Below, one piece after another: positions 1 to 64,000 of a stretch of DNA of 64,000 bases. Position 1 is the first letter of the stretch, and each line of letters opens with the position of its first letter. The position numbers and the translations under genes were made by a program. This DNA is from an uncultured Croceitalea sp. (lineage in GTDB: Bacteria; Bacteroidota; Bacteroidia; Flavobacteriales; Flavobacteriaceae): positions 744,001-808,000 of the forward strand of contig CANLXH010000001.1 of assembly GCA_947495075.1 (NCBI GenBank). Direction: 5' to 3'. A model generated the notes under the pieces. That model was not told where the DNA came from. It ran no database searches and worked only from the letters and a program-made list of their open reading frames with translations.

Positions 1-1154
1 AGGTTTTAGAAGCGACAGGAGAATCATTTATAGCGAAAATAGGTGTTCAAGATGGTTCCATTGATTTAAACAATTTGACTTACTTCTACCAGCAAGGGAA
101 TACTGCAACCGGAATTACAAAAATGGGGAACTCGTTTTATGTTTCAAGCGGAACAGATGGAGTTATCGCAAAATATGATGGAGCTACTTTTTCAAAATCT
201 AACGAAATTGCTTTTGATGATTTACGCTCGGTAACTTCTGAAAACGGAAAACTAGCAGTTTTAGATGCTAGTACCGGAGTTACAATAATGGATGGAGAAT
301 TAAATGTAATATCAACTATAAATACTAGCACGAGTTTAGTTGAAGCTGCAAAGCGAACAATAGCTATTATGAATGGTAAGCTTATTGTAGCGGAAGGTGC
401 ACAAGGAGCTGGAGTATATAATTTAGATACTGGAACATTAGAAGAACGTTTAGCTATTCTTATAGATCCTGAAAATATTTCCCCTTCTGATAAAGTGACT
501 AATGCGGTATCTGTTAATGGTAATGCTACGTTGTTAGCAAATGGAGGAGCAGGTTTGGCTATTAAAGTAAAGAACCAATTAATAGACTTAATGGGTGTTG
601 TAGAACTAAATGGTTCTATCAACTATGTTATTTCTGATGGAGATTACATATTTGCCGCTTCTGGGAATTCCGGTTTGCAAATCATTAATAAGATTAGAAC
701 GGACGAAAGTACGGTTATTCCCGAGGGTAATTATCTTATCAAAGCAAGACATAGTGGTCGTGTAATAGGCTTGTCTAGTCTTTCTACAGCTGACGGAACT
801 AATATTTCGCAGGAAAGTAGAGATGGACAGGGAGATAATGAGCAATGGAATTTAGAAATTCTTGACTCTGGAGCTTATGTAATCCGATCGTTATATTCAG
901 ATAAGGTGGCTCAGAAATCGGAAACTTCAGGTACTGCCAATAATGTTCTACAATCAGAATATGTAGGAGATATTAGTCAGCAATGGGCTATAGAACCTGC
1001 CGCAGATGAGGGTTACTTTTATATAAGAAACCTAGATGATAATCAATACATGGATGTTTTTGGACGTAGAACTTCGGCTGGGACCAATATTATAACATGG
1101 CCATTCCATGGAAGAAATAATCAACAATGGCAACTAGAACTTATACCAGACTAA
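1..1154 (+). CDS. Secreted beta-propeller/ricin-type lectin protein (5' truncated)
   Basis: The reading frame is open from base 3 of the window, so the TTG at 75 is only an internal Leu and the true start lies outside. The first part visible here has short repeats of the type Y-V-S-S-G-x-D-G-V and A-A-S-G-N-S-G-L-Q-I, which suit LVIVD-like beta-propeller blades. The last roughly 145 residues look like a ricin-type beta-trefoil (CBM13-like) domain: NYLIKARHSGRVIG, then DNEQWNLE, SQQWAIEP and NQQWQLEL, i.e. three QxW-type repeats. This fold binds sugars in known families. The protein is probably secreted, but the signal peptide is not in the window. It converges on the methyltransferase with only 5 bp between stops. 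Ligand unknown. Confidence 0.75.
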   Translation, partial: VLEATGESFIAKIGVQDGSIDLNNLTYFYQQGNTATGITKMGNSFYVSSGTDGVIAKYDGATFSKSNEIAFDDLRSVTSENGKLAVLDASTGVTIMDGELNVISTINTSTSLVEAAKRTIAIMNGKLIVAEGAQGAGVYNLDTGTLEERLAILIDPENISPSDKVTNAVSVNGNATLLANGGAGLAIKVKNQLIDLMGVVELNGSINYVISDGDYIFAASGNSGLQIINKIRTDESTVIPEGNYLIKARHSGRVIGLSSLSTADGTNISQESRDGQGDNEQWNLEILDSGAYVIRSLYSDKVAQKSETSGTANNVLQSEYVGDISQQWAIEPAADEGYFYIRNLDDNQYMDVFGRRTSAGTNIITWPFHGRNNQQWQLELIPD

Positions 1155-1159
1155 AGAAT

Positions 1160-1762
1160 TCAGTCATTCTTTTTAAATATTCCAAACAATTCACTCCCTT
1201 GTCTTGGTGGAATAGAGTTATAACACTTTTCCAAAGTGATGACTTCTAAATATTTACAGAGGTAATTTAGATATAGTTCTTTATCTCCACCAAAAGGACG
1301 CTTTTCCATATCACCCGTTAAGGGAACATCAAACCAAACGCCAACTAGTTTGCCCTTTGATTTTAAAAGTGCGTTCATATGCTTTGCATAAGCAAAACGG
1401 TTTTCGTCAGTTGGCACAAAAGAGCAAAAAAAGGTTTGCTCCAAAATAAGGTCGTATTGGTTTTGATGGTTAAAAAAGTCCTCATGCAATAATTGCGATT
1501 TAGGAAATTCTGAATTACGTTTTGCAAAAGCTTCTAGTGGAATAGGTGAGATGTCCATAATAAAAACATTGGTAAAACCTTGTTGCCATAGGTATTCTGC
1601 CTCATAGGCATTACCAGCACCAGGGATTAGAATTTTAATGGTCTTATCTTCTAATTGGTCTATATAGGTCTTTAGTGGGGTAGAAGGATATCCAATATCC
1701 CAACCCGTACGTTTTTCTTGGTAACGTTGTGTCCAGTAATTGTCTTCTATTTTGCTATTCAT
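1160..1762 (-). CDS. TPMT-family SAM-dependent methyltransferase
   Basis: A 200-residue cytosolic protein resembling the thiopurine S-methyltransferase family. The N-terminal W-x-x-R-Y-x-E-x-x-T-G-W-D-I-G-Y-P motif is typical of TPMT/halide methyltransferase-like enzymes. The SAM-binding glycine loop is ILIPGAGNAYEAEYL, and a later acidic stretch LLHEDFFNH is followed by YDLILEQTFFCS, where the adenine-contacting aspartate is expected. The family methylates small thiols, selenols or halides; the substrate here cannot be read from sequence. It starts at an ATG 5 bp downstream of the amidohydrolase stop (1768), so it is probably the last gene of that transcript. No signal peptide. Confidence 0.85.
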   Translation of the reverse strand: MNSKIEDNYWTQRYQEKRTGWDIGYPSTPLKTYIDQLEDKTIKILIPGAGNAYEAEYLWQQGFTNVFIMDISPIPLEAFAKRNSEFPKSQLLHEDFFNHQNQYDLILEQTFFCSFVPTDENRFAYAKHMNALLKSKGKLVGVWFDVPLTGDMEKRPFGGDKELYLNYLCKYLEVITLEKCYNSIPPRQGSELFGIFKKND

Positions 1763-1767
1763 TTATG

Positions 1768-3027
1768 TTAAAGAATTATCCCATCTTTCATCACAAATTC
1801 AATTTCTCTCATTTTAGTAATATCCTTTATAGGATTTCCTTTCACTGCTATTATATCTGCTAAAAACCCTTTTTTAAGTTGCCCTAAATTTTCAAAATGT
1901 AAGAGCTGTGCGTTTACCAAAGTAGCAGCTTGCAGCGCAGCTATAGGTGAAATTCCGTATTCTACCATCAATTCCAATTCCCGGTAGTTTTCTCCATGTG
2001 CAAATACACCAACATCACCCCCAAAAATGATATCCACACCAGCTTCTAAAGCTAGCTGTATGGATTTTTTCTTTTTTGTAATTCGTTCTGGGTCGGGGTT
2101 AATGTTTGGTCGCCAACCTTTGTAGCGCTCAATGGCATGCCCAGCTGTAATTGTTGGGCAGAAGGCAACCCCTTTTTCTTTCATTAATTTAAAAACCTCC
2201 AATGTTCCGCCATCGCCATGCTCAATAGTTTCTACTCCAGCTAAAATAGCCCTTCGCATTCCTTCTGGCGTGCTGGCATGCGCCACCACATACCGCCCTG
2301 CACTTTTTGCTGTTGCAACCATAACATTTAGTTCTTCTTGCAAAAATGTGGGGTTTGAGGGTTCACCTTTTCCCCAGCGGTAATCCGCATATACTTTTAT
2401 AAAACTGGCACCATTGCCCAATTGCCTACGAACGGCTTTAATGGCATCGTCAATACCGCTTACAGGTTCTGCCCCTAAAGGAACGGTTACACCATCATGG
2501 AACCCTTTTGGACCATACGCTCCAGTAGCAACTATAGCTGGTCCTGCAACTTTTAAACGAGGACCGGGAATAATACCATCATCAATGGTTTTCTTTAAAT
2601 ACACATCCGTATAACCTGCACCTTCCGCGCCCAAATCGCGCATACTGGTTATGCCTGCCAATAAAGAAGCTTTGGCAGCAACGCTTCCGCGAATTGCCCT
2701 TTCTACAGGTGATTCTTTTAAAACCTGGTCGTTCCATTCAGTTTCATTGTATGGATGTAATAATAGATGGGAATGCCCTTCAATTAAGCCTGGCATCAAG
2801 GTCATTCCTTTTAAATCAATTTTTGCGGCCTCGTTTGGCACTCTAAACTTTGATGCTTCACCGGCATATTCAATTTGATTGTCGACAACATAGATCACCC
2901 AATTTTCATGCATTTCCATTCCGTCAAAAACACGGTCTGGGACCAATAAAGTTTGCGCTTGAGTTAGCTTTATACTAAAAACAAGTGCTATAAAAAACAG
3001 TAGTTGTACCTTCTTATTTTGAAGCAT
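1768..3027 (-). CDS. Exported amidohydrolase (imidazolonepropionase/prolidase-like)
   Basis: A metal-dependent amidohydrolase of about 419 residues. I place the start at ATG 3027, six codons inside the longest frame, which opens with TTG at 3045. This ATG gives a compact signal peptide (KK then LLFFIALVFSIKLTQAQ) and a short overlap with the upstream gene's stop. Metal ligands visible: H85-S-H87 in GLIEGHSH, a candidate bridging lysine in FIKVYADY, histidines in VVAHAS and TIEHGDGG, and a terminal aspartate in IIFGGDVGVF. The C-terminal LKKGFLADIIAVKGNP is the usual beta-sandwich closure. The nearest families act as Xaa-Pro dipeptidases or cyclic imidodipeptidases, but the substrate is not proven. 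Third of three adjacent paralogues. Confidence 0.85.
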   Translation of the reverse strand: MLQNKKVQLLFFIALVFSIKLTQAQTLLVPDRVFDGMEMHENWVIYVVDNQIEYAGEASKFRVPNEAAKIDLKGMTLMPGLIEGHSHLLLHPYNETEWNDQVLKESPVERAIRGSVAAKASLLAGITSMRDLGAEGAGYTDVYLKKTIDDGIIPGPRLKVAGPAIVATGAYGPKGFHDGVTVPLGAEPVSGIDDAIKAVRRQLGNGASFIKVYADYRWGKGEPSNPTFLQEELNVMVATAKSAGRYVVAHASTPEGMRRAILAGVETIEHGDGGTLEVFKLMKEKGVAFCPTITAGHAIERYKGWRPNINPDPERITKKKKSIQLALEAGVDIIFGGDVGVFAHGENYRELELMVEYGISPIAALQAATLVNAQLLHFENLGQLKKGFLADIIAVKGNPIKDITKMREIEFVMKDGIIL

Positions 3028-4384
3028 TTTCGGCAATTTTTGCAAGACGTTCGTCTATTTCAGTTTTGGTAATCAACTGTCCTTTTAGGATAACAGCTTG
3101 TATGGTTTTAAGTGCATTTATATTTTCTAAAGGATTAGCTTCTAATAACACCAAATCTGCCACCAGTCCTTCTTTTACTTGTCCAAAAGCACCTTCCATT
3201 TCAAAGAAACTAGCTGGATTTAAGGTTCCAGACTTTATAATTTCTGCATTGGTCATTCCTGCGTTTTGCATACCATCAATTTCGTGATGAATAGAGAACC
3301 CTGGGACGTTAAAAAGTTGTGGTGCATCGGAACCTAATAGAATACCGTGACCGTTTTTGTTTAGAGCAGCGAGCAATTGTTTTCGAATAGCATCAAATTG
3401 TTGCCATTGTGCTACAGTAAAGTCTTCTTCTGCCATATATCTTTCTTTAACCGCTTTCCAGTTATCTAAAGTAGTCGTTGGCATATATTTCATTTCTGGC
3501 TGTTTCAGTAATTCATCTGCAGTTATAGGAGCAAACCAACGCTCAAAAAGGCTTTGAGTAGGTACTATCCAAACCTTATTTTCCTTGGACAGCGTAACTA
3601 GTTCGTCTATATTATTGGTGTCTGTCATTGGTGTAAAGGCATAACCAAAAAAACCGTTGGTTGTTGGGTCTACATTTTCAGATTCTGGAACCAAGCCCTC
3701 TAAAAACCCATCGATATGGTCAATAGAAGCGTATTTGCTTTTTAATGCATGGCGAATACCTACATCTACAGGAACATGACCTGCAAAGGGAATTCCAACC
3801 TCATTGGCAGTAACTACCACTTGGTCAAAAACAGCACGTTGGATTCCAGGATGAATCTTTAAAAAATCGAACCCCGCTTCTTTATATGCAGTTACTTTTG
3901 CAATAGCTTCTTCTTTTGTAGTTACAGAGTTACCGTTTAAGGATGGGCTAGCCGTAAATACTCTAGGTCCAAGTACTTTTCCCGATGCGATATCTTCTCT
4001 AAGGGTAATATGATCTTCATGCCCCAGCATTCCTCTTATGGTTGTAATTCCGTTGGATAGATATAAAAAAAGTACTTCCTCTAAACGTTCTTTTGATGTA
4101 TTTGGTTGTGGAATATGCGCATGCATTTCCGCAAGACCAGGCATTACATATCCATTTTTACCATCAATTATGTTTTTGTATTGTTCTGCATTTTCAATTT
4201 CGGTACCAATAGTTTGAATTTTAGAAGAGTCAATAACTACTTGTTGGTTTTTAATTACCGTTCCATTTGTCACATCAATGATATGTACATTAGAAATTAG
4301 AGTAGCAGTTTTACTTATTTTTTGCTGTGATTGTCCACAGGAACAAAGTGTAAGAATAAAGCTTAGAAGTGCTAGTTTTTTCAT
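3014..4384 (-). CDS. Amidohydrolase lipoprotein
   Basis: A 456-residue amidohydrolase with a lipoprotein signal: MKKLALLSFILTLCSC puts the lipobox cysteine at C16, so it is probably anchored to the outer or inner membrane. Active-site features in order: H88-A-H90 in GLAEMHAH, lysine in FDFLKIHPG, histidines in FAGHVPVD and SIDHIDGF, and the aspartate in ILLGSDAPQ. The ending VKEGLVADLVLLEANPLENI is standard for the imidazolonepropionase-like group. It overlaps the next gene by 14 bp if that gene starts at 3027, and its own ATG lies 6 bp after the upstream paralogue's stop, so the three are co-translated. Likely a peptide or cyclic-amide hydrolase; exact substrate unknown. Confidence 0.87.
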   Translation of the reverse strand: MKKLALLSFILTLCSCGQSQQKISKTATLISNVHIIDVTNGTVIKNQQVVIDSSKIQTIGTEIENAEQYKNIIDGKNGYVMPGLAEMHAHIPQPNTSKERLEEVLFLYLSNGITTIRGMLGHEDHITLREDIASGKVLGPRVFTASPSLNGNSVTTKEEAIAKVTAYKEAGFDFLKIHPGIQRAVFDQVVVTANEVGIPFAGHVPVDVGIRHALKSKYASIDHIDGFLEGLVPESENVDPTTNGFFGYAFTPMTDTNNIDELVTLSKENKVWIVPTQSLFERWFAPITADELLKQPEMKYMPTTTLDNWKAVKERYMAEEDFTVAQWQQFDAIRKQLLAALNKNGHGILLGSDAPQLFNVPGFSIHHEIDGMQNAGMTNAEIIKSGTLNPASFFEMEGAFGQVKEGLVADLVLLEANPLENINALKTIQAVILKGQLITKTEIDERLAKIAENASK

Positions 4385-4390
4385 GACGAT

Positions 4391-5803
4391 TTAATTGTTG
4401 TTTGCAGCCGAAGCCAAGAGTGCGTTTAAATTTTCTTTATCTAAAACCTGATTGCCTTTAATCACATAAGCAATGTTTTGGGTCTGTTTAATATCTTCTA
4501 TAGGGTTTTTGTTTAAAAGAACGATGTCCGCAACATTGCCCTCTATCAATCTGCCATAATCAGTATCTTTCTGTAAAAATTGAGACCCTTTATAGGCAGA
4601 ATTCTGTAAGGCTTGCAATGGAGAAATACCAACTTCAACCATGACCTCCAATTCTTTATGTAAAGAAATACCTGGATACGTGTAGGAGTTAAAAGCTCCA
4701 CTATCTGAACCTGCTAAAAGTGAAACCCCGGCATCTGACATAGTTTTGGCGAGTTCACCAAAAAAAGTATCCAATTCCTTACGGTTCTGAATTGTCTCAG
4801 GAGAAGAATTTTTCACTCTGTTGATTCTACCTTCATAGGTTTTTATAATACCACTGCCCATATATTTTAAGTATTCATCATTGCTGTGATTTACTTCATC
4901 CAAATAGCTCAACACTTTTCCAATATGTAGGGTAGGAATGGAATACACTTGTTTTTCTTTCATTGTTGAGAAAATATTTGCTGCTACAGATGTATCATAA
5001 GAGTTCTGTAACACAGGCATAGCTTGCCAAAAACCAATTTCTTTTTTACGTAGTTGTTCAGTAATCTGTACTTCTTGGCTAGAACAGCCTTTCATGATAT
5101 AATATAGGTGCTCTACACCATCTATGCCAGCATTAAAGGCATCATTTAGCTCAACAGTAAAAGGCATATGACCAGAAGTAATAATTCCTCTTTTTTCGGC
5201 TTCGACAATAGTATTTAAATATGCTTCCGCGCTAATGCGACTGTCATAGAGTTTTACATAGTCTGTTGGGATGCGTTGTAAAGAATCTAATGCTTTGGCG
5301 ATATCTTTTTTGTTTTCTACAACCAAAGAACCTGCCCAAGTGGCTTTAGGACCATCTAGTTTTGGACCTGATGTAAAAATTGTTGGTCCTAAGAGCTCTT
5401 CTTTTTCTATAGCATTTTTCCAATGTATTACCTGGGGTGTTAAATCGCCACCGGCATCACGCACGGTAGTAATTCCATTTGCTATAAAAAGTTTTAGCAA
5501 ATTTTTATTTGCAGCGATTAAAGAATCTCCACCCCTAAAATGCACGTGATTGTCCCAAAAACCAGGTACGGCGAATTTACCTTTAGCATTAATAATAATA
5601 TCTGCTTTGTAATAGGCATTTCCTTCTCCTTTTGTAATGATTTTGGTTATGCGACCATCCGTAATAAAGACATCTTTTTTTTCAATTTCACCTGTTGCAA
5701 TATCAATCAGGTTCACATTTTTTATAATGATATCGGATTTATCTGGTAAAGGAGGACAACCCCATAAAAAGAGACATCCAAATAGTACTAAAAATAGTCG
5801 CAT
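4391..5803 (-). CDS. Amidohydrolase lipoprotein
   Basis: A 470-residue amidohydrolase with lipobox LWGC (C16). Metal-site residues are H86-V-H88 in GFWDNHVHF, a lysine in TDYVKLYDS, histidines in TSGHMPF and GVEHLYY, and aspartate in LLAGSDSGAF. The C-terminal segment LIEGNVADIVLLNKNPIEDI matches the other two paralogues downstream. The middle third differs clearly from them, which suggests divergent substrates rather than a recent duplication. It is the first of the three tandem exported amidohydrolases and is separated by 32 bp from the CDP-alcohol transferase upstream, so it probably shares that transcript. Function beyond amide or lactam hydrolysis is inference. Confidence 0.87.
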   Translation of the reverse strand: MRLFLVLFGCLFLWGCPPLPDKSDIIIKNVNLIDIATGEIEKKDVFITDGRITKIITKGEGNAYYKADIIINAKGKFAVPGFWDNHVHFRGGDSLIAANKNLLKLFIANGITTVRDAGGDLTPQVIHWKNAIEKEELLGPTIFTSGPKLDGPKATWAGSLVVENKKDIAKALDSLQRIPTDYVKLYDSRISAEAYLNTIVEAEKRGIITSGHMPFTVELNDAFNAGIDGVEHLYYIMKGCSSQEVQITEQLRKKEIGFWQAMPVLQNSYDTSVAANIFSTMKEKQVYSIPTLHIGKVLSYLDEVNHSNDEYLKYMGSGIIKTYEGRINRVKNSSPETIQNRKELDTFFGELAKTMSDAGVSLLAGSDSGAFNSYTYPGISLHKELEVMVEVGISPLQALQNSAYKGSQFLQKDTDYGRLIEGNVADIVLLNKNPIEDIKQTQNIAYVIKGNQVLDKENLNALLASAANNN

Positions 5804-5835
5804 TGGTTAAAAATAAGTTTTATCCAAGGTAATAA

Positions 5836-6603
5836 TTATCGATTTATAATCCGGCGTATGGAGATAAAAACGAAGATTAGAACAGAATATCCAATAAAAA
5901 ACGGAATAATGTATTCTTTGAATCCTAAGGCGAGCATTAAACCAATTAGTAATAGTTGAAAACCCAAACCAAAAGCAGAAACAGCCGTCATAAACCAATT
6001 TGGAAGTTTATTCCCTAAAACAGCATTTTTGTCCAGTCGATATATAATTTTATCAAATAGACCGTATAGTATGCTATACAAAGTAAATAGAATATTTACA
6101 TTTCGTTGTTTTTCCCCAGCCATTGCAATTGGACATTCATTTTCAAAAACTCTACTGGTAGTATCTCCATTATACTTATTTCTTAAAATAACATAGTAGT
6201 AGTTATACAAAGTACCTTGTAATTGTATGCTAAAAAAAGCTAGAAATGTATATATAAGAGAACCATTAGTCACGTACCAAATAGTAATTAAAATGAAAAG
6301 ATTTAGAATGATATCAGAAACAGAATCTAAATACCTACCTGTGTAAGAAGGTGTGTTTTTTAAACGTGCAAGTTCTCCATCTGCAGCATCTAATATAGAT
6401 TTAAGCACTAAAAAAAATACTGTTGCCCAGTAATATTGATGTAGAATACAATAAATAGCTATGCAACCTGAAACTAAGAAAGCTAGCGTTACATGAATAG
6501 GCGTGAAAGAGGTATTTTTAAGGGATTTTGCAATTGCTATTGCTATTGGTCTACCGTAATCCGAAAGGTCTAAAAACTGGTTCTCTTTAGGTAATTTTGA
6601 CAT
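5836..6603 (-). CDS. CDP-alcohol phosphatidyltransferase family protein
   Basis: A polytopic membrane enzyme of 255 residues. The complete family signature D-x2-D-G-x2-A-R-x8-G-x3-D-x3-D is present: D72, D75, G76, A79, R80, G89, D93, D97. Enzymes of this family move a phosphatidyl or similar phosphoalcohol group from a CDP-activated donor to an alcohol such as inositol, glycerol phosphate, serine or choline, in the cytoplasmic membrane. About six hydrophobic segments follow, ending in a basic tail. The acceptor alcohol cannot be told from sequence. It precedes the amidohydrolase trio by 32 bp, a functional mismatch that may only reflect shared transcription. Confidence 0.88.
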   Translation of the reverse strand: MSKLPKENQFLDLSDYGRPIAIAIAKSLKNTSFTPIHVTLAFLVSGCIAIYCILHQYYWATVFFLVLKSILDAADGELARLKNTPSYTGRYLDSVSDIILNLFILITIWYVTNGSLIYTFLAFFSIQLQGTLYNYYYVILRNKYNGDTTSRVFENECPIAMAGEKQRNVNILFTLYSILYGLFDKIIYRLDKNAVLGNKLPNWFMTAVSAFGLGFQLLLIGLMLALGFKEYIIPFFIGYSVLIFVFISIRRIINR

Positions 6604-6708
6604 TTAAACTACTGAAGAAGCAATACAATAACGGGAACACGCTGGCTTGTATTATTCCTGAAGCTAACACGAAATTACTATTAAATTCAGCAATTTTATA
6701 TAATGTAA

Positions 6709-6741
6709 TACTGGTTTTATGTTTTTAGCATAAAACCAGTA
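6709..6741 (-). terminator. 13-bp perfect hairpin after the propeller-amidohydrolase gene
   Basis: Arms 6709-6721 and 6729-6741 are exact inverted repeats (tactggttttatg and its complement) around a 7-nt loop. The hairpin lies 18 bp beyond the stop of the large amidohydrolase gene on the minus strand. The uridine tract is weak, so termination is likely but not certain. Confidence 0.55.
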
Positions 6742-6759
6742 TTCAATCATTTTTCTTTC

Positions 6760-9700
6760 TTATTGATGTCCAAGCTCACATCCACACCCAGGTATCGTAA
6801 AGCTTTTTGAAGTTTCATGCCACGGAAAAGCTTGGTTGTATTTATTATTTTCCCACCAAAATTTGCCACGATTTTCTTTGGTATTACCAATCTCGTTCAT
6901 GGTATTAGTATCAAAAAGCCGACCGTTTACCATGGTATATTTTACGGTTTCAGTATTCTTTATATCTTCTAACGGATTCTTATCTAAAACAATCAAATCA
7001 GCCAGTTTACCAACCTTTAATGAGCCAATTTCATCACCCGCACCTATATATTCAGCTCCATTTAATGTTGCTGCTCTTAAGGCTTGCATATTTGTCATCC
7101 CTCCTTGATGTAACAACCAAAGTTCCCAATGTGCTCCAAGACCTTGCAACTGCCCGTGAGCTCCAAGATTTACTTTAACACCATTATTGGTTAATTTCGT
7201 CGCATCCTTGGAAACCATAATATGTCCGTTTTCATATTCTTCATCTGGGACCATAGTTCTGCGTCGAGAGCGTGCATCCACTAAACCTCTTGGTGTGTAT
7301 TTTAAAAGTTTCTCATTTTCCCAAACATTATCTTTTTGATAGAACCAGTATTCACCATTAAGTCCACCATAATTAACAATGAGTGTTGGGGTATATCCTG
7401 ATTTACTATTTTTCCAAAGCTCAATAACATCTTTATAGACTGGTGCAACAGGGATATTGTGCTCAACTCCTGTATGACCATCCATCAACATAGTCATATT
7501 ATGATAAAAAGTGGAACCGCCTTCTGGAACCACATTAATACCCAATTCGCGTGCAGCTTGCATTACTTGTTGACGTTGATTTCGGCGAGGTTGGTTATAA
7601 CTCTTAACAGATTTTGCACCGTAAGCTTTTGTTCTTCGGATAGAAGAACGCGCGTCATCCAAATTATTAATTACGGCCTTAAAATCCCCATCTGCTCCAT
7701 AAAGTATAATCCCAGTAGAGTAGAGGCGCGGTCCAATCATATCTCCAGTTTTAATTAATTCGGACATGGCAAAAATAGATTCCGAATTTGCGGATGGATC
7801 ATGTGAAGTAGTTACACCAAAAGCTAAATTGGCATATAATTGCCAATGCTTTTGAGTGGTTAAACCATACCTAAATCCGCCAACGTGTGCGTGTGCATCT
7901 ACAATACCTGGCATAATTGTTTTTCCAGAAACATCAAAGACTTTTGCATTCTCAGGAACAGAGATTTCCGATGATTTTCCAAGCTGTTCAATTCGGTTTT
8001 TATTGATGATTATAGTTCCATTTTCAATGACTTCATCACCTTCCATTGTTATGATTCTTGCATTTGTAAACGCTATTTTACCAGAAGGTTTATGTTGTTT
8101 TAATTGAAGTCCAACTTTTATTCCAGTAGAATCCGGTTTTGCCACTTTTTCTGGAGAACCTGGTAAAAAAGTATAGCGATCTTTAATATTATTGGAAAAA
8201 TACTCATCTCCCAAGGTCCACATAATTTTCTGGCTGTCTTTTGACCAATGTAAGTTGATACCAGCATCCTTGGCTATTTGAGAAACAGGTACGGATTTAG
8301 AGTTATTGTCTAAATCAATGGCTTTACCAGTCATTGCTAAAGGTGCAATATAGGCCTTGTGTAAATTGGTAAAAGCTATCCAATCGTTATCGGGACTGGG
8401 AACTAATCTATTGGCATATTTTGATTTAACATGCGTACGTTCCTCTTTTCCGTTGAGGTCTACCGATTTTAAACTTTTGGTCAGATTTCCAAAATAAGTA
8501 CCTCCAGTTTGGTAGAATATTCGCTTTCCATCTTTTGTAAATGTTGGGTATTCTCCTTCTTCAGAAACCCATTTCTGATTGCTGCCATTTGTATTGATGG
8601 TATAAATACCAGTTTTCTTGGTAAAAGTTCTTCCCTGGTCATTATTACCTCTTTCCTTTCTGTAAGCAATGAGCTTGGCGGAAGGACTAAAACTTGGTGT
8701 GCGGTAAATTCCTTTTTCCGTAGTTAATTTGGTTGATGAACCGCCAGTAGCTGGCATCCTGTGAACGGCACCAAGGTTTTCATCATTCCATGTAACAAAA
8801 ACCAATTCTTTGCCATCAGGAGAGAAAGCAGGTTCTGATTCAAAATCTGTATTGTTAGTTAAACGTTTTGGTTTGCCATTGGGTAGTTTCTTACTCCATA
8901 AATGCCCAACTGCTGTAAACACCATAGTTTTTCCATCGGGAGAAGTAACCGTATGACGAATAACTTTAGCATCAAAATTTTCAGGTGCTACTGGTGAATT
9001 AAAGTGAACGCGTTCTGCAATTTTAATATCATTTTCAACCTGAAAGGGAATGTTGCTAAGCTCTAGGGAATTAACATCAATTTTATGGATTTTACCAGCG
9101 CTCCAGAATACAATAGCTTTATCATCTGGTGTCCAATTGAAATTTGGATACACGCCAAAAATTGCCCAAGCTTCTTGTTGATCTTTGCTTAGGCCATCAA
9201 AAATCGGCCATTCTTCACCAGTTTTTAAATCATGTAAGAACAGAACAGATTTGGTTCGGATACGTTTAACAAAGGCAAGTTTTGTCCCATCGCGCGAAAG
9301 CTGAGGTCTTATAGCACCGCCTGGCCCGCCAGTAATAGTTATAGTTTTTCCAGTTTCAAAATCATAACGTTTAATCACATAGATTTGACTGTTAGGATCC
9401 ATATTGTATTGAAAGTAGCCTCCCGGGTATACATCTTCACTATAATACACATACTTTCCATCTGGGGAAACACAAGGTTCACCAAGATTTTGTTGGTCAT
9501 TCTTTCGCTTGGTTAATTGCAAACCGGAACCACCCGTAATATGGTACTGCCATAGTTCTCCGGCCCCTAATGAACGCTGCGATGTAAAATGTTTACGCCC
9601 AATTAAGTAATTCCCATCTGGCGTCCAATAAGCGTTGTTTAATAAACGAAAACTTTCTTTTGAGATTTGTTTGGCATCGCTACCATCACTTTTCATTACC

Positions 9701-10047
9701 CAAATATTATCACCGCCACCGGCATCAGAGGTAAAAGAAATGTGTTTTCCATCTGGGCTAAATCGTGGTTGCACTTCAAAAGGAATTCCACTTCTTAATG
9801 GGATTGCCTTTCCTCCAGTAATTGGCATTTTATAAATGTCACCTAATAAATCAAAAACTAGTGTTTTTCCATCTGGGCTAACATCAAGATTCATCCAAGT
9901 TCCTTCATTTGTAGTAAGGGGATAGTCTTTGTAATTAAAGGATTCCCCAGGATTGGTTACATCCCATTTTTTATCTTTTTTATTTTCTTCTTGTGTAAAT
10001 AAAGAGACAGATGCCAATAGCATCAATACGGTAAGTAATTTTTTCAT
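6760..10047 (-). CDS. Exported TolB-type propeller fused to amidohydrolase
   Basis: A 1095-residue exported protein. The signal peptide is MKKLLTVLMLLASVSLFTQ. Residues about 45-640 carry many PD40/TolB blades: SPDGKTLVF, SPDGKHISFTSD, TPDGNYLIG, SPDGKYVYY and SPDGKELVFVTW. Residues about 655-1050 form an amidohydrolase: the HxH metal pair is H719-A-H721 in GIVDAHAH, and the region ends with LKVGKLADLIVLDKNPLEDI. The last residues form a Cys-rich tail, GCGCELGHQ. The arrangement resembles Tricorn or DPP-IV, where a propeller gates a catalytic domain, but here the catalytic part is a metal hydrolase. Substrate unknown; peptides are a reasonable guess given the nearby peptidases. Monocistronic or first in its unit; divergent from the MFS gene. 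Confidence 0.88.
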   Translation of the reverse strand: MKKLLTVLMLLASVSLFTQEENKKDKKWDVTNPGESFNYKDYPLTTNEGTWMNLDVSPDGKTLVFDLLGDIYKMPITGGKAIPLRSGIPFEVQPRFSPDGKHISFTSDAGGGDNIWVMKSDGSDAKQISKESFRLLNNAYWTPDGNYLIGRKHFTSQRSLGAGELWQYHITGGSGLQLTKRKNDQQNLGEPCVSPDGKYVYYSEDVYPGGYFQYNMDPNSQIYVIKRYDFETGKTITITGGPGGAIRPQLSRDGTKLAFVKRIRTKSVLFLHDLKTGEEWPIFDGLSKDQQEAWAIFGVYPNFNWTPDDKAIVFWSAGKIHKIDVNSLELSNIPFQVENDIKIAERVHFNSPVAPENFDAKVIRHTVTSPDGKTMVFTAVGHLWSKKLPNGKPKRLTNNTDFESEPAFSPDGKELVFVTWNDENLGAVHRMPATGGSSTKLTTEKGIYRTPSFSPSAKLIAYRKERGNNDQGRTFTKKTGIYTINTNGSNQKWVSEEGEYPTFTKDGKRIFYQTGGTYFGNLTKSLKSVDLNGKEERTHVKSKYANRLVPSPDNDWIAFTNLHKAYIAPLAMTGKAIDLDNNSKSVPVSQIAKDAGINLHWSKDSQKIMWTLGDEYFSNNIKDRYTFLPGSPEKVAKPDSTGIKVGLQLKQHKPSGKIAFTNARIITMEGDEVIENGTIIINKNRIEQLGKSSEISVPENAKVFDVSGKTIMPGIVDAHAHVGGFRYGLTTQKHWQLYANLAFGVTTSHDPSANSESIFAMSELIKTGDMIGPRLYSTGIILYGADGDFKAVINNLDDARSSIRRTKAYGAKSVKSYNQPRRNQRQQVMQAARELGINVVPEGGSTFYHNMTMLMDGHTGVEHNIPVAPVYKDVIELWKNSKSGYTPTLIVNYGGLNGEYWFYQKDNVWENEKLLKYTPRGLVDARSRRRTMVPDEEYENGHIMVSKDATKLTNNGVKVNLGAHGQLQGLGAHWELWLLHQGGMTNMQALRAATLNGAEYIGAGDEIGSLKVGKLADLIVLDKNPLEDIKNTETVKYTMVNGRLFDTNTMNEIGNTKENRGKFWWENNKYNQAFPWHETSKSFTIPGCGCELGHQ

Positions 10048-10174
10048 TTATCTAACTGATTGGTCGCTTAAAGATAGGTAAAAGCTATTGGGATTTTAAT
10101 AAGAATGTTTTATGATTACCTTTAAAACCTATATTTTCAAAATAATAATAAGCTTTTAAATTATAAGTAGTAGA

Positions 10175-11437
10175 ATGAATAAGCCTTCTTGGTATTACCT
10201 GATACTTTTAATCCTTGCTGGCGAAGCAGTTTTTATTTTACCTTTTGTACTTCCTAGAATTTTTAGACCTACGGTTTTAGAAATTTTTCAGTTAGATAAC
10301 GTGGAGTTAGGTCTTTGCTTTTCGGTTTATGGAATTGTTGCTTTATTATCCTATTTAGTAGGAGGTCCTTTGGCAGATAAATTTCCACCTAGAAAATTGA
10401 TTGCAGTTGCATTATGGATGACAGCGGCAGGTGGTATTCTATTCGCAACTTATCCTAGCTTTAAAACATTACAGTTACTATATGGTTATTGGGGCTTTAC
10501 AACCATCTTTTTATTTTGGGCACCTATGATAAAGGCTACCAGAGTTTGGGGTGGTGAAAAATCTCAAGGAAAGGCCTTTGGTTTTTTAGATGGAGGAAGA
10601 GGATTAACAGGAGCTTTGTTCGGACTACTTGGGGTGTATATATTTTCATTATTTCTAGAAGAAGATGTGACTCAGGCATCTTTAGTAAATAGGCAAGAAG
10701 CTTTTACCTATGTAATTTATATCGCAGCAATTATTATATCTATTGTAGGGATATTGGTTTGGCTTTATATGAAATCTGGGATTAAAGAGTCAGAAATTCA
10801 ATTAGAAAAAATAACCGTTAAGCAGATAGGCGACGTTTTAAAAATACGATCAGTTTGGTTGTTAATGATAATTATTTTATGTGCTTATGTTGGTTATAAG
10901 ATTACAGATGTTCTTTCCTTATATGCCAAAGAAGTAATGAATTATGATGAGGTTGAATCTGCTAAAGTGGGTACTTTTTTACAATTTCTTCGCCCAACAA
11001 CTGGCATTATTGTAGGATTGTTAGTTGATAGATTCAGGATTACGTTTTGGTTATTATTAAGTTTTGTCTTTTGTGTTGTTGGAGGTATTTTGTTTGCTTC
11101 TGGTGTAATAGCACCATCAACTACTGCTTTATTCTTTATATCTGTTGTAATAATTGCTATTGGAGTTTATACAGCTAGGGCCTTATATTTTGGAGTAATG
11201 CAGGAAGGTAGAATTCCTTTGGTTCTAACGGGAACAGCTGTTGGATTAATATCTTTAGTTGGTTATACTCCAGATATTTTTGCAGGTCCAACTTATGGAT
11301 ATTTACTGGATTCTTATCCAGGTGAGCAAGGACATAAATATGTATTTTGGATGCTCACCGGATTTTCTTCTGTTGGGGCAATAGCAGCTTTTAGCTATTA
11401 TCGATTGTATCAAAAACAGCTATCGGGTATTTCTTGA
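10175..11437 (+). CDS. MFS transporter
   Basis: A 420-residue inner-membrane carrier with about twelve hydrophobic helices. The loop after helix 2 contains GGPLADKFPPRKL, the usual MFS motif A position (D, R, K). A central hydrophilic loop (IKESEIQLEKITVKQIG) separates the two halves. Family members exchange or co-transport small solutes; I cannot assign a subfamily or substrate. Its position facing an exported amidohydrolase and overlapping the end of the peptidase/nitrilase operon makes uptake of a hydrolysis product a reasonable idea, but that is inference. Its stop lies inside the last 18 bp of the convergent YdeI-like gene. Confidence 0.87.
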   Translation: MNKPSWYYLILLILAGEAVFILPFVLPRIFRPTVLEIFQLDNVELGLCFSVYGIVALLSYLVGGPLADKFPPRKLIAVALWMTAAGGILFATYPSFKTLQLLYGYWGFTTIFLFWAPMIKATRVWGGEKSQGKAFGFLDGGRGLTGALFGLLGVYIFSLFLEEDVTQASLVNRQEAFTYVIYIAAIIISIVGILVWLYMKSGIKESEIQLEKITVKQIGDVLKIRSVWLLMIIILCAYVGYKITDVLSLYAKEVMNYDEVESAKVGTFLQFLRPTTGIIVGLLVDRFRITFWLLLSFVFCVVGGILFASGVIAPSTTALFFISVVIIAIGVYTARALYFGVMQEGRIPLVLTGTAVGLISLVGYTPDIFAGPTYGYLLDSYPGEQGHKYVFWMLTGFSSVGAIAAFSYYRLYQKQLSGIS

Positions 11438-11992
11438 CTTTACTCCCTGTTTACAAAGAGAAATAATCTCATTAATTCGTTTTTGTCTAGTTTCTTCTCT
11501 TTTAGCTTGATTTAGCCAATACAGATAATTTTTACGTTGTCCTCGTGTATAGTTTTGATAGTTTTTTAAGGCTTTTGGGTTCTTGTTAAATGCTTCTTGT
11601 AGGTCCTTGGGAATTACGCCATTTTCTACATCATCCAGAGCTACCCATGAACCGTTTTTCTTTGCTATTTTAATAGAGAGGTATCCACTTTCATGAATAA
11701 GATCTGCTTTTTCCAATTCTTTTAAATGTTCTTTATTTACCCTACTCCAGACGCTTTTTGGTTTTCTAGGGCAGAAATATTGTCTGCGTTTACCATCATC
11801 TAAACTTTTTACAGTACTATCTATCCAACCATAACATAAAGCAACTCTTACGGCTTCTTCCCAACGCATACTGGGCATTTTATGCGCTATCTTATAAAAT
11901 ATGAGATAAATACCATTGGAAGAATTATGATTTATGTGTAACCATTGTCTAAACTCCGAATCATTTTTGAAATAGAGTTCTTGTTTTTCCAT
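11420..11992 (-). CDS. YdeI/OmpD-associated-like protein
   Basis: About 190 residues from the ATG at 11992. The longer open frame back to 12085 would run through the upstream gene, so I reject it. Typical family features are an aromatic N-terminus (FRQWLHINH), the W-x-E-A-V-x-x-A-L-C-Y-G-W-I-D-S block and the basic K-R-R-Q-Y-F-C-P-R-K-P-K-S-x-W-S motif, followed by a conserved Y-x-x-x-x-R-x-x-Y-L-Y-W-L segment near the C-terminus. Members of this family are linked to bacteriocin or envelope stress tolerance in some annotations, but no biochemical role is established. It starts 1 bp after the preceding stop and is the last gene of the long operon. Confidence 0.82.
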   Translation of the reverse strand: MEKQELYFKNDSEFRQWLHINHNSSNGIYLIFYKIAHKMPSMRWEEAVRVALCYGWIDSTVKSLDDGKRRQYFCPRKPKSVWSRVNKEHLKELEKADLIHESGYLSIKIAKKNGSWVALDDVENGVIPKDLQEAFNKNPKALKNYQNYTRGQRKNYLYWLNQAKREETRQKRINEIISLCKQGVKSRNTR

Positions 11993-11993
11993 G

Positions 11994-12797
11994 CTAAGAT
12001 TTTTTAAGTTCTTTTTGTAGACTATTAAAATAATCAAAAGCTTTAAGCAGTCGCGAGCCATACCAAGAGAAGTATTCTCCATCAACTAATTTAATAATCA
12101 CCTTAGGGAATTGTTTCTCTAATTCTTCTTTATGTTTAGCTTTAAATGGAAAAGGTTCAGAAGATAACAGTATATAATCAAGTTTTAATTTTTCTAACTC
12201 TTCTAGTGTTATTTCGGGATATCTTTCTTTTTCTTTATAAACGTTTTTAAGTTTATTAATATCTAACATATGGTCGATAAAAGTATCTCCGCCTACTACC
12301 ATGTATGGGTCTTTCCAGATAAAGTATGCGACTTTTTTGTAGCTATGATTTTGTGTAGATAGTTTGAATTTTTGTAGGTGTTCATTTATTTTAGAACATA
12401 TTTTTACAGCATTACTTTCTTTATTAAAGAGTAGGCCATATTGTTCTATCATTTCCAGTGCTTGTGAAATTGTCTCAACATTGGAAACATGAACAGGAAA
12501 TTCTTTTTCTAAAGTAGCAACAATTTCTTGCGTATTTTCCTCTTTATTACACAGGATAATATCTGGCTTTAGTTGCCTAATTGTATTAAAATTTACTTTT
12601 TTAGTGCCTCCAACTACTTTTTTATCCTTTCTTAGATGTTTGGGATGCACACAAAATTTAGTAATACCAACCAATTGTTCCTCTAAACCTAAATCTATAA
12701 TAGTTTCCGTCTGTGAAGGATTTAAGGAAATTATGCGCTTTGGGTATTGTTTAAAGGTGAGTGGTCTTCCTAATTGGTCCTTAACATTAATGTCCAT
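11994..12797 (-). CDS. Helical-backbone metal-receptor (BtuF-like) protein without signal peptide
   Basis: A 267-residue protein with the periplasmic-binding fold used for cobalamin and iron-siderophore receptors. The opening D-x-L-G-R-P-L-T-F...R-I-I-S-L-N-P-S-Q-T-E, then LKPDIILCNKE, the long backbone helix and LEKLKLDYILLSSEPFPF match the BtuF-like class III binding-protein pattern. Unusually, it begins MDINVKDQLGR with no signal peptide or lipobox, and no ABC permease or ATPase lies nearby. Such cytosolic relatives exist in Bacteroidota, but their ligand is uncertain. It starts 2 bp after the alcohol dehydrogenase stop, so it belongs to the same transcript. It may bind a cofactor or act as an enzyme; not determinable here. 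Confidence 0.8.
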   Translation of the reverse strand: MDINVKDQLGRPLTFKQYPKRIISLNPSQTETIIDLGLEEQLVGITKFCVHPKHLRKDKKVVGGTKKVNFNTIRQLKPDIILCNKEENTQEIVATLEKEFPVHVSNVETISQALEMIEQYGLLFNKESNAVKICSKINEHLQKFKLSTQNHSYKKVAYFIWKDPYMVVGGDTFIDHMLDINKLKNVYKEKERYPEITLEELEKLKLDYILLSSEPFPFKAKHKEELEKQFPKVIIKLVDGEYFSWYGSRLLKAFDYFNSLQKELKKS

Positions 12798-12799
12798 TA

Positions 12800-13840
12800 T
12801 TAAAACTGATTAATAACTTGAATCCCTTTAGATGTAAAATTGTCCATATTTGGTAAAGCATTTGGGACATCATTCAAGCTAATAGTATTTTCAACAAGCA
12901 ATTCTGGTTTTAGTTTTCCATTTAGAATCATATCCATCATGTTTGGATATTTATGAGCTTGCATGCCGTGACTACCTACAATTTCTAATTCGTTAGCTAT
13001 GACTAAATCCATAGGTATGTTAGGGTGTTTATGGTTACCTGTTACAAGACCAACTTGAACATGTCTTCCTCTTTTTTGAAGATTGGCGATTGAATTAAAA
13101 CAAGTTTCTGCACTCCCTAATGCATCCAGAGAGACATGGACGCCACCTTTAGTAAACTCTTTTACTTCTGAAACTACATTGGCACTTTCTTTTGCATTTA
13201 TAGTCATTACAGCCCCAAGTTTTTTTGCCAAATTCAGATTGTCAGGATTTATATCTATTGCAATAACTTTTGCTCCAAGCGCTTTTGCAATCATTATTGC
13301 AGAAAGACCTACACCTCCACAGCCATGCACAGCAACATAGTGTTGTTCTTTAACATCACCTTGCGCTACAACAGCCCTGTATGACGTAATAAACCTGCAA
13401 CCTAAAGTCGCAGCAGTGATATCTGAGATTTCATCAGGTAATTTAACCAAGTTAGTATCTGCAAAATCTAAAGAAACATATTCTGCAAAAGAACCCCAAT
13501 GCGTAAATCCTGGCTGAGATTGATTATCACAAACTTGTTGGTTATTGGAGATACATTGTTTACAACTACCACATCCACAAACAAATGGTACTGTAATCCG
13601 ATCATTCAAGGAAAACTTTTTTACATTTTTCCCCTTAGCAACTACCACTCCAGCTAATTCATGTCCGGGAACATGTGGTAATAAAATATCTGGGTCATGA
13701 CCCATCCACCCGTGCCAATCACTTCTGCAGAGTCCGGTTGCAGTTATTTTTACAACAACACCATCTTCTTTTGGCTTGGGTTCTGGCACATTTTTGATAG
13801 TAATAACTCCTTTGAACTCCTCAAAAACAGCAGCTTTCAT
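12800..13840 (-). CDS. Zinc-dependent alcohol dehydrogenase (MDR family)
   Basis: A 346-residue NAD(P)-dependent medium-chain dehydrogenase. Catalytic zinc ligands fit C38 ([10 protein letters not shown]) and H60-E61 (PGHELAG). The structural zinc lobe is complete, with cysteines at about 90, 93, 96 and 104 (CGCGSCKQC). The Rossmann loop is [11 protein letters not shown] followed by IAIDINPDN, whose acidic residue at the end of the second strand favours NAD over NADP. The reaction is reversible oxidation of an alcohol to an aldehyde or ketone. It overlaps the nitrilase by 4 bp (ATGA), so an aldehyde or alcohol intermediate linked to nitrile or acid chemistry is conceivable. Natural substrate unknown. 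Confidence 0.9.
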
Positions 13841-14766
13841 AAGTCTTTTTCCTTTTTTATTTCAGGTTGGTTATTTACTTTAAAATCAAAAATATCTTTT
13901 CTATTATAATGCCCATTTACATCAAAATCCATCTTACTGTGTACAATTTCGTCCAAATCTAATTCAGCAATAAGAATACCAGCTTCTCCAAATAATGGAC
14001 CCTCTAAAACCTTACCAAAGGGTGAAACTATAATACTACCTCCAGGGCACATATTTTCTGGTTCATCCTTAGCTAAAGACCGGTATTCTTTGGAATATAT
14101 CGATTTTGTAAAATACTGATTACAACCTAAAACAAAACATCTTCCTTCCAAAGCAATGTGTTTCATAGTGGCAGTCCATTCTTCTCTTGCGTCCGCAGTT
14201 GGAGCAATATAAATTTCTACGCCTTTTTTGAATATAGACATACGCGCTAGCGGCATATAGTTCTCCCAACAGATAAGCCCTCCTAGTTTTCCGATTTTGG
14301 TATTAAAAGTTACTAGAGATTCACCATCAGCTTCAGCCCAAATAACACGTTCTGTTCCAGTGGGTTTTATTTTTCTATGTACGCCCAACAATCCATCTGT
14401 AGGGGAGATATAGACCATACTGCAGTACAAGCTATTATTTTGCTCTTGTTTTTCTGTAATGCCTACTACCAAATAAGTATTATATTTTTTTGCTAATGAT
14501 AATAATCTATCCATGTCCTTACCGTTAAGGAACATGCTGTTTTCATAATATTTTGCATATAAGGCTTTACCTTCAGGAGTTCTACTACCTACTTTTGCAC
14601 CAAATAGAAATCCTCTGGGATAGCCAGGAACAAAAGATTCTGGAAATACAAGCAGATTACAGCCTTTTTTCGCACTGTTTTTTATCAGGCTTTCCATTTT
14701 ATCCAATGTTTTTTCTTTATCGAAAAAAACGGGACTGTCTTGGACCAAACCTACTTTTACTTTCAT
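13837..14766 (-). CDS. Nitrilase (carbon-nitrogen hydrolase family)
   Basis: A 309-residue cytosolic enzyme with the full Glu-Lys-Cys triad of the family: E43 in [12 protein letters not shown]132 in [11 protein letters not shown]166 in [11 protein letters not shown]. The CWENYMP block is characteristic of true nitrilases, which turn nitriles into carboxylic acid and ammonia, rather than of N-carbamoylputrescine amidases or aliphatic amidases. The [10 protein letters not shown] and [15 protein letters not shown] blocks support the same branch, and length is normal. It overlaps both neighbours by 4 bp (the TIKI-like gene before it, the alcohol dehydrogenase after it). The natural nitrile could come from an aldoxime or amino acid route, but none is visible here. 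Confidence 0.9.
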
Positions 14767-15554
14767 GGCTCAGTGATGGTTTTTAAAAAAGGTTCCATTT
14801 CTAAAAGTTTAATATCGTCTCTTTTACGAAGCTCACGTAAAAACCATCCTTTGTGTCCAGCACCGTAAACGATTAAAAAACGCTTTCCTTTGTAACGATG
14901 TTTTTCCAAGGCTTTTTCAATATTCCAGTAATGTGCAATATTTATATTTTCCCAGCCGCCTAGACCTAATTCTACATTAAATAACTTATTGTAGGTCTGT
15001 AAAGCAATATCTTGGATACTATCATACAAATTGGAGTGAATAAAATATGGATTATTAACTTTACCTGTAGCCTTATAAATAGAATCAGAACGTTTATTAG
15101 CTTCAACATAAGCTTTCCAATCTTCAATTCTGGTTGAATCTTTGCTAATGGCTCTTAACTGGTCACTTCTTCTATCTGCCATTGGTTTTGTCCATCCGGC
15201 AGTTGGTATAATTTCAAAATCTTGTTCTTTGGTCAGTGGAAAAATAACATCTACATATTCTGGAAAACGTAGTACTCTTGGTTCAGAAATACTATCATCT
15301 CTTTTAAAGCCTTTCATAGCTTCTCCCATTCTGTCTGGTGGAATCTCTGCTAAAATATAGTCTGGATTAATCTCTCGGATTAATCTATCTAGATAATTGA
15401 TATTGTATACGCTATCTGTTAAATGCCCGCTATGGATAGTTCCTAATACTAAAACCTCGTTCTTTGTTAGTTTTTCATTAGGCTTTGCGCTGTCTTTACA
15501 TGCAGTAAGAATTATGAAAAAACTTAAAATACCTATTTGAGTTACTATTCTCAT
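14763..15554 (-). CDS. TIKI/TraB-like lipoprotein (DUF5694-like)
   Basis: A 263-residue lipoprotein with the lipobox LTAC near residue 19. The three hallmarks of the TIKI/TraB superfamily seem present: the G-x-x-H box in LVLGTIHSGH, the E-x-x-x-R box in LAEIPPDRMG, and a late histidine in VYGAGHKGWF. Proteins of this superfamily are thought to be metal-dependent proteases or hydrolases, but the bacterial members are mostly uncharacterised. It overlaps the arginase-like gene and the nitrilase gene by 4 bp each, so it is tightly co-translated. A second member of the same family is encoded at 41126-42001 after the serine-hydrolase array. Substrate unknown. Confidence 0.7.
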   Translation of the reverse strand: MRIVTQIGILSFFIILTACKDSAKPNEKLTKNEVLVLGTIHSGHLTDSVYNINYLDRLIREINPDYILAEIPPDRMGEAMKGFKRDDSISEPRVLRFPEYVDVIFPLTKEQDFEIIPTAGWTKPMADRRSDQLRAISKDSTRIEDWKAYVEANKRSDSIYKATGKVNNPYFIHSNLYDSIQDIALQTYNKLFNVELGLGGWENINIAHYWNIEKALEKHRYKGKRFLIVYGAGHKGWFLRELRKRDDIKLLEMEPFLKTITEP

Positions 15555-16357
15555 TTCATTAATAAATTTATGATTTTAGTAATAGGAAGTAATTCTTCTG
15601 CCTTTGTAGTTATGGATTCTAATACACTGCTTCCAACAACTTTAAATTGTTTTTGGAGCCTTATAATGCATTCTTCAGCCTCTTTAATCCTTAAACCATC
15701 TGGAACTTTGTAATAAGTTTTATCATAATCGGTTGGTTCTAAACAATCAAAATCGAAATGTAGGTATAAGTTAGTAATTCCTTTATCCTTCAGTATTTTA
15801 ATTAACTCAGTAATATTCAGTTTTTTTGGTGCATAGATATTTCCTTGATTAATTCTTATTTGCTCCATTTCATCAATATCTCGTAAACCAACATAATGTA
15901 TTTGTGAAGAAGCTATGGTAGAGCTCAGTAATGGATTCATATGTGGTTCTCCTTCTCCTAATAAGGTTCGTAGTGGCATACCATGAAAATTACAACTGGT
16001 TGAATCACAAGGTTTATTGATATCTGCATGAGCATCAAACCAAATGACTCCTAAATTTGGATATTTTTTATTGAGATAGGAGACAGGTACTATTTCTAAG
16101 CCACAATCACCTCCTATAATTTTGAGCGTTTCAGGATTTTCTTCTTCTATAGACTCTTTGAGACGTGAAAGCTGCTCAATAATAGCTTCATAATTATTAA
16201 TACTATGTTGCTGTTTTCCATATTCTCCTGCACTAATTTTAGAAAGTGGAATTGGAATAAAACTATCATCATTTAAATAATCTAATACCGTTTTGGCTCC
16301 TGGTTCGATAGCAGTACCAGTTCCAGAACCTTGCCATTGCGGAAAATAAATTTTCAT
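15551..16357 (-). CDS. Arginase/agmatinase-family protein with altered metal ligand
   Basis: A 268-residue ureohydrolase-fold protein. The family motifs are WFDAHADIN (D108, H110, D112) and HFDFDCLEP (D202, D204), which hold the two manganese ions. The first motif reads IGGDCGLEI instead of the classical GGDHS, so the usual metal-A histidine is a cysteine at position 84. Such variants occur in an uncharacterised arginase-like clade, so arginase activity should not be assumed. The reaction, if retained, would be hydrolysis of a guanidino, amidino or formimino group. The start ATG shares one base with the M1 peptidase stop (TAATG), and the end overlaps the TIKI-like gene by 4 bp. Confidence 0.82.
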   Translation of the reverse strand: MKIYFPQWQGSGTGTAIEPGAKTVLDYLNDDSFIPIPLSKISAGEYGKQQHSINNYEAIIEQLSRLKESIEEENPETLKIIGGDCGLEIVPVSYLNKKYPNLGVIWFDAHADINKPCDSTSCNFHGMPLRTLLGEGEPHMNPLLSSTIASSQIHYVGLRDIDEMEQIRINQGNIYAPKKLNITELIKILKDKGITNLYLHFDFDCLEPTDYDKTYYKVPDGLRIKEAEECIIRLQKQFKVVGSSVLESITTKAEELLPITKIINLLMK

Positions 16358-17979
16358 TAAAGCGCTTTGGTATTAATGTAGAAGTTACGGTTGATTTCTA
16401 ATTTGCCACTCATAGTTTCTGTTTTCCATTCTGAAGTTGGGAAGAGCCACTTTTCTTTATTATCCATGGTAACACGAACAGGCATGTCAAAACCTTTAAT
16501 TATGTTGATGTAACGATATTTGAGCTTAGAATCTTCAGTTTTATACTCTAAAGTGGGAATCTTTATTGTTCTTAAATATTGTTCGAAAAATTCCGTTAAG
16601 TCGATACCCGTTTCTTGAGAAAGAAAGGATTCTATTTGTTCCGTAGTTACTGTTTGGTGATAGAATTTTTTATTCATTCCTCTTAAAACGTTACGCCACT
16701 TTTCATCATCTTCAATAAGTTGCCTTAATGTGTGCAAAATGTTGGCACCTTTGTAATACATATCTCCGGAACCCTTTTTGTTAAGATTATAGCGCCCAAT
16801 AATTGGTTTGTCATTTCTAATATTGGCTCTAGTACCAATAACATAATCTGCAGCAGCTTCTTTACCAAAATGGTAATCCAAGTACAGGTTTTCTGAGTAT
16901 GCTGTAAAACCTTCATGAATCCACATGTCTGCTATATCCTTATAGGTGATATTATTTGCAAACCATTCATGACCCGCTTCGTGAATTATAATGAAGTCAA
17001 ATTTTAAACCCCAACCAGTTCCTGAAAGGTCGTTCCCCAAATATCCATTTTGATACTTGTTGCCATAAGTAACTGAGCTTTGATGTTCCATTCCCAAGTA
17101 GGGTACCTCTACCAGTTTAAATCCATCTTCATAAAAAGGGTAGGGACCAAACCAATGTTCAAAAGCTTCCATCATCTTTGCGGTTTGCTTAAACTGTTTT
17201 TTGGCTTTTTTTAGATTATCGCGAAGAACATAATAATCTAAATCTAATTCCCCTTTTTCTCCAGGGTACTTTTCACTATAATGCACATAGTCTCCCATAT
17301 TTACATTAACCCCATAATTATTTATAGGGTTATTTACAAACCAATGGTACGTTTTAGTATGCTCATTTTCATCTACTTTACGTAATCTTCCGTTAGAAAC
17401 ATTCGTCAAATCTTTTGGTGTGGTAATACTTATGGCCATACTATCAACCTCGTCATACATATGGTCTTTATTGGGCCACCAAACACTTGCGCCAAGACCT
17501 TGACAAGAAGTAGCCACAAAATGGTTATCGTTATTGTCCTTTTTCCAAGAAAAACCACCATCCCAAGGTGCTCTTACCGCTTCTTTAGGATAACCAGAAT
17601 AGTAAACTTCTATTTCGTTAAAATCTCCTTCTTCTTGTTTTTTATCTAACAATATTAAATGTACATTACCACTGCTTTTAAAAGAGAGTTCCTCATCATC
17701 ACTCATTACTTTTTCAATCTTCATTGGTGGTTGCAGGTCTATTTGCATGATTTGCTTAGATTTTAAAACCTTGTAGCGTATCGTATTTTTTCCTGATATA
17801 TATTTTTTATCAGGCTCTACTTCTATATCTAAATGGTAATAATTTAAGTCCCACCATTCTCTCTCTGGAGTAATACTACCTCTTAAATAATCTGCTTTAG
17901 TGTAACTGGTGTCTTCTTTTTGTGCGCAAAGGCTACTAGTAATAAATAATGCAGCTATTATTCTCTTAATTCTACCCAT
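16357..17979 (-). CDS. M1-family zinc aminopeptidase, exported
   Basis: A 540-residue exported metallopeptidase. A short signal peptide ends near LCAQ. The zinc site is H333-E-A-G-H337 with the third ligand E356 (WIHEGFTAYSE), the standard M1 spacing. The exopeptidase motif reads GMEH rather than the common GAMEN (residues 296-299), a variation frequent in bacterial secreted M1 enzymes. The N-terminal beta domain lies before residue 230 and the C-terminal part is short, without the long helical domain of PepN. It removes N-terminal residues from peptides outside the cytoplasm. Its ATG lies directly after the stop of the M28 peptidase, so the two are likely made together. Confidence 0.9.
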   Translation of the reverse strand: MGRIKRIIAALFITSSLCAQKEDTSYTKADYLRGSITPEREWWDLNYYHLDIEVEPDKKYISGKNTIRYKVLKSKQIMQIDLQPPMKIEKVMSDDEELSFKSSGNVHLILLDKKQEEGDFNEIEVYYSGYPKEAVRAPWDGGFSWKKDNNDNHFVATSCQGLGASVWWPNKDHMYDEVDSMAISITTPKDLTNVSNGRLRKVDENEHTKTYHWFVNNPINNYGVNVNMGDYVHYSEKYPGEKGELDLDYYVLRDNLKKAKKQFKQTAKMMEAFEHWFGPYPFYEDGFKLVEVPYLGMEHQSSVTYGNKYQNGYLGNDLSGTGWGLKFDFIIIHEAGHEWFANNITYKDIADMWIHEGFTAYSENLYLDYHFGKEAAADYVIGTRANIRNDKPIIGRYNLNKKGSGDMYYKGANILHTLRQLIEDDEKWRNVLRGMNKKFYHQTVTTEQIESFLSQETGIDLTEFFEQYLRTIKIPTLEYKTEDSKLKYRYINIIKGFDMPVRVTMDNKEKWLFPTSEWKTETMSGKLEINRNFYINTKAL

Positions 17980-19311
17980 TTATCTAAAAATTTTATTTGG
18001 AAAAACTACCATGCTTTCATGTCCATCCTTGCCAACAGCAGCAACTCCAAAGAAGTAATTATCAATAACTATTCCGTCAAGTATTGCTGAAGTTACATTG
18101 CCAACATATCTGTGGTTGTCCCAAGTTGGAGAAGTAGTATCTCTCCAATATATTTTATAACCAGTTGCACCATCAACTTTATTCCATTTAAGTTTAGCTG
18201 AAGGCTCAACAATACCACCAATTTCAACAGTTTCTGGGGAAGAAGGTGCCCAAGCGATAGATGCCAAGTTTATAGCATTTACAGCGGTAAGTTTTTTAGC
18301 ATACTCAAAATTTACATGTTCTAATACATCACCGTATGCAATTCCGTCTTCAACCCGGATATCTTGATGCTGCTGGGTATAATTTTCATGGGATTCCATA
18401 ATACGAATTCCTGCAAAACCAGCATCATTAAATGGTCTGTGATGTCCACCACGACCAAACCTATCTAGGCGATAAATCATTGTAGGGTTCATTTCTGGCA
18501 TGTAAGTTTTTGTTGTTTTGTATACATAACGCGCTAACTGACGTGATATGCCGTCTACTTCACCACCATAAAATCGTCTAGCTCTTCGTTGACGTTCAGT
18601 TTCAGTAGGTGGAACTGGTTCTGAAAAAATTCTAAAATCACGATTACTTATTACTCCATCAACACCAGTAATATTACCTATCATATCGTTATTAATAATC
18701 CCTGCAATATCCCATCTCTTTTCTTTAGCATATGCTGCGAGACCCTGTCCTCCAAAAAGTCCCTGTTCTTCACCAGAAAGACCAACAAAAAGAATACTGC
18801 TTTCAAAATCATATTTAGATAAAACTCTGGCTGCCTCAATAGTTCCAGCCATACCACTAGCATTATCGTTAGCTCCAGGAGATTCAGATGTGAAATCCGC
18901 CGGATCGCTAACACGAGAATCAATATCACCACTCATAATTATATAGCAATTAGGATATTTAGTACCTCTTTTAACAGCTAAAACATTTACTACCCACACA
19001 TCTTTAACAATACGTGCATTAGTGCCTTTTTTCACCAAGTCTTTCTGGTAAGAGATTTCTAGGCAATTTTCACAAGCTGTACTTATTTTTTCAAACTCAT
19101 TTTTTATCCATCTCCTTGCTGCTCCAATACCTCTTGTTTGAGATACAGTATCACTCAAGGTGTGTCTGGTTCCAAAATTTGTAAGTGTAGTTATGTCTTT
19201 TTCTATTCGTTCGGCAGATACAGCATTGATAATATCATAGATACGTGAGTCCGTTTGTCCTGCGAGATTTATAGTTAAAAAGAACAATCCAATAAAAAAT
19301 ATTTTCTTCAT
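17980..19311 (-). CDS. M28-family zinc peptidase with C-terminal FnIII domain
   Basis: About 443 residues from ATG 19311; the frame extends upstream, but that part overlaps the preceding gene. The signal peptide is MKKIFFIGLFFLTINLAGQ. Zinc-site candidates are the aspartate in SGDIDSRVSD, D in GANDNASG, the paired acid in LSGEEQG, D in NNDMIGN and H in MESHENY. The order fits M28 aminopeptidases. The last roughly 90 residues (VEPSAKLKWNKVDGATGYKIYW) form a fibronectin type III domain, a common substrate- or surface-binding add-on. It starts 1 bp after the TMEM175-like gene and ends next to the M1 start, forming a peptide-degrading pair. Confidence 0.88.
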   Translation of the reverse strand: MKKIFFIGLFFLTINLAGQTDSRIYDIINAVSAERIEKDITTLTNFGTRHTLSDTVSQTRGIGAARRWIKNEFEKISTACENCLEISYQKDLVKKGTNARIVKDVWVVNVLAVKRGTKYPNCYIIMSGDIDSRVSDPADFTSESPGANDNASGMAGTIEAARVLSKYDFESSILFVGLSGEEQGLFGGQGLAAYAKEKRWDIAGIINNDMIGNITGVDGVISNRDFRIFSEPVPPTETERQRRARRFYGGEVDGISRQLARYVYKTTKTYMPEMNPTMIYRLDRFGRGGHHRPFNDAGFAGIRIMESHENYTQQHQDIRVEDGIAYGDVLEHVNFEYAKKLTAVNAINLASIAWAPSSPETVEIGGIVEPSAKLKWNKVDGATGYKIYWRDTTSPTWDNHRYVGNVTSAILDGIVIDNYFFGVAAVGKDGHESMVVFPNKIFR

Positions 19312-19312
19312 C

Positions 19313-19936
19313 TTAATCAATTTTAAATTTTTTGTAAAAAACATAACTATGAAGCCCGCAAAAAGGACCTAATAAGCTATATATTATGCCAGGAAGGCCG
19401 TAATGTATGCCAATTTGTGAGTATGCAATAAGTATTGATAATACTGCAACTAGAAAGAATATAGCAAAATGACGGACGTAAAAAAGCAAGTGTATTGCAT
19501 GCGTTAAATGCATAGTTTTTTTATATGCTCTATAGTACATAAGAGATAAACACAAAAAAATAAGTGCAAAGCCTAATCCATAAAGCTCAAAAAGTCCAGC
19601 TAGCCTTTCAGGGGTCATTCCTTTGGTAACAAACCAAGAATTAATCAATGATTTTAACGGAAAAACATAATATAGGACTACAAAGAGGAGCACAGCATTT
19701 ATTGCGATAATGGCATTATCCATATAGTCTGTTCTTCTAAAAAAATTGTAATGGAGATACCATAGTAGAACTAATACAAAAAAACTAACTGCGAAACCTA
19801 CAAAGGATTTTATATCTACCTCAATAATAGAATCTGAATTATCTATACCTAAAGAAACTACGAGTAGTGTAGCCGCAAAAGCAAATACAGCATCGCTGAA
19901 GGCTTCAATTCTAGAAATATTATGTGGGAATTTCAC
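19313..19936 (-). CDS. TMEM175-like potassium channel (DUF1211)
   Basis: A 207-residue membrane protein with about six hydrophobic helices. The first helix carries the family motif R-x-x-x-F-S-D as R9, F13, S14, D15 (RIEAFSDAVFAFAATLLVV). Bacterial TMEM175 proteins of this length form tetrameric potassium-selective channels in studied cases. The start is GTG at 19936; no in-frame ATG gives the conserved motif, so the assignment is firm. It lies 9 bp after the propeller-SnoaL gene and 1 bp before the M28 peptidase. Its role in this operon is unclear; it could adjust ion balance or simply ride along. Confidence 0.86.
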   Translation of the reverse strand: MKFPHNISRIEAFSDAVFAFAATLLVVSLGIDNSDSIIEVDIKSFVGFAVSFFVLVLLWYLHYNFFRRTDYMDNAIIAINAVLLFVVLYYVFPLKSLINSWFVTKGMTPERLAGLFELYGLGFALIFLCLSLMYYRAYKKTMHLTHAIHLLFYVRHFAIFFLVAVLSILIAYSQIGIHYGLPGIIYSLLGPFCGLHSYVFYKKFKID

Positions 19937-19945
19937 TATGGAAAT

Positions 19946-21136
19946 TTATTGAATAAAAGTGACTTTGGCAATTTTACCATTCTCTACTTCATAAATAGCC
20001 ACTGCGCTAAAGTTTTGTCCATTTGCAGTAATATATTCTTCATCTATCACTTTATTTCCAATAACGATTCGGTTTTTTATTTCGCAATTTAAATCAGGAG
20101 TAGCATCAAAATATGATGCATAGCTCGCGCGCATCTTTTGCTGACCTTGAAATAATTCTTTATTTGGGAAGTTTATTAAGGTTATATTATCGGTATACGT
20201 GGCCATAAAAGCATCTATATCTCTGGCATTGTATGCATCTAACTGTTTTTGTACTATTTTGGCTGGTGATTCCTCAGCCACAAATGCTAATCGTTTGGAA
20301 TTTTCACTTATAGCAATCCTAGTGATGTTGTTAATCTCATCTTCTTTAAAATATTGTATCTGCTCCCATTGAACATCTGAATTTGGATTGATTCGTAGTA
20401 TGGATTTACCATCCCCGGTTAAAATGCTTCCATCTTTTAACCAACAGATATCTTCAGATTTTCCATAAGTGTTTACTATGTTTTTTATGGCTCCTGTTAT
20501 TGGGTTTAAAGATTTAATTTGCCATGAATTCTCTTCTTTACTTATAAAACTTACTAAATCTGTATTTGGAATTTTCGATAAGCTGCGGCCTACATTTTTT
20601 TGAAATGTGTAGTTAGTTTTATCTTTTAAGTTGCTCACTACCAAATCCATTCTGTTCTCTATTAATACAGTAGTAACCAGAATATGTTCATTGTACCATA
20701 CATGATAGCCAACTTTTTGATTTTTTAAAATTGGTTTAGAATTACCTGTTTTAATATCATATTGATAAAGTCTTTGTAGTCCATCTAAATCTAATCGTAT
20801 TGCAGATACTGCATTTTTATTTGGGATTTTTAGCGGAGAGTATTCACTACCTGTTGGAGTGTCAGAAATCCAAGAGCTAATACTTCCTGCTTCAATATTA
20901 AAAAGACGAATATCTGTTTGGTCTGATCTTGTAGATGAAAACAAAACAGAAGTATCATTTAAAAAAGATGGTTGATTATCATAGCCATCATTATTAGAAA
21001 TATTCTTTGGGTTAGATAGTTCTACCTTATTATTTTTAATATTTAAATCAAAAACATAAACATCTGTGTTAGGTTGAGCTTGTATGTAAAGGGTAGTGCT
21101 AAAAAAAACACCAATACAAATTCTTTTAATATTCAT
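19946..21136 (-). CDS. Exported propeller protein fused to a SnoaL-like domain
   Basis: A 396-residue exported protein. The signal peptide ends around YIQAQ. Residues about 30-280 contain loose TolB/PD40 blades (NQPSFLNDTSVLFSSTRSDQTDIRLF, written here in pieces as NQPSFLND and VLFSSTRSD). Residues about 285-396 form an NTF2/SnoaL-like cone: IVQKQLDAYNARDIDAF, YTDNITLINFP, FQGQQKMRASYA and AVAIYEVENGKI. The SnoaL fold can be enzymatic or just bind a ligand; no catalytic pair is obvious. The fusion is unusual and the role unknown. It lies between the decarboxylase (70 bp away) and the TMEM175-like gene (9 bp). Confidence 0.75.
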   Translation of the reverse strand: MNIKRICIGVFFSTTLYIQAQPNTDVYVFDLNIKNNKVELSNPKNISNNDGYDNQPSFLNDTSVLFSSTRSDQTDIRLFNIEAGSISSWISDTPTGSEYSPLKIPNKNAVSAIRLDLDGLQRLYQYDIKTGNSKPILKNQKVGYHVWYNEHILVTTVLIENRMDLVVSNLKDKTNYTFQKNVGRSLSKIPNTDLVSFISKEENSWQIKSLNPITGAIKNIVNTYGKSEDICWLKDGSILTGDGKSILRINPNSDVQWEQIQYFKEDEINNITRIAISENSKRLAFVAEESPAKIVQKQLDAYNARDIDAFMATYTDNITLINFPNKELFQGQQKMRASYASYFDATPDLNCEIKNRIVIGNKVIDEEYITANGQNFSAVAIYEVENGKIAKVTFIQ

Positions 21137-21206
21137 CTTGGAGAAAATTGGTTGACTTTTTAATTATAGTGTGATATGAAGATATCAATTTTAGAATAAA
21201 AGGAAT

Positions 21207-22637
21207 TTAAGAAATTGTATGAGCTACAGTAACAATTTTGTCTAACAATTGATTTAAATGTTCTGGTGTAGTGAAAGGATTCATTAAAGAAGTTCTTAGA
21301 TAGTGCGTTCCTCTAAGTTTGGTTTGGACCAAATAAAATTCTCCATCTTCCAATAAAACTTGGCGAATAGTAGCATTTAATAAATTTAGTTCTTCAGGAC
21401 TTTTTGATTTATCTATATATCTAAAACATAAAATGTTGGACATTGGCGCAGCTGCAATTTCAAAATTTGGGTTGTTACCAATTAGTATTTCAAATTCTTT
21501 TGCTAAATCATATTGATTAGTGACAAATTCATTAAAGAGGCTTTCTCCATAAAACTTAAAAAGAATATACCAATGCATACACATCATAGTTTTGGTGCAT
21601 TCAAAAGTTTTTTTACCACTATTTATCCAGTCATCTTCTTCTACATCATTAAGTAAGTAATCTGCTTTTTGGCTAAATGTGTTTTGAGCATTTAACTTGT
21701 CTTTAAAAAGTAAAGCTGTTGTTAATGCAGGCATCAGCATCATTTTATGACCATCTATCACCACAGAATCTGACTTTTCTATGCCCTTTAATAAATATTT
21801 GTACTTATCTGAATAAATAGCTGCGCCGCCATGAGCGCCATCTACATGGAACCACAAATTCTTTTCTAAGGCAAAATTTGCTATGGAATCTAAATCGTCA
21901 TAAGCTCCAGTTGCCGTGGAAGGAGCACTCCCAACTATAGCGAAAATCTTAATTCCTTTTGAAGATGCTTCTTGATATGCTTTCTCTAGCTGAGAGATAT
22001 CCATAGAAAAATCCTGATTAGAAGGTATTTTTATAATTCCTTTTTCGCCTAACCCCATAATTTTAGCAGCTCTATCAATACAATAATGAGCTTGTTCACA
22101 TACCATTACCCCCAATGGTTCATTGTACCCGTGGTTCCATACATCGTGTTTAATTTTTGCTTTTCTAGCTGATAGTAAGGCAGTTAAATTAGCTAAAGTG
22201 CCTCCGGAAGTTAGAAGCCCACTAGATTGATTGTCATAACTTATTTTGCGACAGATAAGATCTGTAACTACCTTTTCTATAGCAGATGAGGCCATACCCA
22301 TTTCATAAACTGCCATGCCATTATTTAATAAAGCACTAGTCATTGCAGTTAGTATGGTAATTGGAGCTGGTGCGGATACCTGATGCCCAGTATATTTTGG
22401 ATGGTGCGTATGGGTAGTTCGGCTTAAAATTTCAGGAAAGAAATTTTCTTTTTTTCCTTCTTCCAGAAAAGCGTTCCAGAACTGTAATTCTTTAACTGGT
22501 GTATTCCAGACTAGTGTTTTAGGATTAACCCCAGTTGTAGTATTCTCTATATGTTTGGAAATATAAGAAAGTAATTTCTCTCCCTGCTTCTTAAATTGTT
22601 TGGGAGAGTACAATTTTTCAAATAATGAATTGCTCAT
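21207..22637 (-). CDS. PLP-dependent group II amino-acid decarboxylase
   Basis: A 476-residue fold-type I PLP enzyme. The cofactor lysine is K298 in VVIDGHKMM, preceded by the aspartate D266 in WFHVDGAHGG that contacts the pyridine nitrogen, with H184 in CEQAHYC stacking on the ring. Glycine-rich TSGGTLANL binds the phosphate. This fits the glutamate/aspartate/aromatic/2,4-diaminobutyrate decarboxylase group, which removes carbon dioxide from an L-amino acid to give an amine; I cannot choose the substrate. It is the first gene of the eleven-gene unit, 70 bp before the next gene and preceded by the terminator of the fatty-acid operon, so a promoter should lie in 22638-22682. Confidence 0.88.
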   Translation of the reverse strand: MSNSLFEKLYSPKQFKKQGEKLLSYISKHIENTTTGVNPKTLVWNTPVKELQFWNAFLEEGKKENFFPEILSRTTHTHHPKYTGHQVSAPAPITILTAMTSALLNNGMAVYEMGMASSAIEKVVTDLICRKISYDNQSSGLLTSGGTLANLTALLSARKAKIKHDVWNHGYNEPLGVMVCEQAHYCIDRAAKIMGLGEKGIIKIPSNQDFSMDISQLEKAYQEASSKGIKIFAIVGSAPSTATGAYDDLDSIANFALEKNLWFHVDGAHGGAAIYSDKYKYLLKGIEKSDSVVIDGHKMMLMPALTTALLFKDKLNAQNTFSQKADYLLNDVEEDDWINSGKKTFECTKTMMCMHWYILFKFYGESLFNEFVTNQYDLAKEFEILIGNNPNFEIAAAPMSNILCFRYIDKSKSPEELNLLNATIRQVLLEDGEFYLVQTKLRGTHYLRTSLMNPFTTPEHLNQLLDKIVTVAHTIS

Positions 22638-22682
22638 GGGATAAAATTAAACCCTTAGTCGTGGAAAGCAAAGTATAAATAC

Positions 22683-22710
22683 AAAAAAACCGCCCCATAT
22701 TGGAACGGTT
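22683..22710 (-). terminator. Rho-independent terminator of the beta-oxidation operon
   Basis: On the minus strand a 9-bp stem (plus arms 22688-22696 and 22702-22710, two G-U pairs) with a 5-nt loop is followed by a run of uridines (plus 22683-22689 is all A). It sits 30 bp after the acyl-CoA dehydrogenase stop and separates that operon from the decarboxylase gene. Confidence 0.85.
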
Positions 22711-22739
22711 CTTCAAGCTTCTGTCTCAAGCTATTTGAA

Positions 22740-24551
22740 TTAGTCAAAGGTATACCCGTTATCCGCAGCGATTTTATCCGCAATCTGTGTACGTAAAGCT
22801 ACTACATTGGGTTGATTTGTATATTTAGTAAAACGTTTAAGACCCATTAACATCATACGTTGCTCGTCACCCTCAGCAAACGATACTATGGCTTCTTTTC
22901 CTTTTTGGAGAATAATATCTACTGCTCTATATAAATAAAGTTTAGACATTGCAATTTGCGTAGCCTGTGCTTCTTCTCCTGAACGTTTAACGTTTTTCTC
23001 AGTACGTAATATAGCAGATTCTGCTAAATAAACCTGAATTAAAATATCGGATGCAGACATCAAAAGTTGTTGATGTTCTTCTAATTTAGGTCCAAATTTT
23101 TGTACTGCACTACCTGCAACCATTAGAAAAACTTTCTTTAAACGCTTTACAAGGTTTTTTTCTTCAGCAAATAATTCTGAAAAATCTGGTGTGTCAAAAG
23201 ATGGGATTCCCATTAATTCTTCACCCACAGCTGTTGCGGGACCAAGCAAGTCAACATGACCTTTCATAGCTTTTTTAACAAGCATTCCAACAGCTAACAT
23301 TCTATTGATTTCGTTTGTGCCTTCGTAAATTCTAGCAATTCTGGCATCTCTCCAAGCAGATTCCATTGGTGTATCTGCGCTAAAGCCCATTCCTCCAAAA
23401 ATCTGAATTCCTTCATCAGTTGTTTGTTGCACGTGTTCTGAAACTGCTACCTTAAGAATTGAACACTCGATAGCATATTCTTCTACACCTTTTAGCTCTG
23501 CTTCTTGATGTGTATTTCCTTCTGCTTCTCTAATAGCAATTCTATCCTCGATATTTTTAGCAGCTCTATATGATGCGGATTCATCTACATAAACATTGGT
23601 AGCCATATCAGCAATTTTAGCTTTAATAGCACCAAAATTCATAATAGGTGTTTTGAACTGAATACGCTCGTTGGCATATTTAGTTGCTTCATTGATTACT
23701 CTTCTTTGCGCATCTAAACAGGCAGCTGCTAATTTAATACGCCCAACATTAAGAGCATTCATAGCTATTTTAAAGCCATTACCACGTTCAGATAACATAT
23801 TCTCTACAGGTACTTTGGTTTCATTAAAGAAAACCTGTCGTGTAGAAGAAGCATGGATACCTAATTTCTTTTCTTCATCACCTAAAGAGATTCCATTAGA
23901 CGAATCATTCTCAACTATAAATCCAGTAATATTTTTATCATCTCCAATTCTTGCAAAAACGATAAAAAGACTACAGAAGCCAGCATTTGAAATCCACATT
24001 TTTTGTCCAGAAATGCTATAATATTTTCCATCTTCTGAAAGAACTGCTTTTGTTTTACCAGAATTAGCATCAGACCCAGCTCCTGGTTCTGTTAAACAGT
24101 AAGCGCCAAACCATTCTCCAGAGGCAAGTTTAGGTACATATTTTTGTTTTTGTTCTTCTGTACCATATAAGGTAATTGGCATTGTGCCAATACCGGTATG
24201 TGCGCCAAATGCCGTACTAAAAGAACCTGTTGCTCCAGAAATATAATCACAGACAAGCATGGTAGATACAAAACCCATGCCCATACCGCCATAAGATTCA
24301 GGAACCGCAACACTTAAAAGACCAAGTTCGCCGGCCTTACGCATAGTCTCTTCGGTATACCCATAATCCTTGTTTTCAAAGCGTTCCCAATGCGCCCAAA
24401 GTTCTCTATCAACAAATTCTTTGGTGCTTTCGCGCATCATACGCTGTTCTTCATTTAAGTCTTCCAATGTAAAAACATCTTCGCACTTAGTCTCTTTAAC
24501 CAAAAATTGGCCGCCTCTAAGAATATCTTTTTGCTTTGTATCAGTACTCAT
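22740..24551 (-). CDS. Acyl-CoA dehydrogenase
   Basis: A 603-residue flavoenzyme for the first step of beta-oxidation, oxidising acyl-CoA to trans-2-enoyl-CoA with electrons passed to an electron-transfer flavoprotein. Family blocks seen: GAYCLTEPGAGSDANSG (FAD/substrate loop), KMWISNAGF, ERGNGFKIAMNALNVGRI, and the C-terminal QIFGGMGFSADTPMESAWRDARIARIYEGTNEI, given here in parts, whose glutamate in YEGT is the catalytic base of several family members. A C-terminal extension of about 170 residues after this core matches the very-long-chain type. It lies 16 bp after the thiolase stop and is the last gene of the operon, ending before a strong terminator. Confidence 0.92.
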   Translation of the reverse strand: MSTDTKQKDILRGGQFLVKETKCEDVFTLEDLNEEQRMMRESTKEFVDRELWAHWERFENKDYGYTEETMRKAGELGLLSVAVPESYGGMGMGFVSTMLVCDYISGATGSFSTAFGAHTGIGTMPITLYGTEEQKQKYVPKLASGEWFGAYCLTEPGAGSDANSGKTKAVLSEDGKYYSISGQKMWISNAGFCSLFIVFARIGDDKNITGFIVENDSSNGISLGDEEKKLGIHASSTRQVFFNETKVPVENMLSERGNGFKIAMNALNVGRIKLAAACLDAQRRVINEATKYANERIQFKTPIMNFGAIKAKIADMATNVYVDESASYRAAKNIEDRIAIREAEGNTHQEAELKGVEEYAIECSILKVAVSEHVQQTTDEGIQIFGGMGFSADTPMESAWRDARIARIYEGTNEINRMLAVGMLVKKAMKGHVDLLGPATAVGEELMGIPSFDTPDFSELFAEEKNLVKRLKKVFLMVAGSAVQKFGPKLEEHQQLLMSASDILIQVYLAESAILRTEKNVKRSGEEAQATQIAMSKLYLYRAVDIILQKGKEAIVSFAEGDEQRMMLMGLKRFTKYTNQPNVVALRTQIADKIAADNGYTFD

Positions 24552-24567
24552 ATTCGTATTTCTTTTT

Positions 24568-25758
24568 CTAATTCAAAAATTCAAAAATTCCAGCTGCACC
24601 TTGTCCGGTTCCTACACACATAGTTACCATACCATATTTACCTTGCATGTTACGTTTTCTCATCTCATCAAATAACTGAACAGACAATTTTGCACCTGTA
24701 CAACCAAGTGGATGACCCAAGGCAATAGCGCCACCATTTACATTCACAATATCTTGATTTAAGTTAAGCTCACGCATAACTGCTAAAGATTGTGAAGCGA
24801 AGGCTTCATTTAATTCAATAAGCTCTATATCATCTTGTTTTAATCCAGCTTGTTTGAGCGCCTTTGGGACAGCAGCAACAGGTCCTATCCCCATAATTCT
24901 TGGAGGAACTCCGGCAGCTGCATAATTCACTAGTCTAGCAATTGGTTCCAGATTTAATTCTTTTACCATCTCTTCACTCATTACCATAACAAAAGCAGCA
25001 CCATCGCTCATTTGAGAAGAGTTGCCAGCGGTAACGCTTCCATTTGCTGCGAATACAGGACGCAACTTATTTAATACAGCAGTTGAAGTTCCTTTTCTAG
25101 GTCCTTCGTCTTTAGTTACTGTATATTTTTTTGTGGTCTTTTTTCCATCAGAATCCAAAAGTGTTTGTTCTACTTCTATAGGGACTATTTGGTCTTGAAA
25201 ACGGTCTTCTGCTTGGGCTTTAAGCGCTTTCATATGAGAATTATAAGCAAACTCATCTTGGTCTTCACGAGACACCTTAAATTCCTGAGCTACAGCCTCA
25301 GCAGTATTACCCATTCCCCAATAATAATCTTCATGACCAGCTTTTACGATATCGTAATTTAATTCCGTTTTATAACCGGTCATAGGTACCGAACTCATAC
25401 TTTCTGCTCCGCCTGCAATAATACAGTCTGCCATTCCAGCTTGAATTTTAGCTGTAGCAATACCAATGGTCTCAATCCCAGAGGAACAAAACCTATTTAC
25501 GGTAACCCCAGGTACATCAACAATATCTAATCCCATCAATGAGATAAGACGTGCCATATTTAAGCCTTGAGAGCCTTCCGGCATCGCATTACCAACAATA
25601 ACATCATCAATTCGTTTTTTATCTAACTGAGGAAGCTCTTTCATCATATGTTCGATGGTTTCTGCTGCCAGTTCATCAGTTCTTTTAAATCTAAAAACTC
25701 CTTTAGGCGCTTTACCTACTGCAGTTCTATATCCTTTAACTATATATGCTGTTTTCAT
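24568..25758 (-). CDS. fadA: Acetyl-CoA C-acyltransferase (3-ketoacyl-CoA thiolase)
   Basis: A 396-residue thiolase for the last step of beta-oxidation, cleaving 3-ketoacyl-CoA with CoA to acetyl-CoA and a shortened acyl-CoA. The nucleophile is C91 in [11 protein letters not shown]; the catalytic pair is H349 in [11 protein letters not shown] and C381 in TMCVGTGQG. Length and motif spacing are normal. It follows the four-helix-bundle cassette by 18 bp and precedes the acyl-CoA dehydrogenase by 16 bp. The symbol is by function and context; acetoacetyl-CoA thiolase is the main alternative, but the neighbours support fatty-acid degradation. Confidence 0.92.
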
Positions 25759-25765
25759 ATTTTTA

Positions 25766-25776
25766 GAAACTAGTTT
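25766..25776. repeat. Left flanking repeat of the four-helix-bundle cassette
   Basis: The 11-mer gaaactagttt recurs exactly at 26185-26195. The copies sit just outside the ends of the four-helix-bundle segment. The motif is nearly self-complementary, so it works as both direct and inverted repeat; an inner agtatttag (25785-25793) also faces its complement at 26174-26182. Confidence 0.7.
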
Positions 25777-26151
25777 TTAGTATTGAGTATTTAGTTCAGT
25801 TTTAATTAAAGATTTTTGAAAACTATAATTCATTTTTTGAACCTCAATACACAAATCAATAATAGGTTGTACTTTTTCTTTATCAATTAAATTTAACTCA
25901 ACTACCATTATTAGTTGAGTCTGTAGTTCATAAGCAGAGCCATTAGCAATACTCATAAAGTGTTTAAATTCTTTTTGAGAATTTCTTCCCGCACCTTCAG
26001 CTATATTTGACGGTATCGAGACGGAACTTCTTTTGATTTGAGAAGTAAGTCCAAATTTTTCATCTTTTGGCAATTCAGAAACAAGCGAGTAGACTTTTTT
26101 TACAAGTTCTATAGATTTATCCCAAATTTTAAGATTTTCAACTTTGTGCAT
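25777..26151 (-). CDS. Four-helix bundle protein (S23-like)
   Basis: A 124-residue protein of the four-helix-bundle/23S rRNA intervening-sequence protein family. It opens KVENLKIWDKSIELVKKVY and contains the conserved FGLTSQIKRSSVSIPSNIAEGAGR segment (read here as FGLTSQIKRS and SIPSNIAEGAGR), followed by a helix ending LIEV-like. Such genes are found both inside rRNA intervening sequences and scattered singly in Bacteroidota genomes; function is unknown, with a proposed pentameric bundle. It sits inside the beta-oxidation operon between the fadB-like and thiolase genes, with repeats at both ends, and looks like an inserted cassette in a frame-neutral position. Start ATG 26151. Confidence 0.9.
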   Translation of the reverse strand: MHKVENLKIWDKSIELVKKVYSLVSELPKDEKFGLTSQIKRSSVSIPSNIAEGAGRNSQKEFKHFMSIANGSAYELQTQLIMVVELNLIDKEKVQPIIDLCIEVQKMNYSFQKSLIKTELNTQY

Positions 26152-26184
26152 CTCAATTCTTAATTGCTCATTTCTAAATACTGC

Positions 26185-26195
26185 GAAACTAGTTT
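26185..26195. repeat. Right flanking repeat of the four-helix-bundle cassette
   Basis: Second exact copy of gaaactagttt, within the 16-bp palindrome gcgaaactagtttcgc (26183-26198). It covers the TAG stop of the fadB-like gene, which suggests that the insertion junction lies at the end of that gene. Confidence 0.7.
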
Positions 26196-28594
26196 CGCAA
26201 TGGTTTACCAGTTTTTAACATGTGCTGAATTCGCTCTAATGTTTTTCTTTCTGTACAAAGTGACAGGAATGCTTCTCTTTCAATATCTAAAAGATACTGC
26301 TCAGACACGTAACTTGGTTCAGATAAGTCTCCACCAGCCATTACGTATGCTAGTTTATTAGCAATTTTCTTATCGTGTTCGCTAATATAATTACTGGCTT
26401 CCATAGAATCTGTCCCAACTAGAAACATACCCAAAGCTTGCTTTCCAAGTACTTTTACATCTTTACGAGTTGTAGGTTGAGTGTAACCAGATTCCGCCAT
26501 TAGTTTAGCATGTGCTTTTGCTGTAGCAATCTGTCTGTCTTTGTTTACAACAACTATATCTTTTCCTTTTTGAAGAATTCCTAAATCATAAGCTTCATAA
26601 GCAGATGTAGAAACTTTTGCCATACCAATAGTCAAAAAGTATTCTTGTAAGATATTTAATTCAACATCGCCTTTTCTAAAAGAGTCCGAAGCTCGGAGTG
26701 CAAATTCTTTTGAGCCACCGCCTCCAGGAATGACACCAACGCCAAACTCAACTAGTCCAATATAGGTTTCTGCCGCTGCTACCACTTTATCTGCATGAAG
26801 TGAAAGTTCACAACCACCACCTAGAGTCATACCATGTGGAGCAGATACCGTTGGTATTGATGAGTAACGCATACGCATCATAGTATCTTGAAACATTTTA
26901 ATAGCCATATTAAGCTCATCGTATTCTTGCTCAACTGCCATCATAAAAATCATTCCAATATTAGCTCCAACAGAAAAGTTTGCTGCTTGATTACCAACAA
27001 CTAAACCCTGATAGTCTTTTTCTGCCAAATCAATAGCTTTATTTAGTCCGGCTAAAACATCACCTCCTATAGTATTCATCTTAGATTGGAATTCAACATT
27101 TAAAATTCCATCACCTAAATCTTCAACGACAACACCGCTATTTTTAAAAACTTCTTTGGATTTACGAATGTTATCCAAAATGATAAAAGCATCCTGGCCA
27201 GGAATTTTAATCATTTTCTTAGATGGAATATCATAGAAATAGGTTGCTCCCTCTTTTACACTGTAAAACGAACTAATTCCGGCAGCTTTCATTTCGGAGA
27301 CCCATGTTGCTGCTTTTTGATTTTCAGCAGAAATAAATTCTAGTCCTTTATCCAATCCTACGGCATCCCAAATTTGGAATGGGCCATGTTCCCAACCAAA
27401 TCCAGCTTTCATAGCATCGTCTATTTTATATAAATCGTCAGTGATTTCTGGAATACGGTGTGAAACATAAGCAAATAATGCACCAAAACTCTTGCGATAA
27501 AATTCACCAGCTTTGTCTTTACCACCTGCTAATACCGAGAACCTATCTACTACATTATCTATAGTTTTTGTCAATTCTAGCGTGGCAAACTTTGCACTTT
27601 TCTTAGATCGATATTCCATCGTATCCAAGTCAAGTGTAAGAATCTCAGTTTTACCTTTGGTATCTTTTGATTTTTTGTAAAAACCTTGACCAGATTTACT
27701 CCCCAGCCATTTATTATCCATCATGGCAGATATAAAGTCTGGTAGTGCAAATAGCGCATGGCGTTCATCATCTTTGCAATTTTCAGCAATACCATTTGCT
27801 ACATGTACTAAGGTATCTAAGCCAACAACATCTACTGTTCTAAAGGTTGCGGACTTTGGCCTACCAATAACTGGACCAGTAAGTTTATCTACCTCTTCAA
27901 CGGTCATGCCCATTTCCTTAACAGCATGAAAAAGACTCTGAATACTAAATATCCCTATACGATTTCCTATAAATGCTGGAGTGTCTTTAGCAACTACAGA
28001 AGTTTTACCTAAAAACTGTTCTCCGTATCCATTTAAAAAGTCCAGTACTTCTGATGAAGTTTTTGGACCAGGTATGATTTCGAATAATTTTAAGTAGCGA
28101 GCAGGGTTAAAGAAATGTGTTCCACAGAAATGCTTCTGGAAATCGTCACTTCTGCCTTCACTCATAAAATTGATAGGAATACCAGAAGTGTTGGAGGTAA
28201 TTAAAGTACCAGGTGTTCTGTGCTTTTCTAAGTTTTCAAAGACTATCTTTTTTATGTCTAGCCTTTCAACAACAACTTCTATAATCCAATCTACTTTGCT
28301 AACCTTACTTATATCATCTTCTAAATTACCAGTGGTAATTCTACTAGCAAATTTTTGATGGTAAATGGGAGAGGGCTTAGATTTTAAAGCAGCCTTAAGC
28401 GAATCATTTACCAAGCGATTACGGACTATTTTATCATCTAATGTTAGTCCTTTTGCCTTTTCTTTATCATTTAATTCTCTAGGGACAATGTCTAACAATA
28501 AGATCTCGACACCAATATTGGCAAAGTGGCAAGCGATACCGCTACCCATAATACCCGAACCAATTACGGCAATTTTATTGATATGCCTTTTCAT
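26189..28594 (-). CDS. 3-hydroxyacyl-CoA dehydrogenase/enoyl-CoA hydratase fusion
   Basis: An 801-residue two-function enzyme of beta-oxidation. The N-terminal half is the dehydrogenase: NAD loop VIGSGIMGSGIACHFAN, then VEVVVERLDIKK-like catalytic region and GTHFFNPARYLKLFEIIPG (parts: THFFNPARY). The C-terminal half from about residue 480 is an enoyl-CoA hydratase/isomerase: oxyanion loop GNQAANFSVGANIG and PHGMTLGGGCELSLHAD. This order (dehydrogenase first) is that of FadN-type proteins, opposite to E. coli FadB. It starts 9 bp after the marR stop, so the repressor gene leads the transcript. The stop falls inside the right repeat of the cassette. Confidence 0.92.
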   Translation of the reverse strand: MKRHINKIAVIGSGIMGSGIACHFANIGVEILLLDIVPRELNDKEKAKGLTLDDKIVRNRLVNDSLKAALKSKPSPIYHQKFASRITTGNLEDDISKVSKVDWIIEVVVERLDIKKIVFENLEKHRTPGTLITSNTSGIPINFMSEGRSDDFQKHFCGTHFFNPARYLKLFEIIPGPKTSSEVLDFLNGYGEQFLGKTSVVAKDTPAFIGNRIGIFSIQSLFHAVKEMGMTVEEVDKLTGPVIGRPKSATFRTVDVVGLDTLVHVANGIAENCKDDERHALFALPDFISAMMDNKWLGSKSGQGFYKKSKDTKGKTEILTLDLDTMEYRSKKSAKFATLELTKTIDNVVDRFSVLAGGKDKAGEFYRKSFGALFAYVSHRIPEITDDLYKIDDAMKAGFGWEHGPFQIWDAVGLDKGLEFISAENQKAATWVSEMKAAGISSFYSVKEGATYFYDIPSKKMIKIPGQDAFIILDNIRKSKEVFKNSGVVVEDLGDGILNVEFQSKMNTIGGDVLAGLNKAIDLAEKDYQGLVVGNQAANFSVGANIGMIFMMAVEQEYDELNMAIKMFQDTMMRMRYSSIPTVSAPHGMTLGGGCELSLHADKVVAAAETYIGLVEFGVGVIPGGGGSKEFALRASDSFRKGDVELNILQEYFLTIGMAKVSTSAYEAYDLGILQKGKDIVVVNKDRQIATAKAHAKLMAESGYTQPTTRKDVKVLGKQALGMFLVGTDSMEASNYISEHDKKIANKLAYVMAGGDLSEPSYVSEQYLLDIEREAFLSLCTERKTLERIQHMLKTGKPLRN

Positions 28595-28603
28595 TTATAC
28601 GTA

Positions 28604-29053
28604 TTAATTAGTTGTTGTTTTTGAATATACTTTTTTATCTAAAATCAGTTTATTAATTACCTCAACAGTATTAAAAAAACCAATTAAATCTTGTTCTGAA
28701 ACGTCTTCTCTAACAGCTTCATTAAACCTTAATACTACTTCTTTAGAATCTCTCCTTTTAGTAAGTCCAAGAGATGTTAAATGTATTAATACACCCCTGC
28801 CATCATTCGGGTTTGGTTTTCTTTCTATATAACCTTTTTCCTCTATACTTTTTAATATTCTAGAAAGGCTTGTAGACTCCATTCCCATTTTGGGCCCTAA
28901 GGCAGTACTTGGTGTTCCTTTTTTAGGGTCTATACTCAATAATGTAAAACCAATAGCCATGGTAAGGCCATAGTTTTTAGCCTCTTCATTATACATTTTT
29001 ATTACTGCTTGCCAAGTTGCTCTTAAGGCGTAGTCGATAGTTAAATCTTTCAT
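28604..29053 (-). CDS. MarR-family transcriptional regulator
   Basis: A 149-residue winged-helix repressor read from ATG 29053; the longer frame needs TTG at 29074 and adds only seven residues of leader sequence. The DNA-recognition helix region is MGMESTSLSRILKSIEEKGYIERKPNPNDGRGVLIHLT (key parts: SLSRILKSIEEKG and the wing NPNDGRG), with the conserved D-x-R pair of MarR wings. It is first in the beta-oxidation operon, so it likely represses it and itself, released by an acyl-CoA or similar ligand as in FadR-like MarR proteins of other bacteria. The adjacent 28-bp palindrome is its likely operator. Confidence 0.9.
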   Translation of the reverse strand: MKDLTIDYALRATWQAVIKMYNEEAKNYGLTMAIGFTLLSIDPKKGTPSTALGPKMGMESTSLSRILKSIEEKGYIERKPNPNDGRGVLIHLTSLGLTKRRDSKEVVLRFNEAVREDVSEQDLIGFFNTVEVINKLILDKKVYSKTTTN

Positions 29054-29071
29054 AGAATAGAAAATCGAACC

Positions 29072-29110
29072 CAAATATAGGAAAATTTATTATGCATGCA
29101 TAATAAATTT
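29072..29110 (-). promoter_or_regulatory. Promoter -7 element and 28-bp palindromic operator of marR-fad operon
   Basis: On the minus strand TATATTTG (plus 29072-29079) matches the Bacteroidota -7 consensus TAnnTTTG, 18 bp before the marR ATG. Directly upstream, 29083-29110 is a perfect palindrome made of aaatttattatgca and its complement. It covers the place of the -33 element, where a dimeric MarR protein would block RNA polymerase. Confidence 0.8.
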
Positions 29111-29155
29111 ATCAAAGTACTTTAGTGATTTATCTGGTCGATTTGCTTTAGAAGA

Positions 29156-29391
29156 TTAAGAATCTTTGGTTCTTTTCTTAATTTCATTACCAATACTTGC
29201 AGAAATTAATAGAAGCATAGTGAGAGGACCAAATTCAGTTGGAACTAAAAAAATCAACGTATCATTATCGTGTTTAAAATTTTGACACAAACTTATATCT
29301 ATACATAAAATAAATAAACCGATAGAAGAAACTATTAGTAATACTTTCTGATACTTCTTTAATGTTCTATAGTATATTTCTCAAATGCCAT
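29156..29391 (-). pseudogene. Frameshifted small membrane-protein gene
   Basis: An ATG overlaps the stop of the acyl-CoA ligase (TAATG at 29391-29393 on the minus strand) and opens MAFEKYTIEH, then meets a TAA. One frame over, an uninterrupted frame continues from RTLKKYQKVLLIV for about 68 codons to the TAA at 29156-29158. It has two hydrophobic segments (VLLIVSSIGLFILCIDI; TLIFLVP...TMLLLISASIG) and a basic tail EIKKRTKDS, and no start codon of its own near its beginning. The simplest reading is a two-helix membrane protein of about 77 residues broken by a one-base deletion near 29366. I do not recognise the family. A sequencing error or recoding is possible. Confidence 0.6.
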
Positions 29392-31160
29392 TAATACCCA
29401 TAAATATTATTATAAAGATTAATGTATTTTTCTCGTACTATTTTTCTGCGAAGCTTCATAGTAGGAGTAAGGTGACCATCATCTACACTCCAAACATCTG
29501 GCGTAAGCCTAAATTGCTTTACTTTCTCCCATTTGGCAAAATCTTCATTTGCGGCATCTACTTCCTGTTGGATTCTATCAAGAACTTTTTCATTCAAAAC
29601 GATATCTGAATTTTCACCAACCGAAATATTATTTCGCTCAGCCCAGGAATATAAGAACTCAAAATTTGGTTGAATTAAAGCAGCAGGCATTTTTTCGCCT
29701 TCTCCAATTATCATAATTTGATCTATAAAACGAGATTGCTTAAATCTATTTTCTAGTAATTGTGGTGCCACATATTTACCTCCAGAAGTTTTAAACATTT
29801 CTTTCTTACGGTCGGTAATTCTCAAAAAACCATCAGTATCTATTTCGCCAATATCTCCCGTATGAAAATATCCGTCTTTAAGAACTTCAGCGGTCTTGTC
29901 CGGGTCTTTATAGTAACCCATCATTACATTAGGGCCTTTACATAAAATTTCTCCATCATCAGCTATTTTTACCTCTACATCTTGGATAATTTTACCAACA
30001 GAACCAATTTTCCAACCACCACCTTCTTCTTGATTTACAGAAATCACTGGAGAAGTTTCGGTTAAACCATAGCCTTCCATTACAGGAATTCCAGCGGCAC
30101 CAAAAATTCTACTTAAACGTTGCTGTAGTGCTGCGCTACCAGAAACCATAGTCGTTAAATTACCTCCAAGACCCTCTTGCCATTTACTAAAAATTAATTT
30201 TCTAGCAAGACCTAATTGTTTTTCATACCACCAACCGTTTTGACCATAGGGTTCGTATTTTAAACCTAATTCAACAGCCCAAAAGAATAATTTCTTTTTT
30301 ATACCTTCTAGGGCAGTTCCTTTTGCTATTATGGAATCATATACCTTCTCAAGTAGCCTAGGTACAACTGTCATTACCTCGGGTTTTACTTCTTTTAAGT
30401 TGTCACTTATTTTATCTAAACCTTCAGCAAAATAAATCTGTATACCGCAGTACTGATATAAATACAAAATCATACGCTCAAAAATGTGGCATACTGGTAA
30501 AAAGCTTAAAGCACTAGCTCCAGCCTCGAAAGGAACACGTAGTTTACTGGCAATTACATTAGAAACAATATTACTGTGAGAAAGCATAACTCCTTTAGGT
30601 CTTCCGGTTGTTCCTGATGTGTATATTAGAGTAGCTAAGTCTTCAGGTTTAACATTGGCCTTTCTCTCTTCTACTTTATCTTGATTTGAGTTGTCTTTGC
30701 CTTTATCCAATACTTTTGTCCAATTTTCACAGTTAGACAATTCATCAAAAGAAAAAACATCTTTTAACTTTTTTAGCTTTCCACTAATTGATAATATTTT
30801 ATCTAACACTTCTTGACAAGAAACAAAACAATATTTAGCCTCGGAATGGTTTAATACATATTCGTAATCATCCTCAGAAATCGTAGGGTAAATAGGTACG
30901 TTTTGTGCTCCAATTTGTAGAATACCAATATCACAAATATTCCATTCTGTTCTATTTGTCATAGATATAATAGCAACTTTATCATTGGGTTTTACTCCTA
31001 ATCTTAATAAACCTCTACTAATAGCATTTGCTTGGTCTATATACTCTTGGGTTGAAGTACTCTCCCATCTACCATTTTTTTTGCTAGTTAAAGCTTTTTG
31101 CTGGTTAAAATGTTCTTTTTGATAATAGGGAAAATCGAAAAGTCTAGTTACCGTCTGCAT
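29391..31160 (-). CDS. Long-chain fatty acid-CoA ligase
   Basis: A 589-residue AMP-forming acyl-CoA synthetase. It activates fatty acids with ATP and CoA, feeding the beta-oxidation operon downstream on the same strand. Motifs: the phosphate loop YTSGTTGRPKGVMLSHSN, the adenine motif GYGLTETSPVIS, and the hinge region YFHTGDIGEIDTDG with ITDRKKEMFKTSGGKYV (written in parts). It belongs to the long-chain FadD15-like bacterial group in length and in its insertion around residues 240-330. It has its own upstream gap of 90 bp and is separated from marR by 337 bp that hold a broken small gene and the operator, so it is probably a separate transcript. Cytoplasmic or membrane-associated. Confidence 0.92.
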   Translation of the reverse strand: MQTVTRLFDFPYYQKEHFNQQKALTSKKNGRWESTSTQEYIDQANAISRGLLRLGVKPNDKVAIISMTNRTEWNICDIGILQIGAQNVPIYPTISEDDYEYVLNHSEAKYCFVSCQEVLDKILSISGKLKKLKDVFSFDELSNCENWTKVLDKGKDNSNQDKVEERKANVKPEDLATLIYTSGTTGRPKGVMLSHSNIVSNVIASKLRVPFEAGASALSFLPVCHIFERMILYLYQYCGIQIYFAEGLDKISDNLKEVKPEVMTVVPRLLEKVYDSIIAKGTALEGIKKKLFFWAVELGLKYEPYGQNGWWYEKQLGLARKLIFSKWQEGLGGNLTTMVSGSAALQQRLSRIFGAAGIPVMEGYGLTETSPVISVNQEEGGGWKIGSVGKIIQDVEVKIADDGEILCKGPNVMMGYYKDPDKTAEVLKDGYFHTGDIGEIDTDGFLRITDRKKEMFKTSGGKYVAPQLLENRFKQSRFIDQIMIIGEGEKMPAALIQPNFEFLYSWAERNNISVGENSDIVLNEKVLDRIQQEVDAANEDFAKWEKVKQFRLTPDVWSVDDGHLTPTMKLRRKIVREKYINLYNNIYGY

Positions 31161-31250
31161 ACTAAGTTTCTATTAAGTAATTGCAAAATAGGGAAAGCAA
31201 GCGGGATTTTAAAATGGCATCTCTAAAACCAAGCTAGCTATTTGCTAATT

Positions 31251-31706
31251 TTATGGTAAATGAAGTTTCATTCCTTCATGTGAAGCTGTAAAACCAAGTT
31301 TCTTATAAAATGCCAAAGCTTCAGGTCTTTTTTTATCGGTCGTTAATTGCACTACATGAACTCTTTTTTCTTTAGCTCTAGTAATGGCCCATTCAAATAA
31401 TTTTTGACCGATACCTTTACCTCGATAATCTTCGTGAACTCGTACTGCCTCAATTTGGGCTCTTATTCCACCTTGATAAGTTAGGTACTGAATAAATGAA
31501 AGTTGTAAAGTGCCTATGACTTCTTTAGAATCATTCTCTAGGACCACTAATTCTTGATTTGGGTCAGTAGCTATATTATGAAATGCCTCATAGTAACTAT
31601 CAGGTAAAGGGCTTTGAAAATTTTCTCTAAGCTTACCCAATTTATCATTAGCAATCATCTCAACAATTGCTACAACATCTTTTTTGAGTGCTGAACGAAT
31701 AATCAT
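31251..31706 (-). CDS. GNAT-family N-acetyltransferase
   Basis: A 151-residue acetyl-CoA-dependent transferase. The acetyl-CoA pyrophosphate loop is VHEDYRGKGIGQKLFEWA (R/Q-x-x-G-x-G/A pattern), preceded by the strand RAQIEAVRV and followed by the C-terminal FYKKLGFTASHEGMKL block found in many small-molecule or protein GNATs. Acceptor unknown. It starts 3 bp after the DinB-like gene stop, so the two are co-transcribed, and ends 90 bp before the acyl-CoA ligase. Confidence 0.88.
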   Translation of the reverse strand: MIIRSALKKDVVAIVEMIANDKLGKLRENFQSPLPDSYYEAFHNIATDPNQELVVLENDSKEVIGTLQLSFIQYLTYQGGIRAQIEAVRVHEDYRGKGIGQKLFEWAITRAKEKRVHVVQLTTDKKRPEALAFYKKLGFTASHEGMKLHLP

Positions 31707-31709
31707 TAC

Positions 31710-32366
31710 CTAAGCAATTCTTGACTTAATAAATTTAAATTGACCATTATGGTTTGATTCATGTTCACATACATGGAACCACTTGCAGTAATTATTGGTT
31801 GGGCCCCATGGCCATGCTTCATCCACAGATAACAACCATTCATCATCACGTTTTTTAAATTCTGCTAGCGTAAAGTCTCGTACTTTGGTCATTTCCTCCA
31901 GATAATAGTCAAATGGCTTTCCTTTTATTTCTTTTCTAGCTTTCGCTCCCAATCCTGAAGCAACTGACCATTTTTCGGAATCTTCTTTGGACCAATCGCC
32001 CCATTTTTTATTTTCAAAAGTGTGGATTTGATAAAAGCGTTCGGTAGCTGCCAAATGCATTAACATAGCTCCAATACTATTTGCATCATCATCAACCAAA
32101 TAATCAAGGTCAGAAACACCCATGTCTTTTACTGGAGATAGGATAACCATTCTCATCCAGTTCATCATAGAAACTAGAGTTCCCACTTGTGGTGTGTAAC
32201 CTTCTTTAGGGCCAACAATATTAATATCACTGTCTTGAGTAAAACTTGGCAAAGGTTGTAGATGAGGTGCTGCTATTACACTGGAAGTACCAAAAGCTCC
32301 AAGCGTAAATAGGGATGATTTTTTAATAAAATTTCTTCTGTTTACAGGTTTTAATACAGTTTTCAT
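31710..32366 (-). CDS. Tat-exported DinB-like protein
   Basis: A 218-residue protein with a twin-arginine signal: R10-R11 in VNRRNFIKKSS, then a mild hydrophobic stretch LFTLGAFGTSSVIAAP. The mature part has the DinB/YfiT four-helix pattern with three dispersed histidines typical of the metal site: MLMHLAATERFY (helix 1 His), and at the end the H-x-x-x-H pair in FHVCEHESNHNGQ. DinB-like proteins are often thiol transferases or unknown hydrolases; those with Tat signals are exported after folding with their metal. Function here is unknown. It lies 29 bp after the TPR-AraC regulator stop. Confidence 0.82.
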   Translation of the reverse strand: MKTVLKPVNRRNFIKKSSLFTLGAFGTSSVIAAPHLQPLPSFTQDSDINIVGPKEGYTPQVGTLVSMMNWMRMVILSPVKDMGVSDLDYLVDDDANSIGAMLMHLAATERFYQIHTFENKKWGDWSKEDSEKWSVASGLGAKARKEIKGKPFDYYLEEMTKVRDFTLAEFKKRDDEWLLSVDEAWPWGPTNNYCKWFHVCEHESNHNGQFKFIKSRIA

Positions 32367-32395
32367 AAGAAGCTTTTAGGTTGATTGCTTCTAAA

Positions 32396-34114
32396 TTACT
32401 GCTTTTCAAGTTGTTTTATGAAGAAAGATGGATAAATCCCCGTGGTTTTGTAAAAAGACTTTGAAAAAGCTTCAGTGGTATTAAACCCAATTTCATGGGC
32501 TATTGCTTTAACAGTATACCTTCTAAGTGTTAAGTTATTTTTCAATTCGTTTACTACATAATCTATTCGCAAATCATTGATGTAGTTGGTAAAACTTTTG
32601 CCTTTGTAAGTATTGATAATTTTTGAAAAATACTTGGAGTTGGTGTTAAACTGTTTTGCCAGATTTCCTAATGAAAGATCTAATTGTAGATATCCTTTTC
32701 TATCTTCAAAAGTTTGCAATTTTTTCAATACATCAGTAACAACATCTTCAGAAATATCAATATTCCCCAATCTTCCACTGGGTGTAAAAGACTGTTTTCC
32801 TTCTTGAGATTCTACCTTTCTTAATAAGTCATCAAAACGTTTTTTATAAACCTTTTGTTTTCTATAGTACCAAATGAGTAAAGTAATCAGAATAATGGCT
32901 ATGATAGAAATAACAAGAATAATTTGGTTTCCTTGAGTGTTTTTGCTTTCTAGCTTCTTAATTAATAGTTGTTTTTCACGTATTAAATTAGGTGTATCAT
33001 AATCATTGTATAATTTTTTGGATAAATTGGAAAAGTCTTTATCAAGTATGCTGTCTACATACAAGAGTTTATTTATATATAATAATTGTTGTTTGGGGTT
33101 ATCTTTATAATAGTCGATTAATAGCTCGTAATTGTTTTCAATACCAGGGAAGAAATAATTTTCCTTAAAAGCGAGAGAATCAATCTCTTTCAAATATTCC
33201 AGAGCTATTTCTTTTTTATCAAGTTTGTAATAAGCATCTCCAAAATAAAAATCTGCTCTTATCATGGTTCCCACGCTAGATTTTTTTGTTTTTATAATTT
33301 CCTGATATTTCAGGAGACTATCAAGACTCCGGAAATATTTCTTTTTTAGGTTATAAGAAATAGCAGCATCCAAGATGAGCCTGTCATACAATGGCTTTTC
33401 CTTTGTTTTCAAGGAGATGTCAATGGCTTTTTTTGTGTAAATCAATGAAGAATCAGCTTGTTTTAGCAGATTAAACTGATTTCCTACTGAAAACAGGGAT
33501 TTGATATATCTTTTGTGATTGTTTTCATTTTTTAAAAACTTAGTTTTTTCATAACCTAGGCACTCCTTCAAAAGTTTTAGTCCTTCTTCATACTCTCCTA
33601 TATTATTTTTAAGTAGTGCGATGAAATATTTTATTTGGTATTTCTGATTTACATTATTGGTTTTGCTTGCATAAACGGTTGCTTCGGCTAAATCATCCAT
33701 CGCACTCGTATAATTTGCCTGAGAACCATTAACGTTAGCCCTCATAATATAGGCCTCCGCAGGATACTCATTTGTGTAGTTTTCTTTGGTTACTTGAATA
33801 ACAGAGTCTAAATATTGTTTAGCCATTTCAAACTCTACCTTTTTGACGAGTGAGTGCCCTATTTTATAGTAACCTTTTGCTGTTTTTAGAGCGTCGTTTT
33901 CTCGTTTAGCTTTGTGTAGGTAAGCTTTTGCAAAAGAAATTGCCATTTCGTCACTTTCAGAAGTTTCATGAGCACTGGAAAGTTCTTCAAAACTGCTTCT
34001 GGATAGAAAATCAATATTCTCTTTTTCATCTCCTTGAGCAAAGCAAGCTATGGAGAAGAACGATAAAAAAAATGTAATTAGTAATGCTTTTTTGTAAGTA
34101 TGTTTGGTTTGCAA
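32396..34114 (-). CDS. TPR membrane sensor with AraC-type DNA-binding domain
   Basis: A 572-residue one-component regulator typical of Bacteroidota. It starts at TTG 34114 (no in-frame ATG precedes the signal-like segment ALLITFFLSFFSIACFAQ). Residues about 40-380 are TPR-like helical repeats outside the membrane. A single membrane helix is at about 397-416 (IILVISIIAIILITLLIWYY). The cytoplasmic part is a coiled linker and an AraC HTH pair at about 470-570 (LGNLAKQFNTNSKYFSKI and AHEIGFNTTEAFSKSFYKTTG in parts). It would sense an extracytoplasmic signal and act on DNA directly. It is divergent from the serine-hydrolase array, which makes that array its likely target (inference). Confidence 0.88.
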   Translation of the reverse strand: MQTKHTYKKALLITFFLSFFSIACFAQGDEKENIDFLSRSSFEELSSAHETSESDEMAISFAKAYLHKAKRENDALKTAKGYYKIGHSLVKKVEFEMAKQYLDSVIQVTKENYTNEYPAEAYIMRANVNGSQANYTSAMDDLAEATVYASKTNNVNQKYQIKYFIALLKNNIGEYEEGLKLLKECLGYEKTKFLKNENNHKRYIKSLFSVGNQFNLLKQADSSLIYTKKAIDISLKTKEKPLYDRLILDAAISYNLKKKYFRSLDSLLKYQEIIKTKKSSVGTMIRADFYFGDAYYKLDKKEIALEYLKEIDSLAFKENYFFPGIENNYELLIDYYKDNPKQQLLYINKLLYVDSILDKDFSNLSKKLYNDYDTPNLIREKQLLIKKLESKNTQGNQIILVISIIAIILITLLIWYYRKQKVYKKRFDDLLRKVESQEGKQSFTPSGRLGNIDISEDVVTDVLKKLQTFEDRKGYLQLDLSLGNLAKQFNTNSKYFSKIINTYKGKSFTNYINDLRIDYVVNELKNNLTLRRYTVKAIAHEIGFNTTEAFSKSFYKTTGIYPSFFIKQLEKQ

Positions 34115-34397
34115 TAGGTATTGATTTCCCTCTTTTCTTAGGATTTACAGTTAAAGATATTACATCTGTATACTTTTTTAGCAAGGTGTGAACTTTAATT
34201 TTTATTATTATATTCATAAACAATTGATTGTCTTATAGTTATAAGTAATCTGTTCCTATTTTTTCTATGGTCTGTTTTCCGTGAATACAGACCCGTAATT
34301 CCCCGAAAGCCGATTCACTTCCTTTGTTATACTGTATAATTTACAAGTTCTTTGGATTCAAATCAATCGTCGTATCAATTCACAGAAAATTAAAAAA
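34115..34397. promoter_or_regulatory. Divergent regulatory region with inverted repeats
   Basis: A 283-bp gap between the divergent TPR-AraC regulator and the hydrolase array. It holds the inverted repeat ggtctgt (34269-34275) with acagacc (34287-34293), and gtgaat (34281-34286) with attcac (34313-34318). No clear TAnnTTTG element was found; both promoters should lie here. Confidence 0.5.
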
Positions 34398-35045
34398 ATG
34401 AATCCCATTAGTATATCAATTCTCGTTTTCTGGTTAATTTTTACCGTAGCACAGGAACCCTTGAAACTGGACGATACCCTTTTAAAAGAAATCAATACCA
34501 CCCAAAACCATCGTTATCAACTGCATTTGGAAAAAGACCAACTTGCCTTTCTAATGGGGATTGACGTGGCGATTGCTGTGTTTGATGCGGAAGGTAAAAA
34601 ACAAAACGAATTTGATAGCTCTAACGGCCGATTTGGTTCAGAATCGGTGTTCATCAATTCTAGCAAAAAGGGGATATACCAACTACAAGCGGTCCCTATC
34701 GATAGTAAGGAGGTAAAAGGTGAATACCAGCTTCGGGTAGAACGTATCGTTAAAAAAGCAAAGACACCTACTGGGTTGGTAGATCAGGTGTTTCTACCCT
34801 GGAATACTCCTGAAAGTCCGGGTGCAGCCATTGCCATCCTCAAAGAAGGTAAACTCATTTGTCAAAATACCTATGGCAGTGCCAATCTGGAATATGATAT
34901 TCCCATTACACCCACAACGGTGTTTAGAACGGATTCTGTCGCCAAGCAATTTACTGCATTTTTGATTTTACTGTTAGAAGAGCAAGTCAACAGTTTTACA
35001 TTTTCAATGGTCAATACCAAGAATATTCAATTTATAAAAAGATGA
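34398..35045 (+). pseudogene. Truncated serine hydrolase (beta-lactamase fold) remnant
   Basis: A 215-codon frame. After a signal-like start (MNPISISILVFWLIFTVAQ) comes a pre-domain of about 110 residues, then the beginning of a beta-lactamase-fold serine hydrolase: LPWNTPESPGAAIAILKEG and the nucleophile motif S-V-A-K in TVFRTDSVAKQF. The match stops after LILLLEE; the last 19 residues (starting QVNSFTF) are unrelated, so about two thirds of the catalytic domain, with the Y-x-N and H-x-G motifs, is missing. The region 34420-34980 looks richer in G+C than its flanks. The stop overlaps the next ATG by 4 bp. A deletion remnant most likely, though the pre-domain could still be expressed. Confidence 0.75.
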
Positions 35046-36130
35046 AGTACAAAAAAATAATGTTATTCGCATTTACACTTTCAATGACGCTAATCTTTTA
35101 TTCTTGTGAAGAAAGAGTATCCGAAATAGACGAAGAGATTTATATTCCTGTCAAAGAATCAAACCTCTATGTTAGGCTTGTTGGTAACCCTAATAAACCA
35201 ATTATAATTGATTTACATGGTGGTCCTGGAGGTCATGCTGGTTTTAATCATGAATTTTATAGAAACTACTTGGAAAAGGATTATTTAGTTGCATATCTAG
35301 ACCAACGAGGTTGCGGTAAATCTGACTCAATTAAAAACACAAGTCTTCTAACTATGGAACAATATGTTGAGGATTTAGATGTGGTAGTAGATGCATTAAC
35401 AAAGAGATATCATAACAGTAAGATAAATCTATTTGGTTCTTCTTGGGGTGGAACATATGGGTTGTTGTATTTAATAGACCATCAGGAAAAAATAAACGCT
35501 TATACCTGTGCAAGTGGAAAGGCTAATTCGGTATATCAAAACAATTCACTTATAGAACACGAACTAAAGCTCGCTAATGAATTAGAAGAAAAATCAAACA
35601 ATGAAAATGAGAAGAAGCGTTATAGAGAAATCTTAACCAAATTATCTGAAATAAAGAATAGTGGATTTGAAGATTTTTATGAAAATGTGCATCTACTAAA
35701 ATTCAAATTCCCAAAAGAATTAGGTTTTAATCCGTATTGGAGAAACCTAGAAGACCTAGAGAAAGTAAAAGCCATAAGAGATGATTCTACAATTTTTGAA
35801 AGAGCTAAGTATACCTTGAAGTTACTGAAAGAAGTTACAGAGAAAGGTGAAATAGTAAATGAAGCATTTCGGAATACACCAGCATATAACAATCTTAATA
35901 TTATTGATGAAATTACTACTATAAAAATACCTGTATTAGTTATACAAGGAGAATATGATTACGTGGTTGGCCTTAAGCAAGCGAATATGATTTATGAGGC
36001 ACTTAAAAATGTACCTGAGGATAAAAAAGAATTGGTTATTGTGCCTAATGTAGCCCATAATTTAACCATAGAAGCACCAGAGGCCTACTTTGGGAGTGTG
36101 AAGTCTTTTTTTGATAAACATAATAATTGA
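35042..36130 (+). CDS. Alpha/beta-fold hydrolase lipoprotein (S33-like)
   Basis: A 362-residue lipoprotein: the lipobox is FYSC near residue 21. The alpha/beta-hydrolase features are the oxyanion HGGPGGHAG, the following LDQRGCGKSD (both typical of prolyl aminopeptidase-like S33 enzymes), the nucleophile serine in GSSWGGTYG, the acid in IQGEYDYVVG and the histidine in PNVAHNL. S33 enzymes remove N-terminal proline or hydrolyse esters or amides. Its placement outside the cytoplasm, beside beta-lactamase-fold hydrolases, suggests peptide or amide turnover at the envelope. It is translationally coupled to the truncated gene upstream; the following gene starts 71 bp later. Confidence 0.87.
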   Translation: MKYKKIMLFAFTLSMTLIFYSCEERVSEIDEEIYIPVKESNLYVRLVGNPNKPIIIDLHGGPGGHAGFNHEFYRNYLEKDYLVAYLDQRGCGKSDSIKNTSLLTMEQYVEDLDVVVDALTKRYHNSKINLFGSSWGGTYGLLYLIDHQEKINAYTCASGKANSVYQNNSLIEHELKLANELEEKSNNENEKKRYREILTKLSEIKNSGFEDFYENVHLLKFKFPKELGFNPYWRNLEDLEKVKAIRDDSTIFERAKYTLKLLKEVTEKGEIVNEAFRNTPAYNNLNIIDEITTIKIPVLVIQGEYDYVVGLKQANMIYEALKNVPEDKKELVIVPNVAHNLTIEAPEAYFGSVKSFFDKHNN

Positions 36131-36201
36131 AACGGAAAGATTCTCATCAAAAAACTTGCAAAAATTAATTAAAATAAGAGGTTTTAATCAAATAAATACT
36201 A

Positions 36202-37329
36202 ATGAAAACCCACATCCTAATATTCTTCTTAAGCATTTTTCTAGTGAGTTGTAAAAATACAGAAGACAAAAGACAAGGTGCTAAAAACAGCACAATTGAA
36301 TTGTCAATGGATAGCAATGCCAACTTATTACTTTTAGACTCTACCATTAATGCACTATCAATAGGTGTTTATAAGGACGGTAAAACATATATAAATCACT
36401 ATGGGGAATTAGACAAAGGGAAAGGCAATAAACCAACGGATGAAACCATTTATGAAATAGGTTCAGTTAGTAAGATTTTTGCAGGTACTCTGGTGGCGCA
36501 GGCAGTAGTAGAAGGAAAACTGAATTTGGAAGATGATATCAGAAAATATCTTAAAGAGGATTTTCCTAATCTTGAGTATCAAGAAAAATCAATAAGAATA
36601 AAACATCTCATTACTCATACAAGTAGACTACCAAAATTTCTTCCTAAAACAATTACTGAAATCGTAGAAAACCCAACGGATAGTCTAGTTTTTAAAATAT
36701 ATGAAATTGAAAAAAACTATAGCAAAGAAAAGTTTTTAACTGATTTGCATACTGTAGTTCTAGATACCATTCCAGGTACAAAGGATGGCTATTCAAGTGC
36801 TGACACAGAATTAGTTGCACATATTTTAGAAAATATTTACAACAAGTCATATAACGAGCTACTGCAAGAAAAAATAGCTATTAAACTGAGGTTGAAAAAT
36901 ACAGGAACAGTTCTACCAAAAAGCCACCAACATAATTTGGCAAATGGTTATATAAAGAATAACACATTAGCACCTTCAATGATTAACACACTCTGGGGTG
37001 CTGGTGGTGGCATGATAACGACAATGCCAGATTTAATGAAATATGTTGAATTTCAACTAAACAAAGAAAATGAAGTCGCTACCAAGTCTCACCAAGTAGT
37101 CTTTCAAAATGGAGATTTCAGGATAGGATATTATTGGCCAATTAGATTCGATGAATCTTATGGGACCTATTACAGTCACCACGGTGGAGCATTTGGAATT
37201 CAAAACTACCTATTCATATTCCCAGAAAAAGACATGGGAATTTCAGTAATTCTAAACCAAAACCTTAATTCAAAAACTTACAATAAATTAATAAAAGTCG
37301 CTGTAGGAATTATGGAGGATTTAAAATGA
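36202..37329 (+). CDS. Serine hydrolase lipoprotein (beta-lactamase fold)
   Basis: A 375-residue lipoprotein (lipobox FLVSC, C17). It has the class C beta-lactamase/D-peptidase fold: the S-x-x-K motif is SVSK in IYEIGSVSKIFAG, the second motif position reads Y-S-S in DGYSSADTELV instead of Y-x-N, and the K/H-T/x-G position is H-G-G in SHHGGAFG. Members act as esterases, D-amino-acid peptidases or amidases. The Ser in place of Asn at the second motif may alter the substrate. It overlaps the next hydrolase gene by 4 bp. Not expected to be an antibiotic-resistance enzyme. Confidence 0.88.
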   Translation: MKTHILIFFLSIFLVSCKNTEDKRQGAKNSTIELSMDSNANLLLLDSTINALSIGVYKDGKTYINHYGELDKGKGNKPTDETIYEIGSVSKIFAGTLVAQAVVEGKLNLEDDIRKYLKEDFPNLEYQEKSIRIKHLITHTSRLPKFLPKTITEIVENPTDSLVFKIYEIEKNYSKEKFLTDLHTVVLDTIPGTKDGYSSADTELVAHILENIYNKSYNELLQEKIAIKLRLKNTGTVLPKSHQHNLANGYIKNNTLAPSMINTLWGAGGGMITTMPDLMKYVEFQLNKENEVATKSHQVVFQNGDFRIGYYWPIRFDESYGTYYSHHGGAFGIQNYLFIFPEKDMGISVILNQNLNSKTYNKLIKVAVGIMEDLK

Positions 37330-38573
37330 AAAACATCCAATCGTTAATTAGAACTATGAAAAATACAATTTTAATCCTGTCGCTCACCGTATGTTTTGCT
37401 TGTCAAAATTGTAAAAAGAAAACAAGTGCATCTAACAAAGAAAAACAAACAGATGCTACCATTAGTGCTATAGACAAAGAACTAGATAGTTTATATAATA
37501 CAGGGATTTTTAATGGATTTACGGCTACCATAGTAGATAGTACGGAAATCGTCTACAATAAGGGTTTTGGTTATGCGGATGTAGTAAATAAAAAAGCATA
37601 TACCGAGCATACGATTATCAATATTGCATCAGTGTCTAAACTATTTATTGGGGTAGGACTTTTAAAGGCTCAAGAAATGAGTCTTTTAGATTTGGACGAC
37701 CCGATTAACAACTATTTACCATTTAAGGTTGTACATCCTAGTTATCCAGATGAAATCATCACCATTCGGCAATTGGCTACGCATACGAGCGCTATTGTAG
37801 ATACAGAAATATATATGGAAACCGCCTATGCCAATAAAGACACTATTACGCTAGCAGAAAATCTGAAAAGATATACGACTTATTATCAGAATTCACCATC
37901 ACATTGGATGCCTTTGGCTGAATATATGGATAAGATTTTAAGGCAAGGTGGAGAATATTATACCCCTTCCGTCTTTGCAGATAGAAAACCGGGAGCCCAA
38001 TATGAATATAGTAACATAGGAGCGGCTTTATGTGGATTAATTATAGAATATGCAGCAAAAAAACCGTTCAACAAATTTACCAAAGAACACATTTTTGAAC
38101 CTTTGGCAATGTTATCCACAGCTTGGTTTTTTGAAGAAGTAGATATGACTAACTATTCAAAATTATACTATGATGAATTGGAGTTACCCTACTATAAAAT
38201 CCTTTCATACCCCGATGGAGGTCTAATTACTTCTAGTACGGATATGGGAAAATTTCTAACAGATTTGATAAAAGGCTATTCTGGTAATGGCACAATTTTG
38301 AGTTCGCCAGGTTATGAAGAACTATTTAAATCGCAGTTGGATGAAAGCGCTTTTGAGAAGAAGAAAAACTATAACGTAGGGATTTTTACGGAGAAAGAAC
38401 TGACTTATAATGTTATTGGACATACCGGTGGTGACCCGGGAACAAATACAATGCTATTTTTTAATACAAAAACCAAAAAAGGAAGAATTTTTATTGCTAA
38501 TACCGATTCTAAAAAAGAAAATAGCGATGCCGTTATGTGGGGTATTTGGGATACTATTGGAGAATTTAACTAA
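37326..38573 (+). CDS. Serine hydrolase lipoprotein (beta-lactamase fold)
   Basis: A 415-residue frame; the better start may be the ATG at 37356 (MKNTILILSLTVCFAC), which gives a clean lipobox, while the upstream start keeps the 4-bp overlap. Motifs: S-V-S-K in INIASVSKLFIG, Y-S-N in YEYSNIGAALCG, and H-T-G in VIGHTGGDPG, all canonical. This makes it the most conventional member of the array. Its substrate is unknown; D-peptides and esters are family possibilities. It is followed by 71 bp before the next paralogue, without a clear terminator. Confidence 0.88.
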   Translation: MKNIQSLIRTMKNTILILSLTVCFACQNCKKKTSASNKEKQTDATISAIDKELDSLYNTGIFNGFTATIVDSTEIVYNKGFGYADVVNKKAYTEHTIINIASVSKLFIGVGLLKAQEMSLLDLDDPINNYLPFKVVHPSYPDEIITIRQLATHTSAIVDTEIYMETAYANKDTITLAENLKRYTTYYQNSPSHWMPLAEYMDKILRQGGEYYTPSVFADRKPGAQYEYSNIGAALCGLIIEYAAKKPFNKFTKEHIFEPLAMLSTAWFFEEVDMTNYSKLYYDELELPYYKILSYPDGGLITSSTDMGKFLTDLIKGYSGNGTILSSPGYEELFKSQLDESAFEKKKNYNVGIFTEKELTYNVIGHTGGDPGTNTMLFFNTKTKKGRIFIANTDSKKENSDAVMWGIWDTIGEFN

Positions 38574-38644
38574 ACCACAGCTGAAACAATCAAAATAACG
38601 ACAGTCTTTTAAAAAAACAAACAAATCAAAAACTACATAATCGT

Positions 38645-40051
38645 ATGAAACATTTTAACATCATAAAACTTATCACTATATATCTATATATAGTAGTGCT
38701 AAATGCCTGTAATCCTACTAAGAATCAAGAGCAAGAACCACAGCGATATGTTCAAACCTTAGATTCTGTTATGCAAATTGAATATGACTATGGCATCTTA
38801 AACGGGAGCGTACTGGTTGCTAAAAATGACACCATTGTCTACGAAAAAACTTTTGGACACACCGATGCCGACAAAACCCAGGAGCTGGACAAATCCACCA
38901 TTTTCAATATTGGTTCTATAGCAAAAGAATTTAATGGGGTGGCTATCATGATGCTGCAAGAACAGAGATTACTCCATATTGACGACCCCATTTCCAAATT
39001 CGATTTAGAGCTTCCAACATGGTCCGAAAAAATCAAAATAAAGCATTTGTTAAATTATGCCAGTGGATTGCCAATGATAGATTTTCCCGGTACTACGGAT
39101 GAAAAAGCTTGGGAGATATTAAGAACTGCAGATAGTTTGGCCTTTGAGCCGGGAACTCAATTTCGCTACACCAATAGTAACGTATTCCTGCAACGGCGCA
39201 TTGTAGAAAAAGTAACTGGTCAAACCTTTCAAGCTTTTGTGATTGAAAATATGATTAAACCATTAAAACTGACGACTGCAGTATTTGACCCCAGCGAAAC
39301 CCATGCTGATAGAGCGTTTTGTTATGATAAAGAAGGCACACCTTGTCCAAAATTAGAGTTTATCAGTGGTTGGCCATGGCTAAATGCTAGGGACCTCTAT
39401 AAATGGATTACCGCAATGAACACAAACCTGTTGATTTCTCAAGAATCGTTCGATGTACTATTACGTAACCCATATGCACCCAAATTAGCATCTTCTTTAG
39501 GGGAGTATTTTGAAGAAGAACAATTACAACGGCATGATGGAACGTCTTATGGTTTCCGTTCTATCATGCTCAACGATTTTAAAAATCAGGTCGTCATTAT
39601 CATGTTATTGAACAATACGGGTCCTAGAATAAAACTGGGACATATGGTACATGATATTGTATTGGAAAAAGCATTTTCAGTTGTAAAAAACTCCGTTTAT
39701 GATGCTTTGATAAATACTTTTAACAAAGATGTAAAAGAAGGTTTGGAAGCTTACACCAAATTAAAACAAAATGAACAGGAGATGTATGCCTTTGATGACC
39801 CTAGCGAATTAAATAAAATTGCCTACGTACAGTATAGGGAACAAAACAATGTAGATGATGCTATAAAGGTGTTGAACTTTGCGGTAATCGAATTTCCTGA
39901 AAATGCCAATCTCTACGATAGTTTAGGTGAAATGTATCTGAATAACAAGCAACACGACCTCGCCATAAAAAATTACAAAAAAGCCATTGCATTGGGTGGC
40001 ACCAATGGCAATGCAAAAAAGATGATTACCAAAATTCAAAATTTAAAATAA
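38645..40051 (+). CDS. Serine hydrolase lipoprotein with C-terminal TPR
   Basis: A 468-residue protein. The N-terminus MKHFNIIKLITIYLYIVVLNAC is a lipoprotein signal with C22. The serine hydrolase domain has S-I-A-K in FNIGSIAKEFNG, Y-T-N in FRYTNSNVF, and H-D-G in QRHDGTSYG, where the T of the third motif is replaced. Residues about 380-468 form one or two TPR units (LYDSLGEMYLNNKQHDLAIKNYKKAI), common in Bacteroidota esterase-like members, which may mediate complex formation. The gene appears slightly richer in G+C than the flanking genes. It lies 11 bp before the next array member. Confidence 0.88.
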   Translation: MKHFNIIKLITIYLYIVVLNACNPTKNQEQEPQRYVQTLDSVMQIEYDYGILNGSVLVAKNDTIVYEKTFGHTDADKTQELDKSTIFNIGSIAKEFNGVAIMMLQEQRLLHIDDPISKFDLELPTWSEKIKIKHLLNYASGLPMIDFPGTTDEKAWEILRTADSLAFEPGTQFRYTNSNVFLQRRIVEKVTGQTFQAFVIENMIKPLKLTTAVFDPSETHADRAFCYDKEGTPCPKLEFISGWPWLNARDLYKWITAMNTNLLISQESFDVLLRNPYAPKLASSLGEYFEEEQLQRHDGTSYGFRSIMLNDFKNQVVIIMLLNNTGPRIKLGHMVHDIVLEKAFSVVKNSVYDALINTFNKDVKEGLEAYTKLKQNEQEMYAFDDPSELNKIAYVQYREQNNVDDAIKVLNFAVIEFPENANLYDSLGEMYLNNKQHDLAIKNYKKAIALGGTNGNAKKMITKIQNLK

Positions 40052-40062
40052 AAGTAACAGAC

Positions 40063-41118
40063 ATGAAACTTAAGTTAATCCTAATATTCCTTGTATTAAA
40101 TAATTTTTCTTTTGGACAAAAAAGAATAATAGAGCAAATAGATTCTATTGTACAGAAATATCATGAAGTATCTCCTGAAGTAGGCATAAGTGTAGGGTTT
40201 ATTCATCAAAATCAAGAATTTTATACCGCATATGGCAATCTCAGTAGAGAAAGTGAGATTGCCATTAATAAGAATTCAGTTTTTGAAATCGCATCGATTA
40301 CTAAAATTATAACGGCCAATCTTATCGCCCAAGCAGTTGAGGAAGGTAAGTTTCAATTAAATGACTTTATTGATCAGTATTTACCTGAGAGCTATAAACT
40401 GCAATCTGCATTAAAAAAGAAGATTAAAATTTCGGATTTAGCATCGCACCAATCTGGATTACCAGATATTAATTTTCCTAAACTAATTGCAGCAAATCCA
40501 CAACAACCTATAAGTAGTGTTACAAAAGAAACGCTAATAGATCTGGTTAATGAAACAGCTATGCTATCAGACTACGGGAAATATCGTTATTCAACATTAG
40601 GTTATGTACTTCTTGGACAACTGTTGGAAAAAGCATATAGTACAACATATGATGATATCATAAGAGAAAAAATAATAAGTCCCTTACAGCTTTCGGATAC
40701 GTACACGAAAAACTTTGATGTACCACATAGTGTAACTGGATACAATCCAGAAGGAGGGACACAGGAATTATTTGAATGGAATGTGACCGCCCCAGCAGGG
40801 CTCTTAAAATCTAACACCTCTGATATGGTTATCTATTTAAAGGCAATTCTAGACACAAAAAGTGATGTGGGCAAAGCAGCATTGCTAACAGAGCAGGTCT
40901 TTTTTAAAGAAGGTCCTAGACAAATAGGTTTAGGTCTTGGGGTTATGGAAGATGAGGGGCAAACCCTTTATATGAAATCTGGTGATTCTATGGGGCAGTC
41001 TTCTATCTTATGCTATAACCGAAATAAAAATTGGGGAGTTATTATTTTTCTAAATCAACGAAATCATAAATTAAGACAGCAATTATTGAATGAGATTTAT
41101 GAGACTGTATTAAAATAG
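40063..41118 (+). CDS. Exported serine hydrolase (beta-lactamase fold)
   Basis: A 351-residue protein with a type I signal peptide (MKLKLILIFLVLNNFSFGQ) rather than a lipobox, so unlike its paralogues it may be free in the periplasm or secreted. Motifs: S-I-T-K in FEIASITKIITA, Y-S-T in YRYSTLGYVLLG (Thr replaces the usual Asn), and K-S-G in YMKSGDSMG, nearest to the K-T/S-G of D-Ala carboxypeptidases and class C beta-lactamases. It starts 11 bp after the TPR-bearing paralogue and ends 7 bp before the TIKI-like lipoprotein. Substrate unknown. Confidence 0.88.
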   Translation: MKLKLILIFLVLNNFSFGQKRIIEQIDSIVQKYHEVSPEVGISVGFIHQNQEFYTAYGNLSRESEIAINKNSVFEIASITKIITANLIAQAVEEGKFQLNDFIDQYLPESYKLQSALKKKIKISDLASHQSGLPDINFPKLIAANPQQPISSVTKETLIDLVNETAMLSDYGKYRYSTLGYVLLGQLLEKAYSTTYDDIIREKIISPLQLSDTYTKNFDVPHSVTGYNPEGGTQELFEWNVTAPAGLLKSNTSDMVIYLKAILDTKSDVGKAALLTEQVFFKEGPRQIGLGLGVMEDEGQTLYMKSGDSMGQSSILCYNRNKNWGVIIFLNQRNHKLRQQLLNEIYETVLK

Positions 41119-41125
41119 GAATAAA

Positions 41126-42001
41126 ATGAGATATTTTTATAATATGAGAATAGCTGTAAGCCTTTTTATTTTGATAACTGTTTTTTCGTGTCAACACAAC
41201 AATAAAAAAGTGAAGAATGAAGTAGAACAAAACAAGGGTGAATCTACCATGAACGTTTTGTTGCTAGGGACATTCCACTTTGCAAATTTCAACCCAGAGA
41301 ACAATGGTGATTTGCTATCGGTATCCGTACCAGATGTATTGCTGGATAAGCACCAGAAAGAATTGGAACACATAACTGAGGCAATTTCAAAATTCAATCC
41401 TGATAAAATTTTTCTGGAATACAGATATGAAAAGCAAAGTAGGTTAGATAGCATATATGATGACTTTACCCCAGAAGATTACTCAAAAAAAAGTAGGAAT
41501 GAAATAATTCAATTAGGTTTTAGAGTGGCTAAAAATCTAAAACATAAGCAAGTTTATGCAATTGATGTAAGAACTGATTTTCCATATGATAGCTTAGTCA
41601 CAGAGATGCAAAAAGCAAAACAATTTGATTTACTTGAAAAAGACAGTCTAGAATTGTTGGCGATTGAAGCTTTTGAAAATGAAATGTTTGCTTCTAATCA
41701 AACACTTTCTGAAATGTTGTTTTACCAAAATGATGATATGCGTCGTAAAGAAGACCTTAATTGGTACCTCAGTGTGGCCAATCAAGGGGGAGCAAAAGAT
41801 AATTTTGTTGGTGCTTATTTGGCTTCAGAATGGTACCGTCGTAATTTATACATGTATTCGCTAATTCAAAAAAATGTCGAATTAGAAGATAAAAGAATTA
41901 TGGTTCTGGCAGGCGCAAGCCACATAGGGGTATTTAAAGATTTTATAGATAAAAACCCAGAATGGCAATCTGTAGAACTAGAAGCGATTATGGAAAATTA
42001 A
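41126..42001 (+). CDS. TIKI/TraB-like lipoprotein (DUF5694)
   Basis: A 291-residue lipoprotein; the start may be ATG 41126 or 41144 (MRIAVSLFILITVFSC gives the clean lipobox). It shares the layout of the 14763-15554 protein: LLLGTFHFANF near the mature N-terminus, E-Y-R-Y-E-K-Q after KIFLE (an acidic residue where the E-x-x-x-R box is expected), and a late histidine in AGASHIGVFKDF. It is longer, with an extra helical section around LFYQNDDMRRKEDLNW. The family is uncharacterised; a metal-dependent hydrolase role is inferred from superfamily membership. Last gene of the array; convergent with purL, 32 bp apart. Confidence 0.75.
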   Translation: MRYFYNMRIAVSLFILITVFSCQHNNKKVKNEVEQNKGESTMNVLLLGTFHFANFNPENNGDLLSVSVPDVLLDKHQKELEHITEAISKFNPDKIFLEYRYEKQSRLDSIYDDFTPEDYSKKSRNEIIQLGFRVAKNLKHKQVYAIDVRTDFPYDSLVTEMQKAKQFDLLEKDSLELLAIEAFENEMFASNQTLSEMLFYQNDDMRRKEDLNWYLSVANQGGAKDNFVGAYLASEWYRRNLYMYSLIQKNVELEDKRIMVLAGASHIGVFKDFIDKNPEWQSVELEAIMEN

Positions 42002-42033
42002 AGAATATCTAATTTTACTCAAACAAAGGATGG

Positions 42034-45000
42034 CTATAAGTTTTCTATCCATTTCCTCGCATTAACAAAAGCTTGTAACCACGGAGAAACGTTATCGTTT
42101 TGCCTATCTTTTGGATAATGTGCCCAGTTCCATGGAAATATAGAACGTTCTATGTGCGGCATGGTCACTAAATGACGTCCTGTTTTATCGCAAAGCATAG
42201 CAGTATTAAAGTCACTACCGTTTGGGTTTGCAGGGTAGCTTTTATAACCATATTTCGCAGCAATATCGTATTGGTCTTCGGAATGAGGCAGGTTAAATTT
42301 ACCTTCTCCATGCGAAATCCAAACCCCTAGTTTTACACCTTCTAAAGAGGATAACATCACGGAGTTGTTCTTTTGAATTTCTACAGATGTAAAATTACTC
42401 TCGTGCTTGCCAGAATCATTATAGCTCATTTTACCGTGAATCTCATGTTCTGGATTAATTAAATCTAGCTCCATAAATAATTGACATCCATTACAAATAC
42501 CTATAGAAAGCGTGTCTGGTCTATTAAAGAAGTCTTTGATAACTTTATTGGCCTTTTCGTTGTATTTAATGGCACCTGCCCAACCTTTTGCACTGCCTAA
42601 AACATCAGAATTTGAGAAACCGCCCACAGCTCCTAAAAACTGGATATCTTCTAGGGTTTCACGACCAGATATTAAATCGGTCATATGAACGTCTTTTACA
42701 TCAAAACCTGCTAAGAACATCGCATTAGCCATCTCACGTTCAGAGTTACTTCCTTTTTCTCTTAATATTGCTGCCTTAGGCTTATCCTTTGACGAGTTCT
42801 GGTGAGTAATATTACCAGTGAATAGACTTGGGAATTTGTATTGCAACGGCTGCTCCTTGTAATTATCATAACGATCTTTTGCCAAACCATTAGCTGTTTG
42901 CTTATCGTCCAACAAGTAAGAAGTCTTAAACCAAGTATCACGAAGGGAATCAATATTTAAACCTATTTCTACCCCATGATTTTTAAGCCGAAGCTCACCT
43001 TCTTCAATAACATTACCAACCTTATGGAAATCCAAACCAGCAGCTTGCATAACTTTTTCTGTTGTAGTGTCTTTTGTTTGAATTACTACTCCAATATTTT
43101 CAGCAAATAGTACTTTAATAATATCTTGCTCGCCTAAAGAAGTTAAATCTAATTCTGCACCTAAATTGTTATCAGCAAAACATAGCTCTAATAAGGTTGT
43201 TATCAATCCACCGGAACCAATATCGTGCCCAGCAAGAATATGCCCACCTACAATCAGTTGTTGTATGGTATTAAAGGCTGATTTAAAATAGGTGGCATCC
43301 ACAATACTTGGGGCTTTGTTACCAATACTATTCAAGATTTGGCCAAATGAAGAACCGCCGAGTTCAAAGGTGTCTTTTGAAAGATTAATATAATAAATAC
43401 CACCGCCATCTTTCTGTAAAACAGGCTCTACAATTTTAGTGATATCATTACAATTTCCTGTCGCAGAAATTACCACAGTACCAGGGGCAATTACTTCTTG
43501 GTCTTTATATTTTTGTTTCATGGAAAGGGAATCTTTCCCTGTTGGTACATTAACGCCTAATGCAATGACAAAATCTGAAATAGCTTCTACAGCCTTATAT
43601 AAGCGGGCATCTTCACCAGGGTTTTTGCAAGGCCACATCCAATTGGCAGAAAGTGAAACGGATTGCAAACCATCTTTTAAGGGTGCCCAGACCAAATTCG
43701 TTAAAGCTTCACCAATACTATTTCTACTACCAGCAATAGGGTCTATTAATCCAGAAATGGGAGAGTGACCAATACTAGTAGCGATACCTTCTTTTCCTTT
43801 AAAATCAAGTGCCATTACACCAACATTATTTAAAGGAAGTTGCAGCGGTCCTGCACATTGTTGTTTGGCAACTTTACCGCCCACGCAACGGTCTACTTTA
43901 TTTGTGAGCCAATCTTTACAGGCTACCGCTTCCAATTGAAGCACTTGTTCCAGATACTTATGGAAATGCTCAAGTGTGTATTCCGCATCTTTATATTGGG
44001 TTTCAACCGTCGAATCTTCCATAATGGTTTTAGGCGAGCTTCCAAACATATCGGAAAGCGCTAAATCCATTGGTTTATCACCTTTGGTAGCAGATTCAAA
44101 AGTAAAACGATGTTCTCCCGTCACATTACCCACCTCGTACATGGGAGAACGTTCTCGGTCTGCAATACGCTGTAACAAATTAATATCTTCTTTACCGATT
44201 ACTAAGCCCATACGTTCTTGACTCTCGTTACCAATAATTTCTTTTGCGGAAAGTGTTGGGTCTCCAACTGGTAATTTATCCAAATCTATATGCCCACCTG
44301 TATCTTCGACTAGTTCGGAGAGACAATTTAAATGTCCACCTGCGCCATGGTCATGAATGGAAACAATAGGATTATGATGGCTTTCTACCATTCCTCGTAT
44401 GGCGTTAGCCGCACGTTTTTGCATTTCTGGATTAGAACGTTGTACGGCATTTAATTCAATCGTAGATTCAAATTCTCCAGTATCTGCACTAGATACAGCG
44501 GCACCTCCCATACCAATACGGTAATTATCACCTCCGAGAATTACTATTTTATCACCTTTACCTGGTGTGTCTTTCAGTGCCTGTTCAGCTTTTCCATAAC
44601 CAATGCCGCCTGCTTGCATGATTACCTTATCATAGCCTAGGTTTTTTTGGTCTTCTTGGTGCTCAAAAGTTAGCACTGAACCAGCTATTAAAGGTTGTCC
44701 AAATTTATTTCCAAAATCTGAGGCTCCATTAGAAGCTTTTATAAGAATATCCATTGGAGTTTGGTAAAGCCATGGTCGTGCAGGGAAAGCATTTTCCCAT
44801 TCCCTACTGCCCTCTAATCTAGAATATGCTGTCATATACACCGCAGTACCAGCTAGAGGCAAAGAACCTTTACCACCTGCTAACCTATCTCTAATCTCAC
44901 CGCCAGAACCAGTTGCGGCACCATTAAAAGGTTCCACAGTAGTGGGAAAGTTATGTGTTTCTGCCTTTAAAGAAAGGACAGAATCAAATTCTTGTTCTTC

Positions 45001-45699
45001 GTAGTAATCAGGTTTATCAGCAGATCTTGGAGCGAATTGGACCACTTTTGGACCTTTTATAAAAGCAACATTGTCTTTGTATGCCGAAACAATATCATTT
45101 GGATGTTCTGATGAGGTTTTCTTTATGAGTTTAAAGAGTGAAGAAGGCATTTCTTGCCCGTCAATCACAAAAGTACCATTGAATATTTTATGGCGACAGT
45201 GTTCTGAGTTTACTTGACTAAAACCAAATACTTCAGAATCTGTGAGCTTACGTCCTATTTTTTTTGCTAAATCCTCTAAGTATTCTACTTCGTCATCACT
45301 TAAAGCTAAGCCTTCTTTTTGGTTATAGGCAGCAATATCGTCAATAGGAAGAATTGGTTCTGGAGTCACATTTATGCTATAAATATCTTGATTTAGACTA
45401 TCATACATTTGAAAAAGCATAGGGTCAAAATCCATATAATTTTTAGAGACAGCTTTAAACTCTTCAATACGAATGATACCATCAACTCCCATATTCTGGG
45501 TAATCTCTGTTGCATTTGTGCTCCAAGGGGTTATCATTGCTGCACGTGGCCCAACAAAAAAGGCGTCTAGAGACGCCGCATTTAATTTAGGTTGGTTGCC
45601 AAACAACCAGCTTAATTTTTCTATGTTTTTAGTTGTAATTTCTTTAGCAGTTTGGACGGCAAAAACCTTAGTTGCCATATCCCCGAAGAAATGAATCAT
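42034..45699 (-). CDS. purL: Phosphoribosylformylglycinamidine synthase
   Basis: A 1221-residue single-chain FGAM synthetase, step four of de novo purine synthesis: FGAR, glutamine and ATP give FGAM, glutamate, ADP and phosphate. Start MIHFFG is typical of the Bacteroidota enzyme. The N-terminal PurS-like and linker regions precede two ATP-grasp-like AIRS halves (SEHCRHKIF; KAETHNFPTTVEPFNGAATG in parts; PTGKDSLSMKQKY). The C-terminal class I glutaminase domain has nucleophile cysteine in IGICNGCQL and the His/Glu pair of the triad in MPHIERSIFPW. It is transcribed alone, with a -7-like element upstream. No other purine genes lie in the window. Confidence 0.96.
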   Translation of the reverse strand: MIHFFGDMATKVFAVQTAKEITTKNIEKLSWLFGNQPKLNAASLDAFFVGPRAAMITPWSTNATEITQNMGVDGIIRIEEFKAVSKNYMDFDPMLFQMYDSLNQDIYSINVTPEPILPIDDIAAYNQKEGLALSDDEVEYLEDLAKKIGRKLTDSEVFGFSQVNSEHCRHKIFNGTFVIDGQEMPSSLFKLIKKTSSEHPNDIVSAYKDNVAFIKGPKVVQFAPRSADKPDYYEEQEFDSVLSLKAETHNFPTTVEPFNGAATGSGGEIRDRLAGGKGSLPLAGTAVYMTAYSRLEGSREWENAFPARPWLYQTPMDILIKASNGASDFGNKFGQPLIAGSVLTFEHQEDQKNLGYDKVIMQAGGIGYGKAEQALKDTPGKGDKIVILGGDNYRIGMGGAAVSSADTGEFESTIELNAVQRSNPEMQKRAANAIRGMVESHHNPIVSIHDHGAGGHLNCLSELVEDTGGHIDLDKLPVGDPTLSAKEIIGNESQERMGLVIGKEDINLLQRIADRERSPMYEVGNVTGEHRFTFESATKGDKPMDLALSDMFGSSPKTIMEDSTVETQYKDAEYTLEHFHKYLEQVLQLEAVACKDWLTNKVDRCVGGKVAKQQCAGPLQLPLNNVGVMALDFKGKEGIATSIGHSPISGLIDPIAGSRNSIGEALTNLVWAPLKDGLQSVSLSANWMWPCKNPGEDARLYKAVEAISDFVIALGVNVPTGKDSLSMKQKYKDQEVIAPGTVVISATGNCNDITKIVEPVLQKDGGGIYYINLSKDTFELGGSSFGQILNSIGNKAPSIVDATYFKSAFNTIQQLIVGGHILAGHDIGSGGLITTLLELCFADNNLGAELDLTSLGEQDIIKVLFAENIGVVIQTKDTTTEKVMQAAGLDFHKVGNVIEEGELRLKNHGVEIGLNIDSLRDTWFKTSYLLDDKQTANGLAKDRYDNYKEQPLQYKFPSLFTGNITHQNSSKDKPKAAILREKGSNSEREMANAMFLAGFDVKDVHMTDLISGRETLEDIQFLGAVGGFSNSDVLGSAKGWAGAIKYNEKANKVIKDFFNRPDTLSIGICNGCQLFMELDLINPEHEIHGKMSYNDSGKHESNFTSVEIQKNNSVMLSSLEGVKLGVWISHGEGKFNLPHSEDQYDIAAKYGYKSYPANPNGSDFNTAMLCDKTGRHLVTMPHIERSIFPWNWAHYPKDRQNDNVSPWLQAFVNARKWIENL

Positions 45700-45732
45700 A
45701 AGTGCTTAAATATTGAGCGGTTTAGCAAAATG

Positions 45733-45740
45733 CAAATTTA
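45733..45740 (-). promoter_or_regulatory. -7 promoter element of purL
   Basis: TAAATTTG on the minus strand, matching TAnnTTTG, 33 bp before the purL ATG. I see no TTG at the usual -33 distance, so the call is moderate. Confidence 0.45.
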
Positions 45741-45813
45741 CTATTTTTTGCTCCTTTAGGAGTAGGTATGTAAAACAGTTTTTAACAGGTATTATTAAAA
45801 TTGAATTTTTGTT

Positions 45814-46524
45814 CTAGTCTAAATCTGAATTCTTATCATTTGATGTTGTAACATATGCAAGCAAAGACATTCCTAAAAAGAATAAGACAGAAGATACAAT
45901 AATAGTGCTAAGTTTTAAAGCTATTATTTTTAATATAACTGCTATTATTATTATTATTGAAGAAACACAGGTAATATTAAAAGCTAAATAAACTTTATTG
46001 ATAAGAGATTTCGAGGGTTTTATTTTTTTAATTTCTGAAATTCCGAAAATCCTTGCTCTAGCTATAATAATTGGTTTTGAAGCATTAGCAACTAGCATTT
46101 GGAAAGTGTAGTTATCACCACTGTTTAAAAGTGTTGGGGTGAAAACTATTGATTCAGAATTATTTTCAAATTCGATTTCAAGATTTGATGGACTCTTATT
46201 GATTAGTTCTATTGATAAAATCTTTTCCCCATTATTGAAGTAAAATTCTAGAGGAGATTGAAAATCTTGATCTGAAATAGCTTTTCTACCGTTGTTAAGA
46301 ACTTTTATTGTCAAAATATGTAATACTTCTATTTCTTGATTGTTATAGGTAATTTTTAATCCCTTATATCTAGAATTTCGTTTAATAATTTCATCTTGGT
46401 AGATTATTTTATATCCCAATTGTTTTTTGTTGGAGTGTCGTTGATATAAAAAGCCAATAACAGTTGCAATTATAGGGAAAGCAATTGCACACAGAGCTAA
46501 TAAATTTTCATAAATCCAATTCAA
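45814..46524 (-). CDS. Membrane protein of unknown function
   Basis: A 236-residue protein I do not recognise. It has an N-terminal membrane helix (NLLALCAIAFPIIATVIGFLY), a soluble middle of about 140 residues rich in beta-strand-like segments (LHILTIKVLNNG; IVFTPTLLNSGDNYTFQMLV) and two C-terminal membrane helices (ITCVSSIIIIIAVILKIIAL and IIVSSVLFFLGMSLLAYV). The start codon is TTG 46524; no ATG in frame fits. The middle domain could face either side. It stands alone between purL and the CIA30-like gene with 65 bp upstream. Codon use and A+T content are higher than average, which may mean recent acquisition. Confidence 0.7.
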   Translation of the reverse strand: MNWIYENLLALCAIAFPIIATVIGFLYQRHSNKKQLGYKIIYQDEIIKRNSRYKGLKITYNNQEIEVLHILTIKVLNNGRKAISDQDFQSPLEFYFNNGEKILSIELINKSPSNLEIEFENNSESIVFTPTLLNSGDNYTFQMLVANASKPIIIARARIFGISEIKKIKPSKSLINKVYLAFNITCVSSIIIIIAVILKIIALKLSTIIVSSVLFFLGMSLLAYVTTSNDKNSDLD

Positions 46525-46589
46525 TTTTTTATATTTTTCGTAATGAAAATAAATGTAGAAATTTCTTTAATAATTTTGTGAATGGGGTA

Positions 46590-47129
46590 TTAATTAGTTT
46601 TCAACATCTCAATAGATTCCAAAATCAATTCAAATTTCTGTTCTTTTTTATTCCCTATTAAAAAGCGTAGTTCTTCAATAGTATTTTTATTAAAATCTGG
46701 CAGATTTAGTTTTCTCCCTCGAAAAGTGGGATAGAGATCTGCCAAGAGTAACTCTAGAATCTGCCACTCTCCTGTAGTTTTAAATTCTGTGATATAGTTA
46801 TAATACTCTTTTTTGTTTGCCTTTACTCGAAATTGGTAAGTTTTTCCATCACCTTTAAGTCGTATTCGAATTTTATTTTTGGGCGCAACTTTTATAGTTT
46901 CCATATCATATTTCACTGAAGAGAAACCCCCATTGTTTTCTATAGAAACTTCTCCATAAAATTTTCCACAGTCATCATTTGTTAATTCAAATCTTCCAGT
47001 AGAACGCCCGCCCATCACAACATCGTCTATAACAGACCAGTTTTTGGTAGTAGGATTTTCTTTAAAGTTTACAATGGTTTGTGAGGACATAATACTAGTT
47101 AGAAAAAACAAAATTAATATTAGTTTCAT
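46590..47129 (-). CDS. Exported CIA30-like protein
   Basis: A 179-residue protein of the CIA30 family (named for complex I intermediate-associated protein 30). The signal peptide is MKLILILFFLTSIMSSQ. Conserved family blocks: W-S-V-I-D-D-V-V-M-G-G-R-S-T-G near the start, GKFYGEVSIENNGGFSSVK, RIRLKGDGKTYQF and LRFLIGNKKEQKFEL, given in short parts. It is a galactose-binding-like beta-sandwich. In mitochondria a relative aids complex I assembly; bacterial exported members have no proven role. Its ATG overlaps the stop of the methyltransferase gene by one base (TAATG), so the two products are made in step. Confidence 0.85.
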   Translation of the reverse strand: MKLILILFFLTSIMSSQTIVNFKENPTTKNWSVIDDVVMGGRSTGRFELTNDDCGKFYGEVSIENNGGFSSVKYDMETIKVAPKNKIRIRLKGDGKTYQFRVKANKKEYYNYITEFKTTGEWQILELLLADLYPTFRGRKLNLPDFNKNTIEELRFLIGNKKEQKFELILESIEMLKTN

Positions 47130-47833
47130 TAGTTTTTAATAAAAACCATACAATGTTGCCAAGGTAGGTTGTCTATGTTTTTTTCTAATTTAAATCCTAT
47201 GGTTTTCATTTCAGAAACGGCTTGAATTTTACTCATTTTATGGAGCTTTTTTATAGGAACCTTCGGGTCTTCTGCTCGATATTCTATTAGGTACAACCTG
47301 CCGTTAGGTCGTAGCGCTTTTTTAATTGAAAGCATCATTTCATAAGGGTAACTCATCTCATGATAAACATCTACAATGAGTACTTTATCTACAGAATTTG
47401 CTTTTAAGTTTATACTTTTCTCACTTCCTTTAACTAATTCAACATTTGAAAATTTCCCTTCTTCTTTTTTATCTTTTATTGCAGCTAACATCTCTTCTTG
47501 GATATCAACCGCATAAATAATCCCGGACCTAGCTATTTTAGCCATTTTAAAAACATGATAACCAGAGCCAGCACCGATATCTGCAATATCATCTTCATCA
47601 GAAATATTCATATTATGAAGGAGAGTAGTCGTGTTTTCTTCTTTTTCCCGTTCGTCTCGCTCTAACCAAGACATTCCTTGATAGCCCATAACATGAGCAA
47701 TTTCTCGACCTTGATACCATTTTCCAATACCGTTGTAGTCGCCTTTCTTGTATGTATAAATCTCTGATTGCCCCAAGCTGTTCATACAACTTAGTAGAAA
47801 TAGAATACCAAGGATTTTTTTGCTAATTTTCAT
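47129..47833 (-). CDS. Exported class I SAM-methyltransferase-like protein
   Basis: A 234-residue methyltransferase-fold protein with a signal sequence (KKILGILFLLSCMNSLGQS; either a lipobox cysteine at 16 or cleavage after GQ). The SAM-binding loop is intact: IADIGAGSGYHVFKMA, then the acidic residue in IYAVDIQEEML and the block VDKVLIVDVYHEM with LRPNGRLYLIEYR. So the protein looks able to bind SAM, yet it should be exported, where SAM is not expected. The same combination is found elsewhere in Bacteroidota. It is coupled to the CIA30-like gene by a one-base overlap. Role unknown. Confidence 0.85.
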   Translation of the reverse strand: MKISKKILGILFLLSCMNSLGQSEIYTYKKGDYNGIGKWYQGREIAHVMGYQGMSWLERDEREKEENTTTLLHNMNISDEDDIADIGAGSGYHVFKMAKIARSGIIYAVDIQEEMLAAIKDKKEEGKFSNVELVKGSEKSINLKANSVDKVLIVDVYHEMSYPYEMMLSIKKALRPNGRLYLIEYRAEDPKVPIKKLHKMSKIQAVSEMKTIGFKLEKNIDNLPWQHCMVFIKN

Positions 47834-47924
47834 AAAACCAATTTTAATTCTCCTTGGTCAGGTCGTTATCAAAGATACTTAGCCGTACTCACTTAAATAC
47901 GTAATGAAATTTTAAAATGCCAAA

Positions 47925-49136
47925 CTATTTTTTGGTAAGTAGCGCCATATAAAATCCATCAAAACCGTGTTCTGAGGCATAGATGTTTTGCTCTTTTTCA
48001 AAACTAAAGTTTTTACCCTCTTCTGATGTTAAAAAGGATTTTACTTGGTTTGAATTTTCTTCAGGTAGAATAGAACAAGTTGCATACACCATTTTGCCTC
48101 CTGGTTTCACCATTTTAGAGTAGCTACGAAGAATATCATGTTGAACTCTTTTTATTTTCTCCAAAAATTCTGGTTGTAATTTCCATTTAGAGTCTGGGTT
48201 ACGCCGAATTACGCCTAAACCGGAGCAAGGAGCATCCAATAGTAAACGGTCAGCAGAATTATGCAATTTTTTAATCACCTTGGTAGATTCAATTGTTCGG
48301 CCTTCCACATTATGAACACCATTTCTACGGGTGCGGACTTTTAATTTTTTGAGCTTACTCTCATAAATATCCATCGCAATCAATTGTCCTTTGTTTTCCA
48401 TTAACGAAGCTAAATGCAATGCTTTTCCACCAGCCCCAGCACAGGCATCCACTACACGTTGACCTGGAGCTACTTCTAAAAATGGTGCTACTAACTGCGA
48501 TGATGCATCTTGGACCTCAAAAAAACCATTTTTAAACGCCTGTGTCACAAATACATTTTTACGTTCCACCAGCTTTAAGGCATCTTTTGCCCCAGAAATA
48601 GTTTCTGTTTCTATCCCTTCAACTTTTAATATTTCTTGGAGTTTTTGTTTGTTGGTTTTTAAAGTATTTGTTCTTAAGATAACTTCAGCTTGTTTATTAA
48701 GTGCTGCAATTTCTTTAGTCCATAAATTGTTTCCTAATGCTTTTTCTCCCAGTTCATCCATCCAATCTGGTACAGATTCTCTAAACTTTCTAATTTTTGA
48801 TAATTCATCAAAACGTCCTTTTATGCGTCTCTCAGGAGTCTCTTCAAGTTGTTTCCAATCTGGTAGTTGTATACCGCGCAATACGCACCAAACAGCAAAT
48901 AAACGAAACAAGTTTTGGCGTGAATAAGGCGCATTAACTTCTGCAATTTCAGTATACAGACGTTTCCATCTTACAATATCATAGGTGGTTTCTGCAATAA
49001 AACCACGGTCGCGTGCTCCCCAACGTTTATCATAACGCAATACTTTTTCAATTACTTTATCCGCATATTCATTCTCATTGAAAATCATTCCTAATGCATC
49101 AATAACGGCAAATACCAAATTTCTGTGTAAACGCAT
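47925..49136 (-). CDS. RsmB/NOL1-family rRNA cytosine-C5 methyltransferase
   Basis: A 403-residue cytosolic enzyme that methylates cytosine in rRNA using SAM. The N-terminal half is the NusB-like RNA-binding part of RsmB-type proteins. The catalytic half has the SAM loop VDACAGAGGKALHLA, then LIAMDIYESKLKKL, the motif IV cysteine region LDAPCSGLGVIRRNPDSKW and the motif VI cysteine in YATCSILPEENSNQV. Both cysteines needed by this family are present. A -7-type element lies 17 bp before the ATG. It stands alone and is divergent from the sulfatase operon. Exact rRNA position not derivable. Confidence 0.9.
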   Translation of the reverse strand: MRLHRNLVFAVIDALGMIFNENEYADKVIEKVLRYDKRWGARDRGFIAETTYDIVRWKRLYTEIAEVNAPYSRQNLFRLFAVWCVLRGIQLPDWKQLEETPERRIKGRFDELSKIRKFRESVPDWMDELGEKALGNNLWTKEIAALNKQAEVILRTNTLKTNKQKLQEILKVEGIETETISGAKDALKLVERKNVFVTQAFKNGFFEVQDASSQLVAPFLEVAPGQRVVDACAGAGGKALHLASLMENKGQLIAMDIYESKLKKLKVRTRRNGVHNVEGRTIESTKVIKKLHNSADRLLLDAPCSGLGVIRRNPDSKWKLQPEFLEKIKRVQHDILRSYSKMVKPGGKMVYATCSILPEENSNQVKSFLTSEEGKNFSFEKEQNIYASEHGFDGFYMALLTKK

Positions 49137-49153
49137 GGTTTTTAAATAAGATG

Positions 49154-49161
49154 CAAAGGTA
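49154..49161 (-). promoter_or_regulatory. -7 promoter element of the rRNA methyltransferase gene
   Basis: TACCTTTG on the minus strand fits TAnnTTTG and lies 17 bp before the ATG at 49136. A TTG at the normal upstream spacing was not seen. Confidence 0.45.
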
Positions 49162-49289
49162 ATTTTTCTTTTTTCATGATGTAATTAAACCTTTCCTCAA
49201 TTTAGTGGTCTTATTTGGAATAAATAGCACTTTTAGTATTGTATATCAATATCTGTTCAAAAAAAGCGTTTAACAATAAATTCCAAATC

Positions 49290-50660
49290 ATGAAAGTTTT
49301 TAAACCTACCTTCTCGCTGCTTTTTATGATAGTGGTCTTTTTTTCGTGTTCAACGGATAGCGTTACGGCACCAGAAGAAACAGACGATGAAGTGGCTGTA
49401 GAAGATGAAGAGACTACCAATGAAAATACGGATAGTAACGGTAGCTCACAACCAAATATCCTTTTAATAATTGCGGATGATATGGGATTAGATGCTTCTC
49501 CAGGATATAGTCTAGGAACTGCCAAACCAAACATGCCCAACTTACAAAATATGATAAGTTCTGGACTTACTTTTACGAATGTATGGTCTTACCCAACCTG
49601 CACGCCTACACGTGCAAGTATGATTACTGGGAAATATGGATTTAGAACCAACGTGCTTAAAGTTGACGACCCACTATCTACTACAGAAATAGCAATCCAA
49701 AAATACATTACAGATAATAGTACTGCCAATTATAGTAATGCAGTTATTGGAAAATGGCACTTATCCAGAGATAACGACCACCCCGAAATGATGGGAGTTG
49801 AATATTTTGCTGGTTTTAAAAGTGGTGGAGTTCAAGATTATACGAACTGGACGCTATTGGAAAATGGAACTACAAGTAATTCTACAACCTATACTACCAC
49901 AAAATTCACAGATTTAGCCATTGATTGGGTTGCCAATCAAGATAATCCTTGGTTTTTATGGTTGGCATATAATGCACCCCATACGCCTTTTCATTTACCA
50001 CCTATAAACCTGCATTCACAAGGAAATTTGCCTACAGACCAAGCCAGTATAGATGCAAACCCGATACCATATTATATGGCATCATTAGAAGCTATGGATA
50101 CTGAAATAGGGCGATTATTAAATTCTATGTCAAATGAAGAAAGGGCTAATACCATCATCATTTTTGTAGGTGATAACGGTACTCCAAATCAAGTACAACA
50201 AGACTATCCTAACCGTAGGGTAAAAGGTACAGTATATCAAGGAGGGGTAAATGTACCTATGATAGTATCTGGAGCTACTTTAACTAGGATGAACGAAACA
50301 GATGATGCACTTATAGCTACCGTAGACATTTTTGCGACGATTGCTGATATGACGGATACAGGTACTACGGAACTGCATGATAGTAAAAGTTTTAAAAGCT
50401 TATTGAGTACCGCAAACGCTGAAGAAAGAACGGTTGTGTATACTGAAGTTGGGAACGATGCAGGTACTAAAGATCTAGCCATTAGAAATGCAACACATAA
50501 GTATATCCTTTTTTCTGACGGCTCAGAAGCCTTATATGATTTAAGTAAAGATTTATTGGAAGAAATCGATTTGTTAAGTTCAAACCAGTTACCGTTGAGT
50601 GAAGCTGATGAACAACAGCGAGATGCATTGGTTGAAGCACTAAATAACCTCACTAATTAA
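49290..50660 (+). CDS. Sulfatase lipoprotein (type I formylglycine-dependent)
   Basis: About 456 residues from ATG 49290; an upstream in-frame start would put 17 residues before the signal. Lipobox VFFSC (C20) is followed by a long acidic tether (APEETDDEVAVEDEETT), typical of surface-exposed flavobacterial lipoproteins. The active site C104-T-P-T-R108 is the C-x-P-x-R motif whose cysteine becomes formylglycine. Metal residues D63-D64 lie in IIADDMG, and the histidine pair region is IGKWHLS and NAPHTPFH, with GDNGTP near the C-terminus. It would remove sulfate from polysaccharides or other esters. No maturase is in the window. First gene of a five-gene lipoprotein operon. Confidence 0.9.
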   Translation: MKVFKPTFSLLFMIVVFFSCSTDSVTAPEETDDEVAVEDEETTNENTDSNGSSQPNILLIIADDMGLDASPGYSLGTAKPNMPNLQNMISSGLTFTNVWSYPTCTPTRASMITGKYGFRTNVLKVDDPLSTTEIAIQKYITDNSTANYSNAVIGKWHLSRDNDHPEMMGVEYFAGFKSGGVQDYTNWTLLENGTTSNSTTYTTTKFTDLAIDWVANQDNPWFLWLAYNAPHTPFHLPPINLHSQGNLPTDQASIDANPIPYYMASLEAMDTEIGRLLNSMSNEERANTIIIFVGDNGTPNQVQQDYPNRRVKGTVYQGGVNVPMIVSGATLTRMNETDDALIATVDIFATIADMTDTGTTELHDSKSFKSLLSTANAEERTVVYTEVGNDAGTKDLAIRNATHKYILFSDGSEALYDLSKDLLEEIDLLSSNQLPLSEADEQQRDALVEALNNLTN

Positions 50661-50705
50661 TTATAGTACTATTATGCTTAACTAATAAAAATTTAAACCT
50701 ATAGT

Positions 50706-51503
50706 ATGAAATATTTAAAACCCTTTTTAATTGTATTAGTTCTTTTTTCTAGTTTTAATTATTCCTGCTCCACTAGCAACGATGATACTCCGGTTGATAT
50801 GGAATCTATGGAAGAAGAAACTGCCGAAGAAAACATAGATGATAGGATGTATGATATCAGCAGCATTTTAAGTTTATTTGAAGGAACAGAGCTGTCTTAT
50901 GAAATAAATGGTGACAACGTTATTTTTACGACCGCGGACCTTCCTAACCATAAAAGTCCGTATTGGGAAACTTCTAACGAATTGTATGAAGCTTACAACG
51001 GTTCTAATACTAATTTTAATAAGAACCCAAATCAAATTTTGGAACAGAATATTGTATTTACAATACCCTTAAACCCTACTGCGGCAAGTATGAACGAAGC
51101 TACCCGATTAGGTCCAATAGGAATTTCTAGGAATGGGGTTGTTTTTTACAACCAATATGCAGGACCAAACAATCAACCTTTAACAAGTGAAATTAATTCT
51201 TTTGACCAGTATTTGGGGCATCCACAAAATTCTGGACAGTACCACTACCATATAGAGCCTTCTTTTTTAACGGGAACTTTTGGTTCTGATGCATTTCTAG
51301 GATTATTGGCCGATGGTTTTCCTGTATACGGACCAATGGAAAATGGAACACAAGTGACTAATGATGATTTGGATGAATTTCATGGACATACTAGTGTTAC
51401 ACCAGATTTTGCAGACGGAATCTACCATTATCATATTACAGATGCAGACCCTTACTTAAACGGTAACGGATATTATGGAACACCAGGAAATATAAGTATG
51501 TAA
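50706..51503 (+). CDS. YHYH-domain lipoprotein
   Basis: A 265-residue lipoprotein (lipobox FNYSC near residue 21), again with an acidic tether (DMESMEEETAEEN). Two Y-H-Y-H motifs, GQYHYHIEP and GIYHYHITD, define the YHYH family, along with FLGLLADGFPVYGP and the DEFHGHTS segment that carries more histidines. The histidine arrangement suggests metal binding, plausibly copper, but no function is proven. It starts 45 bp after the sulfatase and ends 6 bp before the MORN-like gene. Confidence 0.87.
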   Translation: MKYLKPFLIVLVLFSSFNYSCSTSNDDTPVDMESMEEETAEENIDDRMYDISSILSLFEGTELSYEINGDNVIFTTADLPNHKSPYWETSNELYEAYNGSNTNFNKNPNQILEQNIVFTIPLNPTAASMNEATRLGPIGISRNGVVFYNQYAGPNNQPLTSEINSFDQYLGHPQNSGQYHYHIEPSFLTGTFGSDAFLGLLADGFPVYGPMENGTQVTNDDLDEFHGHTSVTPDFADGIYHYHITDADPYLNGNGYYGTPGNISM

Positions 51504-51509
51504 GTCTTT

Positions 51510-52070
51510 ATGCGGATTCTTGTAATACTTCTTCTTATTTTAATAAGCTTACAATCTTGCCAAAGACAAGATTTAGAAGTGAATAGGTCTGACCCTGCAC
51601 TTCACTTAAAAAATGGAGTGCTACACTACCAAGGCAAACCTTTTAACGGGACACTTTTTGCTAAACACGACTTTGATACTTATAAAATGAAGATAGCTTA
51701 TAAAGACGGTAGAAAGGATGGTTTGGAACAGCAGTGGTATTTAAACGGAGAAATAGCACAGTTCCGTACCTACCATAAAGGAGTTAAGGTTGGTAACCAT
51801 TTGGGATGGTGGCCCAATGGCACCCCAAAATTTGCCTATACGTTTAATGATGAAGGCGCTTATCATGGTAAAAGGGAAGAATGGTATAAAAATGGGCAAC
51901 TTGTGCTTAGTTTCAATTATGTGGATGGAAAAGAACAGGGTAGGCAACGTATGTGGAACGATACAGGAAAAATAAAAGCTAATTATGACGTAGTAGGAAA
52001 CGAGCGTTTTGGGCTAATTGGTCTAAAAAAGTGTTACACTTTAAACATAAATTCCAATGAAATTAAATAG
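51510..52070 (+). CDS. MORN_2-repeat lipoprotein
   Basis: A 186-residue lipoprotein (lipobox LQSC). It is built of MORN-type repeats, each near 23 residues with a G-x-x-x-G/Y core: KDGRKDGLEQQWYLNGE, KVGNHLGWWPNGTP, AYHGKREEWYKNGQ, KEQGRQRMWNDTGK. Databases often call such proteins YwqK antitoxins, but nothing here supports a toxin partner; a structural or binding role at the cell surface is more likely. Its last 14 bp overlap the start of the SCO gene, so they are translated together. Confidence 0.85.
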   Translation: MRILVILLLILISLQSCQRQDLEVNRSDPALHLKNGVLHYQGKPFNGTLFAKHDFDTYKMKIAYKDGRKDGLEQQWYLNGEIAQFRTYHKGVKVGNHLGWWPNGTPKFAYTFNDEGAYHGKREEWYKNGQLVLSFNYVDGKEQGRQRMWNDTGKIKANYDVVGNERFGLIGLKKCYTLNINSNEIK

Positions 52071-52713
52071 CACCTTACTGCTTTTACTCTTGTGTTTTCT
52101 GAATTCCTGTACCGATAGCAATAAGGTAAAAGAGGAGTCCGTTGAAGATGCTAAAATGGTAAATCGGTTACCATATTTTAATTCGGCTTTATTTACACCA
52201 GATTGGGAAGAGGGAGTCCACAAAATCCCAAATTTTTCGTTTACGAATCAAATGGGGGAGAAGGTAACTAATAAGACCTTTGAAGGTAAGATTTATGTAG
52301 CAGATTTCTTTTTTACAATGTGCCCGGGGATTTGTCCAAAGCTTACCAAAAATATGAGTACACTACAAGATGCTTATAAGAACGATTCCAATATTCTGTT
52401 GATTTCGCACTCGGTGATGCCTTGGTTTGATACTGTAGAGAAATTAGCGGATTATGCCACAACAAATGGAGTAAGCCTACCAACGTGGAATCTGGTGACA
52501 GGAGATACCAATACTATTTATGATATTGCCCGAAATGGTTATTTTGCAGATGAGGATTTTGTAAAAACCCAAGATGCATCAGATTTTATACATACAGAAA
52601 ATTTTATTTTGGTTGATGCAAAAGGTTACATTAGGGGAGTGTACAATGGTACTTTGAGCCTAGAGATAAAACGCTTAATGCGTCATATTGAAATCCTTAG
52701 GAAAGAGCTTTAA
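52057..52713 (+). CDS. SCO1/SenC-family copper chaperone lipoprotein
   Basis: A 218-residue thioredoxin-fold lipoprotein (lipobox FLNSC, C18). The copper/thiol site C89-P-G-I-C93 (FFFTMCPGICPK) and the distal histidine H179 (SDFIHTENF) are the three SCO copper ligands. SCO proteins deliver copper to the CuA centre of cytochrome c oxidase or to other cupro-enzymes. No oxidase subunit lies nearby, so the client is unclear; the YHYH protein upstream is a candidate by context only. It overlaps the MORN-like gene by 14 bp and precedes the propeller gene by 20 bp. Confidence 0.92.
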   Translation: MKLNSTLLLLLLCFLNSCTDSNKVKEESVEDAKMVNRLPYFNSALFTPDWEEGVHKIPNFSFTNQMGEKVTNKTFEGKIYVADFFFTMCPGICPKLTKNMSTLQDAYKNDSNILLISHSVMPWFDTVEKLADYATTNGVSLPTWNLVTGDTNTIYDIARNGYFADEDFVKTQDASDFIHTENFILVDAKGYIRGVYNGTLSLEIKRLMRHIEILRKEL

Positions 52714-52733
52714 TTTTTGTACTACTTTTGAGT

Positions 52734-53765
52734 ATGCATAAATTTTTGGTAGTATTCTGTTTTTTTATTCTTAGTTCATGTATCGATTTCCCTAAAAAAG
52801 CACCTATTTCGAAGGTTAGCGTTACCACTGTTTTTGAAGATTCTGTAAGTATACGGGCTATTGAATTTTTAGATGCCAATACCTTAGCTTTTGCTGGTAG
52901 CAAAGGAATATATGGTACAGTTGATATACCTACAGGTAAAGTCCGTTCGAATACTATAAAATACCATACCAGTATTCCTGAATTCAGAGCTGTAGCACAC
53001 ACATCAACTGATTTTTTTATGCTTTCAGTTGCAAATCCAGCTCTGCTTTATAAAACAGGAGATAATGGCAAAATGGATTTGGTCTATATGGAAGAAGGAG
53101 AAGGAGTCTTTTATGATGCGATGAAATTCTGGAATGATAAAGAAGGGATTGCTATTGGTGACACGGTCAATGGATGCTTGTCTATAATAATTACAAGAGA
53201 TGGTGGAAAAACCTGGACTAAACTACCTTGTGGTGATTTACCATTAGGAATAAAAGGAGAAGGAGCTTTTGCTGCTAGTAATACTAATATAGAAATAGAG
53301 GGTAATAAGACTTGGATAGTTACTACCTCTGGTAGAATTTACTTTTCTGAAAATAAAGGAGTAACATGGACTGCTGTGCAAACCCCTATAATTAACGAGA
53401 AAGAAACACAAGGCATGTATTCCTTAGATTTTTATGATGAAAATTTAGGGTATGCTATTGGGGGGGATTTTACAGAACCAGATGCCACTATTGCAAATAA
53501 AATTATGACAGTAGATGGTGGTATAACTTGGGAGACAGTTGCCAGTGGAACTACACCAGGTTATAAAAGTTGCGTGCAATACATTCCAAATTCTGGTGGA
53601 GATGATTTAATTGCTATTGGTTTTACTGGGATTGATTATTCCAATAATGGTGGATATTCTTGGGAGAAACTTAGTGAAGAGGGGTTTTATACAATACGAT
53701 TTTTAAATGACTCAGTAGCTTATGCAGCGGGGAAGAATAGAATAGTAAAGTTAGTGTTTAAGTAA
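52734..53765 (+). CDS. Ycf48-like beta-propeller lipoprotein
   Basis: About 343 residues from ATG 52734 (a TTG at 52728 would add two). The lipobox is ILSSC. Repeated blades of the sialidase/photosystem II assembly (Ycf48/BNR) type are seen: SIIITRDGGKTWTKL, RIYFSENKGVTWTAV, IMTVDGGITWETV and YSNNGGYSWEKL, each with the D-G-G-x-x-W style turn. In non-photosynthetic bacteria such proteins are thought to support assembly of redox or surface proteins; no specific role is known. Last gene of the operon; its stop is 8 bp from the convergent small secreted protein gene. Confidence 0.85.
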   Translation: MHKFLVVFCFFILSSCIDFPKKAPISKVSVTTVFEDSVSIRAIEFLDANTLAFAGSKGIYGTVDIPTGKVRSNTIKYHTSIPEFRAVAHTSTDFFMLSVANPALLYKTGDNGKMDLVYMEEGEGVFYDAMKFWNDKEGIAIGDTVNGCLSIIITRDGGKTWTKLPCGDLPLGIKGEGAFAASNTNIEIEGNKTWIVTTSGRIYFSENKGVTWTAVQTPIINEKETQGMYSLDFYDENLGYAIGGDFTEPDATIANKIMTVDGGITWETVASGTTPGYKSCVQYIPNSGGDDLIAIGFTGIDYSNNGGYSWEKLSEEGFYTIRFLNDSVAYAAGKNRIVKLVFK

Positions 53766-53773
53766 GTGGATTA

Positions 53774-54013
53774 TTAAGCGATTTTAGCATTATTTCTTTT
53801 AGTTTCAAAAGTCAATTCTTTTTTTACTCTAGTGTTTTTAAACTTGTAAACTCTAGCTACTGTATTTTCTTTTATAGTTGTTGACTTTTCTATTTTGATA
53901 TTTAATTCAACTCCGTTAGTTACAGTTTCAACCTTTACTTCTTTAGAAGCATCTTGTGCCATAGCTATTGCTCCTATAAAGATGATGAAGATAAAAGTTA
54001 ATACTGTTTTCAT
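53774..54013 (-). CDS. Small secreted protein of unknown function
   Basis: A 79-residue protein with a clear type I signal peptide (MKTVLTFIFIIFIGAIAMAQ). The mature 59 residues are basic, with alternating charge (ELNIKIEKSTTIKENTVARVYKFK), probably beta-rich. I do not recognise the family. Immediately before the ATG the DNA can form a long stem-loop, so expression may be controlled at the RNA level. Confidence 0.7.
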   Translation of the reverse strand: MKTVLTFIFIIFIGAIAMAQDASKEVKVETVTNGVELNIKIEKSTTIKENTVARVYKFKNTRVKKELTFETKRNNAKIA

Positions 54014-54015
54014 GA

Positions 54016-54050
54016 CTTGGGTTATTTTTACATTGTAAAATTAACCCAGG
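54016..54050 (-). promoter_or_regulatory. 16-bp stem-loop in the leader of the small secreted protein gene
   Basis: Arms 54016-54031 and 54035-54050 pair over 16 positions with one mismatch and one G-U pair around a 3-nt loop, ending two bases before the ATG at 54013. It would cover the ribosome-binding region. It is not followed by a T run, so a terminator is unlikely. Confidence 0.5.
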
Positions 54051-54202
54051 GTAATCCCAAGAGACGATTTTGGTCGTTTACCCTCAAAAAAAGTCGCTGT
54101 ATAACATTTATTTGGATAAAGTGTATTTTATCATCGATAAACGTTTTTTGTGCTAATTACCGGTCACCGAAACGAAATGCTTTTCATCGGATATGAAAAT
54201 AA

Positions 54203-54228
54203 AAAGGAGCAATGAATATCGCCCCTTT
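54203..54228 (-). terminator. Terminator of the DUF6515 gene
   Basis: On the minus strand an 8-bp stem (plus arms 54203-54210 and 54221-54228, one G-U pair) with a 10-nt loop is followed by tttattttc. It lies 30 bp after the stop of the DUF6515 gene. Confidence 0.65.
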
Positions 54229-54257
54229 GACATAATAAAATCTAGTTCAATCAAAAA

Positions 54258-54608
54258 CTATACGTTGATTACGACATAATTTCTTCCAGACTTTTTGTAC
54301 CATATTCCTTTATACTTGTATAATTTCCTTCCATTTACAACAACAACTTTATTGCCTCTAGGTAGATTTCTTACTTTAACCCCTACTGGAGCCGCGCACA
54401 CTATGTACTTTCTTCCTCTTGTTTTGTACCATACACCATCTGCAAAATAGAAGTTGGTTTTCTTATGGACTACTACTTTAGGCTTATATACTGTTTTAAC
54501 TATAGTACCATGTTTTGGATATACTTTAACAACAGTTGTTTGTGCATTTACTGAAAACATTGCTCCGAAAAGTGAAATAGTCACCAAAAGAATTTTAAAA
54601 TTTTTCAT
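54258..54608 (-). CDS. DUF6515-family secreted protein
   Basis: A 116-residue secreted protein with signal MKNFKILLVTISLFGAMFSVNAQ. The mature part holds two copies of a Y/W-rich motif, TNFYFADGVWYKTRGRKYIV and GRKLYKYKGIWYKKSGRNYVV, joined by the cysteine-containing VCAAPVGVKVRNLPRG. This is the layout of the DUF6515 family in Flavobacteriaceae. Highly basic. Function unknown; a cell-surface or matrix-binding role is possible. It stands alone with its own terminator. Confidence 0.82.
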   Translation of the reverse strand: MKNFKILLVTISLFGAMFSVNAQTTVVKVYPKHGTIVKTVYKPKVVVHKKTNFYFADGVWYKTRGRKYIVCAAPVGVKVRNLPRGNKVVVVNGRKLYKYKGIWYKKSGRNYVVINV

Positions 54609-54668
54609 AACGTAGATTTTTATGGGTTTCTATAGTTATGACCATTGTTTTAGTGATTGGTTTAATTA

Positions 54669-54692
54669 AAAAAGGAGCTATTTAGCTCCTTT
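54669..54692 (-). terminator. Strong terminator of the ECF-sigma operon
   Basis: A near-perfect hairpin (aaaaggagcta against tagctcctttt, 3-nt loop) followed on the minus strand by seven uridines. It lies 34 bp after the stop of the Spy-like gene (54726). Confidence 0.85.
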
Positions 54693-54725
54693 TAGTGTAG
54701 TTTATCGAATTTTTGAATTTCCTCT

Positions 54726-55175
54726 TCAATTTCGTCTTTTGCGATATTGTTTAAGTAGCCTTTTTTTAAAGTCTTCTTCTGCTTTAATTAATAGAATTGC
54801 CTTTTTTGGTGAGAGCTTCTCCATTATTTGATTGATTAGCCCAGTTTCTAATTCATGTTTCTCATCTCGATATTGTAATTGTATCTTCAAATACTCTTTC
54901 AATTCTTTCTCATTTCCACCATTAGTGAAATCCCAATTACTATTTTGGATTAGCTTTCGTTCTTTTTTTCGTAATTCTCCTAGCTTAGCTTCATGTTGAT
55001 TGTAAATAGGCCAAAAAACCTCTGCTTCTTTACTATTCAAAGACAAGCGTTCCGTTAAAAAGGCTATTTTTAAAGTCTTTATACGCTCTCTTCCAGGGCC
55101 AGGGCCTTGTGCAGACAGGCTTACCCCGCTGAGCACTATTATTAGTACTAGTATTGTTTTATTCAAACTCATCAT
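54726..55175 (-). CDS. Spy/CpxP-like periplasmic sensor of the ECF module
   Basis: A 149-residue periplasmic protein (signal LVLIIVLSGVSLSAQ). The mature part is almost all charged helix: LKIAFLTERLSLNSKEAEVFWPIYNQHEAKL and MEKLSPKKAILLIKAEEDFKK (in parts), the Spy/CpxP-type helical hairpin without a clean LTxxQ motif. In Flavobacteriaceae such proteins follow ECF sigma and anti-sigma genes and are annotated as sensors of ECF sigma factors. It overlaps the anti-sigma-like gene by 17 bp, or 14 if the second ATG at 55172 is used. Likely senses envelope stress and modulates the upstream pair. Confidence 0.75.
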   Translation of the reverse strand: MMSLNKTILVLIIVLSGVSLSAQGPGPGRERIKTLKIAFLTERLSLNSKEAEVFWPIYNQHEAKLGELRKKERKLIQNSNWDFTNGGNEKELKEYLKIQLQYRDEKHELETGLINQIMEKLSPKKAILLIKAEEDFKKRLLKQYRKRRN

Positions 55176-55680
55176 AATCTAAATTTAAGTCTTCTATTTC
55201 GTCTATATTATCATCCAGATACTCCAAAATCATTTTGCTTTCTTGGATATTATCAATTTCAGTAATATCTAATATAGATACTTCATCAAGGTTGATAACT
55301 TCCGCAAGTTCATAAGAGCTAAAATCCAAATCTGTTTTTTCAAAATATGCGTCTAGTTCGGCACTTGCTAAATCATCAAAACCTAATTGAGTTTGGTTGT
55401 ACTGACTAAACCAAAAACTAAATAAGAGTATTGCAGCTATAGATGCTGCGGCATAATAATATTTTTTATATGGTTTTAGGTGGATTACTCTAGGTTGTTC
55501 TTGATTAACCTTGTTACTAATTTTAGTATTGAAAGATTCGAAATAATCTTTTGGAACCGCAAAACCGTCTCCTTTTGGAATCAAAGAATCTTCTTTGATA
55601 ATTTTATCAATGAGTCGCTCATTAAAATTATCGAAGTAGCCTTCTGGGGTTTTGAATTTATTTTTGTGGTTCTTTTTCAT
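55159..55680 (-). CDS. Membrane anti-sigma-like protein
   Basis: A 173-residue single-pass membrane protein. The cytoplasmic N-terminus (about 90 residues; YFDNFNERLIDKI and YFESFNTKISNKV repeat a Y-F-[DE]-[NS]-F-N pattern) is followed by a helix at about 93-112 (YYAAASIAAILLFSFWFSQ) and a very acidic periplasmic tail ending EDLNLDYDEFE. It has no zinc-binding H-x3-C-x2-C motif, so it is not a classical ZAS anti-sigma factor. Position 33 bp after the sigma gene and overlap with the Spy-like gene make an anti-sigma role the best inference. Confidence 0.7.
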   Translation of the reverse strand: MKKNHKNKFKTPEGYFDNFNERLIDKIIKEDSLIPKGDGFAVPKDYFESFNTKISNKVNQEQPRVIHLKPYKKYYYAAASIAAILLFSFWFSQYNQTQLGFDDLASAELDAYFEKTDLDFSSYELAEVINLDEVSILDITEIDNIQESKMILEYLDDNIDEIEDLNLDYDEFE

Positions 55681-55713
55681 TTCAACTATTTGACTATCAA
55701 ATTTTATAATGGT

Positions 55714-56256
55714 TTAATCTGCTCTAAGATATGTTTCAATCTTTTTTACTGCTAGATGGTATGATGCTTTTAATCCACCTACAGAAGTTTCTAAAACTTC
55801 AGCTATATCGTCGTACTTCATTTCTTGAAAATACTTCATATTAAATACCAGTTTTTGCTTTTCCGGCAAAGTTGCTAATGCTCTTTGTAATTTTAATTGA
55901 ATTTCATCACCATCAAAATACACATCAGATTCTAACCTACTTAAAAGATGTTCTTGCATTTCTTGGTTAGAGATTCCTGCTTTCTTTTGTTTCTGCTTTA
56001 GAAAAGTTAATGATTCATTGGTAGCAATTCTGTACATCCAAGAATATAATTTACTCTCTCCTTTAAATTTCTCTATACTTTTGTACACTTTTATAAAGGT
56101 ATTTTGTAAAACATCATCAGCATCATCATGTTTTAATACAATTCTTCTAATATGCCAATATAGGCGCTCTTTATAGGTGTTAACTAGCACCTCAAAAGCT
56201 TTTGCTTGAGTTTCTTTATCTTTTAGTTCGTGTACTAAGGTTTCTTCAGCAATCAA
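55714..56256 (-). CDS. ECF-type RNA polymerase sigma factor
   Basis: A 180-residue sigma-70-family factor. Region 2 is seen as RIVLKHDDADDVLQNTFIKVYKS and the -10-binding part FKGESKLYSWMYRIATNES. Region 4 is LPEKQKLVFNMKYFQEMKYDDIAEVLETSVGGLKASYHLAVKK, cited here by its ends; the HTH is intact. It directs RNA polymerase to its own regulon, under control of the following two genes. The start is TTG 56256; no in-frame ATG precedes region 1-2. First gene of the three-gene module. Target promoter not identified. Confidence 0.9.
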   Translation of the reverse strand: MIAEETLVHELKDKETQAKAFEVLVNTYKERLYWHIRRIVLKHDDADDVLQNTFIKVYKSIEKFKGESKLYSWMYRIATNESLTFLKQKQKKAGISNQEMQEHLLSRLESDVYFDGDEIQLKLQRALATLPEKQKLVFNMKYFQEMKYDDIAEVLETSVGGLKASYHLAVKKIETYLRAD

Positions 56257-56355
56257 AAAGAGATTTGTTTTGGTGCTTGGACTACTAAATTATAAAAAGG
56301 TTTAACGGTTGCTGAGATTTATATAGTAAAAAAGAAGAAAGAACTTCTAGAGTAT

Positions 56356-58185
56356 CTAGCTCAAATTCTGCATTTCTACTAGCTTTTTATAGCCTTTGCC
56401 AGATTTCATGAGTTCTTCATGAGTTCCTTGTTCCATAATCTCACCTTTGTTTAATACGATAATAGTATCTGCATTTTGGATGGTGGAAAGACGGTGCGCA
56501 ATAACTAGCGAGGTTCTGTTACGCATCATTTTTTCTAGTGCGTCTTGTACTAAACGCTCACTTTCCGTATCTAAAGCTGAAGTAGCCTCGTCCAGAATCA
56601 TAATTGGCGGATTTTTTAGTACAGCTCTAGCAATGGATAAGCGTTGTTTTTGTCCTCCACTTAATTTATTACCACTATCACCAATATTTGTTTGGTATCC
56701 ATCCGGAAGCTCCATGATAAAATCATGTGCGTTTGCAATTTTTGCCGCTTCTATTATATCATCGTCCGAAGCATTTTCCTTTCCTAAACCAATGTTATTC
56801 TTAACCGTGTCATTGAATAGAATTGAATCCTGCGTTACTAAGCCCATAGTATCACGAAGCGACTTTTTAGTGATGTTTTTAATATTAACACCATCTATTG
56901 TTATCTCACCTTTATCTACATCATAAAAACGAGTAACGAGATTGGCTATTGTACTTTTTCCACTACCAGATTGACCTACAAGAGCTACCGTATGACCATT
57001 CTTTACTTCTAGATTAAAGTTTTGAAGTACATAATCATCTTTATATTTAAAGGAAACATCTTTTATAGAGAGTTTGTCTTTAAGTGTATCAATTAGTTTA
57101 GCATCTGGATTATCAACAATGGTATTTTTGGTATCTAAAACATCGAAAATACGTTCAGCAGAAGCGTTACCTTTCTTAATATTGTAATTAACGGTTGTGA
57201 TGGCTTTAACAGGATTAATAATGGTGTAGAACAAACCAATATAGCCCATAAACTCTTGTGGAGTTAAGGTGCTATTATTGCCTAAGACCAAGCTACCACC
57301 GTACCAGAGTACAGTAATTACAACTGCTACACCTAAAAACTCACTAAAGGGTGATGCCAATCCTTTTCTTTGGAGGACTGCAGTCATTATTTTTTTGAAC
57401 CTTGAAGTAGAATCAGTAAACTTTGTATGAAGTCTTTCCTCTGCATTAAACCCCTTAATAATTTTTAGGGCACCAAGGGTCTCTTCTAAAAATGACAAAA
57501 AAGTGCCTGTTTCTTTTTGCGCTTCAAGGGATTGCGCTTTCAATTTTTTTCCTACTACTGATATTAAGAATCCAGCGATTGGTAGAAAAATAAATACAAA
57601 AAGTGTGAGTTTCGCACTTATGGCAAGCATTGAAATCAATACAATTAAGATGGTTATAGGCTCGCGTGCTAATGATTCTAAAGAATTAATAATAGAACCT
57701 TCCACTTCCTTTACATCTGAAGTCATACGAGCTAATAAATCTCCTTTCCGAGTTTCACTAAAATAGCCTATTGGTAAGTCCAGTGTTTTTTGATAAAGCT
57801 TATCTTGTATATCTTTTACCATACCTGTGCGGAGGTAAGCCAAAACATACATGGCGGCATATCTAAACAGGTTTTTAAGAAAAAATATTACAATACTGGT
57901 GATACATATAAACACTAATGCAGCTTCTGGTCCTTCTGCATCAACTTTAACTGTTAAAAAATAGTTTAAAGAATCTTTTAAATAAACTTGAAGACTTCCA
58001 AGGCCTTGGTAAACAGGTGCTGTACTTACTTTCTCTTGTGTGCTAAAAAGGATTCCTAAAGTTGGAATAAATATTATAATCGATAATACATTAAAAATCG
58101 AGTATAAAATATTGAATAGGATATTTAGAAAAGCGTAGGATTTGTACGGTTTTGCAAACCGTAAAATCTTTTTAAAATAATTCAT
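56356..58185 (-). CDS. ABC exporter, MsbA-like half-transporter
   Basis: A 609-residue fused permease-ATPase of the exporter type. Residues 1-340 hold six membrane helices. The ATPase domain has Walker A GQSGSGKST, the signature LSGGQKQRLSIA, Walker B IMILDEATSALD and the H-loop IAHRLST. As a homodimer it would flip a lipid or lipid-linked compound across the inner membrane; MsbA-type lipid A-core export is the usual annotation but other cargos are possible. It follows the phosphohexomutase gene by 3 bp and a glycosyltransferase nearby, which supports an envelope role. Confidence 0.9.
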   Translation of the reverse strand: MNYFKKILRFAKPYKSYAFLNILFNILYSIFNVLSIIIFIPTLGILFSTQEKVSTAPVYQGLGSLQVYLKDSLNYFLTVKVDAEGPEAALVFICITSIVIFFLKNLFRYAAMYVLAYLRTGMVKDIQDKLYQKTLDLPIGYFSETRKGDLLARMTSDVKEVEGSIINSLESLAREPITILIVLISMLAISAKLTLFVFIFLPIAGFLISVVGKKLKAQSLEAQKETGTFLSFLEETLGALKIIKGFNAEERLHTKFTDSTSRFKKIMTAVLQRKGLASPFSEFLGVAVVITVLWYGGSLVLGNNSTLTPQEFMGYIGLFYTIINPVKAITTVNYNIKKGNASAERIFDVLDTKNTIVDNPDAKLIDTLKDKLSIKDVSFKYKDDYVLQNFNLEVKNGHTVALVGQSGSGKSTIANLVTRFYDVDKGEITIDGVNIKNITKKSLRDTMGLVTQDSILFNDTVKNNIGLGKENASDDDIIEAAKIANAHDFIMELPDGYQTNIGDSGNKLSGGQKQRLSIARAVLKNPPIMILDEATSALDTESERLVQDALEKMMRNRTSLVIAHRLSTIQNADTIIVLNKGEIMEQGTHEELMKSGKGYKKLVEMQNLS

Positions 58186-58188
58186 TCA

Positions 58189-59892
58189 CTATAAATTCAG
58201 TTCAGAAACGATTCCTTCCAACTTAGAATCTAACTGCGAATTTACGGATTTAAAATCCTCAGCTTTACTTAAAGTTGTATTAGTACTCATGTAAAATTTT
58301 ACCTTTGGTTCTGTGCCGCTTGGGCGAGCGGCAATACGAGTACCGTCTTCAGTCTCATAAATGAGGACATTAGACTTTGGAATGGTGATGGATTTTTCCT
58401 TACCGGTCTGCACATTCTTAGCAATAGACGTATTGTAATCTTCTATCCAAAGCAATTTTGAACCTTGAACAGATGCTACTGGGTTTTCTTTGAAATCTTT
58501 TAGCATCTGTTTAATTTCTTCAGCACCGCTCATACCTTTCTTGGTAATAGAAATTAGTTTTTCTTTATAGAATCCGTAAGCTACGTAAGCATCAATTAAA
58601 TCTTTGTAAAAAGAACTTCCATTGGCTTTTGCCTGAGATGCAATTTCACAAGCCAATAGGGTAGAGGTAACAGCATCTTTATCACGAACAAAATCACCAA
58701 CCATATAACCAAAACTTTCTTCGCCTCCGCCAACAAAGTAGGAGTTTGGAAAATCCTTAATCATTTTACCAATCCATTTAAAACCAGTAAGTGCAGTTTT
58801 AAACTCTACTCCATAAGCTTTTGCCATTTGCTCCATCATAGGAGTAGAAACAATAGTAGTAGCAATAAATTCATTACCCTTAAATCCCTTGGTTTTATGT
58901 TGGTCTAATAAAAACTTAGTCATTAAGACCATGGTTTGGTTTCCGTTTAGCAATTCCATTTCGCCATCTAAATTACGAACAGCTATACCCAATCTATCAC
59001 TATCTGGGTCTGTACCCACTACCATATCGGCACCTATCTCTTCAGCTTTAGCGATAGCCATAGCCAAAGCTTCTGGTTCTTCAGGGTTTGGAGATTTTAC
59101 TGTTGGGAAATTACCATCTGGTTCTGCTTGTTCAGCAATAACAGTAACGTTTTTATACCCCGCTCGTTTTAAAACTTCTGGAATTGCCGTAATTGATGTA
59201 CCGTGAATAGAGGTGAACACAATTTTAAAATCATCTTTACCAGTTGCATTAAAATTCCCATTTTTCACAGATTCATTAAAAAAAGCTTCATCCACTTCTT
59301 TGTCGATGGATTCAATTAAACGACGATTTGCATCAAACTTTATATTTTCAAAAGAAAGCGAATCAATTTCAGCTATTATTTCACCATCTTCTGGTGGAAC
59401 AATTTGTCCACCATCTCCCCAATATACTTTATAGCCATTATACTCAGGAGGATTATGAGATGCAGTAAGTACAATACCTGCGTGGCAGTTTAAATGACGC
59501 ACTGCAAACGATAATTCTGGTGTTGTTCGTAAGGCAGAGAAGCGAAAAACCTTAATTCCGTTTGCTGAAAAAACCTCTGAAACTACTTGCGATAGTGTAT
59601 CACTGTTATGGCGACAATCATAAGCTATAACTACTTTTATTTCTTCATTTGGGTAAGTCTTTTTTAAATAATTACTAAGCCCTTGTGTACTCTTACCTAA
59701 TGTGTATTTGTTGATGCGATTAGTTCCAACGCCCATAACACCACGCATACCGCCAGTTCCAAACTCTAGGTTTTTATAGAAACGTTCTTCTAGCTCTTGA
59801 GGATTGTTTTGTATTAAATCTTGAATCTCATTTTTAGTATCGGTATCAAAGAAATTGGTAAGCCAAGATTTAGCAGTAGTAATAATATCCAT
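58189..59892 (-). CDS. Phosphohexomutase (phosphoglucomutase/phosphomannomutase family)
   Basis: A 567-residue alpha-D-phosphohexomutase. The active serine is S145 in LTASHNPPEYNG. The metal loop is GTDPDSDRLG, the sugar-specificity loop is GGEESFGYM, and the phosphate-binding end is ARPSGTEPKVKFY. It interconverts sugar 1- and 6-phosphates (glucose or mannose) through a bisphosphate, feeding sugar-nucleotide synthesis for envelope glycans. The length matches the longer PGM/PMM proteins of Bacteroidota. Located between a GT2 glycosyltransferase and the ABC exporter. Sugar preference is not clear from sequence. Confidence 0.92.
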   Translation of the reverse strand: MDIITTAKSWLTNFFDTDTKNEIQDLIQNNPQELEERFYKNLEFGTGGMRGVMGVGTNRINKYTLGKSTQGLSNYLKKTYPNEEIKVVIAYDCRHNSDTLSQVVSEVFSANGIKVFRFSALRTTPELSFAVRHLNCHAGIVLTASHNPPEYNGYKVYWGDGGQIVPPEDGEIIAEIDSLSFENIKFDANRRLIESIDKEVDEAFFNESVKNGNFNATGKDDFKIVFTSIHGTSITAIPEVLKRAGYKNVTVIAEQAEPDGNFPTVKSPNPEEPEALAMAIAKAEEIGADMVVGTDPDSDRLGIAVRNLDGEMELLNGNQTMVLMTKFLLDQHKTKGFKGNEFIATTIVSTPMMEQMAKAYGVEFKTALTGFKWIGKMIKDFPNSYFVGGGEESFGYMVGDFVRDKDAVTSTLLACEIASQAKANGSSFYKDLIDAYVAYGFYKEKLISITKKGMSGAEEIKQMLKDFKENPVASVQGSKLLWIEDYNTSIAKNVQTGKEKSITIPKSNVLIYETEDGTRIAARPSGTEPKVKFYMSTNTTLSKAEDFKSVNSQLDSKLEGIVSELNL

Positions 59893-59946
59893 AGGATGGT
59901 TTTTGGTGTCTTTTTAAAGATACAAAGATTGTTGTTTTTCTAATTT

Positions 59947-60894
59947 TTACAGATTGATTTTCTCAGAAATTGAATACGTATTTTCATTTTTCTTGGAACG
60001 CACCATTAGTTCTCCTAAAAATCCGGCTAAAAAGAATTGTGTTCCAATGAGCATAGCGGTTAGTGCAATGTAGAATTGGGGCCTATCTGTAATTAACCTA
60101 CCTGTTTTATGAATAAAAAGTTTATCAATTCCTAAATAGACCGAAAATGCAAATCCAACCATAAACATGAGCACGCCCAAAGCTCCAAATAAATGCATAG
60201 GTTGGCGACCAAACTTAGAGACAAACCAAATGGTAACTAAGTCTAAAAAACCATTTATAAAACGCTCAGCTCCAAATTTGGTATTCCCATATTTACGAGC
60301 TTGATGTTGCACTACTTTTTCTCCAATTCTTGAAAAACCAGCGTTTTTAACCAAAACAGGAATATAACGATGCATGTCTCCAGACACTTCTATATTTTTT
60401 ACCACATCTTTATGATAAGCTTTTAAGCCACAATTAAAATCATGTAACTTAAGACCAGAGGTTTTTCTAGCCGCCCAGTTAAAGAGCTTTGAAGGTAGGT
60501 TTTTTGACAATATAGCGTCGTAGCGTTTCTTTTTCCAACCAGAAACTAAATCAAACTGCTCATTCTTAATAAGGTTATATAATTCTGGAATTTCCTCAGG
60601 GTTATCTTGTAAATCGGCGTCCATGGTAATTACTACACCACCTTTTGCTGCTGCGAATCCGGCATGTAGCGCCTGCGATTTACCGTAGTTTGTTAAAAAC
60701 CGAAGACCTTTTACGGTTTCGTGTTTTGAGGAAAGAACTTCAATAGTTTCCCAAGAACCATCTGTACTACCGTCGTCTATAAATAGGATTTCATATAAAA
60801 AATGATTGGATTGCATCACTTGGGCAATCCAATCATGTAATTCTATGAGTGATTCTTTTTCGTTAAGTAAAGGAATTACAATGGATAATTGCAT
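59947..60894 (-). CDS. GT2 glycosyltransferase (DPM1/GtrB-like)
   Basis: A 315-residue membrane-anchored glycosyltransferase. The GT-A core begins MQLSIVIPLLNEKESL and has FIDDGSTDGSW, the metal D-x-D in TMDADLQDNPEEI, and the acceptor-side W-K-K-K-R segment. Two C-terminal hydrophobic helices (about 230-255 and 268-290) anchor it in the inner membrane, as in GtrB-type enzymes that load a sugar onto polyprenyl phosphate. Start ATG 60894, 41 bp after the DUF4199 gene and 54 bp before the phosphohexomutase, likely one transcript. A TATTTTTG element at 60917-60924 could drive it alone. Confidence 0.9.
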   Translation of the reverse strand: MQLSIVIPLLNEKESLIELHDWIAQVMQSNHFLYEILFIDDGSTDGSWETIEVLSSKHETVKGLRFLTNYGKSQALHAGFAAAKGGVVITMDADLQDNPEEIPELYNLIKNEQFDLVSGWKKKRYDAILSKNLPSKLFNWAARKTSGLKLHDFNCGLKAYHKDVVKNIEVSGDMHRYIPVLVKNAGFSRIGEKVVQHQARKYGNTKFGAERFINGFLDLVTIWFVSKFGRQPMHLFGALGVLMFMVGFAFSVYLGIDKLFIHKTGRLITDRPQFYIALTAMLIGTQFFLAGFLGELMVRSKKNENTYSISEKINL

Positions 60895-60935
60895 TGTTGT
60901 TTTCTGGGATTCCTTTCAAAAATAGTACTTTTTGT

Positions 60936-61460
60936 TTAGTAAGCGGGTTGCTCTTTTTTCATAATAAGACCAAATATCAAACCTGCGACCAATCCTATAA
61001 TTGCATTAAATATTAGAATAATGGGGTAAGCTAGAAATTTAAATTTATTTTGTATTTCCAACCCTTGGTTCCACTGCTCTTCAGTTATGTTAGGATTTTC
61101 TGCAAATGTCTTTTCTTTTGCAATAGCTACGGCTTTTTCAGTGAAGCCTGGTTCAATTATGTCGTTAGCTAATAAGCCATAGTATATTAAACCGATAAGA
61201 CCTGCGATTAAAGCTATACCGGTTCCTAACTTAAGTGCTTGGCTTAATTTAAGAAAGCCGCCATTGTCTTTTTTGTATTGGTTTATTCCAAAAGCTATTA
61301 CTGCAAATAAGATTGAAATACCGACGATTGCCCCAACAGTATTTTGTTCATAGTGCATTTCCTGAAAAAATAACATCAGGCTGAATACTAAAGAAATGAC
61401 CCCAGCAATAAGACCAAATTTTAATGCATATCCTCTAGATTTAAGTTTGTTTTCTTCCAT
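60936..61460 (-). CDS. DUF4199 membrane protein
   Basis: A 174-residue protein with four membrane helices (GLIAGVISLVFSLMLFF, AIVGISILFAVIAFGI, ALKLGTGIALIAGLIGLIYY, FLAYPIILIFNAIIGLVAGLIFG, in parts) and a soluble loop between helices 3 and 4 (NPNITEEQWNQGLEIQNKF). This is the DUF4199 layout, widespread in Bacteroidota and often beside GT2 glycosyltransferases. Function unknown. The last residues KKEQPAY face the cytoplasm. Probably first gene of the envelope transcript, 41 bp before the glycosyltransferase. Confidence 0.88.
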   Translation of the reverse strand: MEENKLKSRGYALKFGLIAGVISLVFSLMLFFQEMHYEQNTVGAIVGISILFAVIAFGINQYKKDNGGFLKLSQALKLGTGIALIAGLIGLIYYGLLANDIIEPGFTEKAVAIAKEKTFAENPNITEEQWNQGLEIQNKFKFLAYPIILIFNAIIGLVAGLIFGLIMKKEQPAY

Positions 61461-61558
61461 TTTTTAATTTTTGTTGGTTATTTACTAATTGTTAGTGCTT
61501 TGTTTTGCACTTTTGTTACATTTAAAAGTACAATTTTTTGTTTTTTAGTTCAATGAAG

Positions 61559-61588
61559 TTGTACTATTCACAGAAATCATTAAATTTG
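61559..61588 (+). promoter_or_regulatory. Promoter of rpmE2
   Basis: TTG (61559-61561) and TAAATTTG (61581-61588) with 19 bp between them, an exact fit to the Bacteroidota -33/-7 consensus. It lies 50 bp before the L31 start codon at 61639. Confidence 0.75.
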
Positions 61589-61638
61589 CACCCTTAAAAT
61601 AAATGCCTGTTGGAATGGGCATTGAAAATATAGTTACA

Positions 61639-61908
61639 ATGAAAACAGGTGTACACCCAGAAAATTATAGATTAGTTGCATTTAAAGACATGTCTAATGA
61701 CGATGTGTTTATTACAAAATCAACTGCAGAAGCAAAAGAAAACATCACTGTAGATGGTGTTGAATACCCATTAATTAAAGTGGAGATTTCTAGAACATCT
61801 CATCCTTTTTATACCGGTAAAACTAAGCTTATTGATACTGCTGGTAGAATTGATAAGTTTAAGAACAAGTACAAAAAGTTCGATAAGCAAGAGAAAAAAG
61901 AAGAATAA
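61639..61908 (+). CDS. rpmE2: 50S ribosomal protein L31, type B
   Basis: About 89 residues from ATG 61639 ([18 protein letters not shown]). An earlier in-frame ATG at 61603 would add 12 residues not typical of the family, so I prefer the later one. No C-x-x-C pairs occur, as in the zinc-independent type B form. Core blocks are [30 protein letters not shown] and [13 protein letters not shown]. The lysine-rich tail is normal. A ribosomal large-subunit protein. A strong promoter precedes it and a strong terminator follows, so it is monocistronic. Confidence 0.95.
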
Positions 61909-61934
61909 TCACTTCACAGAAAACATAATATATG

Positions 61935-61967
61935 ACGTCCTTGATTACTTTCAAGGGCGTTTTTTTA
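61935..61967 (+). terminator. Rho-independent terminator of rpmE2
   Basis: A 10-bp stem (61935-61944 with 61951-61960, one G-U pair), 6-nt loop and a run of at least six T. It is 26 bp after the rpmE2 stop. Confidence 0.88.
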
Positions 61968-61995
61968 TTTTTACCCCTAAGTTAAAAGTAGTAGT

Positions 61996-63171
61996 ATGAA
62001 TTTTATTCTTTCAGATGGTGATTATCGCGAACATTTACTTCCGTTTACTTACACAAGACCAGTAGCGGATATTAGAATAGGTATTTTAACTATTCGTGAT
62101 AAGTGGGAACGCTTTCTGGAGTGCAAAACGAGCTCTTTAACTAAGGACTATTTATCTAAAAAGTATCCTTTAAAGATTGAAGAGAAGAATATAGTTATTC
62201 ATGCTTCGTATATACCAACCTTAGCTTTTGTGAAGGCAGTTAAAGCATTAAACTTTGGAGAGGCCTTAATTTGGAATGAAGAGGTTATTGCGTATTCCAC
62301 TAAAAAACCAAAGGCTGCTGTTAACTTAAAAGATTTTAAGACCGTTCTTTTTACAGAAGAGCTCATCACCGTAAAGAATACTTGGGATATTTTTTCTAAA
62401 AATCAAGAAGCACTGCAAGTGGACTATGATTTTATAACTAAAGGGAGAAAGAGCGCTCCAATATCTAATACCAATCGGGTAATTGCTCCCGAAAATATTT
62501 TTTTAGAAGAAGGAGCGGAAGTGGAATACAGCATTTTAAATGCTACGGAAGGTCCTATTTATTTGGGAAAGAATTCTTTGGTGATGGAAGGTAATATGAT
62601 TCGTGGTGCTTTGGCTTTATGTGAAAAAGCCGTAGTTAAAATGGGCGCTAAAATTTATGGTGCAACTACTATTGGACCGCATGGAAAAGTATGCGGTGAA
62701 ATTAACAACTCTGTTATTTTTGGCTATTCTAGTAAGGGGCATGATGGCTATTTAGGCAACGCAGTATTAGGGGAGTGGTGTAATATCGGTGCAGATTCCA
62801 ACAATTCTAACCTAAAAAATAATTATGAAAAAGTACGGCTTTGGAACTATGCTACCAAAAGCTTTGATCGGACAGGATTACAATTTTGTGGCCTTATGAT
62901 GGGTGACCATAGTAAAACGGCCATTAATACTATGTTTAATACAGGAACTGTAATTGGTGTAAACGTAAATGTCTATACACCAGGTTTTCCTAGAAACTTT
63001 ATCCCAAGTTTTAGTTGGGGAGGTGCTTCTGGTTTTAGCACGTATTTACCTAGAAAAGCTTTTGAAGCTGCAAAAGTAATGATGGCTCGTAGGGGCGTGG
63101 AATTTGATGAAACCGAAGCTGAAATATTAAACCATGTTTTTGAGGAATCTAAACAGTGGCGTAAGTACTAG
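61996..63171 (+). CDS. GlmU-like sugar nucleotidyltransferase/acyltransferase
   Basis: A 391-residue protein of the alternative GlmU-like group of Bacteroidota. The N-terminal half begins MNFILSDGDYREHLLPFTYTRPVADIRIG, the family's altered nucleotidyltransferase start (F-x-x-T-R-P-V-A-D-I-R). The C-terminal half, from about 165, has left-handed beta-helix hexapeptides (IYLGKNSLVMEGNMI, VKMGAKIYGATTIGPHG), the fold of sugar acetyltransferases. It probably makes a UDP-amino-sugar precursor for peptidoglycan or envelope glycans; the exact reaction is inferred. Transcribed after the rpmE2 terminator. Confidence 0.85.
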   Translation: MNFILSDGDYREHLLPFTYTRPVADIRIGILTIRDKWERFLECKTSSLTKDYLSKKYPLKIEEKNIVIHASYIPTLAFVKAVKALNFGEALIWNEEVIAYSTKKPKAAVNLKDFKTVLFTEELITVKNTWDIFSKNQEALQVDYDFITKGRKSAPISNTNRVIAPENIFLEEGAEVEYSILNATEGPIYLGKNSLVMEGNMIRGALALCEKAVVKMGAKIYGATTIGPHGKVCGEINNSVIFGYSSKGHDGYLGNAVLGEWCNIGADSNNSNLKNNYEKVRLWNYATKSFDRTGLQFCGLMMGDHSKTAINTMFNTGTVIGVNVNVYTPGFPRNFIPSFSWGGASGFSTYLPRKAFEAAKVMMARRGVEFDETEAEILNHVFEESKQWRKY

Positions 63172-63264
63172 ATTATTAAGTTTTGTTATCGGTCTTTGCA
63201 AATAAACGTAAATCTCTCTATTAAGCACTTATTAGCTATTACTTATGCACCGTGTTGGCGGTAG
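63172..63264. other. Convergent intergenic segment with possible dispersed-repeat character
   Basis: A 93-bp gap between convergent genes. On the minus strand it begins with a small hairpin-forming ccgccaacacggtgcataa tract and continues without coding potential. It resembles dispersed intergenic repeats I recall from other flavobacterial genomes, but I cannot verify this. No terminator seen. Confidence 0.25.
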
Positions 63265-64000
63265 TTATATTTTTGGTCTTAAGTTTTCTACAATTTGCAT
63301 ACTCACCCAAAAAATATCCACATTTTCATAATTTTCTGAACCCATATTCCTATTGAAGAAAAGATACTTTCCATCAGGCGTTACACTGGCTGAGGCTTCC
63401 CAAGCTTTAGTATTTATTTTACCTCCTAAATTAATAGGGTCGCTCCATAAGCCATTTTGTTTGCGAAAGCTAATATAAATGTCTGAATCACCGTATCCTC
63501 CTTCTCTTTTGCTATCAAAAATTAAGTAGGATTCATCTGGTGCAATGAATGGGTGAAAGCTTTTCCCAGTGTTAATCTGTCTATTGAGTAATTTTGGTTC
63601 CTCATATTTCCCATCTACAATTCTTGAATAACGAATATCACCTGTAAAATCCCGTTTAAACTCATCAAAAAAATAGGTGCCTTTAGAAGAAACTGTAAGA
63701 CGCATGGTCGGTAGGCTGTCAAAAGGAGCTTCAAGTTCTTTTATTTCAGACCATTCTCCATTATTGGTGCGTTCCCTGTATTTTCTGCTCAAATACATAG
63801 TTTTTCCATCGGGAGAGATAAAAGGTGTTCCCATCCTTGGCGATACTACAGATTTTTTCCATTGATTATTGCTATTTTCAATAACTACCAATTCCATTTT
63901 ATAATCCTCACCTTTTTCCTCAACTTTTCTAAGGAAATAATACTCTTTTAGATTAGGTGTGAAGCCACCGCAATTTTCCCAGCCATCCGTTGTAACGAGT
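63265..64000 (-). CDS. PD40/TolB-like propeller protein (5' truncated)
   Basis: The reading frame is open to the right edge; before the ATG at 63897 it continues upstream as DGWENCGGFTPNLKEYYFLR, so the true start is outside the window. Blades of the PD40 type are clear: FISPDGKTMYLSRKY, FIAPDESYLIFDSKREGGYGDSDIYIS (in parts) and VTPDGKYLFFNRN. The arrangement suits a secreted or periplasmic propeller, as in TolB or OmpA-linked PD40 proteins of Bacteroidota. The end is plain, without an OmpA domain. Function unknown. Convergent with the GlmU-like gene. Confidence 0.8.
   Translation of the reverse strand, partial: LVTTDGWENCGGFTPNLKEYYFLRKVEEKGEDYKMELVVIENSNNQWKKSVVSPRMGTPFISPDGKTMYLSRKYRERTNNGEWSEIKELEAPFDSLPTMRLTVSSKGTYFFDEFKRDFTGDIRYSRIVDGKYEEPKLLNRQINTGKSFHPFIAPDESYLIFDSKREGGYGDSDIYISFRKQNGLWSDPINLGGKINTKAWEASASVTPDGKYLFFNRNMGSENYENVDIFWVSMQIVENLRPKI

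What the first reader, a model, noticed from the sequence alone, without database searches (positions are those of the whole stretch)
11420..22637. Eleven-gene tightly coupled operon of amine, nitrile, guanidine and peptide chemistry
Seen: eleven minus-strand genes run from the PLP decarboxylase to the YdeI-like gene. Nine of ten junctions are 9 bp or less, with four overlaps: three of 4 bp and one of 1 bp. The only larger gap is 70 bp after the first gene. Contents: amino-acid decarboxylase, propeller-SnoaL, TMEM175-like channel, M28 and M1 peptidases, arginase-like protein, TIKI-like lipoprotein, nitrilase, alcohol dehydrogenase, metal-receptor-like protein, YdeI-like protein. I know of no described pathway with this set. 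Inference: exported peptidases release a residue or modified amino acid that is decarboxylated and processed through nitrile or guanidino steps, with ammonia release.
Basis: partly seen in the sequence, partly recalled or inferred. Interest (0 to 1): 0.72.

Follow-up and report, generated by a model that had tools for sequence, protein, structure and literature searches.

The report
Peptidase gene string grown by accretion
Eleven tightly packed genes in a marine bacterium do form one gene string, but comparison with relatives shows an old peptidase core that collected extra genes over time, including a small reshuffling set of nitrilase, arginase-like and alcohol dehydrogenase genes, rather than one eleven-step pathway.

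Summary
The one-pathway reading is not borne out. In 78 M28-centred loci, one per Flavobacteriaceae genus, FadE lies within about 10 kb upstream in 65, M1 occurs in 51 and YdeI in 45, but Arg, TIKI, Nit and ADH in only 3, 2, 2 and 1. A terminator-like hairpin follows FadE in 54 of 65. The decarboxylase looks like a late neighbour: in 10 of 12 loci with it upstream, an opposite-strand GH15 gene and a trehalose-synthesis gene separate it from M28; no copy of the latter was found in this genome. Best reading: a peptidase locus with a reshuffling amide/nitrile/guanidino module; structure well supported, chemistry inferred. Oddities: Cys for a Mn-ligand His (arginase-like), Asp for a Zn-ligand His (M28).

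The parts
21207..22637 (-). PLP group II amino-acid decarboxylase; late neighbour, not part of the conserved unit
   Evidence: PF00282 176 bits; nearest solved chains belong to the diaminobutyrate decarboxylase/transaminase-named and other group II decarboxylases; separated from M28 by GH15(-) and OtsBA in 10 of 12 loci
22684..22714 (-). Terminator-like hairpin after FadE, upstream of the block
   Evidence: 14-pair stem plus T run; a hairpin meeting similar rules follows FadE in 54 of 65 relatives, 0-1 of 65 in each of 10 shuffles
21137..21206 (-). 70-bp gap: probable scar of the loss of GH15 and OtsBA genes
   Evidence: OtsBA found in 6 of 8 genomes of the genus, not in the window genome or G005 (G005 is 54% complete); the same decarboxylase-Snoa junction in G005; OtsBA and GH15 families by Pfam
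19946..21136 (-). PD40-propeller plus SnoaL-domain protein (Snoa), exported by eye
   Evidence: PF12680, PF07676; 35 of 78 M28 loci
19313..19936 (-). TMEM175-family membrane protein
   Evidence: PF06736 59.4 bits; 6 of 78 M28 loci
17980..19311 (-). M28 peptidase (signal peptide by eye), core of the locus
   Evidence: PF04389; in 108 of 149 genera; Asp at the first Zn-ligand His position in 105 of 105 sequences
16357..17979 (-). M1 peptidase (signal peptide by eye), core of the locus
   Evidence: PF01433; HEAGH-x18-E visible in the translation; 51 of 78 M28 loci
15551..16357 (-). Arginase-fold protein with Cys at one Mn-ligand position; module gene
   Evidence: PF00491; Cys85 in 79 of 80 homologs; predicted fold matches arginase, TM 0.82; 6 of 149 genera
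14763..15554 (-). TIKI/DUF5694-like lipoprotein (lipobox by eye); module gene
   Evidence: PF18950 below cut-off; 6 of 149 genera, all 6 also with Nit and ADH
13837..14766 (-). NIT4-type nitrilase; module gene
   Evidence: PF00795; best solved relative is plant NIT4, E 1.3e-85; 19 of 149 genera
12800..13840 (-). Zinc alcohol dehydrogenase; module gene
   Evidence: PF08240, PF00107; 17 of 149 genera, 13 of them with Nit
11994..12797 (-). Helical-backbone metal receptor (BtuF-like) without an evident signal peptide; recent add-on
   Evidence: NF038402 149.3 bits, cut-off 30; 0 of 78 M28 loci
11420..11992 (-). YdeI/OmdA-domain protein, core of the locus
   Evidence: PF13376; 45 of 78 M28 loci
4391..5803 (-).
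   Evidence: PF01979; ortholog adjacent to ADH, Nit or TIKI in L218, L222, L234
3014..4384 (-). Amidohydrolase AHB (exported by eye)
   Evidence: PF01979; orthologs downstream of ADH in L062, L088, L067, L070, L234
1768..3045 (-). Amidohydrolase AHC (group of Xaa-Pro dipeptidase, Arg carboxypeptidase, ochratoxinase)
   Evidence: nearest solved chains E 3e-58 to 1e-52; orthologs in L067, L070, L234

Best explanation
The block is a Flavobacteriaceae peptide-processing locus that grew by accretion. Shown by comparison: a widespread core, M28-M1-YdeI, lies downstream of the fad genes, which end in a terminator-like hairpin. In a few lineages four genes (arginase-like, TIKI-like lipoprotein, NIT4-type nitrilase, zinc ADH) recur in this core, mostly between M1 and YdeI, and in three genomes they sit together elsewhere, beside dipeptidase-like amidohydrolases. 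The window species and G005, its closest relative by identity among those examined, share a junction that puts the decarboxylase next to Snoa, where most other members of the genus have GH15 and the trehalose-synthesis gene OtsBA. Inferred: the exported peptidases and amidohydrolases trim peptides or amides outside the cytoplasm; the arginase-like, nitrilase and ADH enzymes handle released amide, nitrile or guanidino by-products inside. The decarboxylase, Snoa, TMEM175 and BtuF-like genes are cargo sharing the string rather than pathway steps.
For: 78 M28-centred loci, same strand, within about 10 kb: FadE 65 (34 of them within 5 kb), M1 51 (47 within 5 kb), YdeI 45 (37 within 5 kb), Snoa 35, OtsBA 27, decarboxylase 13, TMEM175 6, Arg 3, TIKI 2, Nit 2, ADH 1, BtuF 0. 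Terminator-like hairpin after FadE 54 of 65 vs 0-1 in each of 10 shuffles. Minimum state changes on the M28 gene tree (103 tips, quick method): Arg 12, TIKI 10, Nit 7, ADH 10, decarboxylase 11. OtsBA in 6 of 8 genomes of the genus, none found in G000 or G005; decarboxylase-Snoa-TMEM175 contiguous in G005. Module: in 149 genera Nit and ADH together in 13 (2.17 expected), Arg and TIKI in 5 (0.24). Linkage away from M28: ADH-TIKI-Nit-AHA (L218), Nit-ADH-AHA (L222), TIKI-ADH-AHA-AHB-AHC (L234). 4-bp overlaps at 7 of 15 Arg-TIKI and 5 of 7 Nit-ADH junctions (a few genomes counted twice). Families.
Against: Module co-occurrence is not significant on supported independent branches (77 genera; Nit/ADH 4.5 same, 0-0.1 opposite of 5 pairs, median p 0.0625-0.125; Arg with the others 0.25). 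Where fetched away from the core, Nit stands alone in 13 loci and ADH in 10. TIKI occurs without Arg in one genus, G085. Amidohydrolase genes follow the core in 6 of 75 M28 loci that lack the module and in 0 of 3 that have it within reach, and occur in 5 of 28 loci centred on Nit or ADH outside the M28 set, so they may belong to the core as much as to the module. M28 and the arginase-like protein each lack a canonical metal ligand, so their activity is not assured. No substrate was tested.
Confidence: 0.6

Rival explanations
1. Pure hitch-hiking: the locus is an insertion-tolerant site and the added genes share nothing but expression; module co-occurrence reflects shared habitat or ancestry.
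For: Varied other cargo near Arg in relatives, including GNAT, intradiol-dioxygenase-like, TIR, M20, M23 and DUF4440 proteins (Pfam); 36 distinct gene strings in 69 loci (two places counted twice, contig ends included); weak tree-corrected statistics.
Against: Subsets of the same four genes are contiguous in three loci away from M28; TIKI is not seen without Arg in the 103-tip locus set (0 of 18; that set was partly sampled by Arg); junction overlaps recur.
Confidence: 0.28
2. One eleven-gene pathway: exported peptidases release an amino acid that is decarboxylated and then processed through nitrile or guanidino steps.
For: Eleven genes tightly packed with overlaps; module genes co-occur; two exported peptidases; raw association of the decarboxylase with Nit and ADH.
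Against: Decarboxylase separated from the unit by an opposite-strand gene in 10 of 12 loci, with no consistent direction in the 4 supported independent pairs; the core occurs without Arg, TIKI, Nit and ADH in 75 of 78 loci; no equivalog cut-off met by decarboxylase, arginase-like protein or nitrilase.
Confidence: 0.07
3. Cyanide or beta-cyanoalanine detoxification: the NIT4-type nitrilase converts 3-cyanoalanine to aspartate and ammonia, and the neighbours are accessory.
For: Closest solved relative is plant NIT4 (E 1.3e-85, next nitrilase 1e-46); [quoted passage not shown]
Against: Gives no role to TIKI, ADH or amidohydrolases. In PMC8567248 NitC, not Nit4, is the nitrilase required for growth on 3-cyanoalanine in that Pseudomonas (section title and passages). 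I did not search for cyanoalanine synthase or cyanide-resistance genes.
Confidence: 0.05

Closest known systems
Operon growth by gene insertion and neighbour deletion (operon life-cycle idea; recalled, the paper I asked for is not held)
   Same: Conserved core with lineage-specific insertions, reordering, and a new 5' gene brought close by loss of the genes between
   Different: Here an overlapping four-gene set recurs in the same core in several genera, and in part elsewhere, rather than only single unrelated genes
Xaa-Pro dipeptidase / Arg carboxypeptidase / ochratoxinase-type amidohydrolases (2QS8, 3MTW, 3BE7, 4C5Y)
   Same: AHC matches 2QS8 5.8e-55, 3MTW 1.1e-52, 3BE7 9.5e-46, 4C5Y 2.5e-27 (its very best hits, 9KOV and LlADH, are amide hydrolases whose substrate I only recall); AHA and AHB match the same group more weakly
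   Different: NCBIfam Xaa-Pro dipeptidase cut-off not met (283.7 vs 500); sometimes linked to nitrilase and ADH
Arginase (ureohydrolase) family
   Same: Fold (TM 0.82 to 5ZEE), PF00491, five of six metal-ligand positions (roles recalled)
   Different: First ligand His is Cys in 79 of 80 homologs; rocF cut-off not met
NIT4-type nitrilase
   Same: Best solved match; the stretches that hold the catalytic residues align
   Different: Bacterial, in a peptidase locus; substrate untested; Nit6803 equivalog cut-off not met (173.4 vs 502.6)
M28 aminopeptidase (3B3T, bacterial leucyl aminopeptidase)
   Same: PF04389; the other checked metal-ligand and catalytic positions conserved in 105 of 105
   Different: Asp in place of the first Zn-ligand His in all 105

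Membership tests
Arginase | Pfam arginase domain and fold | tested here: met
   PF00491 79.9 bits, cut-off 22; Foldseek best E 3.2e-18
Arginase | All six Mn ligands, including the His of GGDH | tested here: not met
   Cys at that position in 79 of 80 homologs, the best 80 of 523 confirmed; ligand identities recalled
Arginase | Equivalog score | tested here: not met
   TIGR01229 93.3 vs cut-off 227.6
NIT4 nitrilase | Catalytic Glu-Lys-Cys stretches | tested here: met
   Aligned (roles recalled)
NIT4 nitrilase | Activity on 3-cyanoalanine | not testable with these tools
   needs assay
M28 aminopeptidase | Canonical Zn ligands | tested here: not met
   Asp for the first His in 105 of 105 sequences (some genomes twice); other positions conserved (aligned to 3B3T)
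M1 aminopeptidase | HExxH-x18-E | tested here: met
   HEAGH...E in translation; PF01433 63 bits
Group II PLP decarboxylase | Pyridoxal_deC domain | tested here: met
   PF00282 176.2 bits
Aspartate (PanP) or diaminobutyrate decarboxylase | Equivalog score | tested here: not met
   198.5 vs 606.1 and 166.9 vs 900
TIKI/TraB-like | Domain or fold match | tested here: inconclusive
Single operon | One transcript over eleven genes | not testable with these tools
   needs RNA; only spacing and lack of an exact promoter match are known

The most novel reading that the evidence does not exclude
Arginase-like protein, TIKI-like lipoprotein, NIT4-type nitrilase, ADH and the exported amidohydrolases AHA-AHB-AHC are an undescribed, reshuffling catabolic module of marine Flavobacteriaceae for an amide-, nitrile- or guanidino-bearing peptide-derived substrate, using a Cys-liganded arginase-fold enzyme with a new reaction.
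Probability: 0.2. Interest if true: 0.7.

Novelty: new variant of a known kind. Interest (0 to 1): 0.4.

Why it matters
It shows how a gene string that reads like a pathway can be sorted by comparison into an old core, a recurring subset and recent cargo, which is the error that operon-based function guesses risk. It also names a small testable set of enzymes (Cys-type arginase-fold protein, NIT4-type nitrilase, ADH, amidohydrolases) whose shared substrate, if any, is unknown, and gives genomes where parts of that set stand apart from the peptidases (G161, G154, G085) and so can be studied without the rest.

Tried and rejected
Rejected: the decarboxylase as founder of the string (opposite-strand GH15 between it and the core in 10 of 12 loci). 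Rejected as less likely: fad genes and block as one transcription unit (hairpin after FadE).

Literature: searched for the cluster, its enzymes or flavobacterial gene order; the two that listed papers (53: three; 86: two) showed none about this locus in titles and abstract openings. Searches looked for operon-evolution papers (listings only), for NIT4. That I found no description in print rests only on these searches of an open-access library.

Biases: the 33 flavobacterial loci were chosen by Arg (patterns, best 80 kept), so Arg-based counts in the 103-tip set are inflated; the 78 M28-centred loci and the 149 genera were not chosen by Arg. Of the 108 M28-positive genomes, one is the window's and I analysed 76 others; G003 (the window's genus) and G022 make 78. 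Some fetched regions are cut by contig ends, so presences are lower bounds. From the tree two duplicate loci (L059, L085) were dropped; 103 rows remained and the length limit of 250 aa removed none. Other repeats remain: the same places appear as L158/L244 and L183/L245, and some genomes twice. The tree is a gene tree by a quick method. The shuffles kept dinucleotides where the generator succeeded and otherwise were plain. The output was cut; one search repeated the summary for five of its ten genes.
Full report
Observation. The eleven genes are there as described, on the minus strand, with junctions 70, 9, 1, 0, -1, -4, -4, -4, 2, 1 bp. The packing is tighter than elsewhere in the window: 9 of 10 junctions at 10 bp or less, against 11 of 37 (P 9e-4). 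Family labels hold for ten genes; the TIKI-like gene matches DUF5694 just below its cut-off. The genus is probably Croceitalea: contig G001:C1, from a genome listed as same genus, has the length and hit position of a record titled uncultured Croceitalea.

Core. I searched the M28 protein in 149 genera of the family, one genome each; 108 have a match at E 1e-100 or better, the window included. I then analysed 78 loci centred on it, one per genus: 76 of those genomes plus G003, of the window's genus, and G022. Within about 10 kb on the same strand FadE occurs in 65 of 78, M1 in 51, YdeI in 45, Snoa in 35, OtsBA in 27, the decarboxylase in 13, TMEM175 in 6, Arg in 3, TIKI in 2, Nit in 2, ADH in 1 and the BtuF-like gene in none. 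Within 5 kb the figures are FadE 34, M1 47 and YdeI 37. Contig ends make these lower bounds. The simplest and commonest layout is FadD-MarR-FadB-FadA-FadE, then M28-M1-YdeI. A terminator-like hairpin follows FadE in 54 of 65 cases, against 0 or 1 of 65 in each of 10 shuffles, so the core is probably its own transcription unit.

Decarboxylase. Of the 13 loci with it, 12 have it upstream of M28, and in 10 of those 12 an opposite-strand GH15 gene with a trehalase-like N-terminus and a trehalose-6-phosphate synthase/phosphatase gene (OtsBA) lie between (families by Pfam). OtsBA was found in 6 of 8 genomes of the genus, not in the window genome (99.99% complete) or in G005 (54% complete). In G005 the decarboxylase, Snoa and TMEM175 genes are contiguous as in the window. 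So the 70-bp junction looks like the scar of a deletion shared by these two. On the tree, only 4 supported pairs differ in the decarboxylase and they show no consistent link with Arg, TIKI, Nit or ADH, though the raw counts do with Nit and ADH (6 and 5 of 12 carriers).

Module. In the 149 genera Arg occurs in 6, Nit in 19, TIKI in 6 and ADH in 17 (thresholds E 1e-60, 1e-90, 1e-60, 1e-120). Nit and ADH coincide in 13 (2.17 expected), Arg and TIKI in 5 (0.24), Arg and ADH in 6 (0.68), TIKI and Nit in 6 (0.77), TIKI and ADH in 6 (0.68), Arg and Nit in 5 (0.77). Corrected for ancestry on the M28 tree (77 genera) the direction is nearly always the same, but only 3 to 5 supported pairs remain and no test reaches 0.05. 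Physical linkage is better evidence: away from M28, parts of the set appear as ADH-TIKI-Nit-AHA, Nit-ADH-AHA and TIKI-ADH-AHA-AHB-AHC. Against this, 13 fetched loci hold Nit alone and 10 hold ADH alone, and G085 has TIKI without Arg. Orders vary widely: 36 distinct strings in 69 loci. Overlaps of 4 bp recur at 7 of 15 Arg-TIKI and 5 of 7 Nit-ADH junctions.

Outside the coordinates. The three amidohydrolases at 1768-5803 are orthologs (about 60-72% identity) of those after YdeI in Flagellimonas (L067, L070) and after TIKI-ADH in L234. They also follow the core in 6 of 75 M28 loci without the module, in 0 of 3 M28 loci with it (within the stretch fetched), and occur in 5 of 28 loci centred on Nit or ADH, so they may belong to the core as much as to the module. 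AHC is nearest to a group that includes Xaa-Pro dipeptidase, arginine carboxypeptidase and, further off, ochratoxinase.

Enzymes. The nitrilase is nearest to plant NIT4 among solved chains (E 1.3e-85; next 1e-46). NIT4-type enzymes act on 3-cyanoalanine, though in the Pseudomonas of PMC8567248 NitC and not Nit4 is needed for growth on it (passages seen). The arginase-like protein has the arginase fold (model pLDDT 87.6; TM 0.82) but Cys in place of a Mn-ligand His in 79 of 80 homologs, including actinobacterial ones. The M28 protein has Asp for the first Zn-ligand His in 105 of 105 sequences. Ligand roles are recalled, and signal peptides were judged by eye.

Mechanism. Shown by comparison: a widespread core, later additions, a late decarboxylase, and recurrent linkage among the four module genes. 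Inferred: exported peptidases and amidohydrolases trim peptides or amides, and cytoplasmic module enzymes handle by-products. I give the structural account about 0.8 and the functional part well under that; 0.6 overall.

Verdict. A real, well-packed gene string; not, on this evidence, an eleven-step pathway; a small recurring enzyme set within it deserves study.

Noticed in passing
15551-16357 (residue 85): Arginase-fold protein with Cys at the GGDH metal-ligand position; Cys in 79 of 80 homologs from Bacteroidota, actinobacteria and others.
   Followed up: partly
17980-19311 (residue 129): M28 peptidase with Asp where the first Zn-ligand His is expected, invariant in 105 flavobacterial sequences.
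   Followed up: partly
25777-26151: 23S-rRNA-intervening-sequence-type (IVP) gene inside the fad genes; IVP matches occur in 17 of 78 relatives' loci at differing positions among the fad genes.
   Followed up: no
1768-5803: Three tandem amidohydrolases, orthologous to ones beside Nit, ADH or TIKI in other genera.
   Followed up: yes
11420-11437: YdeI and the convergent MFS gene overlap tail to tail by 18 bp.
   Followed up: no
21137-21206 and L217: The decarboxylase-Snoa gaps of the window and of G005 share the string TGATATCTTCATAT.
   Followed up: no
L050 11661-12457: TIKI gene of G033 is split into two overlapping reading frames, possibly broken.
   Followed up: no
75-1154: ORF with ricin-type beta-trefoil lectin domains.
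   Followed up: no
11994-12797: BtuF-like metal receptor has no evident signal peptide, so is probably cytoplasmic (by eye).
   Followed up: no
L139-L216: A trehalase-like GH15 gene and OtsBA, facing away from each other, are a common insertion between FadE and M28 (OtsBA in 27 of 78; Pfam).
   Followed up: partly
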